From assembly GCA_015178975.1 (NCBI GenBank), contig WHVD01000103.1:62001-126000 (forward strand): DNA of 64,000 nt. Direction: 5' to 3'. The notes under the pieces are model-generated. The model was not told the origin of the DNA and searched no databases. It saw nothing but the letters and a program-made list of their open reading frames with translations. Positions 1 through 64,000 of the stretch are shown here, one piece after another; the first letter of the stretch is position 1; each line of letters begins with the position of its first letter. Origin of the DNA: Hysterangium stoloniferum. Its lineage: Eukaryota > Basidiomycota > Agaricomycetes > Hysterangiales > Hysterangiaceae. The position numbers and the translations under genes were made by a program.

Positions 1-1170
1 TGCAGCTACCACTAAAATATAAGTACGTCACCCCAAGGCGGTTCCCTCTCCCCTATTTCTGTCTTGTCCCTTCTTTGTCCTATTGTCTAAGGCTAGATCG
101 CCACGATTTAATTTCTATATTTGGTGATATGAGTGGTTTCCTGGGCTCGCTGTACCACTCTTTGTTGTGAAAACATCGAACTCCAGAATGGTTTGCGCTC
201 GAGGCATCTCAGACACCTCCTCGGTATTGTATCGAGCTATCGCCTCTCAACAGCTCTTAAAATACTAACGAGTCAATACCTGTTCGTGATAAATTCCCGA
301 TGCGTTCTTACTTCCAGAGGCATTGCGATATGAACTGCCCTCTATTTCAGTGTGGGTCTCTGGCCGATAAAAATAACAGGAGGACACAAACTAAAGAATT
401 ATCCTAAGGAAACATAGATTCAAGTCAACCCTGCCCTTTTTGAGCTGGTGCTTACATACTATGAGCACTCGCATTGTCATCCCTGGCTGAGAATGTTTCT
501 TTGACACATGATGCCGTTACTTGTGCTCTTACCGCCGGCCCACGCTGCTACTCCCTTCACCCTACTGCTCTTAGAAACAGCCCCACTTCTATGCGAATTT
601 CGAGGTCTTGGTAGATAAAGTTATCAATTTCTTACTACCTACCATCATCGTCATGATTATGACGAGTATTTTATCTATGCGAATCTGGGAGGTGCATTTG
701 AGGCGTGCTCCGCACACGAGGCGGACCGATTTACAAATACGGTAAACTTAAAAGCATAGCCCTGGATGAGATTGGACGCATTTCCTCACACTACTATTAC
801 CCTATAGACTCTAGTTGTCACAATGATAGAAACATAACGGAGGTATTGCCGACGTATGGACTCAGCTGCTGGAAGCTGATTTTTCCGACAGCTATTCTAC
901 AGTCGAGAGCATAATGATGTGAAATATATCTGACGCCTCGAGCTCTCATAATGGCTCAGAGTAGACAGCATTGAGCGCTGTCAAACATAGTTTCGTGGAA
1001 CACTTTGGCACTTCAGCTTCTCTATGCCCTTTACCCATGCCCCAGATAAGCTATGTATACATTTCTCACCATTTACCTCTCACAACCCCCACCCCCCTTC
1101 TCCGTATCTAAACATTGTTACTCGTCTTGGGAGATTACCTCCAATTTATCTACAATCAGAACGTGAGCCA
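1..1170. other. Upstream region of NLR gene 1; no firm gene
   Basis: This region is shared with copy 2 (17201-18369). Short open frames at 133-333 and 705-914 also exist in part in copy 2, but they carry indels or plain neutral-looking changes, and I recognise no domain in them. It probably contains the promoter and 5' leader of the NLR gene. No clear TATA box or other defined element is visible. Confidence 0.5.
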
Positions 1171-4100
1171 ATGAGCGCTTACTTTCAAGTCCGCGGATTC
1201 CGGAACTCTAGGAAGGAAAAGGTATCAAAGCATAAGCTCCAGGAGAGCGAACATCCTGTACGATCTATTACAGATGAACAGGTATCGTGTGGATGATTTT
1301 TATCAAATTTTTGTATTCATAAATGGACAGATTAAGATCGCCGCAAGCGAAGCTTCGAGCTCGGTGCCAACAGCAACAGATCTCTTCAAGGATGGAAGTA
1401 AACAAGTCGTGGAGATCCTTCAGGCTGCAGCGGATTATGTTCCACTCCCTTTCGTAAGCGCAGCACTCACGCTAGCTCTGAAGGCGATTAACACCTGTGA
1501 TGTGAGTGTCTTGCGGTATCCGATAGATTCGAAATCAGGATAATAAATAAGCCCGTTGGTCAATTAATCTGATATAGGAAATCTGCACCGTGGGAAAGAA
1601 TGTTAGAGATCTAAAACACCGTATTTGTAGCATTCTCCTGGTGATTGTCGATTCCATTTCGAAGAGGTCCATGAAAGATGTTTCGAGCGTCCCAAAAGAT
1701 TTCGAAATTGCGGTTATTGAGCTAGAGGAGTGTGTATCCAAATTCAAATGAAACATTTATCTACTGATTACAATCATAATTCTGACAGGAAGTTACGAAA
1801 AATAGTTGCAGACCTCGACAGTATCAAAGATCAAAGAGCATTTTCCTTGTTTTTGTTTAAGAATGCAAATATGTTAAAGGTCGCAGAATGCTTCAGGGAA
1901 TTGACCGCCGCAATGGAGAAATTCAATGTACGCGTTCTGTAAAGTCCGCATGGGTGTTTGCCGAGACTCTTTACAGGTAGCGCATGAATTGCGGACGGAG
2001 AGTTCCCTCAGCGAGATCCAGACGCGCTTGTTGAATGTGTCTTTCAAAACGGATCGTATTGCCGGAGGAATAGATCGAGTGGAGGACAAAGTAGATCGAG
2101 TGGTGGACGAAATAGATCGAGTGGTGGACGAAATAGATCGAGTGGTGGACGAAATAGATCGAGTGGTGGTCAAAATAGATAAAGTGGAGGGCAAAATAGA
2201 CACTTTGCGCCCCAACATCCGCCCCCATAACGCAGTCAACAGTTTGGGCTGGAAAAGAATGCCACTTCCACCGGACATCTTTGAAGGCCGGGATTCAATC
2301 GTCGATGAGATCGCTGGTATATTGGACGGATCGGAGATATCCCGCATTTGCATTCTTGGTCCCGGAGGGATGGGCAAAACATCTGTAGCACTGGCCGTTA
2401 TGAAGACATCAGCGGTGGAATATCGCTTCGCAAGTGATAAACGTTTTTGGATTCCGTGCATAGAGGCCACATCAGCTAATCACTTAATCCAAGTTCTGTA
2501 TTCAGCCCTTCGAATCACACGTAGCACTTATGACCCTCTCGAGGATATCCTGACCGAACTTTCCATAACGAAAGACCCTCGTCTTCTCCTCCTCGACAAT
2601 TTTAATACACCGTGGGAGCCTCTCCAAGGCAGTCAGAGGGAGGTGGGGGATGTGCTTCGCCAACTAGCTTCACTTCCTCACGTGGCTTTGTTACTCACCA
2701 TGCGAGCGACATTCCCGCCGCGAAGTGATATTGTTTGGCAACAGAAAAGCCTTTCCCCAATTGATAGTGCTGCTTCTCGAAGAATATTTATACAGATCAA
2801 TGAAGTATCGGCTAGTGATCCCAACATAGATTGTTTGCTAGATGCCCTTGGACACATGCCGTTCGCCGTTACATTGATGGCTACCCTGGCAAAGCAATCG
2901 GGTGCCAATGCTCAACAATTGCTACATGACTGGAGACGAGATGGTACCAACATGATATCACACACGTCTTCTAATGAGGAAAATATGAACTGCAGCATCA
3001 GTCTTTCTGTTGGCAGTCGACTAATGGAACGGAATCCGGAGGCGTTGGATTTATTTGCTACACTGTCAATGCTACCAGCTGGAACAACGTTTCAAAAGCT
3101 GGATCATTGGATCCCCACATTGACTTCTAAAGTAGCATCAATCGCCACTCTTCGCAACGTTGCACTCATTATGGATACTTATGATCGCACTATCCACAAA
3201 CGTTTGTTTGTGCTCCCTGTGGTACAGTCCTACATGCGGTTGGAAGGTCGAATATCATCCCAAATCCGCCAAATGGTTCGCAACCAGTGTTACAAATATA
3301 TCATGGATCACAGTTCCCTTCCGGGATCCCCCTCTTTCAAAGATGATGTACAAGCAATCGCTGCTGAACACAATAACCTATGGACTATTCTCCGGGATGC
3401 AACACACATTGTGGACAGTAATAATGTTTCATACTCAAACAATGATGCAATTGTAGCGCTACTAAACTTCACGGAGCATCATCTTTATACTAAGCCCAAT
3501 CCTGAAATTGCTGAACACACATTTCGATTCGCTCAGTTAACCAAACAGGACCGTCACATAGCCCAAAGCTTATTTCTGCTAGGAAAGACTTATTCTAGCA
3601 TTGATCGCTTTGAAGATGCTTGTCTTTACTTTGAGCAAGGCATTTACACTTTCCAAAATCTTTCAACTGGACCAGATTATTTGATGTCTGGCAAGTGTGC
3701 CTTGTTGCTCGCTGAAGTTTGGAATTACATGGCGATGAAAAGTGACAAAATTGAAGTGCTTGTACTTTCTGCTCAAAAAGACCTTGAAAAGAGTGGTGAT
3801 AGACATGGTATTGCCTTGGGGCAATTGCACATGGGTCGGTTTTACTGGTACAATGGGAAGTTCAAGATAGCATTATCATTTCTGAATATTGCCAAAGGCA
3901 CATTTGAAGCCTTAAATTCTTTACTTGATCTTTGCCTTTGCCTGCATTTCATCCACAGATGTTATGCATTTCAACAGGAATATTTGGATGCCCTGGATTT
4001 TGCAAAACAAGGACTCAAAATAGCTGAGGAAATTGGGCATGATGAAGGCATTCAAACATCTATGAGGGCTGTAGGAATTGATCTTCTTAGTACAGGTCAC

Positions 4101-4394
4101 TATGAAGAAGCCTTGATTATCCTAGAGAAGTCTTTGATACTCGCTCAAGAGTTGGGAAGTCCATTGGCTGCAGCACAGAGTTTAGAGCTCATGGGATATA
4201 TCTATGCTGTGAATGAGAATTTCTCAGCAGCACAAGTTGCTTACAATGGTGCTCGAGGACACTTTAGCTCACTGGTGTTGGAGGGTACAGAGCTTGGCAT
4301 GGCTGGTCACAAGAGATGCACATCCAACATTGCAATTCTGGAATCAGAACCCAATGAATTTTTTGAGAAGCATTCATATGCTATGCTATATTAA
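1171..4394 (+). CDS. NLR-type STAND protein: N-terminal adaptor, coiled coil, NB-ARC, TPR
   Basis: Predicted intracellular NTP-driven receptor or switch. The model has five exons: 1171-1281, 1331-1501, 1578-1729, 1789-1927 and 1977-4394. Introns are 49, 76, 59 and 49 bases, all GT-AG and in consistent phase, giving 996 residues. Residues 1-190 resemble the helical N-terminal domain (MLKL-NTD/adaptor type) seen in basidiomycete NLRs. Residues 216-264 are perfect heptads. The NB-ARC has a P-loop GPGGMGKT near 319, a Walker B LLLLDN near 393, a sensor-like LLLTMR near 428, a GxP-like LGHMPFAV near 482 and a winged-helix region near 550. From about 715 to 960 there are helical repeats of TPR type, such as AQSLFLLGKTYSSIDRFEDA. 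I chose the ATG at 1171 because the exon is conserved in copy 2 and splices in phase; an ATG at 1024 lies in the same frame and is the alternative. The MLKL-like assignment rests on pattern memory, not a profile search. Ligand and effector output are unknown. Confidence 0.85.
2049..2195 (+). repeat. 21-base tandem repeat coding heptad coiled coil
   Basis: Seven in-frame 21-base units inside NLR exon 5 code heptads of the form I-D-R-V-V-D-E. Two of the units are identical in protein and a third differs by one conservative residue. The isoleucine/valine spacing gives a continuous coiled coil linking the N-terminal domain to the NB-ARC. Because unit length is a multiple of three, copy number can change without a frame break. 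The whole segment is missing from copy 2. Confidence 0.93.
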
Positions 4395-5119
4395 AGAAAA
4401 CAAATCCCCTGCTGTCAGACATGCCAAACTCTGTTCAATTTTCTCTGGCCAATATTTTGTTTTCTGCCCTCTCCAATCTTCATCCCATAACTTTTTTACT
4501 CTTCCATTATGGTTAGTAGTTGTGTTCTCATTTTCCCTTCTCTGGTTCAATATCATCTCCTACACCCTTCTGCATTTCCCTTCCTATGGTAACCCTGATA
4601 TGTTTTCAGAACTCTTTCCTATTCCTGACATTTTCAAGATCTTCATTTATAGCTTGGAGGGTCTCAAGGATATCTACCTGTCAAGGCATCTACAAGAGAT
4701 CTCAGATATACCTGGGCATGCATGGCTACACTTAGTTTGGTGTTAGATATCATTTTGGCCTGTCATCCCTGTAACCATTTTCACTTGTTTTCCATCCTAT
4801 TCATGTCTTTGTCTCTGCTTTTAGGATTGATCTTTCACTATATATATTTTCATAGAGTCTAGTGTTTCCCCATTTGAATATTAACTTGGGTATTCTCATC
4901 TCTCTTCTCATGTGACTTGTGAAGCATCATGGTAAGCTCCTGAATACTGTTTATACAGTTAACTCATTTCTATTGCCTTTGGCCTTGCCAAGGTGTCTGG
5001 AAAACCATTCCACCTCTTTACCATTCAGGCAAGTTGTTAAAAACATTGAATTGCCACTCATTTACTGTAAGTGGTGACTGAGGCTGTTGTTCATCTTCAG
5101 CCAATCCAATTGCATTGAG
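4395..5119. other. 3' flank of NLR gene 1
   Basis: This flank is T-rich and shared with copy 2 at 20304-21002 at lower similarity than the coding part, with many small indels. The open frame reported across 4213-4746 is a shadow of the NLR end plus this flank. I see no gene. Confidence 0.6.
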
Positions 5120-5251
5120 TATTGGAACAGTTGAATAAAGCTTTGCAGAACACCTGTGAGTGTGACTGGAAAGTAAACACTCAGGAAGCTTTCCCACACC
5201 CACAGTGGTGCTTACCTAAGCACCTATACAGCAGGTACCTAACTAGGTAAC
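5120..5251 (-). mobile_element. Fragment of a Copia-type LTR
   Basis: The reverse complement matches the inner and 3' half of the Copia LTRs at 55941-56236 and 61927-62386, including the CACACTCACAG and GTAAGCACC stretches. It is cut at 5252 by a Gypsy LTR. This is an old fossil fragment. Confidence 0.75.
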
Positions 5252-5725
5252 TGTTAAGGGACATGCAGGCTCATGGAGGGTTTCTGGAGAAACCCATGGA
5301 TAATCCAGTAGGACTTGGCTTCAGCTTACATATAGGCTGTGCCATCATGAGATTGTGGTGTCCAATTTCAAACAGGCAGATGGGAAACCCAGGGAGTCCA
5401 GGAGTAGTCAATAGGTCAATAGGTTGAACAGTTGATAAATCAGAAGGCCAGTCAGAGATCCCATGGGCTCTGAGAAGGTTGGTAGTGTTGTGTTTCAAAG
5501 ATGAGAGATGGAGTGGGATATGTGCTAAGTTACTGGGGGAGAACTAAGTTGATTTTCTGACTAGATTGTATGTACAACATTAGCTAGACTATATAGACTG
5601 TGGAATGTATACAATACCAAATCTGGTAATAATGAAGATCAAAACAAGTAATCATGAAATGAGACAAGTAAACACCAAACTAGGTGTTAGGGACAGAACA
5701 GAACAGGATGTGAAATATGGCAGGT
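5252..5725 (-). mobile_element. Degraded Gypsy-family LTR (solo or remnant)
   Basis: It starts TGTTAAGGG and follows the same order of blocks as the 820-base LTR at 58366-59185: the GGTTTC..GAAACC hairpin region, GGACTTGGCTTCAGCTTA, CATGGGCTCTGA, and a fall-off after GGTGTTAGGGACAGAACAG. On the plus strand it reads like the reversed Gypsy LTR, opposite to the Gypsy pol at 7110-10373, so it is not obviously that element's own 5' LTR. It is more diverged than the other copies, so probably older. Confidence 0.75.
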
Positions 5726-7109
5726 GTAATGTATTCAGGGGATTCTCTTAGATAGCTCAATATATGCTATAGTGTCACAGAGCTTCAACAATAAAACAAG
5801 CAAAGGTCCAGTAATTTAAATACTGATAGATTAATGAGCTGCGCTATTAAGCTTAAACAACTCAAATCAATGCTTATTTTTATTATTGAAAGGTTCAATA
5901 GAACTGTGTATGACTCTTTTAGCAAATAAAAGAACTATTCCTTGAGAATAGGGGCTGGAAGCTGAATATATGCGCAGTAACTTGGCAGAGACTTGATATA
6001 AAGCTTCGGATTCTTGTATGCTTATTTGTAACTATTAATAGTTATTTAAAAAGGTGTTAAATAATTTATTAATAGAGAAAATAATTTGTATTGGATTATC
6101 TGAGTGCTTGTACTTGATTAATTCAATAAACTTAGGGCTGGGCCTTGAGTAATCTAGTATTGGCAGGGATTTCAGTAAGGATACTTATTAGGTTTATTAT
6201 GTAATTAATAAGCCTAAGGGTAGCTGTGAGGCTGGGGGAACTTAGATGATTAGCTAAGTTCAAGAGTGCTGACAAAGATTCAAGATGCTGCGTTGTACAT
6301 GAAGTCATGCGACAGAATAAAGAAAATTGTAAAAGTCACGTGCTTGTCGATCTGACGAATCTCAAGGTGAACGAGGAGGTAAACATCACTACTCCTGTGT
6401 CAGAGGGTATGGTAGACGCTGCAGGATTGTTAACACCTGTGGTGGAAGGTTAGCTTTCCTTGCTATGATTTATGTTTGGTCTGGTGACAAGATGAATCAA
6501 ACTTCATTCAGATCCTCCGCGCTTATTTGTGAGCGATACATTCCCCCATTCAACAAAGGAGTCCACTGGTATCACAGGACTTAAACAAAGCATCAAGCAA
6601 TCGTTGGGTAATTTAATCACTTCTTTGACTTGAGTCTCTAGTCCAACTGATTTTTCTGCAGACAAAGGCATCCGGTTATACAAGAGTTCCGCCTTAGGGA
6701 GCTATGGTAACTTACTCAGCAACAAATCAACCACTGGTCTATCTTCAGTTGCTCCAGAGCTCAGTCATTCCACAGAGGGGGATAGTACAAGGCCCTCCAA
6801 AGATACAAAAGAATCTTGGGAAAGTGATGCTGCTGTTCACATTGGTATGTTTACATCATGATAGAACCGGCAAACTAATAACTCCCCACATGTAGCCAAT
6901 AGTTCTTTACCAACAACCTTACAACTTTTCTCTTCTTCTTCAGCTTCTTCATGCTGCTGTGCAGCCTGGGGCTGCCAATTGTTATTTGTATAGGGAATGT
7001 CCCATGACCAACCATGCTCACCCCTGGGAAAGAGCATGACATAATGAAGGGTGTACAAATGGCCTGTCCTTCATGCAATTGATGGAAGGCCCCCCCTTCT
7101 CTGAACAAT
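5726..7109. other. AT-rich spacer before Gypsy pol
   Basis: No host gene is seen. The second half may hold the eroded leader and gag of the Gypsy element that follows, but I cannot recognise a capsid or zinc knuckle. Confidence 0.4.
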
Positions 7110-10100
7110 AATATCCCTTGGGTCACCCTGACCTGTATCACCATCTCCAGGAAATTTGTTTTTTCAGCTCTTATTGATTCTGGCTCGACTCACTGTTTTC
7201 TAGATATGAAATTTACGAAAAAGCATTTGTTGTCAACTTATTCAATAAATCCCATTGGCCTCTGCCTCTTCGATGGCACAAGTAATTTGGTTGTTACCCA
7301 AGCTTGTGATTTACTTAGAAATTGTTGAAGCAACTGGATGTTTTGCAACCCCAGTATCCACATCTGAGCAAGCTGCTGACCTAGAAGGTGTCCCAGAAAA
7401 ACATCATGACTTCATGGATGTTTTTAGTAAGCAGAAAGCTGACCAGCTTCCACCCACAGAGAATATGACTTAAAAATCAATCTTGAAGATGGCACCCAGC
7501 CACCCCTAGGACATATCTACCCACTCTTGTCCACAGAACTTTCCACAATCTGTGATTTTCCTGGATGAACATTTGTCCATAGGTTTTATCAGACCCTCAA
7601 AGTCTCCTTTTGGAGCACCTGTTCTGTTTGTCAAGAAAAAGGATGGATCCCTTTGACTATGTGTTGATTTCAGAGGACTCAATGCTGTCACCAAAAAGGA
7701 TAAGTATCCACTCCCACTTATATCTGATCTACTCAATACCCCACAGAATGTCCAGATTTACACCAAAATAGATCTCAAACATGCCTATCACTTGGTCTAG
7801 ATCTCTGCAGGTCCACTTTTAGAACCCATTATGGGGCCTTTGAGTGGTTGGTGATGCCCTTTGGACTCACCAATGCTCCATCTGTTTTTCAGTATTTTAT
7901 CAATGACATTTTCTCCAACATGCTCGATGTATGCATCATTGTTTACTTGGATGACATTCTTATCTACTCCGAGGACCCCGCAGAACATGACAAACAGGTC
8001 TGTGAAGTTCTCCAGAGACTCAGACAACATGGTTTATTCGCAAATGGTAAAAAATGTACTTTTGACACAGACTCCATGGAATACCTAGGTTTCATTATGG
8101 GACCCGACAGACTCCACATGGACGAAACTAAAGTGCACATCATCAAAGATTGGCCTGAACCCTGAAAAGTTAAAGATATACAATCCTTCCTTGGCTTTGC
8201 CAATTTTTACCAATGGTTTATCTGCAGATACTCTGACATCATGGTTCCCCTTACCTGTCTTATGCATAAGGATACTCCGTGGAATTTTAATGATAAGAGT
8301 CAAAAAGCTTTCAATCTTTTAAAAAATTCTTTTTCATCAGCTCCTGTTCTGTCGCATTGGAAACTGGACTTCCCACTCATTGTTGAAATGGACACCTCAG
8401 ACTATGCATTTGGAGCCATTCTGTCTATCCAGGACTCTGATGGAGAAGTCCACTCCATGGCTTTTCTGTCCTGGACTTTTACCAGAGCAGAGCTCAACTA
8501 TGACATTCATGACAAGGAATTCCTGGCAATTTTTTCAGCTTTCAAAATGTGGCGACACTATTTGGAAGGCTCAGGAACTCCAATTGACATTGTAACAGAT
8601 CACAAAAACCTAAAATATTTTTCTACTACAAAACCTTTGACCCACCGGCAGGCCTGCTGGTCTGAATATCTATCTGCCTTCAATATGATTATCCATTTTT
8701 GACCCAGCCATCTCGGTGGCAAACACAACACTTTAACTAGACGATGGGACATCTATCCTAAAGAGGGGAGCAACAACTATGCCACAGTAAACCCACACAA
8801 CCTGAAACCTATTTTCATGAATCAGCGACTTACCACATCAGTCCACGCAATTTTCCTTGTCCATCCCATTGTCTGTGGAATTATCATTATGGATATTGAG
8901 AAGTTACATCAAGATATTCTATTGGCAATTCCACTAGACCCAATTACTAAAGCACACCTTGACAATCCCGTGGACCCCAATCAACCCTGGTGGTCTGTTG
9001 ATCAGCATGGTTTCATTAGACTTGATGATCGCATCTATGTACCAGACTCCAATGGCCTCCACCTCAGGATCCTTCAGTACAAACATGATCATCCACTCTC
9101 AGGACATTTTGGGTACAACAAAACTCTATCATTAATAAGAAGGGAATATACTTGGCCCAGACTCCGTGGATTCGTTAAGCACTATTGTAAATCTTGCACT
9201 ACTTGTCCCCACTCCAAATCTCAGTGACACAAACCATACGGCCTTTTGAAACAACTCCCAGTACCGGAACACCCATGGAATTCTATTTCTATGGATTTCA
9301 TTGAACACCTACTGGACTCCAAAGGCTTTTCTGCCATTCTAGTCATTGTTGACAGATTCTCAAAACAAGGTATATTCATCCCTACATATGATACAATTAC
9401 ATCCATGCAGTTAGCAGAACTTTTTATTATCCACATATTTTCCAAGCATGGAGTTCTGTCCCATGTAACTTCCGATCGAGGATCAGATTTCATATCTCAC
9501 TTCTTTAGATCCCTCGGGAAATCCTTGGACCTGAAATTACATTTCACGTCCGGACATCACCCAGAAGGTGACGGACAAACTGAATGCATCAATCAGACAT
9601 TGGAACAATACCTCTGCATATATTGCAATTATCAACAGGACAATTGGAAATCCTTGTTACCACTTGCAGAATTTGCTTACAACAATACACCCTCGGCCAC
9701 TACTGGTGTTTCCCCATTCTTTGCAAATAAAGGATATAATCCAAATATTACAGTACATCCAGAATGAAATCTCACCTCTGCTCATGCTCAAGAGTTCACC
9801 ATGGACCTCCATGAGCTCCACAAGGAACTCCGGACTGCAATTAAGTCCACCCAAGAGCAATACCAACATTCAGCAGACAAACACTGGATCCTGCCACCCA
9901 ACTTCAAGATTAGTGATCGTGTTTTTGTCAAAGCTCAACTCTTCCAGACTATTTGTCCATCAAAAAAGCTTGCTGAAAAATATTTAGGTCCTTTTGAAAT
10001 TATCGCACAAGTAGGTTCAGTCTCTTGGACCTTACGGCTCCCAGATAGCATGCACGTGGTACACCCGGTATTTCATGTTTCTATGTTAGAACCTTGTACT

Positions 10101-10373
10101 GCTAACACTATCCCAGATCACATGCAATCTCCACCTCCTCTGGTCATTATTGATGGAGAGCCTGAGTTTGAAATCTCGCAAATTTTAGATTCAAAAATTG
10201 ACAAGCATCAACCCACTTGTAAACTGCTTTACTTGGTTATGTGGGCGGGTTATGAGGGCACCAATGAAGAAACTTCATGGATTTTGGCCACGGAACTCAG
10301 TAATGCCACAGAGATTGTTACTGACTTTCATACAGCTTACCCACTCAAACCTGGACCATTATCTTCTCTCTGA
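7110..10373 (+). pseudogene. Gypsy-1 pol remnant (PR-RT-RH-INT-chromodomain)
   Basis: Protease is marked by LIDSGSTHCFLD near 7165. RT runs from about 7380 to 8165, with the YLDD box near 7945. RNase H is at about 8330-8640. The zinc-binding HHCC region of integrase is at 9080-9227. The integrase core at 9280-9700 shows MDFIEH, TSDRGSDF and a later DGQTE, the usual D, D, E positions. A GPY/F-type linker follows at about 9890-10090, then a chromodomain-like end at 10160-10350 with LVMWAGYEG and SWI. This order identifies a chromovirus. It is a fossil with several breaks. Confidence 0.9.
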
Positions 10374-10566
10374 CTGCACTCCACAGACCCCATGTTATGT
10401 TTGGACTCATTCTCATTATTCCCTGTCGCCCTATGTCTCTCTTTGCTTTTACAGGTTCTGACATGTCTTTCAAGTCTTTAAGCAGATTTTCCACGGACTT
10501 TGATTCTTATGTTTTTCATGCTTTACTTTTATGATTCAAAAAAATTATTATCAAGTTTTATTGTTT

Positions 10567-10866
10567 CTATTCATCTACATTTATGGGGCTGTGTTTTTTC
10601 CCTGCCTCCTCAGCCATCTCCTCAGGGAGCTCCGCAACCTCTGTGGGAACCCCATCCTCATCTGACCTGGCATCCTCGGAACTTCCAATCTGTGGCTCTT
10701 CATATACACAGCCACTGTACTCTGCGAGAAACTTCCAAAATTTGTCATGGAGCCCATGGAGCTCATTGGCCACTACCATCTGCACCTTGTTGGCTTTCCT
10801 CAGCAACTCATTTTGGGCCTCTATGCCCTTGGCGATCTGCCCCAAAACCTCATCCAACCCAGACAA
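10567..10866 (-). pseudogene. Antisense accessory gene of the Gypsy family, 3' part
   Basis: A 99-residue frame on the strand opposite to pol, downstream of the chromodomain. It closely matches the frame at 46406-46693, which has the same position relative to its own Gypsy copy (shared GQIA-GIEAQNELLRK and KKHSPINVD). Such matching in two copies suggests that the family carries this gene. Here its upstream part is missing because the element is cut at about 10872. It is acidic and rich in E, with coiled-coil tendency. Function is unknown. Confidence 0.7.
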
Positions 10867-10872
10867 CCTGTC

Positions 10873-11091
10873 AAATAAATGGGAAGCTGGAATGTATACA
10901 AACCCTCAATAGGACATGGTCACAAAAGGAAATACAAAAGTTATGTTATCAAGGATTTGAAAATGCTATTCCATGACTGCTGATGTAGTGTTTAAAGACA
11001 TCATTATTGATCCACCAGGTCACAAAGTGACCAAGTAAGGTTGTGGGGTGGTAGCATGGTAGGGGCTTGCCCCCCACAGGTCACAGCCTTG
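10873..11091 (+). repeat. Direct repeat unit T, copy 1
   Basis: It matches 16440-16639 (shared GGAAGCTGGAATGTA, TTTAAAGACAT and GTAGCATGGT blocks). It contains two hairpins: GGTCAC-aaa-GTGACC, and a GGGGCTTGCCCC run. It may be the end of an unclassified element or a separate short repeat. Confidence 0.8.
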
Positions 11092-11156
11092 TATAAGTTA
11101 ATTCACATCAGTGGGTCCATGGGTGCTGTTGCTGAGTCATAAAATAGAAGCACCTG

Positions 11157-11275
11157 CGAGCGAAGCGAGCAGTACTTTCCCATGGTCTGCATCTGTGAGC
11201 AAAGCAAGCAGCCTGTTTCCCATGGTGTGTATTTGTGAGCGAAGCGAGCCTCGGGTTTCCCATACCCACAATGGC
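11157..11275 (+). repeat. Three tandem units of about 40 bases
   Basis: Each unit begins GAGCGAAGCGAGC (or a one-to-two-base variant) and ends near TTTCCCAT. The third unit is partial. No coding role is apparent. Confidence 0.8.
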
Positions 11276-11431
11276 ACACCGGTTACTGTCACATGCACTC
11301 CAGCATGACACTCCATCACATTTGTGACATAATATGCTTGGTCGCATGACATTGTAGAGAGTTCAATCAGAAAGTAACCTATTTGGCAATAGTTTCAAGT
11401 CACATCACAAGCACAAATTCTTATATATACT

Positions 11432-11971
11432 TTGGCACTCAAGACGACTTCTACACAGCCAAATCAGTTTCATCAAACAGACAACCAAAACTCCATCATG
11501 TTCAACACTGCATCATCCTCCAAAGTAACCCTCAGTTCCTACTCAAAACCGACTCTTCACTCCCAAATAGAACTCCAGCCAATAACATCTCGCTTCTCCT
11601 CATCCTCAGACATTATTTCCAAGCCCCTACCAGCCCACTCATGCTCCTCCAAGAAATACCATTGTTTCCTCCATCGACAGGGTATTCAACTCCCATATGC
11701 TCCAGACGATCCTGTCTTCATTCGTATAGAGCACTATGATGGCTCCTCCGAAATCCTCCACTATCAATTCGATCAAGTGTTCCAACAAGATTGTTCCCCA
11801 CTGTCATCAGGAATCTGTTACATGGCGACGTTCACTCCAGTAGGAGATCACAGAGGACCCAAGTTATTCAGGACCCCAGTTCCAGAGGGAAGTCAAGTAG
11901 AGCCTCATCGAGGTCGTCGTCGATTTGTGTTCCTTGCGTGGTTGTGGAGCCTACTCACCACCTGGTTCTAA
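11432..11971 (+). CDS. Unrecognised 179-residue open frame
   Basis: The first third is rich in S, T, Q and P. The middle contains a more ordered stretch with DDPVFIRIEHYDGSSEILHY, followed by CYMATFTPVGDHRG. No domain is recognised. It lies between the T repeats and an LTR-like promoter region, so it may belong to a mobile element (for example a gag-like protein) rather than the host. There is no second copy in the window to test conservation. Confidence 0.3.
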   Translation: MALKTTSTQPNQFHQTDNQNSIMFNTASSSKVTLSSYSKPTLHSQIELQPITSRFSSSSDIISKPLPAHSCSSKKYHCFLHRQGIQLPYAPDDPVFIRIEHYDGSSEILHYQFDQVFQQDCSPLSSGICYMATFTPVGDHRGPKLFRTPVPEGSQVEPHRGRRRFVFLAWLWSLLTTWF

Positions 11972-12323
11972 AATGGTGATTGATTGTGTCCCCTCCTTAT
12001 ACTGCAAAACTAGGAACAGAACACATCTAATCTCGGTTCATCGATTGGCAGTGTTGTCAAGGTTTCGAAATCAAGCATAGCATTTGAGGGTGATGCATTA
12101 TCATGGGATTCTTGAGTGTTTCTGACTCATATCATCGATGTTTCATCAGCCATCACTTCTATTACTCCATCATCCCTATTGTCTGACTCACTTCCCCTAT
12201 TGTTCTATTGTGTTTCCCCATTTATCCGTGTCACATGTCTGATCTCATCTTTTGTTTGTCATTCTCTTATTGTTCAGCGCAGCCTCCCCCTATTATTGTT
12301 CACAGCTTTACTAACACTCCTAT
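11972..12323. other. No gene seen
   Basis: A T- and C-rich spacer between the 179-residue frame and an LTR-like region. No repeat or RNA gene is recognised. Confidence 0.4.
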
Positions 12324-12748
12324 TGTGATGACTCAGAGATGACTCACACCATATCGCATCGTTGTTTGTAGATGTTTGATTTGACCTGTGCTCTCTCATG
12401 TATATAAGGGCCTCTCTTTTGCCCACTATTGAACAAGCAATTTCGTTGTATCTCATTTCGAAGCTCATTCTTAAGGACAATCTCTTAAGTCTTACTCTCA
12501 GTCTTACTCCTACGGCCAGTAAGGGATACTATAGTGTCTCTTATTGTTGAAGTTCTACACTCCTCGACATTGGGCTTACGTCAGCCTTTTGTATCTATAT
12601 TCGATTACATCATCTAAGGTCCGATCTCTAGCCTCTCGCTCCGAGTGTGTTTGGTTATAGACTGGTTTCACGAACGACTATGTTAGTGACCGTCATAAAG
12701 ACTTGACCGTTGCATGCAGGTTATTAGGTCTTTTTCCTAGTAACAAAC
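12324..12748 (+). promoter_or_regulatory. LTR-like promoter region with TATA box
   Basis: It begins TGTGATGACTC, has TATATAAGG at 12401-12409, and ends in the CTAGTAACA / TTACAA area. The layout of U3, TATA and a T-rich R/U5 resembles a fungal LTR. I found no matching second copy and no clear target-site duplication, so the ends are uncertain. Confidence 0.35.
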
Positions 12749-12784
12749 TTACAACGTGCCATTAATGCACTTCATCATGAAATT

Positions 12785-13050
12785 CATGCAGCACACCGCT
12801 TCACTCATGCCACACCACCTCACTCACACACACTGCCTCACTCACGTCATGCCACCTCACCCACATCATGCCATCTCACTCATGTCACGCCCACTCACGT
12901 CATGCCATCTCACTCATGTCACGCTACCTCACTCACATTGTGCCACCTCACTCACATCACATTACCTCACCCCTGTTGCACTGCCTCACTCACATTGCAC
13001 AACCGGGTGCATTACATCACAAACACACCACCTCACTCGTGTCCTAGCTT
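12785..13050 (+). repeat. Short-unit tandem array (CACCTCACTCACATCATGC type)
   Basis: About fifteen imperfect units of roughly 17-19 bases built on CACCTCACTCAC plus CATGC variants. The open frame across it is a by-product of the repetition. Confidence 0.85.
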
Positions 13051-13084
13051 TCCCATGTTATGGTCACACAGATGTTGTGCCTGT

Positions 13085-14690
13085 CACCAGTTTGTTTATT
13101 ATTTCTCAATCTCTCTTTTCTCCAGTGAGTGCATGTACCATTTCCTTCTCTCTCTCTGATTGTCCTCCTCTCTCTTTTCTCCAGGACATGCATGTACCCT
13201 TTCCTCCTCTCTTTGTCCTCCTCTGATAAGCCTCATCTCTCTTTCCTCCAGTTGGTGTGTGTACCATTTCCTTCTCCCTCCATCCTGTGCTGATTGGCCT
13301 CCTCTCTTTTCTCCAGCTGGTGCACATTGTATTTCTTTCTTCCTCCATCTTCCTCTGATCAGCCTCCTCTCTCTTTAATCCAGTGAGTGTGTCTACCATT
13401 TCCTTCTCTGTTCATCCTCCTCTGATCTCCTATTCCTCCAGTGAGTGTGTGTACCATTTCCTTCCCTCTCCATCCTCCTCTCATCTGGCCCCTCCCTTTG
13501 CTCCAGGTGTGTGTACCCTTTCCTTCTCTCTCAGTCCTCCTCTGACCAGCCTCCTCTCTCTTTCCTCCAGGAGGTGTGTGTACCCTTTCCTTCTCTCTCC
13601 GTCCTGCTCTGATCAGCCTCCTCTCTCTTCCCTCCAGCTGGTGTGTGTACCATTTCCTTCCACTGTCCTCCTCTGATCGGCACTCTCTCTTTCCTCCAGT
13701 CAGTGCATGTACCATTTCCTTCTTCCTCTGCCCTCCTCTGACTGACCTCCTCTCTCTTTCCTCCAGCCAGTGTGAGTACCATTTCCTTCTCTCTCCATCC
13801 TCTTCTGATTGGCCTCCTGTCTCTTTCCTTCAGCCGGTGCATCCCTCTGGCCTGCTCTGATCTGCCCTCTCTTTCCTCCAGGTGGTGCATCCTTCTCTCC
13901 ATCCTGCTCTGATCAGCCTCCTCTCTTTCCTCCAGCCAGTGTGTGTACTGTTTCCTTCCCTCTCTGTCCTCCTCTGATCAGACTCCTCTTTCCTCCAGTT
14001 GGTGTGTACCATTTCCTTCTCTCTTATCCTCTGATCGACCCCTTTCTCTTTCCTCCAGTTGGTGCATGTACTGTTTCCTGCTCTTTCTGTCCTGCTCTGA
14101 TCAGTCTCCTCTCTTTTCTCCAAAAGGTGTGTGTGCCATGTCTTTCTCTCTTCATCCTCCTATGATTGGCCTCCTCTCTCTTTCCTCTAGGAGGTGCATT
14201 ACACTTTCCTCCACTCTTCATCCCCTTGATTGGCCTCCTCTTTCCTCCAGGATGTGTGTGTACCCATTCCTCCTCTTTGTCCCCTTCTGATCAGTCTCCT
14301 CTCTCTTTCCTCCAGGATGTGCATATCCCCTTTCCTTTCTCTTCATCCTCTTCTGATCGGCTTCCCCTCTGTCCTCCAGGATGTGCATGTCCCTTTCCTT
14401 TCTCTTTGTCCTCCTCTGATCAGCCTGCTCTCTCCTCCAGGGTGTGTGTGTCCCCTTTCTTCTCCCTTCAACCTCTTCTCATTGGCCTCTCTTTCCTCCA
14501 GGAGGTGAATGTCCCCTTTCCTTCTCTCTTCATCCTGCTTTGATCGGCCTCCTCTTTCCTCCAGACAGCAGTGCATGTACCCATTCCTTCTCTCTCAGTC
14601 CTGCTCTGATCAGGCTCCTCTCTCTTTCCTCCAGGAAGTGCATGTACCCTTTCCCTCTCTCTCCATCCTGCTCCCACTGCTTTTTTGAAT
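13085..14690 (+). repeat. CT-rich minisatellite, about 25 units of 48-70 bases
   Basis: Unit consensus in order: CCTCCAG, a short GT-rich stretch (GGTGTGTGTACC), TTTCCTTCTCTC, TCCTCCTCTGATC, GGCCTCCTCTCTCTTT, then CCTCCAG again. Spacing between successive CCAG ends ranges from 48 to 70 bases, mostly 60-67. Unit length is not a fixed multiple of three, and open frames on both strands start and stop irregularly, so it is not coding. Each unit resembles a splice acceptor: CTGAT, pyrimidine tract, CCAG. Confidence 0.95.
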
Positions 14691-16439
14691 CAAAATAAAA
14701 TACAGTAAATGAAAGTAAAATGCTTCAAAATAAAAGAAAATCAGAAAAATAAAAATAAAATACAATAAATAAAAATAAAAAGTTTAAGTCCTTCCTTAGT
14801 TCAAAGACTGGGATTAAATATGTAGAGACCAAAATATAAGATTTTCCTTTGTTGCTGGCAGCTACATATACTCAGAGTTACACAGTACTAAGTTACAAAG
14901 TATTAAGTCATTGTGAGGCCAATGACTTAGAGAGGATTTATAGTGATACAAAATAATATTCCAGGAGCCAAAAGATAATCCCATGCAAGCTTGAAGGGCA
15001 ATAAAGGAAACTACAAGTCAATATTCACACTGAAGACACATAGTTCACAAAACAATAATTTATACTAAAAAACTCAATATCAAAGAGGTGAGTGGAATGG
15101 GGAAGAGGGCAATGGAATATCTATACAAACTAAATGGGGATCCAGAGTATACAGAAGCTATCAATGTGATGTGACCATATAAAAAGACTCATGTGGAAGG
15201 AATAGAAGAGCAATATGGAATGAAACAACTGAATGACAAAAGGTTATACCAAAATGTAAGTGTTAAGAGTGGGACAACATGAGAAAGGGGGAAATGGGAG
15301 ACCAAAAGGTCATTATATATACTTAACCAGCAACTCCATTTCTAAAAACAAGTGGAGCTTGGCTTTAACATGTGTTGTGCCCTCACATAAAACTGTCAGA
15401 TGCTCTGATACTTTGAAACAAGGCAAGAAAGTATATTACAGGATGGATTATGGCACTTAGCTGTAAATGAGGGTCCAGAGGCTAAGGTCAAAAAGGGTCA
15501 TAAGTCTCAGTCTGGCCAGACACTAGCAAAAGGATTAAGCAGTATGAACAATACTTAAAAGGTAAATGAAGGTATAATTGCATACACTTCTAAACATGAG
15601 AGGGGGCTCTAAATGAGTATTCTAAGTCAATATTCAAACTGAAAGATAGTAGTGTACATGATGGGGTTTTATACTGAAGTAAATGGAAGCACAGAGCTGA
15701 AAGTGGAGATTGGATATTAGCAGAACAAAGGAAATTGGGAAACTGAACAAGATATTAAGAAAAGGAATACAAGACAACAGAAAAAAGTTAAATATTCTGA
15801 GGTGGCAAATGATATGGTGAAGTGATGCAAAGAATAATGATGTATGTCATTAGAACAGAACTGAGATAGAGTGTCTGGAAAAGGCAATGATTAAGTGATG
15901 TGTTCTTGGGTATCACAATACCAGAGAAAAGTATACATATGTACTGTAGGTTGAAAATACAGGGGCCTGAACAATGTGGTTCTTAACAGAAAGGTTCTAA
16001 ATCAATGTTTGAACTGGAGATTAGTAGAATACAAGACAATAATTTATCCTAAAAGATTCAATGGCAGACAGATGAGTGGAATGGAAGGAAAGTGGGGTAT
16101 GAGTATGAAAAAGAATAAATAGGGAGCTAGAATCTGCAGAAATCCCCAATATAACATGGGGGAAGGGTAATCACAGCCATATGGGAAGTTGGAAGTCCAA
16201 TGTGGAACAAAAAACCTGACACTTCAAGAGAAACAAACTGAGGAAGAATATAAATACTATTCCAAGCCAAATATGTAGTGTTTAAGGATGTTATTATTGA
16301 TCCATGAGTAAGTATTCAGCAAGGTTCCAAAAGGAGGCTGACTTATGTTTTTTAGGTTCAGTGAGTTTACAAATGTATATAATGTATATAATTCTGAATA
16401 ATGTAAAATTTAATCACTTTAAATAAAGTCTCTGAATGA
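14691..16439. other. A-rich region with diverged internal repeats
   Basis: No gene. Related blocks recur near 15020, 15630 and 16000 (AAGTCAATATTC, then AACTGAA, then ACAATAATTTAT and GAGTGGAATGG), showing an old internal multiplication with units of a few hundred bases. Confidence 0.6.
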
Positions 16440-16639
16440 GAATAAATAGGAAGCTGGAATGTACAGAAGGTAATATGAAAGTTATGTGATCAAGTATTTA
16501 AAAATGCTATCCCAAGACAGATAAGACTACTGCTGTAGTATTTAAAGACATTATTATTGATCTACCAGGTCATGAAGTGACCAAATAAAGTTGTGGGTGG
16601 TAGCATGGTGGGGGCTTGCCCCCCCATGGGTCACAGCCT
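16440..16639 (+). repeat. Direct repeat unit T, copy 2
   Basis: It matches 10873-11091 in the same orientation, including the GGTCAT-gAA-GTGACC and GGGGGCTTGCCCCCC parts. It ends where a solo LTR begins. Confidence 0.8.
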
Positions 16640-16850
16640 TGTTGGAAAGTAAACACTAAGGAGACTTTCCCACACCCACAGTGGACTATACTACTAGGTG
16701 CTTATCTAAGCACCTATGCAGTAGTTACTGACCTAAGTTAACTCACTCAATACTGCACCTACATACAGTGCTGGGAAAAATACTACAAATATCAGAAAAG
16801 TATGGAGATCATAATAGACTATGTTAGAGCTGTAGTATCATACTCTAACA
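16640..16850 (-). mobile_element. Solo Copia-type LTR, 211 bases
   Basis: It runs from TGTTGG to CTAACA. The reverse complement matches the Copia LTR at 55941-56236, but it lacks the inner duplicated CTTTCCTCACACTCACAG part. Flanking 5-base sequences do not match, so the target-site duplication is lost or the ends have moved. It is a fossil without coding content. Confidence 0.8.
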
Positions 16851-17200
16851 GCTCCTTCCTCTTTTGTAACTACTACATGTCCAACTGCTGGCCACCTTAA
16901 GCTCATACATCCACCCCAAAATCCCACAAGGCCATAAACACGCATGTTCATTGACCTTGTCTGATGTTTGTGAAGTCATATTTTTGTATACGTCTTCCCT
17001 TTCCTGGCACACTGGTTTTTTCCTTCGTTGAATTACCTGGATCAAGAAGATTTCAACGTTGCACCACTCGGCGACTGGAGCTACGAGTTGCCTACGACAA
17101 CTTTTCATTTCCTATATTGCCGTATGGATAAGACTCTCGTTTTTATTTGTGTTATCGTCGTGTAATTTGTGGACCTGTAGCTAAGGGATCAACGGTTCAC
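16851..17200. other. Sequence left of duplication copy 2; no gene seen
   Basis: This probably corresponds to sequence beyond the left edge of the window in copy 1. The minus-strand frame at 16845-17108 has no recognisable domain. Confidence 0.4.
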
Positions 17201-20200
17201 TGCAGCTACCACTAAAATATAAGTACGTCACCCCATGGCCGTTCCCTCTTCCCTGCTGGGAATCTTTCTGTCTTGTCCCTTCTTTGTCCTATTGTCTAAG
17301 GCTAGATCGCCACGACTTAATTTCTATATTTGGTGACATGAGCGGTTTCCTGGCCTCGCTGTACCATTCTGCCAAAACATCGAACTCCAGAATGGTTTGC
17401 GCTCGAGGCATCCCAGAAACCTCCTCGGTATTGTATCAAGCTATCGCCTCTCAACAGCTCTTAAAATACTAACTAGTCAATACCTGCTCGTGATACATTC
17501 CCGGTGCGTTCTTACTTCCAGAGGCATATGAACTGTCCTCTATTTCAGTGTGGGTCTCTGGCCGATAAAAATCACAGGAGGACACAAACTAAACAATTAT
17601 CCTAAGGAAACATAGATTCAAGTCAACCCTGCCCTCTTTGAGCTGGTGCTCACATGCTATGAGTACTCGCATTGTCATCCCCCGCCTGAGAACGTTTCCT
17701 TGACACATGATGCCGTTACTTGTGCTCTTACCGCCGGCCCACGTTGCTACTCCCCTCACTCTACTGCTCTTAGAAACAGCCCCACTTCTATGCGAATTTC
17801 GAGGCCTTGGTAGATAAAATTATCAAGTTCTTACTACCTACCATCATCGTCATGATTATGACGAGTATTTTATCTATGCGAATCTGGAAGGAGGAGCATT
17901 TGAGGCATGCTCCGGGCACGAGGCGGACCGATTTACAAATTCGGTAAACTTAAAAGCATAGCCCTGGATGAGAATGGACGCATTTCCTCACACTACTATT
18001 ACCCTATGGACTCTATTTGTCACAATGATAGAAACATAACGGAGGTATTGCCGACATATGGACTTAGCTACTTGAAGCTGATTTTTCCGACGGCTATTCT
18101 GCAGTCGAGAGCATAATAATGTGAAATATATCTGACGCTTCGAGCTCTCAGAGTGGCTCAAAGTAGACAGCATCGAGCGCTGTCAAACATAGTTTCGTGG
18201 AACACTTTGGCACTTCAGGTTCTCTATGCCCTTTACCCATGCCCCAGATAAGCTATGTATACATTTCTCACCATTTACCTCTCGCAACCCCCCCTTCTCT
18301 CCGTATCTAAACATTGTTACTCGTCTTGGGAGATTACCTCCAATTTACCTACAATCAGAACGTGAGCCAATGAGCGCTTACTTTCAAGTCCGCGGTTTTC
18401 GGAACTCCAGGAAGGAGACAGCATTAAAGCACAAGCTCCAGCAGAGTGAACATCCTGTACGATCTATCACAGATGAACAGGTATCGTGTGGATGATTTTT
18501 CTCAAAGTCTTGTATTCATAAATGGACAGATTAAGATCGCCGCAGACGAAGACAAGGTTTCGAGCTCGGTGCCAACAACAACAGATCTCTTCAAGGATGG
18601 AAGTAAACAAGTGGTGGGGGTCCTTCAGGCTGCAGCGACTTATGTTCCACACCCTTTCGTAATCATAGTACTCTAGTACTGCTTCTCGAAACATCTTTAT
18701 ACGGATCAATGAAGTATCGGCTAGTGATCCCAACATAGATTGTTTACTAGATGCCCTTGGACACATGCCTCTCGCCGTTGCATTGATGGCTACCCTGGCA
18801 AAAGAATCGGGTGCCAATGCTCAGCAATTGCTAGATGAGTGGAGACGATATGGTACCAACATGATGTCACATACGTCCTCTAATGAGGAAAATATTAACC
18901 GCAGCATCAGTCTTTCTGTTCGCAGTCGACTAATGAAACAGAATCCGGAGGCGTTGCATTTATTTGCTATACTGTCAATGCTACCAGCTGGAACAACATC
19001 TCAAAAGCTGGATCATTGGATCCCTACATTAACTTCTAAAGCATCATCAATCGCCACTCTTCGCAACGTTGCACTCATTATGGATACTTGTGATGGCACT
19101 ACCCACACACGTTTGTTTGTGCTCCCTGTGGTACAGTCCTACATGCGGTTGGAAGGTCGAATTTCATTTCAAATCCGCCAAATGGTTCGCAACCAGTGTT
19201 ACAAATATATCATGGATCACAGTTCCCTTCCGGGATCCCCCTCTTTCAAAGATGATGTACAAGCAATCGCTGCTGAACATAATAACCTATGGACTATTCT
19301 CCGGGATGCAACACACATTGTGGACAGTAATCCTGTTTCATCCTCAAACAATGATGCAATTGTGGCGCTACTCAACTTCACGGAGCATCATCTTTATACC
19401 AAGCCTAATCCTGAGATTGCTGAACACACATTTCGATTTGCTCAGTTAACCAAACAGGATTGTCACATAGCCCAAAGCTTATTTCTGCTAGGAAACGCCT
19501 ATTTCAGCATTGATCGCTTCGCAGATGCTTGTCTTTACTTTGAACAAGGCATTCACACCTTCCAAAATCTTTCAACTGGACCAGATTACTTGATGTCTGG
19601 CAAGTGTGCTTTGTTTCTCGCTGAAGTCGGGCATTACATGGCGATGGAAAGTGACAAAATTGAAGAGATTATACTTGCTGCTCAAAGAGACCTTGAAAAG
19701 AGTGGTGATAAATATGGTATTGCCTTGTGGCAATTGCAAATAGGTCGGTTTCACTGGTACAATGGGGAGTTCAAGATGGCATTATCAATTCTAGATATTG
19801 CCAAAGGGACATTTGAAGCCTTGAATTCTTTACTTGATCTTCGCCTTTGCCTGCATTTGATCCACAGATGTTATGCATTTCAACAGAAATATTCGGAAGC
19901 CCTGGATTTCGCAAAACAAGAACTCAAAATAGCTGAGGAAATTGGGCATGATGAAGGCATTCAAACGTCTATGAGGGCTGTAGCAATTGATCTCATTGGT
20001 ACATATTGCTATGAAGAAGCCTTGAGTACCCTAGAAAAATCTTTGATACTTGCTCAAGAATTGGAGAGTCCATTGGCTGCAGCACAGAGTTTAGAGCTCA
20101 TGGGGTATATCTATGCTGCGAATGAGAATTTCTTGGAAGCACAGGCTGCTTATGATCGTGCTCGAAGGCACTATGGCTCACTGGTGTTGAAAGGTACAGA

Positions 20201-21002
20201 GCCCGAAATGGCTCGTTACAACAAATGCACTTCCAATATTGCAATTCTGGAATCAGAACCCAATGAATTTTTCGAGAAGTATTCATGTCCTATGCTATAT
20301 TAAGGAAAACAAATTCCTTTGTTATCTGGCATGCCAAATTCCATTCATTGTTCTCTATGCAGCCAATATTTGTTTTCTGCCCTCTCCAATCTTCCTCCTA
20401 TACATTTTTCACTCTTTCCATTATGGTTGGTAGCTGTGTTATCATTTTTCCTTCTCTGGTTCTATATCATCTCCTACACCCTTCTGCATTTCCCTTCCTA
20501 TGGTAACCCTAATATGTTCTCAGAACTCTTTCCTATTCCTGGCATTCTCAAGATCTTCTCTTATAGCTTGGAGGGTCTCAAGGATGTGTACCTGTAAAGG
20601 TATCCACAAGAGATGTCAGATATACCTGGGATTAGGTATCATTTTGGCATGTCATCCCTGTAACCATTTTCACTTGTTTTACCTCCATTCATATCATTGT
20701 CTTTCCTTTTAGGATTGACCTTTAACTAAATATATTTTCTTGTAGTCTAGCATTTCTACATTTAAATATTGACTTGGGTATTCCCATCTCTCTTCTCATG
20801 TGACTTGTGAAGCATTGTGTTAAACTCCTGAATACTGTTTATATAGTTAATTCATTTCTATTGTCTTTGGTCTTGCTAAGATGTCTGGAAAACCATTATA
20901 CCTGTTTACTATTCAGGCAAGTTGTTAAAAACATTGAATTGCCACTCATTTAAGTGGTGACTGAGGATGTTGCTCATCTTCAGCCAATCCAATGCATTGA
21001 GT
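17201..21002 (+). repeat. Segmental duplication, copy 2 (carries NLR pseudogene)
   Basis: It starts in the same TGCAGCTACCACTAAAATAT stretch as base 1 and follows copy 1 to about TGCATTGAG at 21000. The coding half is much better conserved than the 3' flank. Copy 2 carries a deletion of about 1.3 kb relative to copy 1, at about 18665-18680. Confidence 0.93.
18370..20303 (+). pseudogene. Truncated NLR paralog lacking linker and P-loop region
   Basis: Exon 1 (18370-18480) and the start of exon 2 (18530 on) match gene 1 with the same splice sites. Immediately after the residues YVPHPFV, at about 18665-18680, the sequence jumps to the equivalent of gene 1 residue 455. Introns 2-4, all heptads, the P-loop and Walker B are therefore gone. 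The two sides are in different frames. Downstream, 512 residues from ATG 18765 are uninterrupted and cover the GxP region, winged helix and TPRs, with about 90 percent identity to gene 1 by eye. As it stands it could at most make a TPR-only protein from an internal start or by unusual splicing. The long intact frame suggests a fairly recent deletion or a kept function. Confidence 0.85.
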
Positions 21003-21265
21003 GTGAAAATTCCTCCAAATGAGCTATCACTATACAACTCTGGAGTTTCTAACTTCATGCCCACTTTGATGACAATCAACTTCTCAGGATCTCAATCCTG
21101 GTTTCCACACAGTGCATTATATGAAATTGCAGGACAAGGTTGCATGATCCTGGCTGTGAAATCTGGTGGATGCTGCATACTTCAGGGCAACACTTGCACA
21201 AGTAACAGTGCTACCAGATTAAAAGAGAAGCCACAATGGCCTCAGTTAAGAGACAAGGCTGTGAT
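21003..21265. other. Spacer, no gene seen
   Basis: Sequence after the last shared base with copy 1. The 103-residue frame at 20967-21278 bridges the duplication end and this spacer and has no recognised domain. Confidence 0.4.
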
Positions 21266-21525
21266 TGGAACCAAGTGAAATTTTATGAAAATATACAAAT
21301 AATAAATAGCTTGTGTTTGCAAGACAGTGGTGTCAATTTTCTTCTTTATTGGATTTATTTGAATTTACTGGAATTTAATTGACCCAGCTCGAATGTTTTT
21401 ACTTGCTTATTTATCTCAATATCCCTGAATTTTTTCTTAATTTACCAGGTTTTCCTCTAATTTTCTCGGATTTTATTGTAAATTTTCGAGATCAGCATAG
21501 CATTCTTGGAGTGATTGGTCATTGA
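21266..21525 (+). repeat. Dispersed repeat R3, copy 1
   Basis: It shares TTCTTCTTTATTGGATTTATTTG, the TTTACTTGCTTATTTATC block and the ATCAGCATAGCATTCTTG end with copies at 26035-26275, 31685-31786 and 34500-34690. It is noncoding. Confidence 0.75.
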
Positions 21526-21730
21526 ATGACCTCACGCACAACAAGAGCGCGCACCTTTGGTGTTAATTTCAAGTACGGGCAAAGAGGTCGAAATGAAGTT
21601 GGAAGAAGGAAAATCGGAACTTTGGATTCATAATCTCATGATGGGCTTGGATAAATGGTACGTGGGCACCATGGTGTTGAATTTAGGTACTGCCAGTAAG
21701 CTAGAACACAATTAACAATGGTTAGTCAGC

Positions 21731-21936
21731 TGTTAAGTTTTCGTGGTGCTGTTCCTAGACTGTATGACTTTCCGTTTGTCTGAGTGAGGTGGCAGTACTC
21801 ATTGTAAATGGATAAGGACTAAACAAATACAAATAGACCTTATATAACCCAAAATATGTGGTGAATTCCCAACCGCAGCGACCTGAGCCCTAATGCTTGT
21901 GATCCCTCGCTAACCCAAATCCCAGAAAAGTCAACA
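21731..21936 (+). mobile_element. Solo short LTR, 206 bases, target duplication TCAGC
   Basis: It runs from TGTTAAG to GTCAACA and is flanked on both sides by TCAGC. It resembles 31129-31323 in both start (TGTTAAGTTTTCG) and body (CTTTCCGTTTGTCTGAGT). The matching flanks make a solo LTR convincing. Confidence 0.87.
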
Positions 21937-22214
21937 TCAGCACCCGAGACTGGCATTTGGTTCGCTGCCATGAAGCAATGATTTTAACATGTCACTGAGG
22001 TATGTTGGACAGTTCTCCCTAGTACTCACATGTTCCAGTTATATCTAGTACTCATATGGTATTTCATTATCTACATATATGTACGGAACATTATGTAATG
22101 CATAGTGATTTATCGCTGAGTTCATTATCTATAGAATCTGCGTATAATCCTTTCAGGAAGCCGGGATTGGGTTTGTTGAGAACTTGCATATAGTCCATAA
22201 ATTATTAAAAATAG

Positions 22215-22473
22215 TATGAGTTGACTCTATTGCAATACACAATCTACAAGGGTTTAATAAGCTTGTAATAAAAGTACTTGTGTCTCAATATCTTGTGTCA
22301 GTTAGTGTAGCACCTCCTGACAATATAGGTTTGGTGCTCTGGGAGGTCTATAGTGGTTCTGACACACATTAACCTCCAAATGCATGGTCCACAATTAGCA
22401 TCTTCATATGAAAAGTTGCAATAATTGGTGGACTCCCCCTATAAAAAAGTGTGTTTCATCATCAAATTTAACA
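22215..22473 (-). mobile_element. LTR-like or MITE-like element E1, copy A (259 bases)
   Basis: The reverse complement is almost identical to 54806-55066. It begins TGTTAAATTTGATGATG and ends GAGTCAACTCATA in element orientation. No coding capacity. Class is unsettled: TG start, but CATA rather than CA end. Confidence 0.8.
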
Positions 22474-22654
22474 TAAATAGTAGGATACAATGTGGTGATA
22501 ATCTTGTACTATTTTACCTTCGCATGAATATTGGGGGGTTTCTAAATTGTTATCTGTTTTTATAGGAGACAGCACGATGATGAATGCCAACTTGATGCTT
22601 CTAATCGAGCAGTTTCCATTACTAATCGCAAGACCATGACCAGACTACTCAGTA

Positions 22655-23560
22655 AATTGGTTTTCTATTCGGACCGCCCTGGACCTGGAGGAAGTTCCAA
22701 TTCAAGAAGGCTCCTCGACGTTGTGCAACGTCTAGAGTTTGGACTTCCTCCCAATACTTATAGTCATTTGTGTTACAGATCAAGACTAACACGTGCTCCA
22801 GGCACGGAGCCATAGGACTTACCCATCTTATTGTATCTTGTATCCATTTTCTTAGCAATCTCGTAATCTTCCTTCTTTTTGTTCCAATGTCTATTGTTCT
22901 GCTTCCTCATAAATACTTTCACAACTAGTACGGGAACCTCAGTCGATTTACACACTTCGTATTAACTGAGGCATGATATGACTTATCTGTTAATCATCAT
23001 AGTTTTACTTACTTGTACAACCAGCATATATCTATTATAGGTGCTAGCTTGAATACTAATCGATTTACACCCCTCGTGTCGGCTGCGACATGTAGCAGCA
23101 GTGACGGGCATGGGTAGACCCAAACATGAAATGTATGGGAAATATTTTTGGACTACGATGACAAAACGAACTTAAAATATCAAATACAGCATCGTCAACA
23201 ACCTCCCGGCGACCATCCCATTGGCCCAAAAGTCTCTATGCCGAAACCCACAAAACCACAAAACCCAGGCAAGCCTGTCAAGAATTATTTGATATAGTTA
23301 TCTTTTTCTGAATAACGAGTAATTTCATTTCCTCCGTATTTTGAAATAAAACACCAATTTATCCTTGTTCTTGGATATTAGACACTTTGTACATAGTCCA
23401 TCAGTGACAACTCATTGTATTCGCAAAAATCTTTGTCAACTTTGCCCGACGTTATGCAATTTGGCTTTGACCATTTCATTACAAAGAAACAATACCACAC
23501 ACATCTACACACTGGATTCTAGGTGTTACATAACAGAATTAGGCTAATGTGTACCATAAA
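22655..23560 (+). repeat. Dispersed repeat R5/R1, copy 1
   Basis: It matches 38848-39850 in the same order: GGACCGCCCTGGACC, TCCTCGACGTTGTGCAACGTC, the double hairpin, then the R1 core starting GACGGGCATGGG. The second copy has an extra segment with a TATATAAAGG box at 39131. Confidence 0.8.
22937..23090 (+). repeat. Double-hairpin element, copy 1
   Basis: The first hairpin, CCTCAGT...ACTGAGG, is at 22937-22971. The second, weaker one is near 23058-23086. Similar pairs lie at 39233-39386 and, inverted, 25355-25503. Confidence 0.65.
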
Positions 23561-23809
23561 GTTGAATGGGGGTATGGAACTCCATCATTTTCTTTTGTGC
23601 ATCACTATTGGGATATCTGTCTTACTATCTTTTTGTTCTTGCCTTTTCAGCTTATTGTTCTATCGTCCAGTATTGTATAACTACATGACCCATGCTCATC
23701 ACTATTGTTCTCTCACACTTAAATGCCAATGCTACGAAACTCTGTCCTTCTCAGTTAATTCTCACTATCCATTGACTGAGACATATTATCTGTTATAATT
23801 CTTGCCACT
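23561..23809. other. Spacer, no gene seen
   Basis: T-rich sequence with a 91-residue hydrophobic open frame of no recognised family. It is most likely not coding. Confidence 0.35.
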
Positions 23810-24420
23810 CAGGCAGGCAATGGAATCTATTGATGTTATCCTTACCCGACTACTAACCACAATAGGCATGGCAAATTGACAAGCTGTATAGAGGATTTGT
23901 ATATGACACGCTCCAATATTGAAAAATGCGTCATTTATTTAACAATTATTCAGAGAATTGGTGCACTCCGTTGCAAGGGAAGCAAATGACCATCCCTCGA
24001 CCTGGATTTACTGAGGAAGTATAATGCAAGGAAACCTTAGAATTGGAACACCAGCAGTTCATGCAGGCGTCAGTCATTCCAACCGATTTCAAAGATATAC
24101 ATACCTGCTGCCGTTCACCAGCATCGTCAGGGAGCATCCATAACTACTTGTAGAATCCGAGATAATGGAGGATTATCTTCGGAACATCGCAACATGGATC
24201 CGAAAATTCCATATTCCTTGGGGACTGCCGAAATGTAGAAAGAAAAAAATCTGTGGCGGGGTCTTGTAATTGTTGGTCCCACCTTGATTGCAACCCAGAA
24301 TGTCCCCTATCGCGTTAGAAAAGTGGATTTCTGGATATGTGATGAATTAGAGGCGAAACCTTTTGATTATCGGGCCGGCATAGAAGCCAAGCCGAGGAAT
24401 TATAAATAGCTCTGCTCCCA
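23810..24420 (+). repeat. Dispersed repeat R4-R2, copy 1
   Basis: It contains the blocks GCAAATTGACAAGCTGTATAG, CAGTCATTCCAAC, ATCGTCAGGGAGCA and GTGGATTTCTGGATATG, in the same order as 36262-37075. Partial copies are at 24955-25320 and (inverted) 35440-35802. Confidence 0.8.
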
Positions 24421-24562
24421 GTCGGTGCTTCTAGCATAGGGTCCCAGTTGCTGCTTCTAGCGTAGCTCGGCACCCAGTTGCTGCTTCTAGCGTAGCTCGA
24501 CACCCAGTTGCAGCTTCTAGCGTAGCTTGGCTCCCAGTTGCTGCTTTTAGCGTAGCTCGGCT
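24417..24562 (+). repeat. Five 30-base tandem units
   Basis: The unit is CCCAGTTGCTGCTTCTAGCG followed by TAGCTCGGCA. Unit starts are near 24417, 24443, 24473, 24503 and 24533. A lone further unit is at 24751-24779. On the minus strand it reads as a ten-residue repeat for part of its length, but not in a convincing gene. Confidence 0.9.
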
Positions 24563-24954
24563 GAAAGGCTGCTGTCTAATGCAGCCTTACATTGGCATCG
24601 GTCCAGACGTTGATAGGACCAAACTGTATTCCTCGAGAACGGCGAGTACGATACACGATGATGACGGTAAGTAAAACGATATGAAAAAAACTACTATGCG
24701 CGTCTGTGATAACGTAATCATTATGTCGTAAGCCACCAGGCTTACATCGGCACCCAGTTGCAGCTTCTAGCGTAGCTTGTTTCCATAGTGGGGCCGCCGC
24801 AAACGCCGGCGCTCGATGGTCAGATAGAGATGGCTTGACGAATTACTGATGAAGTTTTTCTGGAGTCATACGTTCGCCAGTACTTTGCATTATGCCACTG
24901 AGCAGGTATATCATATTGCGATCCGTCACGCTGTACGACATCATGTATTCTCAC

Positions 24955-25320
24955 CTCTCAGGTAGGCAATGGAATCTATTAATGTTATCCTTGCCCGACT
25001 ACTAAACACAGTAGGCATAGCAAATTGACAAGCTGTATAGAGTATTTTGAATATCACACGCTCCAAATATTGAGAAATGCGTCGCTTATTTAACAACTAT
25101 TCAGAGAATTCGTTCACTCCGTTACAAGAGAAGCAGATGACCACCCCTCGACGTGGATTTACTGGGAGAAGTATGATGCAAGGAAACCTTAGAATTGGAA
25201 TACCAGCGGTTCATGGGGGTGTCAGTCATTCCCCATATTTGAGGATATACCTGCTCCCGTTCACCAGCATCGTCAGGGAGCACCCCAAACGCCGGCAATG
25301 AGATGTATCACTACCTGTAC
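24955..25320 (+). repeat. Dispersed repeat R4, copy 2
   Basis: Same order as 23810-24200, from GGCAATGGAATCTATTAATG to GGGAGCACCCCAAACGCCGG. Confidence 0.8.
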
Positions 25321-25354
25321 AGCCGAGATAATCGGGGTATAACAAATATAATAT

Positions 25355-25503
25355 CTCAGTCGACACGCTTGGTGAGAATCGACTAATATTAAATAACACC
25401 TATAACAAATATAACATCTACTCCGGAATTATTAGTTATGTCGTGTAATGAGAATAATGGGTATCGTACCTCAGTCGACACGCTTGGTGAGAATCGACTG
25501 AGG
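25355..25503 (-). repeat. Double-hairpin element, copy 2 (inverted)
   Basis: CTCAGTCGA with its reverse complement TCGACTGAG around CACGCTTGGTGAGAA occurs twice, at 25355-25384 and 25469-25503. The spacer carries the ACCTATAACAAATATAACAT block, related in reverse to the other two copies. Confidence 0.75.
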
Positions 25504-25839
25504 TTATGCTATGTTGCGTAGCTAGTACTTATACTGTATCGGAACAAACAATATAAAGTCATCTGACGCGAGGGTAAAGAGTAGTAAGACATAAATATAA
25601 AATGGTTGCAAGACATGATCGTAAAAAGTGATCTTATCGTAATCTTATCGTAGCTTGAATCACTTCAAGCTTATTGTCGTTATGGTTCACGATGAGTCGT
25701 TAGGGGTCGTGATGAGTCGTTTATGAGTCGTCGTGATTAGGGGTCGTGATGAGTCGTTATGAGTTGTCGTGAGTACACATGAGCCTGAGTACACGTGAGC
25801 CTCAATTTACAACACGGGGATTATTCTCGACAACATCCC
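25504..25839. other. Spacer with short GTCGTGATGAGTCGT repeats
   Basis: Imperfect short repeats of GTCGTGATGAGTCGTTATGA type lie around 25690-25790. No gene. Confidence 0.5.
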
Positions 25840-26060
25840 GTTAGAAAGTGGATTTCTGGATATGTTATGAATTGGAGGCGATATCGGGGGTCATCTATCC
25901 AACTTAGAAGCCAAGCTGCGCTATTATAAATCCGGTAACGGTTTTGTTCCTTCCAGCGTGGGTTGGCTTCAAGCCATAGGGAGCCGGGGCAAACGCTACC
26001 CGACACTCCATGGTCATACTGACTTCGTAGCCACACAAGGCCGTGATTGGGGCTGTGATA
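25840..26060 (+). repeat. Dispersed repeat R2, copy 2
   Basis: It matches 36748-36985 (GTGGATTTCTGGATATG, GCTATTATAAATC, CCTTCCAGCGTGGGTTGG, CTGACTTCGTAGCCAC) and runs directly into R3 copy 2. Confidence 0.8.
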
Positions 26061-26275
26061 TGAAAATATGAATAGCTCGTGTTTGCAAGACAGCGGTATC
26101 CAATTTCTTCTTCACCCATTGGATTGATTTGAATTTACAGGAACCAACACGACTATTTTCACTTGGTTATTTATCGCCATTTCCCGGAATTTGGTCTTAA
26201 TTTACCAGGTTTTATTCTTATTGTTTCAGATATTATGGGAATTTTCGAGCTCAGCATAGCATTCTTGCGGCTTTA
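26035..26275 (+). repeat. Dispersed repeat R3, copy 2
   Basis: It matches 21266-21525 from ATATGAAAATAT through the TTCGAGCTCAGCATAGCATTC end. Confidence 0.75.
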
Positions 26276-26279
26276 ATTT

Positions 26280-26570
26280 CAACTAAGTGGAAACGAAGTC
26301 GAGTACAACACAGAAGGCAAATCGGGAACTTCGCTTATAATTGGGCATGATGGCCTAAATGACCCCAGGGGAAGCGTCTAAACAATTGATTAGTCAGCAC
26401 GGGACTAACTCACGGAGTTATTTATAGAATCTGCCTATAGTTTCAGGAAGCCGGGATTGCGTTCGTTGAGAACTTGTACAGTACGGAAATAGTCCGATAT
26501 AGCGTGGTAAAAATATTGGACTATCTTACATCAGCATGAATATCAGTGGTTTCTAAATTGTTGTCTTTGT
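26280..26570 (+). repeat. Dispersed repeat R6, copy 2 (without insertions)
   Basis: It gives an approximate uninserted counterpart for 21540-22600: the same flanking blocks occur without the two mobile insertions. Confidence 0.65.
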
Positions 26571-27126
26571 CTCTGTCCGTGTTTGGTGAGCGGACCCCCA
26601 GTGGAAGCGAATCCGGGGGCCGCAGGCTCCATTGCACAAAGCATGCTGATGGGGACATGAGCGAGCCCCAACAGCATGCCAAACTAGTAGTAAATACATG
26701 AAAACTCAATCTAAACTACGAGTTTTAGGGCAATAAAGGAGCAGGAAAGGGTGGGATGGTGGGAAAAAGAAAAGTACTCAAGGCAAGGCTGAGCAATACC
26801 TTGAGGGCCGGCCACTCAGATGATGGTGGCAAGAGACAAAGGCGACAGGAAAGGGTTCCAGTGTAGCGGAGTTTAAACACTCCCATTGCAAAGACCGCGA
26901 TCTAATTTATTAGACCGTCCCATCTTTTTTGTAGGATCGGGAGTGCTTACATAAAGTCTCCGCCTAAGCGAGCGCGCCCATTAACGAAAATGAGGCTGTG
27001 GTCTTAAGATCTAAACACACCATCACGGGTGAGCCTAAATACTCTGACGTGGGAATATTACATTAGGCGACAGCACCCACATGCTTTGTAATAAAGTGCT
27101 GTGGATCTTTTTTTCATTTCTAACTT
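26571..27126. other. Spacer, no gene seen
   Basis: Mixed low-similarity sequence. A block at 27040-27090 (GTGGGAATATTACATTAGGC) recurs at 27578-27620 inside the neighbouring foldback. Confidence 0.4.
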
Positions 27127-27913
27127 CTAACACTAGGGTCTGAAAGTTTTCCTGATTTATTTTGGAGAACAAAATACTTCTTGAATCACTGCTCTCTGGC
27201 TGTGGTGTGCTCGTGTTGCATGTAAAACACTGCTATTTTTGAGAAGTATGTTGACATAGGCCCCATATAGATAAAAAGTTTCGTTGATCAAACATGTAAA
27301 ACCTAGCTACTTGATTTGAGTTGGACACGTCATGCTTGGAACCATTATTCAAGTATTGAATTATACCACCTATCGAAAGAATAGAGAACTTTTCAAATTC
27401 ACTTGCAAAATATTAGGCCTCCAACTATAAATAAAATACTATTACATCACCAATCAATCACACTGCCTGGAATCCGGCTATGAAGCCTGTGTTCTCCTAA
27501 GATAATACTAAAATCCATCGGTATTCATCGATCCTCCATATTCATTAAGATTGCCGACACAGCCAAGCCCCTAAATACCAACGTGGGAATATTACATTAG
27601 GCGACAGCACCCGCATGCTTTGTAACACGTCGTTCGCGTCGCGTTTGTTTGGTCACACCATCAAATAAAATTCATTCTCACCTCAGATCTTCCGCGAGGA
27701 GGAAAAGTATGACCTGGGGATACAGGAATTTACTTCGCCAGCCATTCCCTTGCAAGTACATCTATATATACATTTTCGGGGGTATGTCAACATCTCAAGA
27801 ATAGCAATGATTTACATAAAACACGACCACACCACAGCCAGAGAGCAGTGATTCAAGAAGTATTTTATTCTCCAAAATAAATCAGAAAAACTTTCCGACC
27901 TAGTGTTAGAAGC
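27127..27913. repeat. Foldback element, arms about 135 bases
   Basis: Left arm 27127-27262 and right arm 27783-27913 are reverse complements with about 90 percent identity, from CTTCTAACACTAGG inward through CTGCTCTCTGGCTGTGGTG. The centre of about 520 bases has no coding frame. Confidence 0.85.
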
Positions 27914-28170
27914 TGCCATGATCAAATTTCCAATAAACTCTGATGAGCCATCCTTATTGCCTTAACGTTTTTTTAAATAAAAAATTCATGTAAGTGCTGA
28001 GTGTTCGCAGATCTTGTCTGATGGAAACGCAAGTATAGGTTGGATGAATGCTTACATAACGCTGATTTCTACGCCACCATTGGTCAACGTCTCATGTCGT
28101 CTATTTTTACGCGACCACCTTGGTCAACGTCTCAACCAAAATGGGTACATGTAAGCAACAGTCCATGCCC

Positions 28171-28180
28171 TATAAAAGGG
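28171..28180 (+). promoter_or_regulatory. TATA box in R1
   Basis: TATAAAAGGG followed by a CT-rich stretch. It is conserved as CATAAAAGGGGG in the R1 copies at 32454 and 35204 and, inverted, near 34115, so this start region is a repeated promoter-like module. Confidence 0.5.
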
Positions 28181-29230
28181 AGCCCCTGTTCGTCACTTTC
28201 AGCCCAACTCTCCCCAACTCCTTCGACCTTTCCCATGGTATCGTAAGAATACCTCTCCTTACCTCATTGTATACCGCTCATGAATCCACCCTAGCTTTAC
28301 TGCGCGTGCCGTGAAAGACCTCAAACTGCGTGTCCCACCACCACCTGAAGACCGGTACGTGTCCCCCCCCTTGTTCTGTCCCCAAATCCTTCAACCACTT
28401 CGCGCATTTGAAATTCCAATGAATTTTTGGAGGATTCTGCATGCGCATTATGGCTTACCCAACACCTCTGACAATTCGTGTTTTGAAGTTACAGGTCGAT
28501 CCCCTATCAACCTTCAAGCAGTGTTCACTGCGTCACCATCCGTCGCCTTTGCGACAGTGAGAGCAGTGACAGGCATGAGGGTAGGCCCAAACATGAAGTG
28601 TATGAGAAATATTTTTGACTGCGATAAGAAAACGAACTTAAATATTAAACAGAATCATTTCCAACCTCCCATCCGGCGACTATCCCATTGACCCAAAAGT
28701 CTCTCCGCCAAAACCTACGAAGCCACAAAAGCCTGTCAAGAAGTAGTTGACTATATCTTGCATCTGAATAACAAGTGATCTCATTTCCTCCGTTTGAGGT
28801 CCCATTTTGAAAGTAAAACACCAATTTATCCTTGTTCTTATAAGTAGATGGATATCAGACACTTCATTCGGTACATTCGTTTGCCAAAGTTATGCAGTTC
28901 GGCTTTGACCATTTCATTACAAACAAACAATACCACACACAGGCTCATCCATGAAACTGACGGCGGAAAACCATCTATTTTGCTTTCTACCGAAACAGGA
29001 GCATATGGCAATAGAAAGACAGGCAGAAACAGAAACATACCGCATGCATGTGAAAAAATGGAATCAGCGCCATAGCTCTTCATCCTCATGTTGCAGTACC
29101 ATATGGTGGCGGGGATCATGCTTGTGTTTGTGTTTATCCGGAAACGACCCTATGTAGATGTTTCAGTAAGGATGTGACACTGAAGGATAACTTAGGATGG
29201 TAAAATGACAAGAAATTGTGATTACACATA

Positions 29231-29455
29231 CTTGCGAAGCCTGACGGCGGGAAATTTTTGCTCCTTCTCAGCAGCGCGTTTAGCAACGAGGGTTCTACAG
29301 GAAGTTGAATTTAAAATTAAGTACAATATTATATATGAGCAACCATTGTGAATAGACGTACTCGTATTGGGCCTTCTGCTCCTTTTGACGGTCCACCCGC
29401 CTACGATTAAGGCTGTGAAGATGACGACAGCGTTGGAGACGGATGGGGGGTTGCC
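29231..29455 (-). pseudogene. Ribosomal protein eS6 gene fragment, intron retained
   Basis: On the minus strand the residues IRLQRCRHLHSLNRRRVD then RQKEQKAQYE end at a GTACGT donor (29361). After a 67-base intron with a TGTAG acceptor, the frame resumes in phase with TLVAKRAAEKEQK. This fits the C-terminal arm of eS6 (RLQRKRH, SLKRRR, LLAKR motifs of that family). The 5' two thirds of the gene are absent. Intron retention points to a DNA-level copy rather than a retrocopy. Identification is from family memory, without a search. Confidence 0.7.
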
Positions 29456-30756
29456 AGAAGTTGGATTTTGGGGCTATGAATTGAAGGGTTAGACATTGCA
29501 CAAGACGAAAATTACTCTACACATTAGACTCCCGTCTTGGTATACGGCTTCGCATCCGGCGTCTTGGAACTCTTTGCCACGCCAGATCTATTCACCGGAA
29601 TATGGTTGGTTATCTCATTTCACTTTAACCTGATTTGGAAAACATATGATTACCGGAACAATGGCTTCCATATCTCCCCACAAGCTCATCTTCTCTGGAG
29701 GATATCTCGAGAACATAAAAAAACCCCTTTTCTTTGGCCGTCTCATCTCGCCTTGCTGTGAGCATTCTCAAAGTATCCGTTTTATCTCTCTGCCTTCGGC
29801 ATTTCACTGTGAACCAGACTCTTGTAGTTTGTCGTTCTTGGGACGTAGTGAAGTAATATCTTCAATTCACCTCGCATCTGCCAATGCAGGGAGCAGTAGT
29901 ATTTTCTGCGTGGCCTCCTAAGGGGGATACTCCAGCTTTATCTAGTAATCTGTATGTGCCTTTCTTCTCTCCAATTCCTGTCTAAATAGTTTAACTATTT
30001 GGCGTGTTGGAATTCGAGTGCACTGTTTTTGTATTTTGCACACGTATTGTGGGTTACGCAAACACCGCTGACAATTCGTGTTTTAAAGTTACAATTCGAA
30101 CCCTTATCAATCTTCAAGCAAAGAACCCAGTGTTCAGCGCGAGGGGTCCAATATTTTTGGACCGCGATACCAAACGAACTTTACAATTATCGAACACAGT
30201 ATCGTCAACAGCCGTAGTTGATATAGTTACCTTGTGTCTGAGTAACCAGTAATTTCCTCCGTTTATGGTCTGATTTTGAAATACAACACCAATTTGTTCT
30301 TATATGTGGATGGATATTTGTCAAGTATCTCCTTGACTCAGTTCAGAGGAGCAGGTAGGAACCTTTAGGCTCTTGCTTGTACACACACCGACATTTGGCA
30401 GCTCATTGTATTTACCGTTATTGTTTTCGACTTTGCCGAAGTTTTACAAATTGGCTTTGACCACTGATCTTGCATTCAAGCTCATTACACTGCAAAACCA
30501 AAATAATCTAGAGATACGCTCATCCATAAAACTGACGACTTACAACCGTCTATTGTGGTTTCTACAGGAACAGAAGCATATGGAAATAGAAAGACGGACT
30601 GAAAGAGAAACATATCTCATGCATGTGAAAAAATGGGATCAGCTCCATAACTCCTCATCCTCGTGTGTGTGTGGCGGCGGGGATCGTACTTGTGTTTGTG
30701 TTTATGCGGCGACGACCTACGAAATGTGTCAGTAAGGAATGGGCACCACAGCCGTT

Positions 30757-30885
30757 ACTGAGAGCCAAGCTATTTATAATAGCTCGGCTTGGCTCCCGGA
30801 TAGAGGTCTCCTGCTCTCAAAATGTCTCGGCTCCAATCCAGCACAAATCCAGAAATCCACTTCTTCTAACTTGATAGGGGGTACT
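30757..30885 (-). repeat. Dispersed repeat R2 fragment, inverted
   Basis: The reverse complement carries GTGGATTTCTGG, GAGCCAAG and TATTATAAATAGC, as in 24320-24420. It sits directly before an eS6-like exon. Confidence 0.65.
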
Positions 30886-30889
30886 CTAG

Positions 30890-31000
30890 GCTCGTTGCTA
30901 AACTGTGCGCGCGCCGCTGAGAAGAAGGAAAAGCTTGCCGCCGTCAAGGCTTCTCACAGGGTTGTCGCAAAGTACGTATATCCAATCTCTTTTTATTTTG
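30890..31000 (+). pseudogene. Ribosomal protein eS6 gene fragment (last exons)
   Basis: After a TACTCTAG acceptor the plus strand reads AAEKKEKLAAVKASHRVVAK and then a GTACGTAT donor. This corresponds to the second exon of the other eS6-like fragments and extends beyond them. It is on the opposite strand to the other two copies. Confidence 0.65.
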
Positions 31001-31128
31001 CCATCCTACGTTATCCGTGATTTGCCCAGAGGAGATGTTGGAAATTGATCGAGGATACTAACATAGTAGACGCCTCCGACAGTGTGCTCCCAGTCCCTGC
31101 CTTCCGTTGCCTCGTCAAGGGACCCACC

Positions 31129-31323
31129 TGTTAAGTTTTCGGTGGCGCTGTTCTTAGACCGTATAACTTTCCGTTTGTCTGAGTAAGTAACAGTTAACTC
31201 GTTGTAAACGGATGAGTACTACTATACATGACTCATCCTTATATAGCCTAGTAACCTGCTTACTAATACCCCTGTATGGTTCGAGTCCTTGCCGCTCGTT
31301 TACCGAATTCCCAAAAGTTAACA
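31129..31323 (+). mobile_element. Solo short LTR, 195 bases, target duplication CCACC
   Basis: It runs from TGTTAAGTTTTCGG to AAAAGTTAACA with CCACC on both sides. Same family as 21731-21936. Confidence 0.88.
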
Positions 31324-31684
31324 CCACCCACTGCAGGGGCCTTGTCTGAGGCATGTAATGCACCGACGAAGCAATCACTGCCAAGGAAGTAGGTATCGAA
31401 GCCCTGACGGGTCATTGGGTGCTCTCGTGGGTATGTGACACCGCGATCGAGTTCGGCCTGAAAAGTAGCATAGAGGTGGCCGGCTAGAGCATGTGGGATC
31501 GTCGCAGAGATAAGGTGACTAATTGACAGCGCTCCACGCTGTCAATGGGTTGCTTCACCAGCGTAAGTCGTTTGGCCAAGTGGGTACACACTTGAGGGGA
31601 TGATGAATTGGCTATTGCGGGGTGGGTTTGGACCATATACAGACATTCTATTTCAAAAATGCCAAGGAAAAAATTGTGCTTGGA
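31324..31684. other. Spacer, no gene seen
   Basis: No repeat, RNA or gene is recognised. Confidence 0.4.
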
Positions 31685-31786
31685 GCGACATCATGACAGG
31701 GGAGTCAATTTTCTTCTTGACCCATTGGATTTATTTGATTTTACTAGGACTTTAATTGTACCCACTCGGCTGTTTTCACTTGCTTA
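31685..31786 (+). repeat. Dispersed repeat R3, partial copy 3
   Basis: GGGGAGTCAATTTTCTTCTT through TTTTCACTTGCTTAG, cut by the tandem array that follows. Confidence 0.7.
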
Positions 31787-32400
31787 GATCAAGTCGCTCT
31801 ACCTGAGTTCCCCTCTTGTTTCCTACGAATTTATGGCGGCTATGCTTTAAACAGAACTACCTTATATGGTATCGTAACAATACATGGGCGTGGTGTGATC
31901 AAGTCCCTCTCCCTGAGTTCCCCCCTTGGCGCCTACAAATTTATGGTGGCTATATTTCGAACAGAACTACTTTATATGGTATCGTAGCAATACATTGGCA
32001 TGATGTGATCACATCGCTCTACCTGAGTTCCCCTCTTGGCCCCTACGAATTTATGGTGGCTATACTTCATACAAAACTACCTATGGTATCGTAACAATAC
32101 ATTGGCATGATGTGATCATATCGCTCTATCTGAGTTCCCCTCTTGGCCCCTACGAATTTATGGCGGCTATACTTCGAACAGAACTACCTTATATGGTGTC
32201 ATAAGAATACATGGGAGTGGTGTGATCAGGTCGCTCTACCTGAGTTCCCCCCTTGGCGCCTACAAATTTATGGTGTCTATACTTCAAAAAAACAGAACTA
32301 CCTTATATGGTATCGTAACAATACATTGGCGTGATGTGATCAAGTCGCTCTACCTGCCCTATTGGCGCCTACGAATTTATGGTGCTGCACCTCAAAACAG
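31787..32400 (+). repeat. Tandem array of 107-114-base units, five full plus one partial
   Basis: Units start GATCAAGTCGCTCTACCTGA and end near GTAACAATACATTGG. Starts are near 31787, 31897, 32007, 32114, 32224 and 32338. Parts resemble the R1 promoter side (ATGGTATCGTAA). Not coding. Confidence 0.92.
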
Positions 32401-33420
32401 AAGCCTGCCTTATTCCTCCATAGTTTTTTCCGTGTAAGCAGCAGTCCATGCGCCATAAAAGGGGGAAAAAACCCCTGTTCGTCACTTTCAACCTAACTCT
32501 CCCTAACTCTTTCGAGCTTTGGCATTATGGTACCGTAAGAATACCTCTCCTTACCTCATTGTATGCCGCTCATAAATCCATCCTAGGTTTACCGCACGCG
32601 CCGTGAAAGACCTCAAACTACGTGTCCCACCACCACTTGACGATTGGTAGGTGTCCCCCCCTTTTTTTCTCCCCAAATCCTTCAGCTACTTCGCCCATTT
32701 GAAATTTGAATGAATTTTTGGAGGATTCTGCATGCGCATTGTGGCTTGCGCAACACCTCTGACAATTCGTGTTTGAAGTTGCAGGTCGAACCTCTATCAA
32801 CCTTCAAGCAATGTTCAATGTGTCACCGTCCGTCGCTTTTATGACAATGGGAGCAGTGACGGGCATGAGGATAGGCCCAAACATGAAGTGTATGAGAAAT
32901 TTTCTTGACTGGGATAACAAAACGAACTTAAATATCAAACAGTTTCATTAACAACCTCCCATCTGGCGACCATCTCACTGATCCAAAAGTCTCTCCGCCG
33001 AAACCTACGAAGCCACAAAAGCCTGTCAAGAAGTAGTTGACTATATTTTGCATCTGAATAACAAGCTATTTCAATGCCTCCATTTGGGTCTCATTTTGAA
33101 AGTAAAACACCAATTCATCCTTGTGTTTTTAAGTAGATGGATATTAGACAACCCATTCGTACAATAGCAGGAACTTTGTACATACTTCGACATGACGGCT
33201 CATTGTATCCGCCAACAACATTGCCGAAGTTATGCAGTTCGGTTTTGACCATTTCATTACAAACAAACAATACCACACACATCCACACACAGGCTCATCC
33301 ATAAAACTGACGGCCGAAAACCATCTGTTTTGCCTTCCACCGAAACAGGAGCTTATGGAAATAGAAAGACAGACAAAAACAGAGACATATCGCATGCATG
33401 TGAAGAAAAAATATTATTTT
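32401..33420 (+). repeat. R1 repeat, copy in head-to-head pair (plus arm)
   Basis: It contains the CATAAAAGGGGG box, the R1 core and the CATTTCATTACAAACAAACA block. Most of it (32440-33080) is matched in reverse by 33480-34130. Confidence 0.8.
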
Positions 33421-33479
33421 GAATAAGTATAAAATGCTTTGAGTGATATCGCTGATGAACTATCTAGTAAAGCCTGACC

Positions 33480-34130
33480 CTAAATGCAGGCATTGAAATT
33501 TCTTGTTATTCAGATGCAAGATATAGTCAACTACTTCTTGACAGGCTTTTGTGGCTTCGTAGGTTTCGGCGAAGAGACTTTTGGGTCAGTGGGATGGTCG
33601 CCAGATGGGAGGTTGTTAATGAGACTGTTTGATATTTAAGCTCGTTTTGTTATCCCAGTCAAAAATATTTCTCGTACACTTCATGTTTGGGCCTACCCTC
33701 ATGCCCATCACTGCTCCCACTGTCATAAAAGCGACGGACGGTGACACACTGAACATTGCTTGAAGGTTGATAGGAGTTCGACCTGCAACTTCAAAACACG
33801 AGTTGTCAGAGGTGTTGCATAATCCACAATGCGCATGCAGAATCCTCCAAAAATTCATTCGAATTTCAAATGCGCGAAATAGTTGAAGGATTTGGGGAGA
33901 AAAAAAGGGGGGGACACCTACCGATCGTCAGGTGGTGGTGGGACAAGTAGTTTGGGGTCTTTCACGGCGCATGCGGTAAACCTAGGATGGATTTATGAAC
34001 GGTATACGATGAAGTAAGGAGGAGTATTCTTACGATACCATTATGCTAAAGCACGAAGGAGTTGGGGAGAGTTAGGTTGAAAGTGACGAACATGACGTTT
34101 CCCTCCCTTTTATGGCGCGTGCTTACATGG
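33480..34130 (-). repeat. R1 repeat, inverted arm
   Basis: Reverse complement of 32440-33080 with about 90 percent identity. Together they form a large imperfect palindrome with a spacer of about 400 bases. Confidence 0.8.
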
Positions 34131-34259
34131 ATGGTAAGATGGACACGATGAACCAGTATTCATGATGCTGTATGTAGATATTATTAGAGAGTAGTATTTG
34201 CACAGTCTCGTGATAGGCGCTGTCCCTTAGGACGAAACTTTATGTAAACATTCACGATC

Positions 34260-34410
34260 CTAACTTACACAAGACAACAATTTAGAAACCCCCAATATTC
34301 ACGCAGATGCAATAAGATGGTTATCACACTGTGTCCGCTATATCTAGACTGTACAAGTTTTCAACGAACCCAATCCCGGCTTCCTGAAACCGCCTATTTT
34401 CCAATCTAGT
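34260..34410 (-). repeat. Dispersed repeat R6, inverted partial copy
   Basis: CAACAATTTAGAAACC through CCCAATCCCGGCTTCCTGAA, the reverse of 22130-22560 blocks. Confidence 0.65.
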
Positions 34411-34499
34411 TACCCCAATCACGGCGTCAACTGCCGGGCGATCCCTGTCCCAAATAGGATATTTCCAAAATGACAAGTAAACAATTGTGCTTCGAACGA

Positions 34500-34690
34500 C
34501 ATCGTGACAGGGGAGTCCCTTTTCTTCTTCACCCATTGGATTTATTTGAATTTACTAGAATTTAATTGAACCAACTCAACTGTTTTCACTTGCTTATTTA
34601 TCACAATATCCTGGAATTTTATCTTACTTTACCAGGTTTTATTGTAATCTTCTCGGTGATTTTTGAGGCCAGCATAACATTCTGAAAGTA
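34500..34690 (+). repeat. Dispersed repeat R3, copy 4
   Basis: GGGGAGTCCCTTTTCTTCTT through GGCCAGCATAACATTCTG. Confidence 0.75.
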
Positions 34691-34744
34691 TCAAATGACA
34701 TAATAAAACGGAGTGAGCAGTTTGACCGGAATACGCACCACCGT

Positions 34745-35060
34745 GTCGGAATATAATTATTTAATTAATTTGGTGAGCAAAATCCGTGGCTCGGAGGTAC
34801 CCTTGGCTCCAAATATTTTTAGATTACCTTATTTTATACAAACTCCGCCAATCACTCATCGGATCCTTAAAGATCCATAACCTAGTTAAAATTGGTTAGG
34901 GATCTAATGTGTGATTGCAGGTTTTGGAATTCAATAAACTTTTGGATCTCAAAATACCCCTTACCAATTTTAATTATAATTCAATATGATTGTTGGAGTT
35001 TATATAAAATAAGGTTCTACTAAGGATCCTAAATTCTCTTAGAGAGGGGGGGTTATCCCG
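34745..35060. repeat. AT-rich foldback with 27-base inverted arms
   Basis: 34837-34863 (CCTTATTTTATACAAACTCC then GCCAATC) and 34988-35014 are near-perfect reverse complements. Weaker pairing of the outer TAATTATTTAATTAATTTGG region extends the stem. It resembles a small MITE; the ends are not defined. Confidence 0.6.
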
Positions 35061-35109
35061 GTGAATGGCATGCACCAATGCGTGATAGACACCACTCTGC
35101 AAATTAATT

Positions 35110-35245
35110 CCCTGGCGCTTAAAGGCACGTCGTGCCTGCCGCTTCGAACAGAAGCCTACTTTATTCCTCCGTTGTTTCGTCCATGTAAAAAGGAGTCCAT
35201 GCGCCATAAAAGGGGGAAAACCCTCCTGTTAGTCACTGATCACAA
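35110..35245 (+). repeat. R1 promoter-side fragment
   Basis: GAACAGAAGCCTACTTTATTC and CATGCGCCATAAAAGGGGGA match 32393-32470. Confidence 0.65.
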
Positions 35246-35439
35246 GACTGTAAATCGAGGAGATATATGAGTGCTTGTTCTTGCTCACTAGGAGCTGTCT
35301 TTAAATACATTTACTAGCTAAGTATAATCCTAAAGAGGAGCACAACAACTATTATTAGTTATTGTACTCTTGTTGTTCTACATAACAGTCGCAGACAATT
35401 ATGCGTCATTACCGAGTTGCTGACACAGCCGAATTGCTG

Positions 35440-35802
35440 TTCAACAAAGACCTCGCCATCTAAGATCTTTTTTCTTTCTACACTTCGGCAGTCCCCACGG
35501 AATATGGAATTTTCGGATCCATGTTGCGATGATGTCAAAGATAGTCCCCCATTATCTCGGGCTCTACAAGTAGTGATGCAGCTTATTGTCGGCGTTTGGG
35601 GTGCCTCCTGACGATGTCAGTGAACGGCAGCAGGTATATTTGACATTAGTTGGAATGACTGACGCCCGCATGACCCACTGGCATTCCAATTCTAAGGTTT
35701 CCTTGCATCATACTTCCCCCAGGAAATCCAGGTCGCCACATTCAAAATCCTCTATACAGCTTGTCAATTTGCCATCCCTATTATGATTAGTAGTCGGGCA
35801 AG
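35440..35802 (-). repeat. Dispersed repeat R4, inverted copy
   Basis: Reverse complement of the 36265-36720 blocks, such as the CATAATGATGCAAG, GGAATGACTGACG and CAATTTGCCAT parts. Confidence 0.75.
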
Positions 35803-35804
35803 GA

Positions 35805-36261
35805 TATTTTCCATGCGCATTGTGGCTTACGCAAACACCTATAACAATTCGTGTTTTGAAGTTACAAGTCGAACTTTTATCAACCTTCAGGCAAAGGATC
35901 CAGTGTTCACCATCCGTCTCCTTTACGACAGTGGCAGCAGTGACAGGCATGAGGGTGGGCCTAAACATGAAATATTTGAGAAATATTTTGGACTGCGATA
36001 CCAAAACGAACTTAAATATCAAACAGTATCTTCATCAACCTCCCATTCGGCGACCATCCCACTGACCCAAAAGTCTCTCCGCCGAAACCTACGAAGTCAA
36101 AGCTCGTGAAGAAGTAGTTGACTATATCTTGCATCTGAATAACAAGTGATTTCACTGCCTCTATTTGGGGTCTCATTTTGACAGTAAAACACTAATTTAT
36201 CCTTTTTTTAAAAGTAGATAAATATTACACGCTCCATTCGTACATTCGTAGGAACTTTGTA
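35805..36261 (+). repeat. R1 core, partial copy
   Basis: From CATGCGCATTGTGGCTTACGC to CGTACATTCGTAGGAACTTTG, as in the other R1 copies. Confidence 0.75.
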
Positions 36262-37075
36262 TATACTAACCACAATAGCCATGGCAAATTGACAAGCTGT
36301 ATAGAGGATTTTGAATGTGACACGCTCCAAATATTGAAAAATGCATCACTTATTTAACAACCATTCAGAGAATTCGTTTATTCCATTGCAAGGAAGCAGA
36401 TGACCATCCCTCGACCTGGATTTATTGGGGGAAATATGATGCAAGAAAACCTTAGAATTGGAATGCCAGTGGGTCATGCTGGCGTCAGTCATTCCAACTA
36501 ATGTCAAATATACCTGCTGCCGTTCACGGACATCGTCAGGAAGCACCCCAAACGCCGACGATAAGCTGCATCACTACTTGTAGAGTCCGAGATAATGGGG
36601 GATTATCTTTGACAACATCGCAACATGGATCCGAAATTCCATATTCCATTGGGACTGCCGAAATGTAGAAAGAAAAAAGAGCTTGTATGGCGGGGTCTTG
36701 TGATCGTTGGCCCCACCTTGATTGCACCCCAGAATGCCCCCCTATCATGTTAGAAAAGTGGATTTTCTGGATATGTGATGAATTGGAGGCGATATCGAAG
36801 GTCATCTATCCGACTTTGAAGCCAAGCTGAGCTATTATAAATCGGTAACGGCTTTGTTCCTTCCAGCGTGGGTTGGATTCAAGCCATAGGGAGACGCGAC
36901 AAGCTCTACCTGGCGCTCCCTGGTCACACTGACTTCGTAGCCACCATAGACCCACAAGGCCGCCACTGGGGCCGAGTGACATGATATGAAAATATGCAAT
37001 TGATAAATAGCTAGTGTTTGCAAAATAGCGGTGTTCAAATTTCTTCTTCACGCATTGTTGGACAGTTGATGCGTT
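36262..37075 (+). repeat. Dispersed repeat R4-R2, longest copy
   Basis: Same order as 23810-24420, and extends through the GCTATTATAAATC and CCTTCCAGCGTGGG parts of R2. Minus-strand open frames here (36346-36546, 36536-36805) show no known domain and are not kept open in the other copies. Confidence 0.8.
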
Positions 37076-38222
37076 CAATACTGCAGAGTGCATTTGGCTG
37101 TTCTTGGTCCAATCGACAGTAGCCTTCAACTCCTCCTCAAGGACAAGCCAACATTCATATTCAATCTGTTCTAGTGCAAGGGATGAGGATAGTGTCCCGC
37201 TGTGAGTAGCATGTCCAGTGAAATCGGTGGAGGCATGGTCCGGGGTAGATAACTCCGAAGAGTCCATTTGAGCAATGTAGACGCAACCATCAGCCCCTTG
37301 AACGCGGACAGGAATGTTTGTCGGAGAGACCGATGCTGGAGTAGTGGGAATAGTGGTAGAATTAGTGGTCCTCAATGGTTTGGTCCCCCTGCCCTGTTGT
37401 CTAGCGAGTTTCGACTCCTCAATGGTCCTGCCGGCCATCCCACCACCTGGTGCAATACAGAAGTCAACTGTATGGCGGTGCGTTTTGCAATTGGAGCAAA
37501 TAATGGGACTACTTGGCTTGGGCATGGTGGCCGGGGCAATGGAATTGCTTGAAGTGGAATTTTTGCTGGTAACGGAGGTCATAAGAGCTTGCTCGCTGTC
37601 TAAACAAGAACGTAGTTGGGTAGAGGTGAATGCGTTGGATTTGGTTGATTGAGCTATGTCACGGGTAATGATAGAACGGAGGTGTTGGAAATCGTTGCCC
37701 AAAGCACTGAGAAAGGCAATGCATTTAAAGAGGTCGCGGGAGATTTCACCCATGTCATAGGTACGGTCCACCATAGTGCAGATGGTCTCAGCAGTTGTGG
37801 GTAGAGTGTGCTACGGGAAAATTGAGAGAGAAGAGCATTCTGTAGCAATTGGACCTGTCAGATGGGCCCTTCACTCTTGTGGCGAAGTTGTAAAGTATCC
37901 TAACAGGCTTTCGCTCCAAGGTCCAGGTCAATGTACTCCCATTCCGAGGCCTCAAGGGTAGACGCAATGAAAGAGGCAGCAAGGGAGTTGTTACTTTCCC
38001 AGATAGCGCGAGCGTGAGGGCAATCAAGACCTGGCTGAGGGATGAGACCCTTGGCATAACCTTAGAAACCAGTAAGAGTGAGAAATAAGGTGGCAGCGCG
38101 AAGCCATGGTTGATAGTTGGACTGGAGTTTGTCCAACTTTGGTCCAGAGTAAACGATGTTGGTGCGAAGTGCGGTGATAAATGGAACAAGGTCATCCGTA
38201 GATGCTGTTACGGAGGAAGCCA
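37076..38222 (-). mobile_element. Copia gag remnant (Copia-B)
   Basis: On the minus strand, gag starts near 38222 (MASSVTAST..., NYQPWLRAATLFL) and reaches a CCHC-like knuckle region, CSNCKTHRHTVDFC, near 37486. It ends near 37080 where it abuts the R2 repeat. Only gag and a little beyond remain; pol is absent. It is a fossil with a few breaks and belongs to a different family from the element at 55941-62386. Confidence 0.75.
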
Positions 38223-38847
38223 TGTGGGATAGAGAGTGGAGTTACAGTGTTCACTTAATTGCAAGGTATAGTTAAACATACGCTAATACGAGACTGAGAT
38301 ATACTATTAGAGTTACATTTTGAACAGGTTATGGGCCTTACCTCGTCTGTATAAGCTGACTATAATTGTATGTACCTAATAGTATATCTAATACATATTG
38401 TCAATACAATAATAACAAATGTTATCCAGAACAAACTCACCCCAGTCTTGTATTAGCGTATAACGGACTGAGATGTAGATGGTGTAGCTACGTAGTTTAA
38501 ATATCATAGTGAATGATGACCATATATGGAACAAAGGGATGAAGTACCATTTTGTGTATCTTCGATCGCACGCTGTCCGTGATGTATACATTCCAACAGT
38601 GTGAACTTTCTACATAAGAGGGCCGGTGAGAATGACGCCAGCCAACAGCCCGGTAACTTAACGACTCATGTGAGCTTGTTACATGATAGGCGCTGGCCTT
38701 CGGAGGTTTTAAGCACACCCCCTGAAAAGACTTTGGAACAAAGATACCCGTAAATCACATGCTTCTCAACTGCCATGTTGTCATATCTGGTGACTCCCAA
38801 TTGTATTACGTCTTAGAGCATGCGTAAGCCCTCATTTCACAACATTT
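38223..38847. other. Leader side of Copia-B and AT-rich spacer
   Basis: GAACAGGTTATGGGCC at 38323-38338 resembles an LTR end plus primer-binding site, but on the plus strand, opposite to gag, so I do not assign it. No gene. Confidence 0.35.
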
Positions 38848-39394
38848 TTTATTCGGACCGCCCTGGACCCTGGAGGAAGTTCCAATTCTAGGTGGCTCCT
38901 CGACGTTGTGCAACGTCTAGAATTTGAACTTCCTCCCAGTGCTTAAAGTCATTTTCAACACTAACACGTTCTCCGGGCACTGAGACTTCCGGAGCCATAG
39001 GACTTAACCATCTTATTGTATCCTATATCCAATTGCTTCTCCTTCTTTTGTTCCAATCGTCTATTGTGAGCCATAGACTCTCGTGTTGCCTCATATGATT
39101 GATTCTGAGATTGAATTAAGTAGATTTGGGTATATAAAGGGCATTGTAGTCGTGTTATGCTTTGCCCTTATACATTAAGACTCCCAAAATACCCAACACT
39201 TTCTCATAAATACTTCACAACTAGGACGGTAACCTCAGTCGATTTACACACTTCGCATCAACTGAGGTATGATATGACTTATCTGTTAATCATCATAGTT
39301 TTACTTACTTGTACAACCAGCATATTATCTGTTATAGGTACTATCTTGAATACTAGTCGATTTACACGCTTCGTGTCGACTGAGGCATGTAGCA
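38848..39394 (+). repeat. Dispersed repeat R5, copy 2
   Basis: It matches 22655-23100 and carries an extra segment with a TATATAAAGG box at 39131-39140. Confidence 0.8.
39233..39386 (+). repeat. Double-hairpin element, copy 3
   Basis: CCTCAGT...ACTGAGG at 39233-39267 and AGTCGA...TCGACT at 39355-39382. Confidence 0.75.
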
Positions 39395-41413
39395 GCAGTG
39401 ACGGGCATGGGTAGACCCAAACATGAAATGTATGAGAATATATTTTTGGACTGCGATAGTAAAACGAACTTAAATATCAAACAGTATCGTCAACAACCTC
39501 CCATCCGGCGACCATCCCATTGGCCCAAAAGTCTCTATGCCGAAACCCATAAAACCACAAAACCCAGGCAAGCCTGTTAGGCCTGTGAAGAATTATTTGA
39601 TATAGTTATCTTTTTCTGAATAACGAGTAATTTTTCATTTCCACCGTATTTTGAAGTAAAACACCAATTTATCCTTGTTCTTAGATATTAAACACTCGAC
39701 TCAGACCGGCAGATAGGAACTTTGTACATTCTCCGACATTGACAACTCATTGTATTCGCCAATATTTTTGTTAACGTTGCCCGAAGTTATGCAATTCGGC
39801 TTTGACCATGTCATTTCATTACAAACAAACAAACAATACCACACACATCCACACACAGGCTCATCCATAAAACTGACGGCCGAAAACCATCTTTCTACCG
39901 AAACAGGAGCTTATGGCAATATGAAGACAGGCAGAAACAGAAACATATCGCATGCATGTGAAAATATGTCATCGGCGCCATAGCCCCTCATCCTCATGTT
40001 GCAGTACCATATGGGTGGCGGGGATCATGCTTGTGTTTGTGTTTATGCGGCGACAACCCTGTGTAGATGTTTCAGCGAGGATGTGGCACGGAAGGATGAC
40101 GTAGGATGGTAGAATGATAAGAAATTGTGATTATACGTACTTGAGAAGCCCTGACGGCGGCAACTTTTTGCTTCTTCTCAGCAGCGCGTTTAGCAACGAG
40201 GGTTCTAGAGGAAGTTGAATTTAAGATTAAGTACAGCACCATAGATGCGCAACCATTATGAATAGACGTACTCGTATTCGCCCTTCTGCTCCTTTTGACG
40301 GTCCACCCGCCTGCGGTTAAGGCTGTGAAGATGACGACGGCGTTGGAGACGGGTGGGGATTGCGAGAAGTTAAATTTTGAGGCTATGAAGTACAAGGTTA
40401 AACATTACACAAGACGAAAATTACTCCACACATTAGACTCACGCCTTGGTATACGGCTTCGCATCCGGCATCTTGGAACGCCAGATCCATTCACCGGAAT
40501 ATGGCCGGTTATCTCATTTCATTTCAACCTGATTTGGAAAACGTATGATTACCGGAACAATGGCTTCCATATCTCCCCACAAGCTCATCTTCTCTGAGGA
40601 TATATCGAGAACATAAAAGAAGACCACCAGATGCTGTCCCCTTTCTTTGGCGGTCTCGAGCATTCTCAAAGTATCCGTTTGTCTCTCTGCCTTCGGCATT
40701 TCACTGAGAACCACACTCTTGCAGGTCGATTTTGTCGGTCTTGGCAGTGAAGCACTATCTTCGAGAATTTACCTTGCATCTGCCAATGCAGGGAACAATA
40801 GTATCTTCTGCGTGGCTTCCTAAGAGGCGTGCCCCAGCTTTATCTAGTAATCGGTACGTGCCTTTCTTCTCTCCACTTCCTGTCTAAATCGTTAACAACT
40901 TGCCGCATTGGAATTCGAGTGCACTTTTTAAAAACTTTACACGCGTATTATGGGCTACACAAACTCCGCTGACAATTCGTGTTGAGAAGTTACAAGTTGA
41001 ACCCTTATCAATCTTCAAGCAGCCAACCTAGTGTTCAGCGCGAGGGGAGGGGTCCAATATTTTGGACCGCGGTAACAAAACGAACTTTACAATTATCGAA
41101 CGCAGTATCCTCAACAGCCTCACACCCGCGATCATTCTAGTGGCCCCAAAGTCTCTACGCTGAAACCCACAAATCCCACAGAAGCCTGTCAACAAGTAGT
41201 TGATATAGTGTCTGAATAACCAGTGATTTCCTCCGTTTATGGTCTGATTTTGAACTGCAACGCCATTTATCCTTGTTCTTTTATGTGGATGGATATTAGG
41301 CAAGTACCTCATATCTCCTTGACTCGGTTCAGAGCATCAGGTGGGAACCTTTAGGTTCTTGCTTTGTACACACTCCGACATTTAACAGCTCATTGTATTT
41401 ACCATTATTGTTA
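39395..41413 (+). repeat. Long dispersed repeat R1, second full-order copy
   Basis: Same block order as 28430-30480: R1 core, CATTTCATTACAAACAAACA, eS6-like fragment (minus), unidentified block with GGAACAATGGCTTCCATATC, second core. It is interrupted at its right end by the foldback at 41414. Confidence 0.82.
40130..40375 (-). pseudogene. Ribosomal protein eS6 gene fragment, second minus-strand copy
   Basis: Same exon-intron-exon structure as 29231-29455: an LQRRRHLHSLNRRRVDRQKE-type exon, an intron with a CTCTAG acceptor, then TLVAKRAAEKKQKVAAVRAS. Some residues here are closer to the family pattern than in the first copy, showing independent decay. Confidence 0.7.
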
Positions 41414-42346
41414 AATCGATCTTCCCGCGCGTCTAATGTGGCGTTGGTCAATTGAGTCACTCACCGCATAATTTGCTGTCGAGGATCCACGAATGGGAAT
41501 TGTTATTAGCCTGGTGGATGTCCGACGGAGAGTTGATGGGTGGACGACCAACTATATGAGAATACCTGACAAGTGGTGTAGAAGATCGCCGTTTGCTTTG
41601 TAACCGGTTCCTCCCGTACTCCCTCTCACTGTTAATTGTCTTCCTGATGTGAGACAACCATAAATAAGTCCATTGCAGTCATCCGCACGCGATTAAGAGA
41701 GGGGTGAGCTTGCATTTCGAAAGTCACGCCTTCGCTACATTTTCGCATGCACGAACAGCCCCACGTCGTGCTTAAGACCCTAGTGAGATCAATAGTGAGA
41801 TTGAGGAGCGCGCTTCCAAGCGGACAAAAGTACATATGTGGTTGTGTGAATTATTTGCAAGGTTTAAAGAGCTTGCACAATACTAGGGCCCCATCTATTT
41901 AATGGTATGTTCTTATATTATTTATACAATAATTTCAAACTTGTGTAATTTAATTATATTCATATAGGTGATCTTGCAGAATTCCTCAGTCAATGCTTAT
42001 GAGACGTCGAAGAGACTGCATCAAAACATGTGACTTTCGAAATGCAAGTCCACCCCTCTCTTAATCGCGTGAGCCTGACTGGAATAGACCCATTATTTAT
42101 GGTTGTGTCACACCAGGAAGACAATTAACAGTAAGAGGGAGTACAGGAGGAACCAGTTATAAAACAAACGGGGATCTTCTACACCACTTGTCACGTATTC
42201 TCATATAGTTGGTTGTCCACCCGTCAACGCTCCGTCGGACATTCGCCAGGCTTAATAACAATTCCCATTCGTGGATCCTCGACAGTAAAGTATGCGTGAG
42301 CGACTCAATTGACCAGCGCCACCTTAGACGCCCAGGAAGATCGATT
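41414..42346. mobile_element. Foldback DNA element, 933 bases, TA target duplication
   Basis: Arms of about 330 bases (41414-41745 and 42013-42346) pair as inverted repeats with about 85-90 percent identity, starting AATCGATCTTCC and ending GGAAGATCGATT. TA lies on both sides (41412-41413, 42347-42348). It sits in R1: the interrupted R1 sequence resumes after it. The TA duplication and long arms suggest a non-autonomous Tc1/mariner-type or foldback element. No transposase frame. Confidence 0.82.
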
Positions 42347-43139
42347 TATTGATTTGTCGGAGATCATAGTCACTCCCAACTCAACCTTGCTCTCAACCCC
42401 AACTACTGAAAGTTTACAGCCCTCCGAAATCAACGCCATGGTCATCAAAGCTATGGCTTGCAACATTGGACATTGGGCCAATGTCGGTATTCTCCTTCTT
42501 GTAGTGCTGCCATGAAAATAGTTGCCCAAGGCACATTGTAGGTTCATCTTCCTCTTCTCCACACATGACCTTAATGTCCTCCATATAGTATTCCACAACT
42601 TTCCCCTTACCCTCAAGCTGTTGAACTCTTTGCCTATCTCCATCACTTTGTGACACATGCTCTCACTGTTTCCCTCGCCTCCTACATTAAGATGTGCGGG
42701 TATGGTCTTCACATGTTACTTGTTATGTCTTGGTTCCCACTCCATCAGTGGAACATCCTGAAGTTTCTCAGCTTTGTGGCGAAGAAGCTCTTCGGACCAT
42801 TGCTGCTTCCTGCATCTGTAGTGAATATTTCTTCTTCCTCAAAATTCATGGCACTTTTCAAGGTTGTGATAGGAGGGAATATTGAGCCATATTATGTGAA
42901 CATTATTGTCAACTTGTTGCCTGTCAGTGTCTCCTTGCAGCTGATGCTATGTACCTGCTATTGTCAAAGGTGAGCTAGTCATCCATTTTGTAGCAACCCA
43001 TCCTGTAATCTAACCATCTCCATAGCCTTGTCCCTGTCAGGGGTTCTCTCTGGAAGATGATGCCTGCAGACATTATGGATCAGGTCATCTCTTTGTTCTA
43101 CGGTGTTGAACACTCAAGAGGCAGGGCTTGTCCCATGGT
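42347..43139. other. Unassigned sequence, possibly an old element
   Basis: Minus-strand fragments of a protein-like sequence are visible (for example MSQSDGDRQRVQQLEGKGK near 42600) but without a recognised domain or a long frame. Confidence 0.35.
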
Positions 43140-43944
43140 TACTCCTAGGTATATCCACATTCCCTTATTTATGTCCTGACCATTGACAAGCTGCACATTC
43201 AGGATCACAGCAAAATTCACATATATTGCAGTCACACCACTCATTGTAGTGTTTCTCTGCAGACATATTTAGAACATTTGCCATCAAGCGTTGTGTAAGG
43301 ACCAGTTTCAAGTTATGCAGATTAACAACGGGATAGTTACTTTCCCCTTCTTTAGGATAGATGTCCTATCATTGGGTCATGGCATCTGGTTTTCCACCAA
43401 GATGTCCAGGTCATAAATGCATAATCATGTTGAAAGTGGAGAGAAATTCGGACCAGCGGGCTTGCCTGCAGGTGAAAAGTTTAGTGATAGAAAAATATTC
43501 GAAATTCTTGTGATTGGTAACAACATCAATGGGAGTTGTGGAACCTTCAAGGTAGTGACACCAATGTTTGAAAGCTTCAAAGATTGCCAAAAGTTCCTTA
43601 TCATGAACATTGCAGTTGAGTTCGGACACTTTCAGTGTCCGAGAAAGGAATGCGACCAGGTGAATTTCACCATCGGAATCCTGGATGGACAGAATCGCAG
43701 CAATTGCATAATTGGAAGCATCAGTTTCCACAATAATTGGAACATCAGATTTCCAATGAGAGAGGATTGGGGCGGAAGTAAAAGCATTTTTTAAAGTCTG
43801 GAAAGCAGAGCAGCATTTGTCGTCAAAAACCCATGGTTTAGATGTATGGGTAAGGCAAGTGAGTGGTATTGTAATATCTGAGTAGTTCTGAATAAAATAA
43901 CAGTAGAAGTTTGCGAAACCTAAAAATGACTGAATGTCTTTGAC
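43140..43944 (-). mobile_element. Ty3/Gypsy remnant (Gypsy-3): end of RT and RNase H
   Basis: The minus strand shows the RT connection and RNase H, with METDASNYAIAAILSIQDSDG at about 43730 and DVVTNHKNFEYF near 43500. It is similar to but distinct from Gypsy-1 and Gypsy-2. Its upstream side is cut at 43945 by the 3' LTR of Gypsy-2. Only part of pol survives, with a few breaks. Confidence 0.85.
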
Positions 43945-45550
43945 TGTTAGGATACGTACAGGGCGGGTTTCCAGAGAAACCCGCGGAATATCTGGTAGGA
44001 CTTGGCTTCAGCTTATAGGCTGTGCCCTTGCTAGATCATGTTGTCCAATTTCAGACAGGCAGACGGGAATCCCGGGGAGTCCGGGTGAGGGTCATGGGTC
44101 GAGGAGTCGTAGGTCGGAGGTTGTGGGTCATGAGTTGAGGTAGTTGAGAAAGATAGATGCGCTGGAGCCCGTGGGCTCTGACTAGTGTGAGCGGTGTGAT
44201 TCAAGTAGGAGTTTAGAGCAGAAAATGTATTAGATTACTGGGGGAAATCTAAGCTGATTTTCTGACTGGATTGTATGTACAACATCTGCCAGTTTAAATA
44301 GACCGTGGAGTGAATGTCATACCAAATCCAGTAATGATGAAACAAAATGAACAAAACATAAAAACGGGAATAGTAAACACCAAATTTGGTGTTAGGAATG
44401 GGATGGAATGGAGTGGAGTCTGAATAGTGACAAATCATAAACCATGATGGGAAATGGAGCGGGAGCGGAGTCTGAATCATGACAGGTCATTTGACTAAAA
44501 TGGGAATGGGCCTCTGTTAGAGGGATGATGGGTTTTCTGAGCGGGGTCTGGTGACTGATGCATGGGACGAGGTTGGACATAGACAGGGATGGAGTCCAGT
44601 GGGTTTTCCAGTGACTGAAACACAACGTAATGAAGTCAAATGTAGACAAGTCTGACATACTGTTACAACCGGACAATCCCACCGGACTCCGGGCACTAAC
44701 CCGTACGCCCCCACGCACTACAAGCACCAAATGTCTGTTTATAGGATTTCCCGCCCAGACTCTGTACGTCAAGACTTGTTACGTTCGACCTCATTACAAC
44801 ACATATCAGTCACTGGACTTCCCCCGGACTCCATCTCTGTCTATGTCCGTCTTCGTCCCAAGCATCAGTCACCGGACCCCGCTTAGAATCCCATCACCGC
44901 TCTAATCGAGCCCTGTTCCCGTTTTAGTCAAATGACCTGTCACAATTTAGGACTCCGCTCCCACTCCGTTTCCCGTTATGGGTTATGCTTTATCACGATT
45001 CGGACTCCACTCCGTTCTGTCCCGTTCCTGTTTTGTTAGTTTCATTTCGTCATTACTGGATTTGGTATGTCATGCACTCCACGGTCTATATAAACTGGAA
45101 GATGTTGTACATACAATCCAGTCAGAAAATTAGCTTAGATTCCCCCCAGTAAACTAATAACATTTTCCGCTCTAAACCCTTGCTTGATTCACATCGCTCG
45201 CACTAGTCGGAGCCCACGGGCTCCGGCGCATCTATCTCTCTCAACCATCTCGACTCACGACCCACGACCCACGACCTCCGACCTACGACCTACGACCCAC
45301 GAACCCTGCCCAGGCTCCCCGGGATTCCCGTCTGCCTGTTCGAAATTGGACAACACGATCTAGCGCAGCCTATAAGCTGAAGCCAAGTCCTACTAGATAT
45401 CCCATGGGTTTCTCCGGAAATCTGCCCTGTACCGTATCCTAACACGTACGGAGTCCGGCAGGAATTCCAGTAAGCTGATAATGGGTGCGTATAGGGCATG
45501 GGTGCGTATAAGTTAGTGCCCGGAGTCTGGCAGGAGTTCCGGTCGTAACA
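43945..45550 (-). mobile_element. 3' LTR of Gypsy-2, split by a nested LTR
   Basis: On the plus strand it reads TGTTAGGATACG ... GGTCGTAACA. Removing the nested LTR and one target duplication leaves about 817 bases, equal to the 820-base LTR at 58366-59185. A polypurine tract abuts it at 45551, which identifies it as the 3' LTR of the minus-strand element. Confidence 0.85.
44661..45444 (+). mobile_element. Nested Gypsy LTR in inverse orientation, 784 bases
   Basis: It runs from TGTTACAACCGG to GTATCCTAACA, the reverse of its host LTR, with near-matching 5-base flanks CATAC and CGTAC. It is the same LTR family, giving an inverted LTR pair. Confidence 0.85.
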
Positions 45551-45563
45551 GTACCCTCCCTTT
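45551..45563 (-). promoter_or_regulatory. Polypurine tract of Gypsy-2
   Basis: In element orientation AAAGGGAGGGTAC directly precedes TGTTACGACC of the 3' LTR. Confidence 0.75.
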
Positions 45564-45700
45564 ATGCTGAAGTCCCAAAGAGGCTCTAGACCTCGATAAG
45601 GTTCTTGTCGGCTATGCACATGTGTCAAAAGTCATGTCGGTTACACGTAAGTGTCAAGGAGTCAGGTGATCTGGAAGGTAAGGTTCAGACATGACGAGCC

Positions 45701-45710
45701 TATATAAAAA
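45701..45710 (+). promoter_or_regulatory. TATA box of the Gypsy antisense gene
   Basis: TATATAAAAA lies 50 bases before the ATG at 45760, on the strand opposite to pol, between the 3' LTR and the antisense gene. Confidence 0.55.
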
Positions 45711-45759
45711 TTTGAAAAAATGAAATTTCTTCTTCTTTATTACCCCCATCTTCGCAAAA

Positions 45760-46693
45760 ATGGGATCAAAACCAACTCCCAAACACATTATGCTGACCAC
45801 CAGGCCCTCCACGGGCACTCTGTATCGGGCGCCTTGGAGTGCAGCCCAACTTTTGGCACAGCGAGAAGAGCAGCGCTGACTTTGTGAAGAAGCAGAGAAG
45901 GAGGCCAGGGAGGCCGAGGAGGCATTGGATAGGGAGTACAAGGTGGCATTGGCTGCAGAGGAAGAGGCTGCACGGGTGGCCATGGAGAAAGTGTGGGTGG
46001 CTGCGGACAGGGCCGCAGTTGTCGCGGGAAAAGTAAGTCCCAAAGATTTTAACTTGTCATTTTCCTTCTACTGACTTGTCATTTTCAGCACAAGGTGACA
46101 GAGGTAGAGTTGGAGTCCGAGGGGGAGCCAGGAAGCTCCCAAAAGGTAAGCATTGGGTCCGTGGGATTACTGTAGAACTAACCATATCAACAGAAGGCAA
46201 GGAAGGTGGCACCAGTCCATTTACCGATGCGGAACGATCTGCGGTGTTCCAGTTGCAATGACCGGAACACAGAATGTAACTGAAAGTCCAGGCAGGGACC
46301 AGGGTGCTTCCAATGCATGTACCTCAAGGCAAGGTGTTCACTCGTCCATGAGCAACCCATGGGATCCAGGGATGGGACATTAGCGGGACAGACGGTTTAG
46401 CCGGGTTGGATGATGCTTTGGGGCAGATTGCTGAGGGCATAGAGGCCCAGAACGAGTTGCTCAGAAAGAGTAACAAGGTACAAGTTATAGTGGCGAATGA
46501 GCTCCGTGGGCTCCACTTGGAATTTTGGAAGTTCCTAGTGGAGTTTGGCGGGTACATATATGAGGAGCTGCAAGCTGGGAGTTCCGAGGATGCCGGGTCG
46601 GATGAGGACAGGGTGCCTGCAGAGGTAGCGGAGCTTCCTCAAGAGGTGGCTGAGGAGGTGGGGAAAAAACACAGTCCCATAAATGTAGACTGA
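45760..46693 (+). pseudogene. Spliced antisense accessory gene of Gypsy-2
   Basis: It lies on the plus strand, opposite to pol, between the polypurine tract and the chromodomain. It starts MGSKPTPK, passes an alanine/glutamate-rich coiled-coil-like part (near 45890-46030) and reaches cysteine codons spaced C-x2-C-x6-C ... C-x2-C-x6-C (46245-46336), like a fungal Zn2Cys6 cluster. It ends with GKKHSPINVD. Two introns of fungal type are visible: 46033-46088 (GTAAGT ... TTTCAG) and 46146-46193 (GTAAGC ... CAACAG). The same C-terminal part is present in Gypsy-1 in the same relative position. A DNA-binding or regulatory protein is a guess from the cysteine spacing. It is a fossil with at least one break. 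Confidence 0.6.
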
Positions 46694-47412
46694 AAAAATG
46701 TAATAAAAGTTTTAATAATAGTTTTTTTTTTTTTGAAATCATAAAAAGTAAAACGTGAAAAACATAAGATCAAAGTCCGTGGGAAAACCACTTAAGGACT
46801 TGAAAACATGTCAGAACCTGTAAAAGCAAAGAGAGACATAGGGTGACGGGGAATAATGTAAATGAGTCCAAATGTAACATGGGGTCCGCAGAGTGTGGTC
46901 AAAGAGAAAATAGTGGTCCGGGTTTGAGTGGGTAAGCTGTATGAAAGTCAGTGACGAGATCCGTGGCATTACCGAGATCCGTGGCCAAAATCCATGAGGT
47001 TTCTTCATTGGTGCCCTCATAACCCGCCCACTTGACCAAGTAAAGCAGTTTACAAGTGTGTCGACGCTTGTCAATTTTTGAATCTAAAATTTGCGAGATT
47101 TCAAACTCGGGTTCTCCGTCAATAATGACCAGAGGAGGCAGAGATTGCATGTGATCCAGGATAGTGTTAGCAGTACAAGGTTCTAACATAGAAACATGAA
47201 ATACCGGGTGTACCGTGCACATGCTATCCAGAAGCTGTAGGGTCCAAGAGACTGAACCTACTTGTGCAATAATTTCAAACAGACCTAAATATTTTTCAGC
47301 AAGCTTTTTTGATGGATGGGTAGTCTGGAAGAATTGAGCTTTGACAAAAACACGGTCACCAATCTTGAAGTTGGGTGGTGGGATCCGGTGTCTGTCCACT
47401 GAAAGTTGGTAT

Positions 47413-47656
47413 TGTTAGATTATATAATACCAACCATTGTTCCAACTGGGACCATATGGTGTACAGCTCTGAGTTCAGTGTGTATATGATCTAATAGGAA
47501 TGGCACTTAGGGTTATATCCTTAAGTACAGTGTAAGACCAAACCTACCCAAGGTCAGATAGTGTAGTGGTTAACACCTTCATTATGTAATCGAGAGATCC
47601 TGGGTTCAATCCCCAGTCTGGCTATTCATTTTCTACAATACTTATGTTTTCTAACA
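47413..47656 (+). mobile_element. LTR-like element with embedded tRNA, target duplication GGTAT
   Basis: It runs from TGTTAGATTATATAATACC to GTTTTCTAACA, 244 bases, with 7-base inverted ends (TGTTAGA/TCTAACA) and GGTAT on both sides. The Gypsy sequence continues cleanly on either side, as comparison with Gypsy-1 near 9860 shows. A 72-base tRNA-like sequence with A and B boxes lies inside. A SINE would be the other reading of a tRNA-bearing insert, but the TG/CA ends and 5-base duplication favour a solo LTR or TRIM-like element. Confidence 0.8.
47552..47623 (+). tRNA. tRNA-like sequence, tRNA-Thr(UGU)-like, probably not functional
   Basis: Seventy-two bases fold with a 7-pair acceptor stem (GGTCAGA with TCTGGCT, two G-T pairs), a D stem GTGT/ACAC with loop AGTGGTTA, and a T stem CTGGG/CCCAG with loop TTCAATC. 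The A-box-like TAGTGTAGTGG and B box GGTTCAATCC are good. The anticodon stem is weak, with two mismatches, and the base before the anticodon is A instead of T. Anticodon position reads TGT. No intron. It is located within the 244-base LTR-like element. Confidence 0.65.
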
Positions 47657-49413
47657 GGTATTGCTCTTGGGCAGACTTTATTGCAGTCCAAAGTTCCTCG
47701 TGGAGCTCGTGGAGGTCCGTGGTGAACTCTTGAGCGTGAGCAGAGGTGAGATTTTGTTCTGGATGTACTGTAATATTTGGATTATATCCTTTATTTGCAA
47801 AGAATGGGGAAACACCAGTAGTGGCCGAAGGTGCATTGTTGTAAGCAAATTCTGCAAGTGGTAACAAAGATTTCCAATTGTCCTGTTGGTAATTGCAATA
47901 TACACAGAGATATTGTTCCAATGTCTGGTTGACGTGTTCGGTTTGTCCATCACCTTCCGGGTGATGTCCAGATGTGAAATGTAATGTCATGTCCAAGGAT
48001 TTCCGGAGGGATCTAAAGAAGTGAGATAGGAACTCTGATCCTTAATCGGATGTCATGTGGGACAGAACTCTATGCTTGGAAAATATGTAGATGATAAAAA
48101 GTTCCGCTAACTGCACAGATGTAATTGTGTCATAAGTAGGGATGAATATACCTTGTTTTGAGAATCTGTCAACAATGACTAGAATAGCAGAAAAGCCTTC
48201 AAAATCCAGTAGGTGTTCAATGAAATCCATAGAGATAGAATTTCATGGATGTTCCGGTACTGGGAGTTGTTTCAAAGGCCATATGGCTTGTGTCGCTGAA
48301 ATTTCGAGCGGGGACAAGTAGTGCAAGATTTACAATAGTGCTTAGTGAATCCACGGAGTCCGGGCCAAGTGTCTCTTCTTATTAATGATAGAGTTTTGTT
48401 GTACCTGAAATGTCCTGAAAGTGGATGATCATGTTTGTACTGAAGGATCCTGAGGTGGAGGCCGTCGGAGTCCGGTACATAGATCCTATTGCCAAGTCTA
48501 ATGAAACCATGCTGATCAAGAGACCACCGGGGTTGATCGGGGTCCATGGGATTGTCAAGGTGAGCTTTAGTTATCAGGTCTAGTGGAATTGCCGATAGAA
48601 TATCTTGATGTAACTTCTCAATATCCATAATGATAATTCCACGGACAATGAGATTGATGAGGAAAGTTGTGCGGACCAATGTGGTAAGTTGCTGATTCAT
48701 GAAAATAGGTTTCAGGTTGTGCGGGTTTACTGTGGCATAGTCATTGCTTCCCTGATTAGGATAGACATCCCATCATCTAGTTAAAGCGTCGGGTTTGCTG
48801 CCGAGGCTGCCGGGTTGAAAGTGGATAATCATATTGAAGGCAGATAGATATTCAGACCAGCGGGCCTGCCGGCGGGTCAAAAGTTTTGTTGTAGAAAGGT
48901 ATTCCAGGTTTTTGTGATCTGTTACAACATCAATAAGAGTTCCCAAGCTTCCAAATAGTGTTGCCATGCTTTGAAAGCTGAAAAAATTGCCAGGAGTTCC
49001 TTATCATGAACGTCATAGTTGAGCTCTGCTCTGTTAAAGGTCTGGGACAGAAAAGCCACAAGGTGGACTTCTCTGTCAGACTCCTGGATAGACAGAATGG
49101 CTCCAAGCACATAGTCTGAGGCATCCATTTCAACGATGAGCGGGAAGTCTGGTTTCCAATGTGACAGAATAGGAGCTGAGGAGAAAGAATGTTTTAAAAG
49201 ATTGAAAGCTTTTTGACACTTAACATTAAAATTCCATGGAGTACCCTTACACATAAGACAGGTAAGGGGTACTGTGATGTCAGAATATCCACAGATAAAC
49301 CATCAGTGAAAATTGGCAAATCGGAGGAAGGATTGTATATCTTTGACTTTTCAGGGTTCAGACCAATCTTTGATGACTTGCACTTTAGTTTCGTCCATGC
49401 AGAGTCCGTCGTC

Positions 49414-49803
49414 AGGAATAACCTCAACACAAGTCCCCTTATTATCTGTATAGCTTGCACTATACATCCATCCTCACAATCTTGAGAAATATGTGTGAAC
49501 ACCTGGCAAAGTGGAATACATGCACTGGTCCCATTCATTTACTGGTGCCACAAAGGGTTCAAGATCATTCCCAAAAGACTTCTGTGCTTAGTGATAATCA
49601 ACTCGTGTGGAGAGACACCCTTGATCCCATTTTTCTCTATGTAAAGCGGTGCGTATGCTCTCCATGCTCTCTGCACTTCACACGAGGGCCAGCAGAGATA
49701 TTCGATCGTGAGATAACGCCAGCAGAAATCTTCGATACCGACTTTGCCCGTATCAAAGGCATATCTACGCGGCAGAAAACTGAGCAATGATCGGGTCAGT
49801 GTA
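49414..49803. other. Sequence right of the Gypsy-2 truncation; no gene seen
   Basis: The Gypsy match stops at about 49413. What follows is not repeated elsewhere in the window. Confidence 0.4.
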
Positions 49804-50361
49804 CTAGCTCGAAAAATACCTCCTCATTGGTTTTCCACCTCGTATTGTTACACTCTTACCCTCTGCTAAAGATCTAGACGTATGGTTGTCGATGCTAACA
49901 CGAACCTTGACTGAGGGTTCTACACCGAGGGTTTCAGAGAAGCACTCATGTAGATTCCCACACACTACAAAATGACCTCTATCTTTATCCCGATAGCCCA
50001 CGTCCCACAAAGCGATGTCCCTCAGATCTTCATTGTCCATATAGCCCATAATTGGTCGCAGAAACTCGAAGTCCAGTAGTTGATTGGCCAATTGATGAAT
50101 GGTGTGCGAGCTTCGAAGTTGTTGATCCATTAAAGCAGTGCCGAGACACCATGAACGCACTTTGGATATGAATAGGTCTACGATGAAGTCGGGTGATGAT
50201 GGATTGATCCTAGAGTAACCGGTATAAACACCGGGATACCAGATCCCGTAGTATCTTTGGCCACGGAACAGTGTTCCGGTAAACACAAGCTTCAGATGAC
50301 AGCGATTGGCAAGACAGTCTGTGACAGTGACAATTGAATCACCGGGATTTAAAAACTGAAT
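49804..50361 (-). CDS. Unrecognised exon of a host gene
   Basis: An open frame of about 185 codons on the minus strand, entered through a likely acceptor TCTATTCAG at 50362. It reads FLNPGDSIVTVTDCLANRC, then GIWYPGVYTGYSRINP, and ends RGGKPMRRYFSS. Composition is like a folded soluble protein, and the frame is long for a noncoding stretch here. An ATG at 50382 would be the start if the intron call is wrong. I do not recognise the family, and upstream exons were not found. Confidence 0.45.
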   Translation of the reverse strand: MQFLNPGDSIVTVTDCLANRCHLKLVFTGTLFRGQRYYGIWYPGVYTGYSRINPSSPDFIVDLFISKVRSWCLGTALMDQQLRSSHTIHQLANQLLDFEFLRPIMGYMDNEDLRDIALWDVGYRDKDRGHFVVCGNLHECFSETLGVEPSVKVRVSIDNHTSRSLAEGKSVTIRGGKPMRRYFSS

Positions 50362-50382
50362 AGACAAAGTTAACATTGACAT

Positions 50383-52865
50383 ATGATGTCAGTCGAATTA
50401 ACGAACAAGGATATTAATTTCGGTTTCGTTGTTTGAACAGAATTAAACTAATTCTAATGTCACATTGTCAATCCGTATTTGCGGAAAAGAAGGTATCCAA
50501 GCACATCACATTGTAAGAATCCCTCTAAAATATATCACGTTAGCTTGTAAATATCGCGAGTAATTTCATTCACCATGTCGTATAGTGCCAAAATGGTTTC
50601 TTTCACACCGGATGATCTAGTACGTTCGAGCCATTTGCATGCGTCCTCAGGCTCAGTGCCCGGATTACGGACAACTTGGAAAAGTACATTGTCTCGTGCG
50701 TTACTGTAGCCCACTGTAGCAAGGAAACGGACTTATTTGAAAGCCCTCGGATGCTGAGAATAGGTCCCTTACGTACTGGTCATAAGTCCCATCGCACGGA
50801 TTATCAGTGCTTTTGAAAAAAACTTTAGTTCAGCGCCGGTCTTTTTGAAAAGTGCAAAAGGCACTGGTGCTACTGCGAAAAAATGTCGCAGCCAGTGCAA
50901 ATTAGCACTGGTTATCGGTTGATATCAGACTTTTCACAGGTTTAAAAGTAGATCCATATCAGCTTGAAAATATATTATATTCGGTGCCAGAGGGGCTCTC
51001 ATCTACAGTTCCGAATGGTACATACACAGTGGAATAGAGATATATTTATCGCCAATCAGTCCAGATTTATTGATTTATTGAACCATTGAGAAGGAAAAGA
51101 ACCTCATTGGGAAACGTAAGCGATAGCAAAAGTGACAGTAGTTTGAGGTCTTGATGTTGTCTGTATAAGGAAACGAAGACGACTGTAGAAGCAAATACTC
51201 CGAGACATTGCGTACCAGCAGAAACAAAAACAAAAGAGAAATTTCGGTGGGGAATGGTGGGGGGTGAGGTGTTGCAGGGAATCGGGATTGTCAGCATTGG
51301 ATGTACGATGAGGGGTGTGAGACTCAAGCGGCAGCTTTGATGTCATTCCAATGACTACAAACAGTTAATGTTTAAATATCAATACCTATAGCCAAATATA
51401 TTAAAATAATCTTCGAATAATCATAATAATCTTAAAATCACCATCCTTCATTTGCACCGCTGGTAGAAAATGCTGGTGAGGGCACCTGTTCGATTGTGAG
51501 TATAATAAACATGGACTGACTGGTCGCAAAGGTAAGGAATCCACTGACCATTGCTTTTGCTTTCTTTCCTCGAGTAGATTTGGGAACAGTGAGCTATCGG
51601 CGGTGTTTAAGCAAAATCAATAATGTCAATAATTATTGAGAACGTACTACTGTAACATGTGTGAGCTTCGATGAAGGACATGACAATTGCTGAGGTTTCT
51701 TCCTCATTCAGAACAGCTATACTCTGACATATAAATATCTGTATCCTTTGGGTAGTTGTTACGGGCTATATTCAATGACAAAAGTAGGCTTGAGATGGGT
51801 TATACAGTGAGGAGAAAACCTACCGGTGTAATGTCTTTAATGGTTTTATGTGCACAACCCCCATACTGTATCCGCAAAGATCTACCAACCATTTTTACTT
51901 TATATTATTAGTCAAAGCACCCTATTGGGGCCTGCTTTCGTCCCCTTTTGGTGGTAAATTGACCAGCACTCTGCATACTCTTGCAGTTCTCTTCGCCATC
52001 AGTCATCTCAGTCTGTCACTATCATGATTGTTGTTGGATTCTTCGTCACTGATGATGCGGCGGGAGACATTTTGGTCCAGTTTGCGCCGTGAGCAGCTTC
52101 AGCGTAGAGATATGTTAGTATATGATTATATGCGTTAAAAAATAGGAAGTAATACAGGATATATCTTGATTGGATGTGTGGGAATTACCACAAGCATTAT
52201 TGGACTTTTGAAAGGCTGGAATTCCCACGTAAAAATAGTTGTGAATAATGTGAATAGTTAAGGGAAGTTGATATGGACTTATAAGATATTACTTACCTAT
52301 AAAGGTCAGGATCTGTTTCTGAATTCTCCATGGGATATATATGAGTGGTAGGGAGAGAGAATGATTGCAATTGTTCGTAAGGACTGTAAGCGGAGTTTGA
52401 ATGAACTTAACACAGATTTTGCTAAAGTGGTCCACAGTTTTCGCCGCTCAGTAATAATCTCACTGTGATGACACTTGTGGGTCTCCAGTATATTTTGTGC
52501 TAGGCTATTGTAGTCCAATACAGTAACTTAGTAATACCAACATTTTTTGTTCATGTTCACGGTGTACTGGCATATACCCCCTCCTGCATCAACACATTAT
52601 GACTCACAGAAAACCATGTCTACGTCGTCCTTCTTGCACTAATGAACTGAACCAAATGTCAATGAGAATGAGATCACCAACAACTTGAAGAACAATCCAA
52701 GTACAAAGTTACATCAAAACCAGTTCAATTAAGCACTTGAAATAAGTGCATTTTCTTAATTAAAATCCTCCAAGCTCAGAGACCTCTGTCCAGCGCACGT
52801 TTGGACTTCTAATCAGTGCGAGCCTCTTAAGCACCGAAAAGAAGTCCCTTTCCTTGCTACAGTGA
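50383..52865. other. Long AT-rich intergenic stretch
   Basis: No convincing gene. A perfect small hairpin CCAGTGC-AAATTA-GCACTGG lies at about 50892-50911. Minus-strand frames at 51067-51346 are short, overlap each other and have no known domain. Confidence 0.45.
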
Positions 52866-53190
52866 GCCCAAGAACTCAGCAATGCTAGGGTCCCTGACCA
52901 TGAATGTGATTGGACTACTTGGGTTATTTAATCTGATGCATTCTTACCACACGTCTTGATAGGAAGTGAGGTCGTGTTGAAACTATATCAAAAGGGGGAT
53001 ACGTTGCAAATAGTGTCGGAAACCCAAACCAGCCAAAGCGGGGCTCGTACCTTTTTGTGTCTCAAATCCCATGTGGGTTTCCCGCCTTCGTATATTTTAA
53101 CCAATACCGACTTACTGTCACTTTCAGTCTTCGCCTCACCAAGTTTGACACTCCACCCAAGGCGACCCAATGATTTCCTGCCTTTTCATC
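52866..53190 (+). repeat. Direct repeat of about 320 bases, left copy
   Basis: It matches 55455-55770 (AACTCAGCAATGCTAGGGT, ACTATATCAAAAG, CCCAAACCAGCCAAAG, GATTTCCTGCCTTTTCAT), same orientation. The two copies flank the membrane-protein gene fragment. Confidence 0.8.
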
Positions 53191-53474
53191 TTCGTGATAT
53201 ATTTCTGAGTTATATTGGGTCATGATGATCATGATTTCCATCGCTTAGACTCGTTATCTAGGAATGTTCAAGGTCATTTTCGACATTTCTGGTGAGCACT
53301 TCGATTCATTGTAACCCTTACCATCTCACGCCGCTGTTGTAGTACATTTTAGTGCAAATGTTACCAACGCGGTGTGTCAGGTTCCGAGTTTTTCATCCGT
53401 GTTCAATATCTCATATCCGACAGTTGTAAGAGCTTAAATTAATCCCATACCTGTACCGTAATGATGACGCGGCT

Positions 53475-54443
53475 ATGTCAAACACCAGCTGTACCGCCTT
53501 CTTTTGGTGGCAACTATTCTCGTTAGTATGGGTCGATGATTTAAAATACACTTATAATTATCCTTACACCCCGAAAGTGTAGCCGCGGTCGTATCCGTCC
53601 AAGGTACGTTCGGCGGGACATGGGTCTTAGAGGAAAACATCACATTGATGCTCTCACTGCACACTGCATCAAGTCATTCTACTATGTCGGGTGGGTTTCT
53701 GTCATTAATACAAGACCAATGTCATTTATTAAGTTACCAACTTAAAAAAGGTTTACGCCGTTTATCGACGGAATAACAAGTTGCTTATAGTACTAGTAAT
53801 CGTATTAGCGCTAGCGGTACTTGCAAATTTGCTCATGATGGGCCTTCATATGCCAGTCGGTGAGTTCTTATATTTCACGAAAAAAATATTTACAACTTGT
53901 TTTAAATATGCGACAGGGGCAGCACCGCCTTTCGGACTCACCGGTTGCTTTTCTGCCGATGGAATGCCACCAAGGTTTGCGTTTGGAGTGCTACCGTTCC
54001 TGATCTACGAAACAATTCTTTGCTTCCTCATGTTATGGAAGGTCATTCAGAATTACCGAGATGGATACAGGTCTCTATTTTTATCAGGAATGGTACATGA
54101 CAGGTATATGACTTCCAACGTCTCCCCTTGAAAGCATGGGCTTAAAAACCAGCTGTCTAGTCTCATTTACTTCGTTGGGTATGTCCGTCGCGTTTTTTCA
54201 GGGTCGCTTTTCTCATTCTGTACACTTTTCACTCCATTTCCCCAGCATCTTCACCGTTCTGTGTCTTGACTTCACCCTCTACTGTCTCCATAAAGAGGAG
54301 TGGGGCGTGTTCATCATAGGGTAAGTTAAACCAGTTTTGCTTACTCATGCTCAAGACTAGAATATGTATTTAGACGAGAATATACCTTACCATGCGCGAT
54401 GGGATGCCGACTCCTAGCTAGTGAATACCATGGAATGGGCTGA
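53475..54443 (+). pseudogene. Multi-pass membrane protein, DUF6533-like, C-terminal part
   Basis: Seven short exons splice in consistent phase: 53475-53521, 53578-53603, 53734-53859, 53917-54103, 54161-54178, 54246-54320 and 54374-54443. They give about 182 residues. Visible parts are FFWWQLFS, VYAVYRRNNK before a hydrophobic helix, GLTGCF, YETILCFLMLWK, DSLIYFVG and LPCAMGCRLLA, which follow the order seen in basidiomycete DUF6533-type integral membrane proteins. Family members are usually about 300 residues, so the N-terminal helices are missing or in exons I could not find. The 18-base exon is unusual. A further open frame in a different frame follows to 54612 and could be an alternative tail. 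It may be a decayed fragment. Confidence 0.5.
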
Positions 54444-54805
54444 AGTCTCGAAATCTTCTCATGACACAATTGCTACGCCTATGACCTTTTACCCCATCGA
54501 CGGGCTACCAGCTCATCAAAGTGAAGTAAAAATCACCACCGTAACTCGGGCCCTGGATGATCTTACAGATTCCATACTGCAATTGGGCAGTAGTCCCACA
54601 CTTCGATATTGATTCTCAGTGATGTCACGGTAACAGATGAGGTATTTAACTCTTCCTGAGTGCTCCTTGCTTCTTCCCAGTCATTCATCTCATTCCGAAC
54701 GTCCGAGCTTACATAGAGTCGAACTGTTTTCAACAGATACTACTCTCTATTGTGAGGCTGTGATGTTTGTTGTTTCATGGCAAATCAAGACACATTATTC
54801 CTATG

Positions 54806-55066
54806 TGTTAAATTTGATGATGAAACACACCTTTTTTATAGGGGGAGTCCACCAATTATTGCAACTTTTCATATGAAGATGCTAATTGTGGACCATGCTT
54901 TTGGAGGTTAATGTGTGTCAGAACCACTATACACCTCCCAGAGCATCCAACCTATATTGTCAGGAGGTGCTACACTAACTGACACAAGATATTGAGACAC
55001 AAAGTACTTTTATTACAAGCTTATTAAACCCTTGTATATTGTGTATTGCAATAGAGTCAACTCATA
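54806..55066 (+). mobile_element. LTR-like or MITE-like element E1, copy B (261 bases)
   Basis: Nearly identical to 22215-22473 in reverse orientation. CTATG occurs directly on both sides (54801-54805 region and 55067-55071), a likely target duplication. Starts TGTTAAATTTG, ends CAACTCATA. Confidence 0.8.
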
Positions 55067-55071
55067 CTATG

Positions 55072-55454
55072 ATTAATACTATCTTCTGTTTTTACTATCA
55101 TGTATAAATATATTACGAATCATCTTTATGTTTGTATTTTTTTAACTAGCTATTCTCACTCGGGAGGTCTGCATGCTTGACTCCTTCGAACAGTGGGTGG
55201 TGGGAATGGAGCATGTTGTGTGGACCCATATGTACCCACATGTACTTACTGTAGCGGCGCTATCTGTGTTAATCTACAGCCACTGGTCATTTGAGTTTGA
55301 ATCAGTCTAAGTTTGGTCACTCCTGGTGACTTCTGTGGCTTTTTATCATCTATTCTAACAGCCCATCACTTAATCTTTGTGCTATGAGGAGGCGGGTTCA
55401 GAACCCGGATTACAGAAAACTTGGGAAAGTACATTCATTGTCTTGTGTGTTGCT
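55072..55454. other. Spacer, no gene seen
   Basis: No repeat or gene is recognised. Confidence 0.4.
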
Positions 55455-55770
55455 GTAGAAGAACTCAGTAATGCTAGGGTTCCTGAACATGAATGTGATT
55501 GGACTACTTTAGGTTATTTAGTCTGATGTGTTGCATTCTGACCATACGTCTTGATAGGAAGTGAGGTCACGTTGGAACTATATCAAAAGTGTGATATATT
55601 GCAAATCCTTTCTGAAACCCAAACCAGCCAAAGGGACTCGTACCCTTTTTGCTTTTCAAATCCCACGTGGGTCTCCCACCTTGACCAATACCGACTTTCA
55701 GTCTTCGCTTCGCAAAGTGTGACACTCCACTGCAAGGTGACCCCATGATTTCCTGCCTTTTCATGATCAT
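55455..55770 (+). repeat. Direct repeat of about 320 bases, right copy
   Basis: See the left copy at 52866-53190. Small deletions differ between the two. Confidence 0.8.
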
Positions 55771-55940
55771 AATCATTGTGGTTCGCAACTGATAAGGTGT
55801 GTAACAGTTGCAAGTCCCTTCGATCGACCAAATACTGTCTCATTATGATAAACCCACGGACAAGATCTTTGAGATGACAGAACGGGTGTATGCGTGTTCA
55901 CTAAATCATTTCTGCCTCTGCCTGTGACAGACAAAAATGA

Positions 55941-56236
55941 TGTTACAGTATGATACTACAGCTCTTACATAGTCTATGATGTTCCCTATATTTTTCTGAT
56001 ATTTGTAGGATTTTTCCCAGCATTGTAGGTGCAGTATTGAGTGAGTTACCTAGTAAGGTAACTGATGTGTAGGTGCTTAGGTAAGCACCCTGTAGCATAC
56101 TCCATGGGAAAGTCTCCTTAGTGTTTACTTTCCTCACACTCACAGGTATGTAGTTATTTCACAGTTGAATACATTCAGTGTTTACTTTCCTCACACTCAC
56201 AGGGTGTTTGTCAAAAGTTATTCAACTGTTTCAACA
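55941..56236 (+). mobile_element. 5' LTR of the Copia element
   Basis: TGTTACAGTATGATAC ... CTGTTTCAACA, 296 bases. It contains the doubled CTTTCCTCACACTCACAG block. It is followed at 56237 by GGTTATAGGCCCC, the likely primer-binding site. Confidence 0.9.
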
Positions 56237-56827
56237 GGTTATAGGCCCCTGCTTCTAAACCGGTACATCCAGTTGTCATCTGCGCAATCCATCACTTTGC
56301 ACATCTTTTCTGACAACTTCTACTTGTCCAAAACACTCTACATTGCATTTGGATTTTATTTTGGTTATATCTCCTTGGATTTTGGCCTGATTTGGTCACT
56401 TTTTGGACTCACATCTCACACCTGTAATTGTGCGCATTTTTTGCCCATTTAGGCGCCCGGGTCCATAAAGGGGAATATATTCCCACGCTCCGAATCGCTT
56501 GTCGTCGCTCAATTTCGCTTTTTTGGGCAACTTCATTTTTATCACTCTTGTGACTCACCCTGTCACACCCTGTCACCTCTCTCTCCAGTCACACTCTTCC
56601 CTCACACTTCACAGTATCATCTGGGTCTGTGCCACGTCATTTTACCTTTTAACATGGTCTTTTAGATACATTGAACTTGAACTGTTGGCATTGTGCTCTT
56701 CAGTGAGCCTTTGTTTTTACCTTGCTTGCAATATCACGGTAACCCTGTTGAGCAAGGCGGTGTTACAACTGCTTGTCCAATTACTTAGTTCTTTTTAAGT
56801 TAAATTCTTGGTAGATATTAATGTGTC

Positions 56828-57625
56828 ATGGCATCCAGTGATACTTACAAACATAGTGTCATATTGGGAGAAAATAATTATGAGGATTGGAGACATGACG
56901 TAATTGGTCTTTTGCATATGGAGAACTGTCTCTCTATTGCCACTGGCAAAGAAAAACAACCTAGTGATACTAGTTTACAGTCTGCCTGGTTGGAATGCTC
57001 CAATAAAGCAGCTGGTATTATATGGCGCTCTCTTGGACCTACACAGCGCACCCATGTTGACATTGATGACGGTCCTGATGATATGTGGTCTAAATCTAAA
57101 ATTGAAAAGGCACATAATAAACAACTCCCTGCAGTTCATTTTAGTGCCTCCAATGACCTCTTTAATATTCGGAAGGAACCTGATGAATCTCTGACTTCAT
57201 TAATGAGTTGTGTTGACAAGGTTTGTGTATGTGTCCAGAACTTGCGTCCAAAGGGGTACACTCTTGCCATGCTGGATGATGAGCTTGCTGCTCTCACTTT
57301 ACTTCGTTCTCTGCCTGAATCTGACTCTGTGTGGACTTCATCTTTAATGATGAATACTGCTATCACATTCTCTGATGTCAAAACTCACTTTACATCACAA
57401 GAGAGTCTGCAGTCTGCCAGAAGTTTAGAGATGGTGAACAAGATTGTGTCAAAGACTTCCAACACTTCTGGTAAAGTTCCTTGCACATTCTGCAATGGTT
57501 CCAGCCACACCCAAGACAATTGTTATGAGTATGTAAATGCACAGAAACAGGCAAAGGCCAGAGTTGAGCAGAAGAAAAAGGAGTATAAAGAAAGAAAGAC
57601 TGCTAAGGCTGACAAAGCTATGTAA
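56828..57625 (+). CDS. Copia gag, 265 residues
   Basis: Starts MASSDTYKHSVILGENNYED; the NYEDWRHDV stretch matches the start of UBN2/gag-like capsids of Copia elements. Residues 100-200 carry the capsid-like ETF/LTSL and ELAALTLLRSLPES part. A CCHC knuckle CTFCNGSSHTQDNC is at about 57484-57525. The lysine-rich end follows. This frame looks whole, although the element is broken further on. Confidence 0.85.
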   Translation: MASSDTYKHSVILGENNYEDWRHDVIGLLHMENCLSIATGKEKQPSDTSLQSAWLECSNKAAGIIWRSLGPTQRTHVDIDDGPDDMWSKSKIEKAHNKQLPAVHFSASNDLFNIRKEPDESLTSLMSCVDKVCVCVQNLRPKGYTLAMLDDELAALTLLRSLPESDSVWTSSLMMNTAITFSDVKTHFTSQESLQSARSLEMVNKIVSKTSNTSGKVPCTFCNGSSHTQDNCYEYVNAQKQAKARVEQKKKEYKERKTAKADKAM

Positions 57626-57639
57626 TGCGTCTGACAAGG

Positions 57640-60600
57640 TATCAGAGGAGAAGAAACCAGAGAGTGCTGGAAATGCAAGTGTTTCTATCCCTGACTCTAC
57701 TGATCCATCTAGTGCTCTCCTTGTCAATGCTAGTTCTGACTGGACTGCTGACACAGATGCTTCTTCGCACATAACTCCCCATCGTCATTGGTTTTCAAGT
57801 TATACACCGTTTCAAACACCTATCCAAGTTGCAAATGGACAAATAGCTATGTCTGCAGGGATAGGAGCAGTGCGGTTTAAGCCTAAAGGGAATGGAAATG
57901 TAATAATAGAGTTTGAAAGGGTTCTCCATGTTCCCCATCTCACAAGTAACCTCCTCTCCATCTTGTATTTGACAAAGAAAAAGAATTTCCGTGTCTCTAT
58001 CTTTCGTTCCACCATGTCTTTCTATTTGAGAAAGGTCTTGCGTTTCACTGCCACAGTCAATGAACATAACCAGGCCTATTTGGATGGAATGACGGTACCT
58101 ATGACAGATTATGCGGGTCTTGTTACAACCTGTCCCTTGGACTCCACACTTTGGCATTGTCGCTTTAATCATCTCAATCATGCTGATATCCAGAAGCTCC
58201 TCAAAGGTGATTTGGTTGGTGGGATACAGATTGACTCTCACACGTCTCCTGATCCTATTTGTGAATCTTGTTTGGCTGGAAAACAGAACAGAGTGATTAA
58301 TAACATAGCAACAACACGCTATACTAAACCACTTGCACTCATTCACAGTGATGTTCATGGTCCCTTGTTAGGATACACACACAGGGCGGGTTTCCGGAGA
58401 AACCCGCGGGATATCCGGTAGGACTTGGCTTCAGCTTATAGGCTGCGCCCTCGCTAGATCGTGTTGTCCAATTTCAGACAGGCGGACGGGAATCCCGGGG
58501 AGTCCGGGCGGGGGTTCGTGGGTCGTGAGTCGTAGGTCGTGAGTCGAGAGTCGTGAATCGAGATAGTCGAGAGAGATAGATGCGCCGGAGCCCGTGGGCT
58601 CTGACTAGTGCGAGCGGTCTGATAAGAGTAGGGTTTTAGAGAGGAAAATGTATTAGATTACTGGGGGGAATCTAAGCTAATTTTCTGACTGGATTGTATG
58701 TACAACATCTGCCAGTTTATATAGACCGTGGAATGCATGACATACCGAATCCAGTAATAATGAGACGAAATGAGCAAAACATAAAACGGGAATAGTAAAC
58801 ACCAAATTGGTGTTAGGAACGGGACGGAACGGAGCGGAGTCCGAATCGTGACAAAGCATAACCCATAACGGGAAACGGAGCGGGAGCGGAGTCCTAAATC
58901 GTGACAGGTCATTTGACTAAAACGGGAACGGGGCTCGATTAGAGCGGTGACGGGATTCTAAGCGGGTTCCGGTGACTGATGCGTGGGACGAAGACAGACA
59001 TAGACAGAGACGGGGTCCGGGGGAAGTCCGGTGACTGATATGTGTCTTAATGAGGTCGAATGTAACGAGTCTTGACGTAACGGAGTCCGGGCGGGAGATC
59101 CTATAAACAGACGATTGGTGCTTGTAGCGCGTGGGGGCGTACGAGTTAGTGCCCGGAGTCCCGCGGGATTTGTCCGGTCGTAACATCCCTTGCCTACACA
59201 AACTGTGGAAGGGTTTTGCTACTGGATCACATTCATTGATGATGCCTCACGTTATGCTTCCATTGCATTACTCAAAAATAAGAGTGATGCCTTTCAGGCA
59301 TTTAAGCAATATAAGGCTAAAGTGGAGAACTTGCTTGGTCAGAAGATCAAGATATTCAGAGATGACAAGGGTGGAGAATATATGTCTAAGGAGTTTGATA
59401 TCTTCCTTTCCACTGCTGGCATCAGCCGGCAGCATACTGTGCGGAATGAACCACATCAGAATGGGGTTGCTGAACGCTTCAACAGAACATTGGAAGAAGG
59501 GGCTACTTCAATTATGGCTGAATCCCACCTCCCTCCCTCATTCTGGGGACATGCTGTCATTGCCATTACTCATGTGCGCAACTGCTCACCTACCACTGCT
59601 CTTAAGCATTCTGTGCCTTATACTGTCTGGCATAGTAGGAAACCAGAAGTATCACATCTTAGGGTATTTGGCTGTACTGCTTATGTGCATGTACAAAAGG
59701 ATCAATGTATTGGACTTGGCTCTCACACACAGAAATGTGTCTTTATTGGATATCCTCCAGATTATAAGGGTTGGATGTTTTACAATCCCTTGACTAAGAA
59801 GACTATTATCAGTAATAATGCTGTCTTTGATGAGAGAGTCTTACCAGGCTTGTCTAAACCTGCCATACCTTCTACTCCTACTGCTCCTGATGTTCTTCCT
59901 GATACTCCACAATTTATTGATTTGTTTATTCCTGGACCCTCTAGGTCTATTCAGGTAGGAGCCCAGCCTAATCAGGTGGGAGCTCCACAGGAACCAAATC
60001 TGGTGGGAGATGGTCAGAATAATGTTTTGCCTCCTGGTCCTAGTTCCAACTCTGATTCTAACTCTGAACGTTCTGAACGTTCACTGAGTCCTCCTCCTCA
60101 ACCACATCGCAATCCACCCAGAAACAGAGTTCCTCCTAAGCATTTCTGGCAAGTTGACCCTGCAAACATCCACAACTATAGAGAATCTACTCCTGTATTT
60201 GAGTCCAGTGATGAGGCAGAGGATACTCCACTACATTCTCCTCCTCCAGTTGAGTCTGAGGAAGAAGCCCTAGCTGCCAGTGAGGGAGATCTTTACATTG
60301 GTGTGGATGAAGCCTTTGAGTTTGCCTACAAGGCCAGTGCTCATGATGATGCACTGAGAACTCTCAAGGAGGCCTTACAAAGTCCTGATGCTGACACGTG
60401 GTATGATACTGCATATGCAGAAATGCAATCCCTGTTTGAAAATGACACTTTTCGCCTTGCTAAACTACCTGAGGGTCGTAAAGCTATTGGCTCTCGTTGG
60501 GTGTTTGTGATCAAGCATAAGAAGGATGGGTCAATTGACAAGTTCAAAGCCCATCTTGTTGCAAAAGGCTATGCACAATGACCAGAGTTTGACTTCACTG

Positions 60601-61905
60601 ATACCTTTGCTCCTACTGCCAAATGGGCCACTTTGCGTGCTGTCCTAGCATTGGCTGCACTGGAGGACATGGAACTTGAGAGTGTAGATATCTCCTCTGC
60701 ATTCTTGAATGGTGAATTTGAAGAGGAAGTATACTTGCAGCAGCCTGAAGGTTTTCACCAAGGTGCTCGTGATTAGTTCTTACTTCTTCTGAAAGGACTA
60801 TATGGTTTACGCCAGTCACCTCGTATCTGGCACAAGAAGTTGAATGCTGTCCTGCTCAGTTTGGGTTTCAAACAAGTGCTATGCGATCATAGCATTTGGG
60901 TCTTCCAAAAGGGTGATGTCAAAGTCATTATACCAGTATTTGTAGATGACATGACTATTGCATCTAAATCCAAGGAGGCTATCAAAAAGCTCAAAGATGA
61001 TCTAAAGAGCCACTTCAAATTGCATGATCTTGGTCCTACTTCTTACTTGTTAGGTGTTGGCATTGAAAGAGATAGGACAAAGCATACTATTACTCTATCA
61101 CAGCATCAATACATCTTGGACATGTTACAGCGTTATGGTCTTGCTGACTGCAATCCCATTGGTACACCTATGATACCTAACTCAAAATTGAGTAAAGACC
61201 AGGCTCCGGTGTCTCCTGAAGAGATTGCATACATGAAGGACATTCCATACATCCATGCTGTTGGTTCTCTTATGTATTTGGCTGTTGCCACTCGTCCAGA
61301 CATTGCCTATACTGTTGGAGTATTAGCCAGATTCAATCACAATCCAGGAAAGGCTCATTGGCTAGCAGTACAACATCTCTTTCGATATCTCAAAGGCACC
61401 CTTGACTTGGGCTTGACCTTTGGCCCTAGTAATGACAGGGAATTGTTTGTGTCTTATTCAGATGCTGACCATGGAGGTGATAAGTCGACTGGAAAATCTA
61501 CTGGTGCATATGTGGTTAATATGGGTACTGGAGCCATTAGCTGGCAGAGCAAACTCCAGACTATTGTAACTCTCTACTACTGAAGCAGAGTATATTGCAG
61601 CAGTGTCAGCTGGTCAGGAAGTGCTATGGTTGCAAAACTTATTTGAGGAATTGGGATATCCTCAAAAGACTGCATCCACTTTGTATCTTGACAACCAATC
61701 TTCTATTGCAGTTGCCAGAGATCCTGAACATCATGGCCGTATGAAGCATCTGGACTTGAGAACATATTGGTTAAGGCAGGAAGTTGATAGTGGGAAGATC
61801 AAAGTTGTTCATCTCCCTACTTCAGAGATGCCTGCTGATTTATTGACAAAACCATTGGCTAAGCCAAAGGTAGAATACTTACGAAAACTACTGGGACTAG
61901 CATAG
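57640..61905 (+). pseudogene. Copia pol remnant (PR-INT-RT-RH)
   Basis: Protease begins near 57745 with ADTDASSHIT. The pre-integrase zinc region is at 58140-58300 (HCRFNHLNH, CESCLAG). The integrase core runs to about 59650, with ITFIDDASRY, FRDDKGGEY and NGVAERFNRTLEE giving the D, D, E residues. A proline/serine-rich spacer is at 59860-60260. RT runs from about 60400 to 61150 with WVFVIKHKKDGS, DISSAFLNG and FVDDM. RNase H is at about 61440-61860 with YSDADHGGD and KHLDLRTYW. The Copia order (integrase before RT) is clear. Interrupted by the LTR at 58366-59185 and by a few further breaks. Confidence 0.92.
58366..59185 (-). mobile_element. Solo Gypsy-family LTR, 820 bases, inserted in Copia
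   Basis: TGTTAGGATACAC ... CGGTCGTAACA with TCCCT on both sides (58361-58365, 59186-59190). Same family as the Gypsy-2 3' LTR at 43945-45550. Contains a perfect 9-pair hairpin GCGGGTTTC-CGGA-GAAACCCGC at 58386-58407 and a stretch of short GTCGTGAGTC repeats near 58515-58580. This is the best-preserved copy of the LTR in the window. Confidence 0.93.
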
Positions 61906-61926
61906 AGCTGTCTCATCAGGTGGGAG

Positions 61927-62386
61927 TGTTAGGGTATGATATTACTATTGGAATACGAAGTGAGTCTCGTTACAAACGGATAAGGGCTACAATACATGTA
62001 TCGTCCTTATATGTATACGTCTAGTAACTGCTTACTAATATAGGCGTATGGTCCGTGCTTCTTGCTGCTCGCATATCAGATTCCCAAAATCCAACAATTA
62101 CAGCTCTTACATAGTCTATGATGTTCCCTATATTTTTCTGATATTTTTACTATTTTTCCCAGCACTGTAGGTGCAGTATTGAGTGAGTTACCTAGTAAGG
62201 TAACTGATGTGTAGGTGCTTAGGTAAGCACCCTGTAGCATACTCCGCTGTGGGTGTGGGAAAGTCTCCTTAGTGTTTACTTTCCTCACACTCACAGGTAT
62301 GTAGTTATTTCACAGTTGAATACATTCAGGTTTACTTTCCTCACACTCACAGGGTGTTTGTCAAGAGTTATTCAACTGTTTCAACA
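61927..62386 (+). mobile_element. 3' LTR of the Copia element
   Basis: TGTTAGGGTATGATATTAC ... CTGTTTCAACA, 460 bases including an inserted 151-base element and its 5-base duplication. Preceded by AGGTGGGAG, the polypurine tract. Confidence 0.9.
61946..62096 (+). mobile_element. Short LTR-like insert, 151 bases, target duplication ATTAC
   Basis: Starts TATTGG and ends CCAACA between two ATTAC copies, inside the Copia 3' LTR. The 5' LTR lacks it. The body (TACAAACGGATAAGGGCTAC, CCTTATAT, GTAACTGCTTACTAATA) resembles the short LTRs at 21731 and 31129, so it is a further, shorter member. The first bases probably were TGTTGG. Confidence 0.8.
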
Positions 62387-62391
62387 AATGA

Positions 62392-62907
62392 ATCAAGTAC
62401 CATGATGTGCTAAGGGGATTAGTCATTGATCGTCTTTCTTCAGTTAGCAGTACCGCTGCATCCACCTTTTTGCTCTTTATCACATGCAGTCCCACATAAA
62501 ATTAAAGTTACATAGGCTGTGATGCCTTTACTTACGCTTCTTGTACTAATAACAAATTCTATGTGAATCATTACACTGCGTGGAATCTTTGGAAAGAGCT
62601 CCCCATGCAAAATGGCATGGACCCTGATGGTAACCATATATCTGTTTCGCGGCGCTGCTACTTAAAGAAACCCTCGTACCCCGAGATCATTTTAGACATT
62701 TATTCCCAATCTTGACAGTTAGTTGCAGGTTAGAAAATGATATCCCATCGATCCTTCTCTGATCCGAATCCTGCATGTTGCAGTGGTGCCTTATCGTGAG
62801 ACGTTCATTATTATGTTCACAGCAAACATATATGTATTGCATGTATGCGTGTATGCGTGCAGTTACTCATTATACAACGTACATCCCACATCCTCCATCA
62901 TAGCTAT
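62392..62907. other. Host flank right of Copia; no gene seen
   Basis: No repeat is shared with other parts of the window. Short frames only. Confidence 0.4.
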
Positions 62908-63473
62908 CTACTCCACAGAGGGTTCAGGCCCACTGTCACTTGCCGGCGCAACTTTCGACTGCACCAAAGGATTATTGCTGGGCGAACGACGGTGTCTAAT
63001 ATCATCAATGACACACCCGGAAGTTCCATATGTCCAATCAACCACAACAACCGCCTTCCCGGTAGCAAATAATGCCTTCTGACAACGACCGGTAGGGAAT
63101 GGCTGCGAAAGGGGCAGTATTGAAGATTGGGAAGGAGGGGGCTTTTGTAGGGGAGAGGCCGGAGTTAAGCCAGGCAATACAAAGCGCGAGGAGCTGTTGG
63201 GTGCAGGCACAGGCCTGGGTGAGAAAGGATAGGGGATAGTATATGCGGAAGGTTGGGAGTGTGCATATGGACTGGAGGGTGGATGTCATGTCGCCACTGC
63301 TTCCCAGATTCCTGAGCCCTGTCAGTCCTTGGGAGAAGACAGGCTCGAATCCATGAGGCGAGTATGACGTACCTGAGGATGACTCGATTCTTCAAAGAAG
63401 GACCTCCCTCCTTGTCCATGACACGCGTTGAAGAGAGAATACCCACCGCTGACCACGTTTTGTAGGCACCCAC
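62908..63473 (-). CDS. Unrecognised spliced host gene, 3' part
   Basis: Minus strand. One exon at 63473-63373 starts after a GTGAG acceptor region with VGAYKTWSAVGILSST and ends KNRVILR at a GTACGT donor. The intron is 63372-63215 (158 bases, CACCCAG acceptor). The second exon, 63214-62908, joins in phase, is proline/serine-rich, and ends SGPEPSVE. Upstream residues CCTCDEFSAREV are readable, but their exon start is not resolved. No family is recognised. The phase match across the intron supports a real gene. Confidence 0.42.
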
Positions 63474-64000
63474 CTCACGTGCAGAAAATTCGTCGCATGT
63501 ACAACAAAGATGTCAGGGAAAGCCGCAACACGTGCACGTCTGGACACACATCCACGACCTAGTCGGTATCAGCCTATAATTCTGAGACGACACCATGAAA
63601 GACTCACGTCTGCGGTGGAATACCTACCTCGCACCGCGGTTACGAATACTCAACCGCAGGCTACCCATACTGTCCCCTATGCACTCACGCAGCTTCCCCC
63701 GCGCATACAATACCTCTCCAAAGCCGGAATCAGATACCCACGCTCAAATCATCATGCTCGTCCAAACGATAGCGCAAACCTCCTTGCACTACATACACCG
63801 TGACTCTTCCTCCACCTCAAAGCAGAAGATGACAGTAGGCTCCGACTCCGGGACGTGTGTTTAGCGTGTTGACGCTGGACTTTAAGAATATAGTAGTTAA
63901 GTCCGATAGTAGAGGTTATATCAATATCTCCTTAAAACTGGGTTTAATCTATATGCGAAGAACTCTTGCGCGTCTTGCTGTTTCGTCATCGATATCTCCT
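63474..64000. other. Right edge, no firm gene
   Basis: Plus-strand frames at 63510-63864 overlap one another in different frames and have no known domain. 5' exons of the minus-strand gene may lie here. Confidence 0.35.

Follow-up and report, generated by a model that had tools for sequence, protein, structure and literature searches.

A probable Helenus-type solo LTR carrying a tRNA-like sequence, inserted into a Ty3/gypsy remnant of Hysterangium stoloniferum

A 244 bp insert at positions 47413-47656 (plus strand) of a 64-kb window, the whole stretch of Hysterangium stoloniferum DNA analysed here, appears to be a solo LTR left by an element of the Helenus type, a group of TRIMs whose LTRs contain a tRNA-like sequence. 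The probability of this reading is put at roughly 0.8. The insert fits those published features that can be read from one solo LTR. Helenus elements were described by Kojima in 2024 as miniature non-autonomous LTR retrotransposons that carry a tRNA-like sequence in the LTRs (PMC10886601), and the name is used in this sense again in a meeting report of 2026 (PMC12859917). No case nearer than Helenus was found in the literature searched. The phenomenon itself has been known since 2024, and the insert probably represents a further Helenus family, one with an unusually clean empty site.

The insert begins with TGTTAGA at 47413 and ends with TCTAACA at 47656. It is bracketed by the 5-bp target site duplication (TSD) GGTAT, with the left copy at 47408-47412 and the right copy, read from the sequence, at 47657-47661. 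An earlier note on this DNA had given these ends, the duplication and the length of 244 bases, all of which are exact and agree with the empty site. The insertion host is a degenerate Ty3/gypsy fragment on the minus strand (46403-49411). By blastn it displays two blocks that match a second gypsy copy at 8105-10860 on the plus strand, with 89% identity over a 1760-column block and 85% over 1014 columns. The insert interrupts the integrase/chromodomain end of the degenerate element, and the reading frame beside it (46899-47414, minus strand) has Tf2-1-like SH3 and chromo domains according to Pfam.

When the flanks of the insert are joined across a single GGTAT, they form a 405-base stretch, which was aligned to the second gypsy copy. 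Identical bases are found in 366 of the 405 columns and different bases in 39, with no gaps, and the second copy holds the 5 bp a single time, as ATACC at 9860-9864 (plus strand). Because the empty site aligns gap-free and carries this pentamer a single time, it directly shows that exactly 244 bp were inserted and 5 bp duplicated: an element with exact TG...CA ends entered an older gypsy copy and duplicated its target. The LTR-like nature proposed for the insert is supported, as the TG...CA ends, a short fixed TSD and a clean empty site are all present. A search of viral contigs for relatives of the gypsy integrase, aimed at any fungal contigs that had strayed among them, yielded 11 pattern hits, none of which was confirmed.

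The window was also scanned for the frame of the insert, defined as a perfect duplication of 5 bp around a sequence that starts with TG and has inverted ends of 7 bp spaced 100-400 bp apart. The insert is the sole place in the 64 kb that displays all of these. In 100 simulated first-order Markov windows the same frame occurs at a mean of 0.18 places per window, so the frame alone is moderately improbable, and no more than that. The insert is single copy in the window: blastn detects the insert itself and eight short matches at chance level (E values of 0.30 to 5.8). Exact patterns taken from the insert have no matches in viral and prokaryotic contig collections, a result that says little since the collections are viral and prokaryotic. 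Elsewhere in the window, a NACHT/TPR gene is found at 1905-4394, with a downstream paralogue at 18669-20303 that is ∼89% identical. The paralogue is without a counterpart of positions 1469-2764, which span the NACHT stretch. Together with the Tf2-1-like chromodomain and Copia elements, the NACHT/TPR gene suggests a basidiomycete host, probably an agaricomycete. A C + T-rich tandem array with a strong strand skew is present at 13107-14680; its unit measures ∼65-67 bp, and longer periodicities are present at about 129 and 196 bp.

The tRNA-like sequence is found at 47552-47624 (plus strand) and starts at base 140 of the 244-bp insert. It matches the Rfam tRNA model RF00005 from end to end with a score of 43.7 bits (gathering score 29) and an E value of 5.4e-6 for the window. 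At E values up to 5 the 64-kb window has three Rfam matches, of which this is the only tRNA. The earlier note had described a 72-base tRNA-like fold; the tRNA-like sequence is real by the Rfam score, and its length is corrected to 73 bases. The pol III A and B boxes noted at the same time were both recovered by pattern scan, box A (TAGTGTAGTGG) at 47559-47569 and box B (GTTCAATCC) at 47604-47612, both on the plus strand and in agreement with the usual consensus.

The anticodon arm of the tRNA-like sequence is damaged. The Rfam alignment displays two non-standard pairs in this arm, and ARAGORN detects an 8-base loop and a C/C mismatch, leaving the tRNA type open or giving it as His or Thr. Minimum-free-energy folding produces no cloverleaf, and the folding stability is unremarkable (z of -1.28, with 23 of 200 shuffled sequences as stable). 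Rfam, ARAGORN and folding detect neither the intact anticodon arm nor the assignable isotype of a functional tRNA gene at 47552-47624. As boxes A and B are kept and the anticodon arm is damaged, the promoter looks intact and the tRNA does not, and the sequence is likely a pol III promoter and not a functional tRNA gene. Two T4 runs on the plus strand are possible pol III terminators, the first at 47629-47632, which begins 5 bases past the end of the tRNA-like sequence, and the second, detected by pattern scan, at 47647-47650. In yeasts, T4 terminates pol III transcription weakly.

Helenus elements, as defined in the 2024 paper, consist of two LTRs around a short non-coding interior with a primer-binding site and a polypurine tract, and they were screened at TRIM length, below 1000 bp (PMC10886601). 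They are reported from rusts, a few mushrooms, animals and one plant. Fungal families have 5-bp TSDs. Box A and box B motifs are retained in most Helenus LTRs, and the tRNA isotype is mostly not credible, or is His or Thr where it is credible. Certain families persist as fragments and solo LTRs, and many of these solo LTRs have 5-bp TSDs (PMC10886601). The insert resembles these elements in its LTR-type ends and 5-bp TSD, in a tRNA-like sequence that keeps boxes A and B and has no credible isotype (His or Thr by ARAGORN), in its survival as a solo LTR, and in an LTR length of 244 bp that is below the longest reported for Helenus, 323 bp (PMC10886601). It differs in being known from one solo LTR, with no second LTR, primer site or polypurine tract, and it is likened to Helenus by published description.

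Two other systems can be compared. SMART and ordinary TRIM elements share the short LTR and the 5-bp TSD, but their LTRs are without a pol III promoter, and they belong to the class that Kojima would call TRIMp2 (PMC10886601). A plant LTR element that carries 5S rRNA is similar in that its LTR contains a small-RNA gene whose pol III promoter is internal. It differs in that the gene is 5S rRNA and not tRNA and the host is a plant and not a fungus; also, pol III transcription is reported for the plant element, whereas for the insert we infer it (PMC10886601). The suggestion in the earlier note of a TRIM-type element with a putative pol III promoter is supported and matches published Helenus (PMC10886601); nothing found here supports the insulator or packaging signal that had been suggested for the tRNA.

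Under the Helenus-type reading, the parent element would have consisted of two such LTRs flanking a short non-coding middle, and transcription would be driven by the tRNA-derived pol III promoter in the LTR. Each end of the element RNA would then carry ∼80-100 bases of repeat, and these would serve strand transfer. The T4 runs of the 5′ LTR, being weak signals, would be read through by the polymerase; that these runs demand read-through counts against the Helenus-type reading, as do the single copy without a second LTR, the weak likeness to the ends of the Copia in the window and a folding in which the cloverleaf is not favoured. Reverse transcriptase and integrase might be supplied in trans by a Copia family, and recombination between the LTRs would later have deleted the interior, so that a solo LTR remained.

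Mobilization by Copia has been proposed for fungal Helenus, and in most fungal families the primer site is described as complementing the anticodon loop of a tRNA, with initiator-Met as the dominant type, a feature shared with Copia (PMC10886601). One example of this proposed type of helper, a Copia element at 55941-62386 (plus strand), is present in the window. It is delimited by its LTRs, of which the 5′ LTR is 296 bp, and by the TSD AATGA, and it has the Pfam domains RVT_2, rve and gag_pre-integrs. The stretch that follows the 5′ LTR is similar to the complement of the initiator tRNA-Met anticodon arm, with a score of 9.5 that is reached by only 11 of 18,280 20-mers sampled from the window. 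The 3′ LTR (62086-62120 region) has no counterpart of bases 1-16 of the 5′ LTR, but its far end and the TSD are intact. An 820-bp LTR-like insert at 58366-59185 (TGTTAGGATAC...CGTAACA; TSD TCCCT) interrupts the integrase frame of this Copia element. Two relatives of the 820-bp element, ∼85-86% identical, are found tail to tail at 43945-45444, where they form a palindrome of ∼1.5 kb.

The Copia element of the window was considered as the helper on the basis of LTR likeness, and this resemblance is weak and non-significant beyond the outermost bases. With the outermost 5 bases excluded, the start of the insert compared with a related LTR fragment at 16850 is equalled by 116 of 2000 shuffles, and the end of the insert compared with the Copia LTR end by 535 of 2000. 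Comparison with the whole Copia LTR is equalled by 32 of 300 shuffles, and comparisons with the Copia LTR ends in reverse orientation by 1235 and 1895 of 2000. Judged from sequence, a Copia of the right type, with a 5-bp TSD and an initiator-Met-like primer site, is present in this genome, and its role as helper is only a candidate one.

A different explanation, which we consider unlikely, is that an ordinary LTR retrotransposon transcribed by pol II, perhaps a full-length Copia, left the insert as its solo LTR. It would have captured a tRNA gene or a SINE, which would ride along in this copy or subfamily as a passenger and would not act as promoter. A solo LTR is silent on what lay between the LTRs, TATA-like stretches are found at 47421-47426, and the decay of the anticodon arm would also suit a passenger. 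On the other hand, the tRNA-like part is not bracketed by any direct repeat, and boxes A and B are kept where the anticodon arm is not, which is the pattern reported for Helenus LTRs (PMC10886601).

It is highly improbable that the insert is a tRNA-derived SINE whose LTR-like ends arose by chance, even though it is a short insert that contains a tRNA-like sequence with A and B boxes. Such SINEs typically have the tRNA head at the 5′ end, tails, and variable and longer TSDs. The insert shares with them the short length and the tRNA-like internal pol III promoter, but the 5′ head, the tail (A-rich or simple-repeat) and the longer variable TSD are not seen in it. Its tRNA-like part begins well inside the element, its ends are exact TG...CA inverted ends with a 5-bp TSD, and A-runs of at least four bases are absent from the whole insert. 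Insertion of a SINE within this copy was also looked for and rejected: direct repeats of 6 to 9 bp were listed across the insert, and none of them brackets the tRNA-like part. The earlier idea of a hybrid between SINE and LTR element does agree with the origin that Kojima proposes for the Helenus group, a SINE inserted into an LTR (PMC10886601); the bracketing repeat and the A-run that might mark such an event are not found here.

It is equally improbable that the insert is a MITE that carries a tRNA-like sequence, with terminal inverted repeats of 7 bp and a duplication of 5 bp. The inverted ends are present and the whole plus strand folds with these ends paired, but the two other delimited elements of the window with TGTTA starts and CA ends (the Copia with AATGA and the 820-bp element with TCCCT) also have 5-bp TSDs, the Copia is an LTR retrotransposon, and none of the 10 frames given to Pfam points to a transposase-type element bounded by such ends.

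As a probable Helenus-type LTR, the insert extends a recently described group of LTR retrotransposons, in which a tRNA-derived sequence seems to act as pol III promoter, by an example whose empty site is clean. The 2024 paper states that experimental proof of pol III transcription of Helenus is lacking (PMC10886601), and each well-delimited fungal family is therefore a possible test object. The insert also shows how such LTRs cause spurious tRNA predictions, as reported for rust fungi (PMC10886601). More speculatively, a solo LTR of this type might act as an independent pol III transcription unit, with scattered single LTRs each yielding a tRNA-like RNA of ∼80-100 bases. If this is true, a family of LTR retrotransposons would scatter pol III units resembling SINEs across the genome, with no need of SINE machinery.
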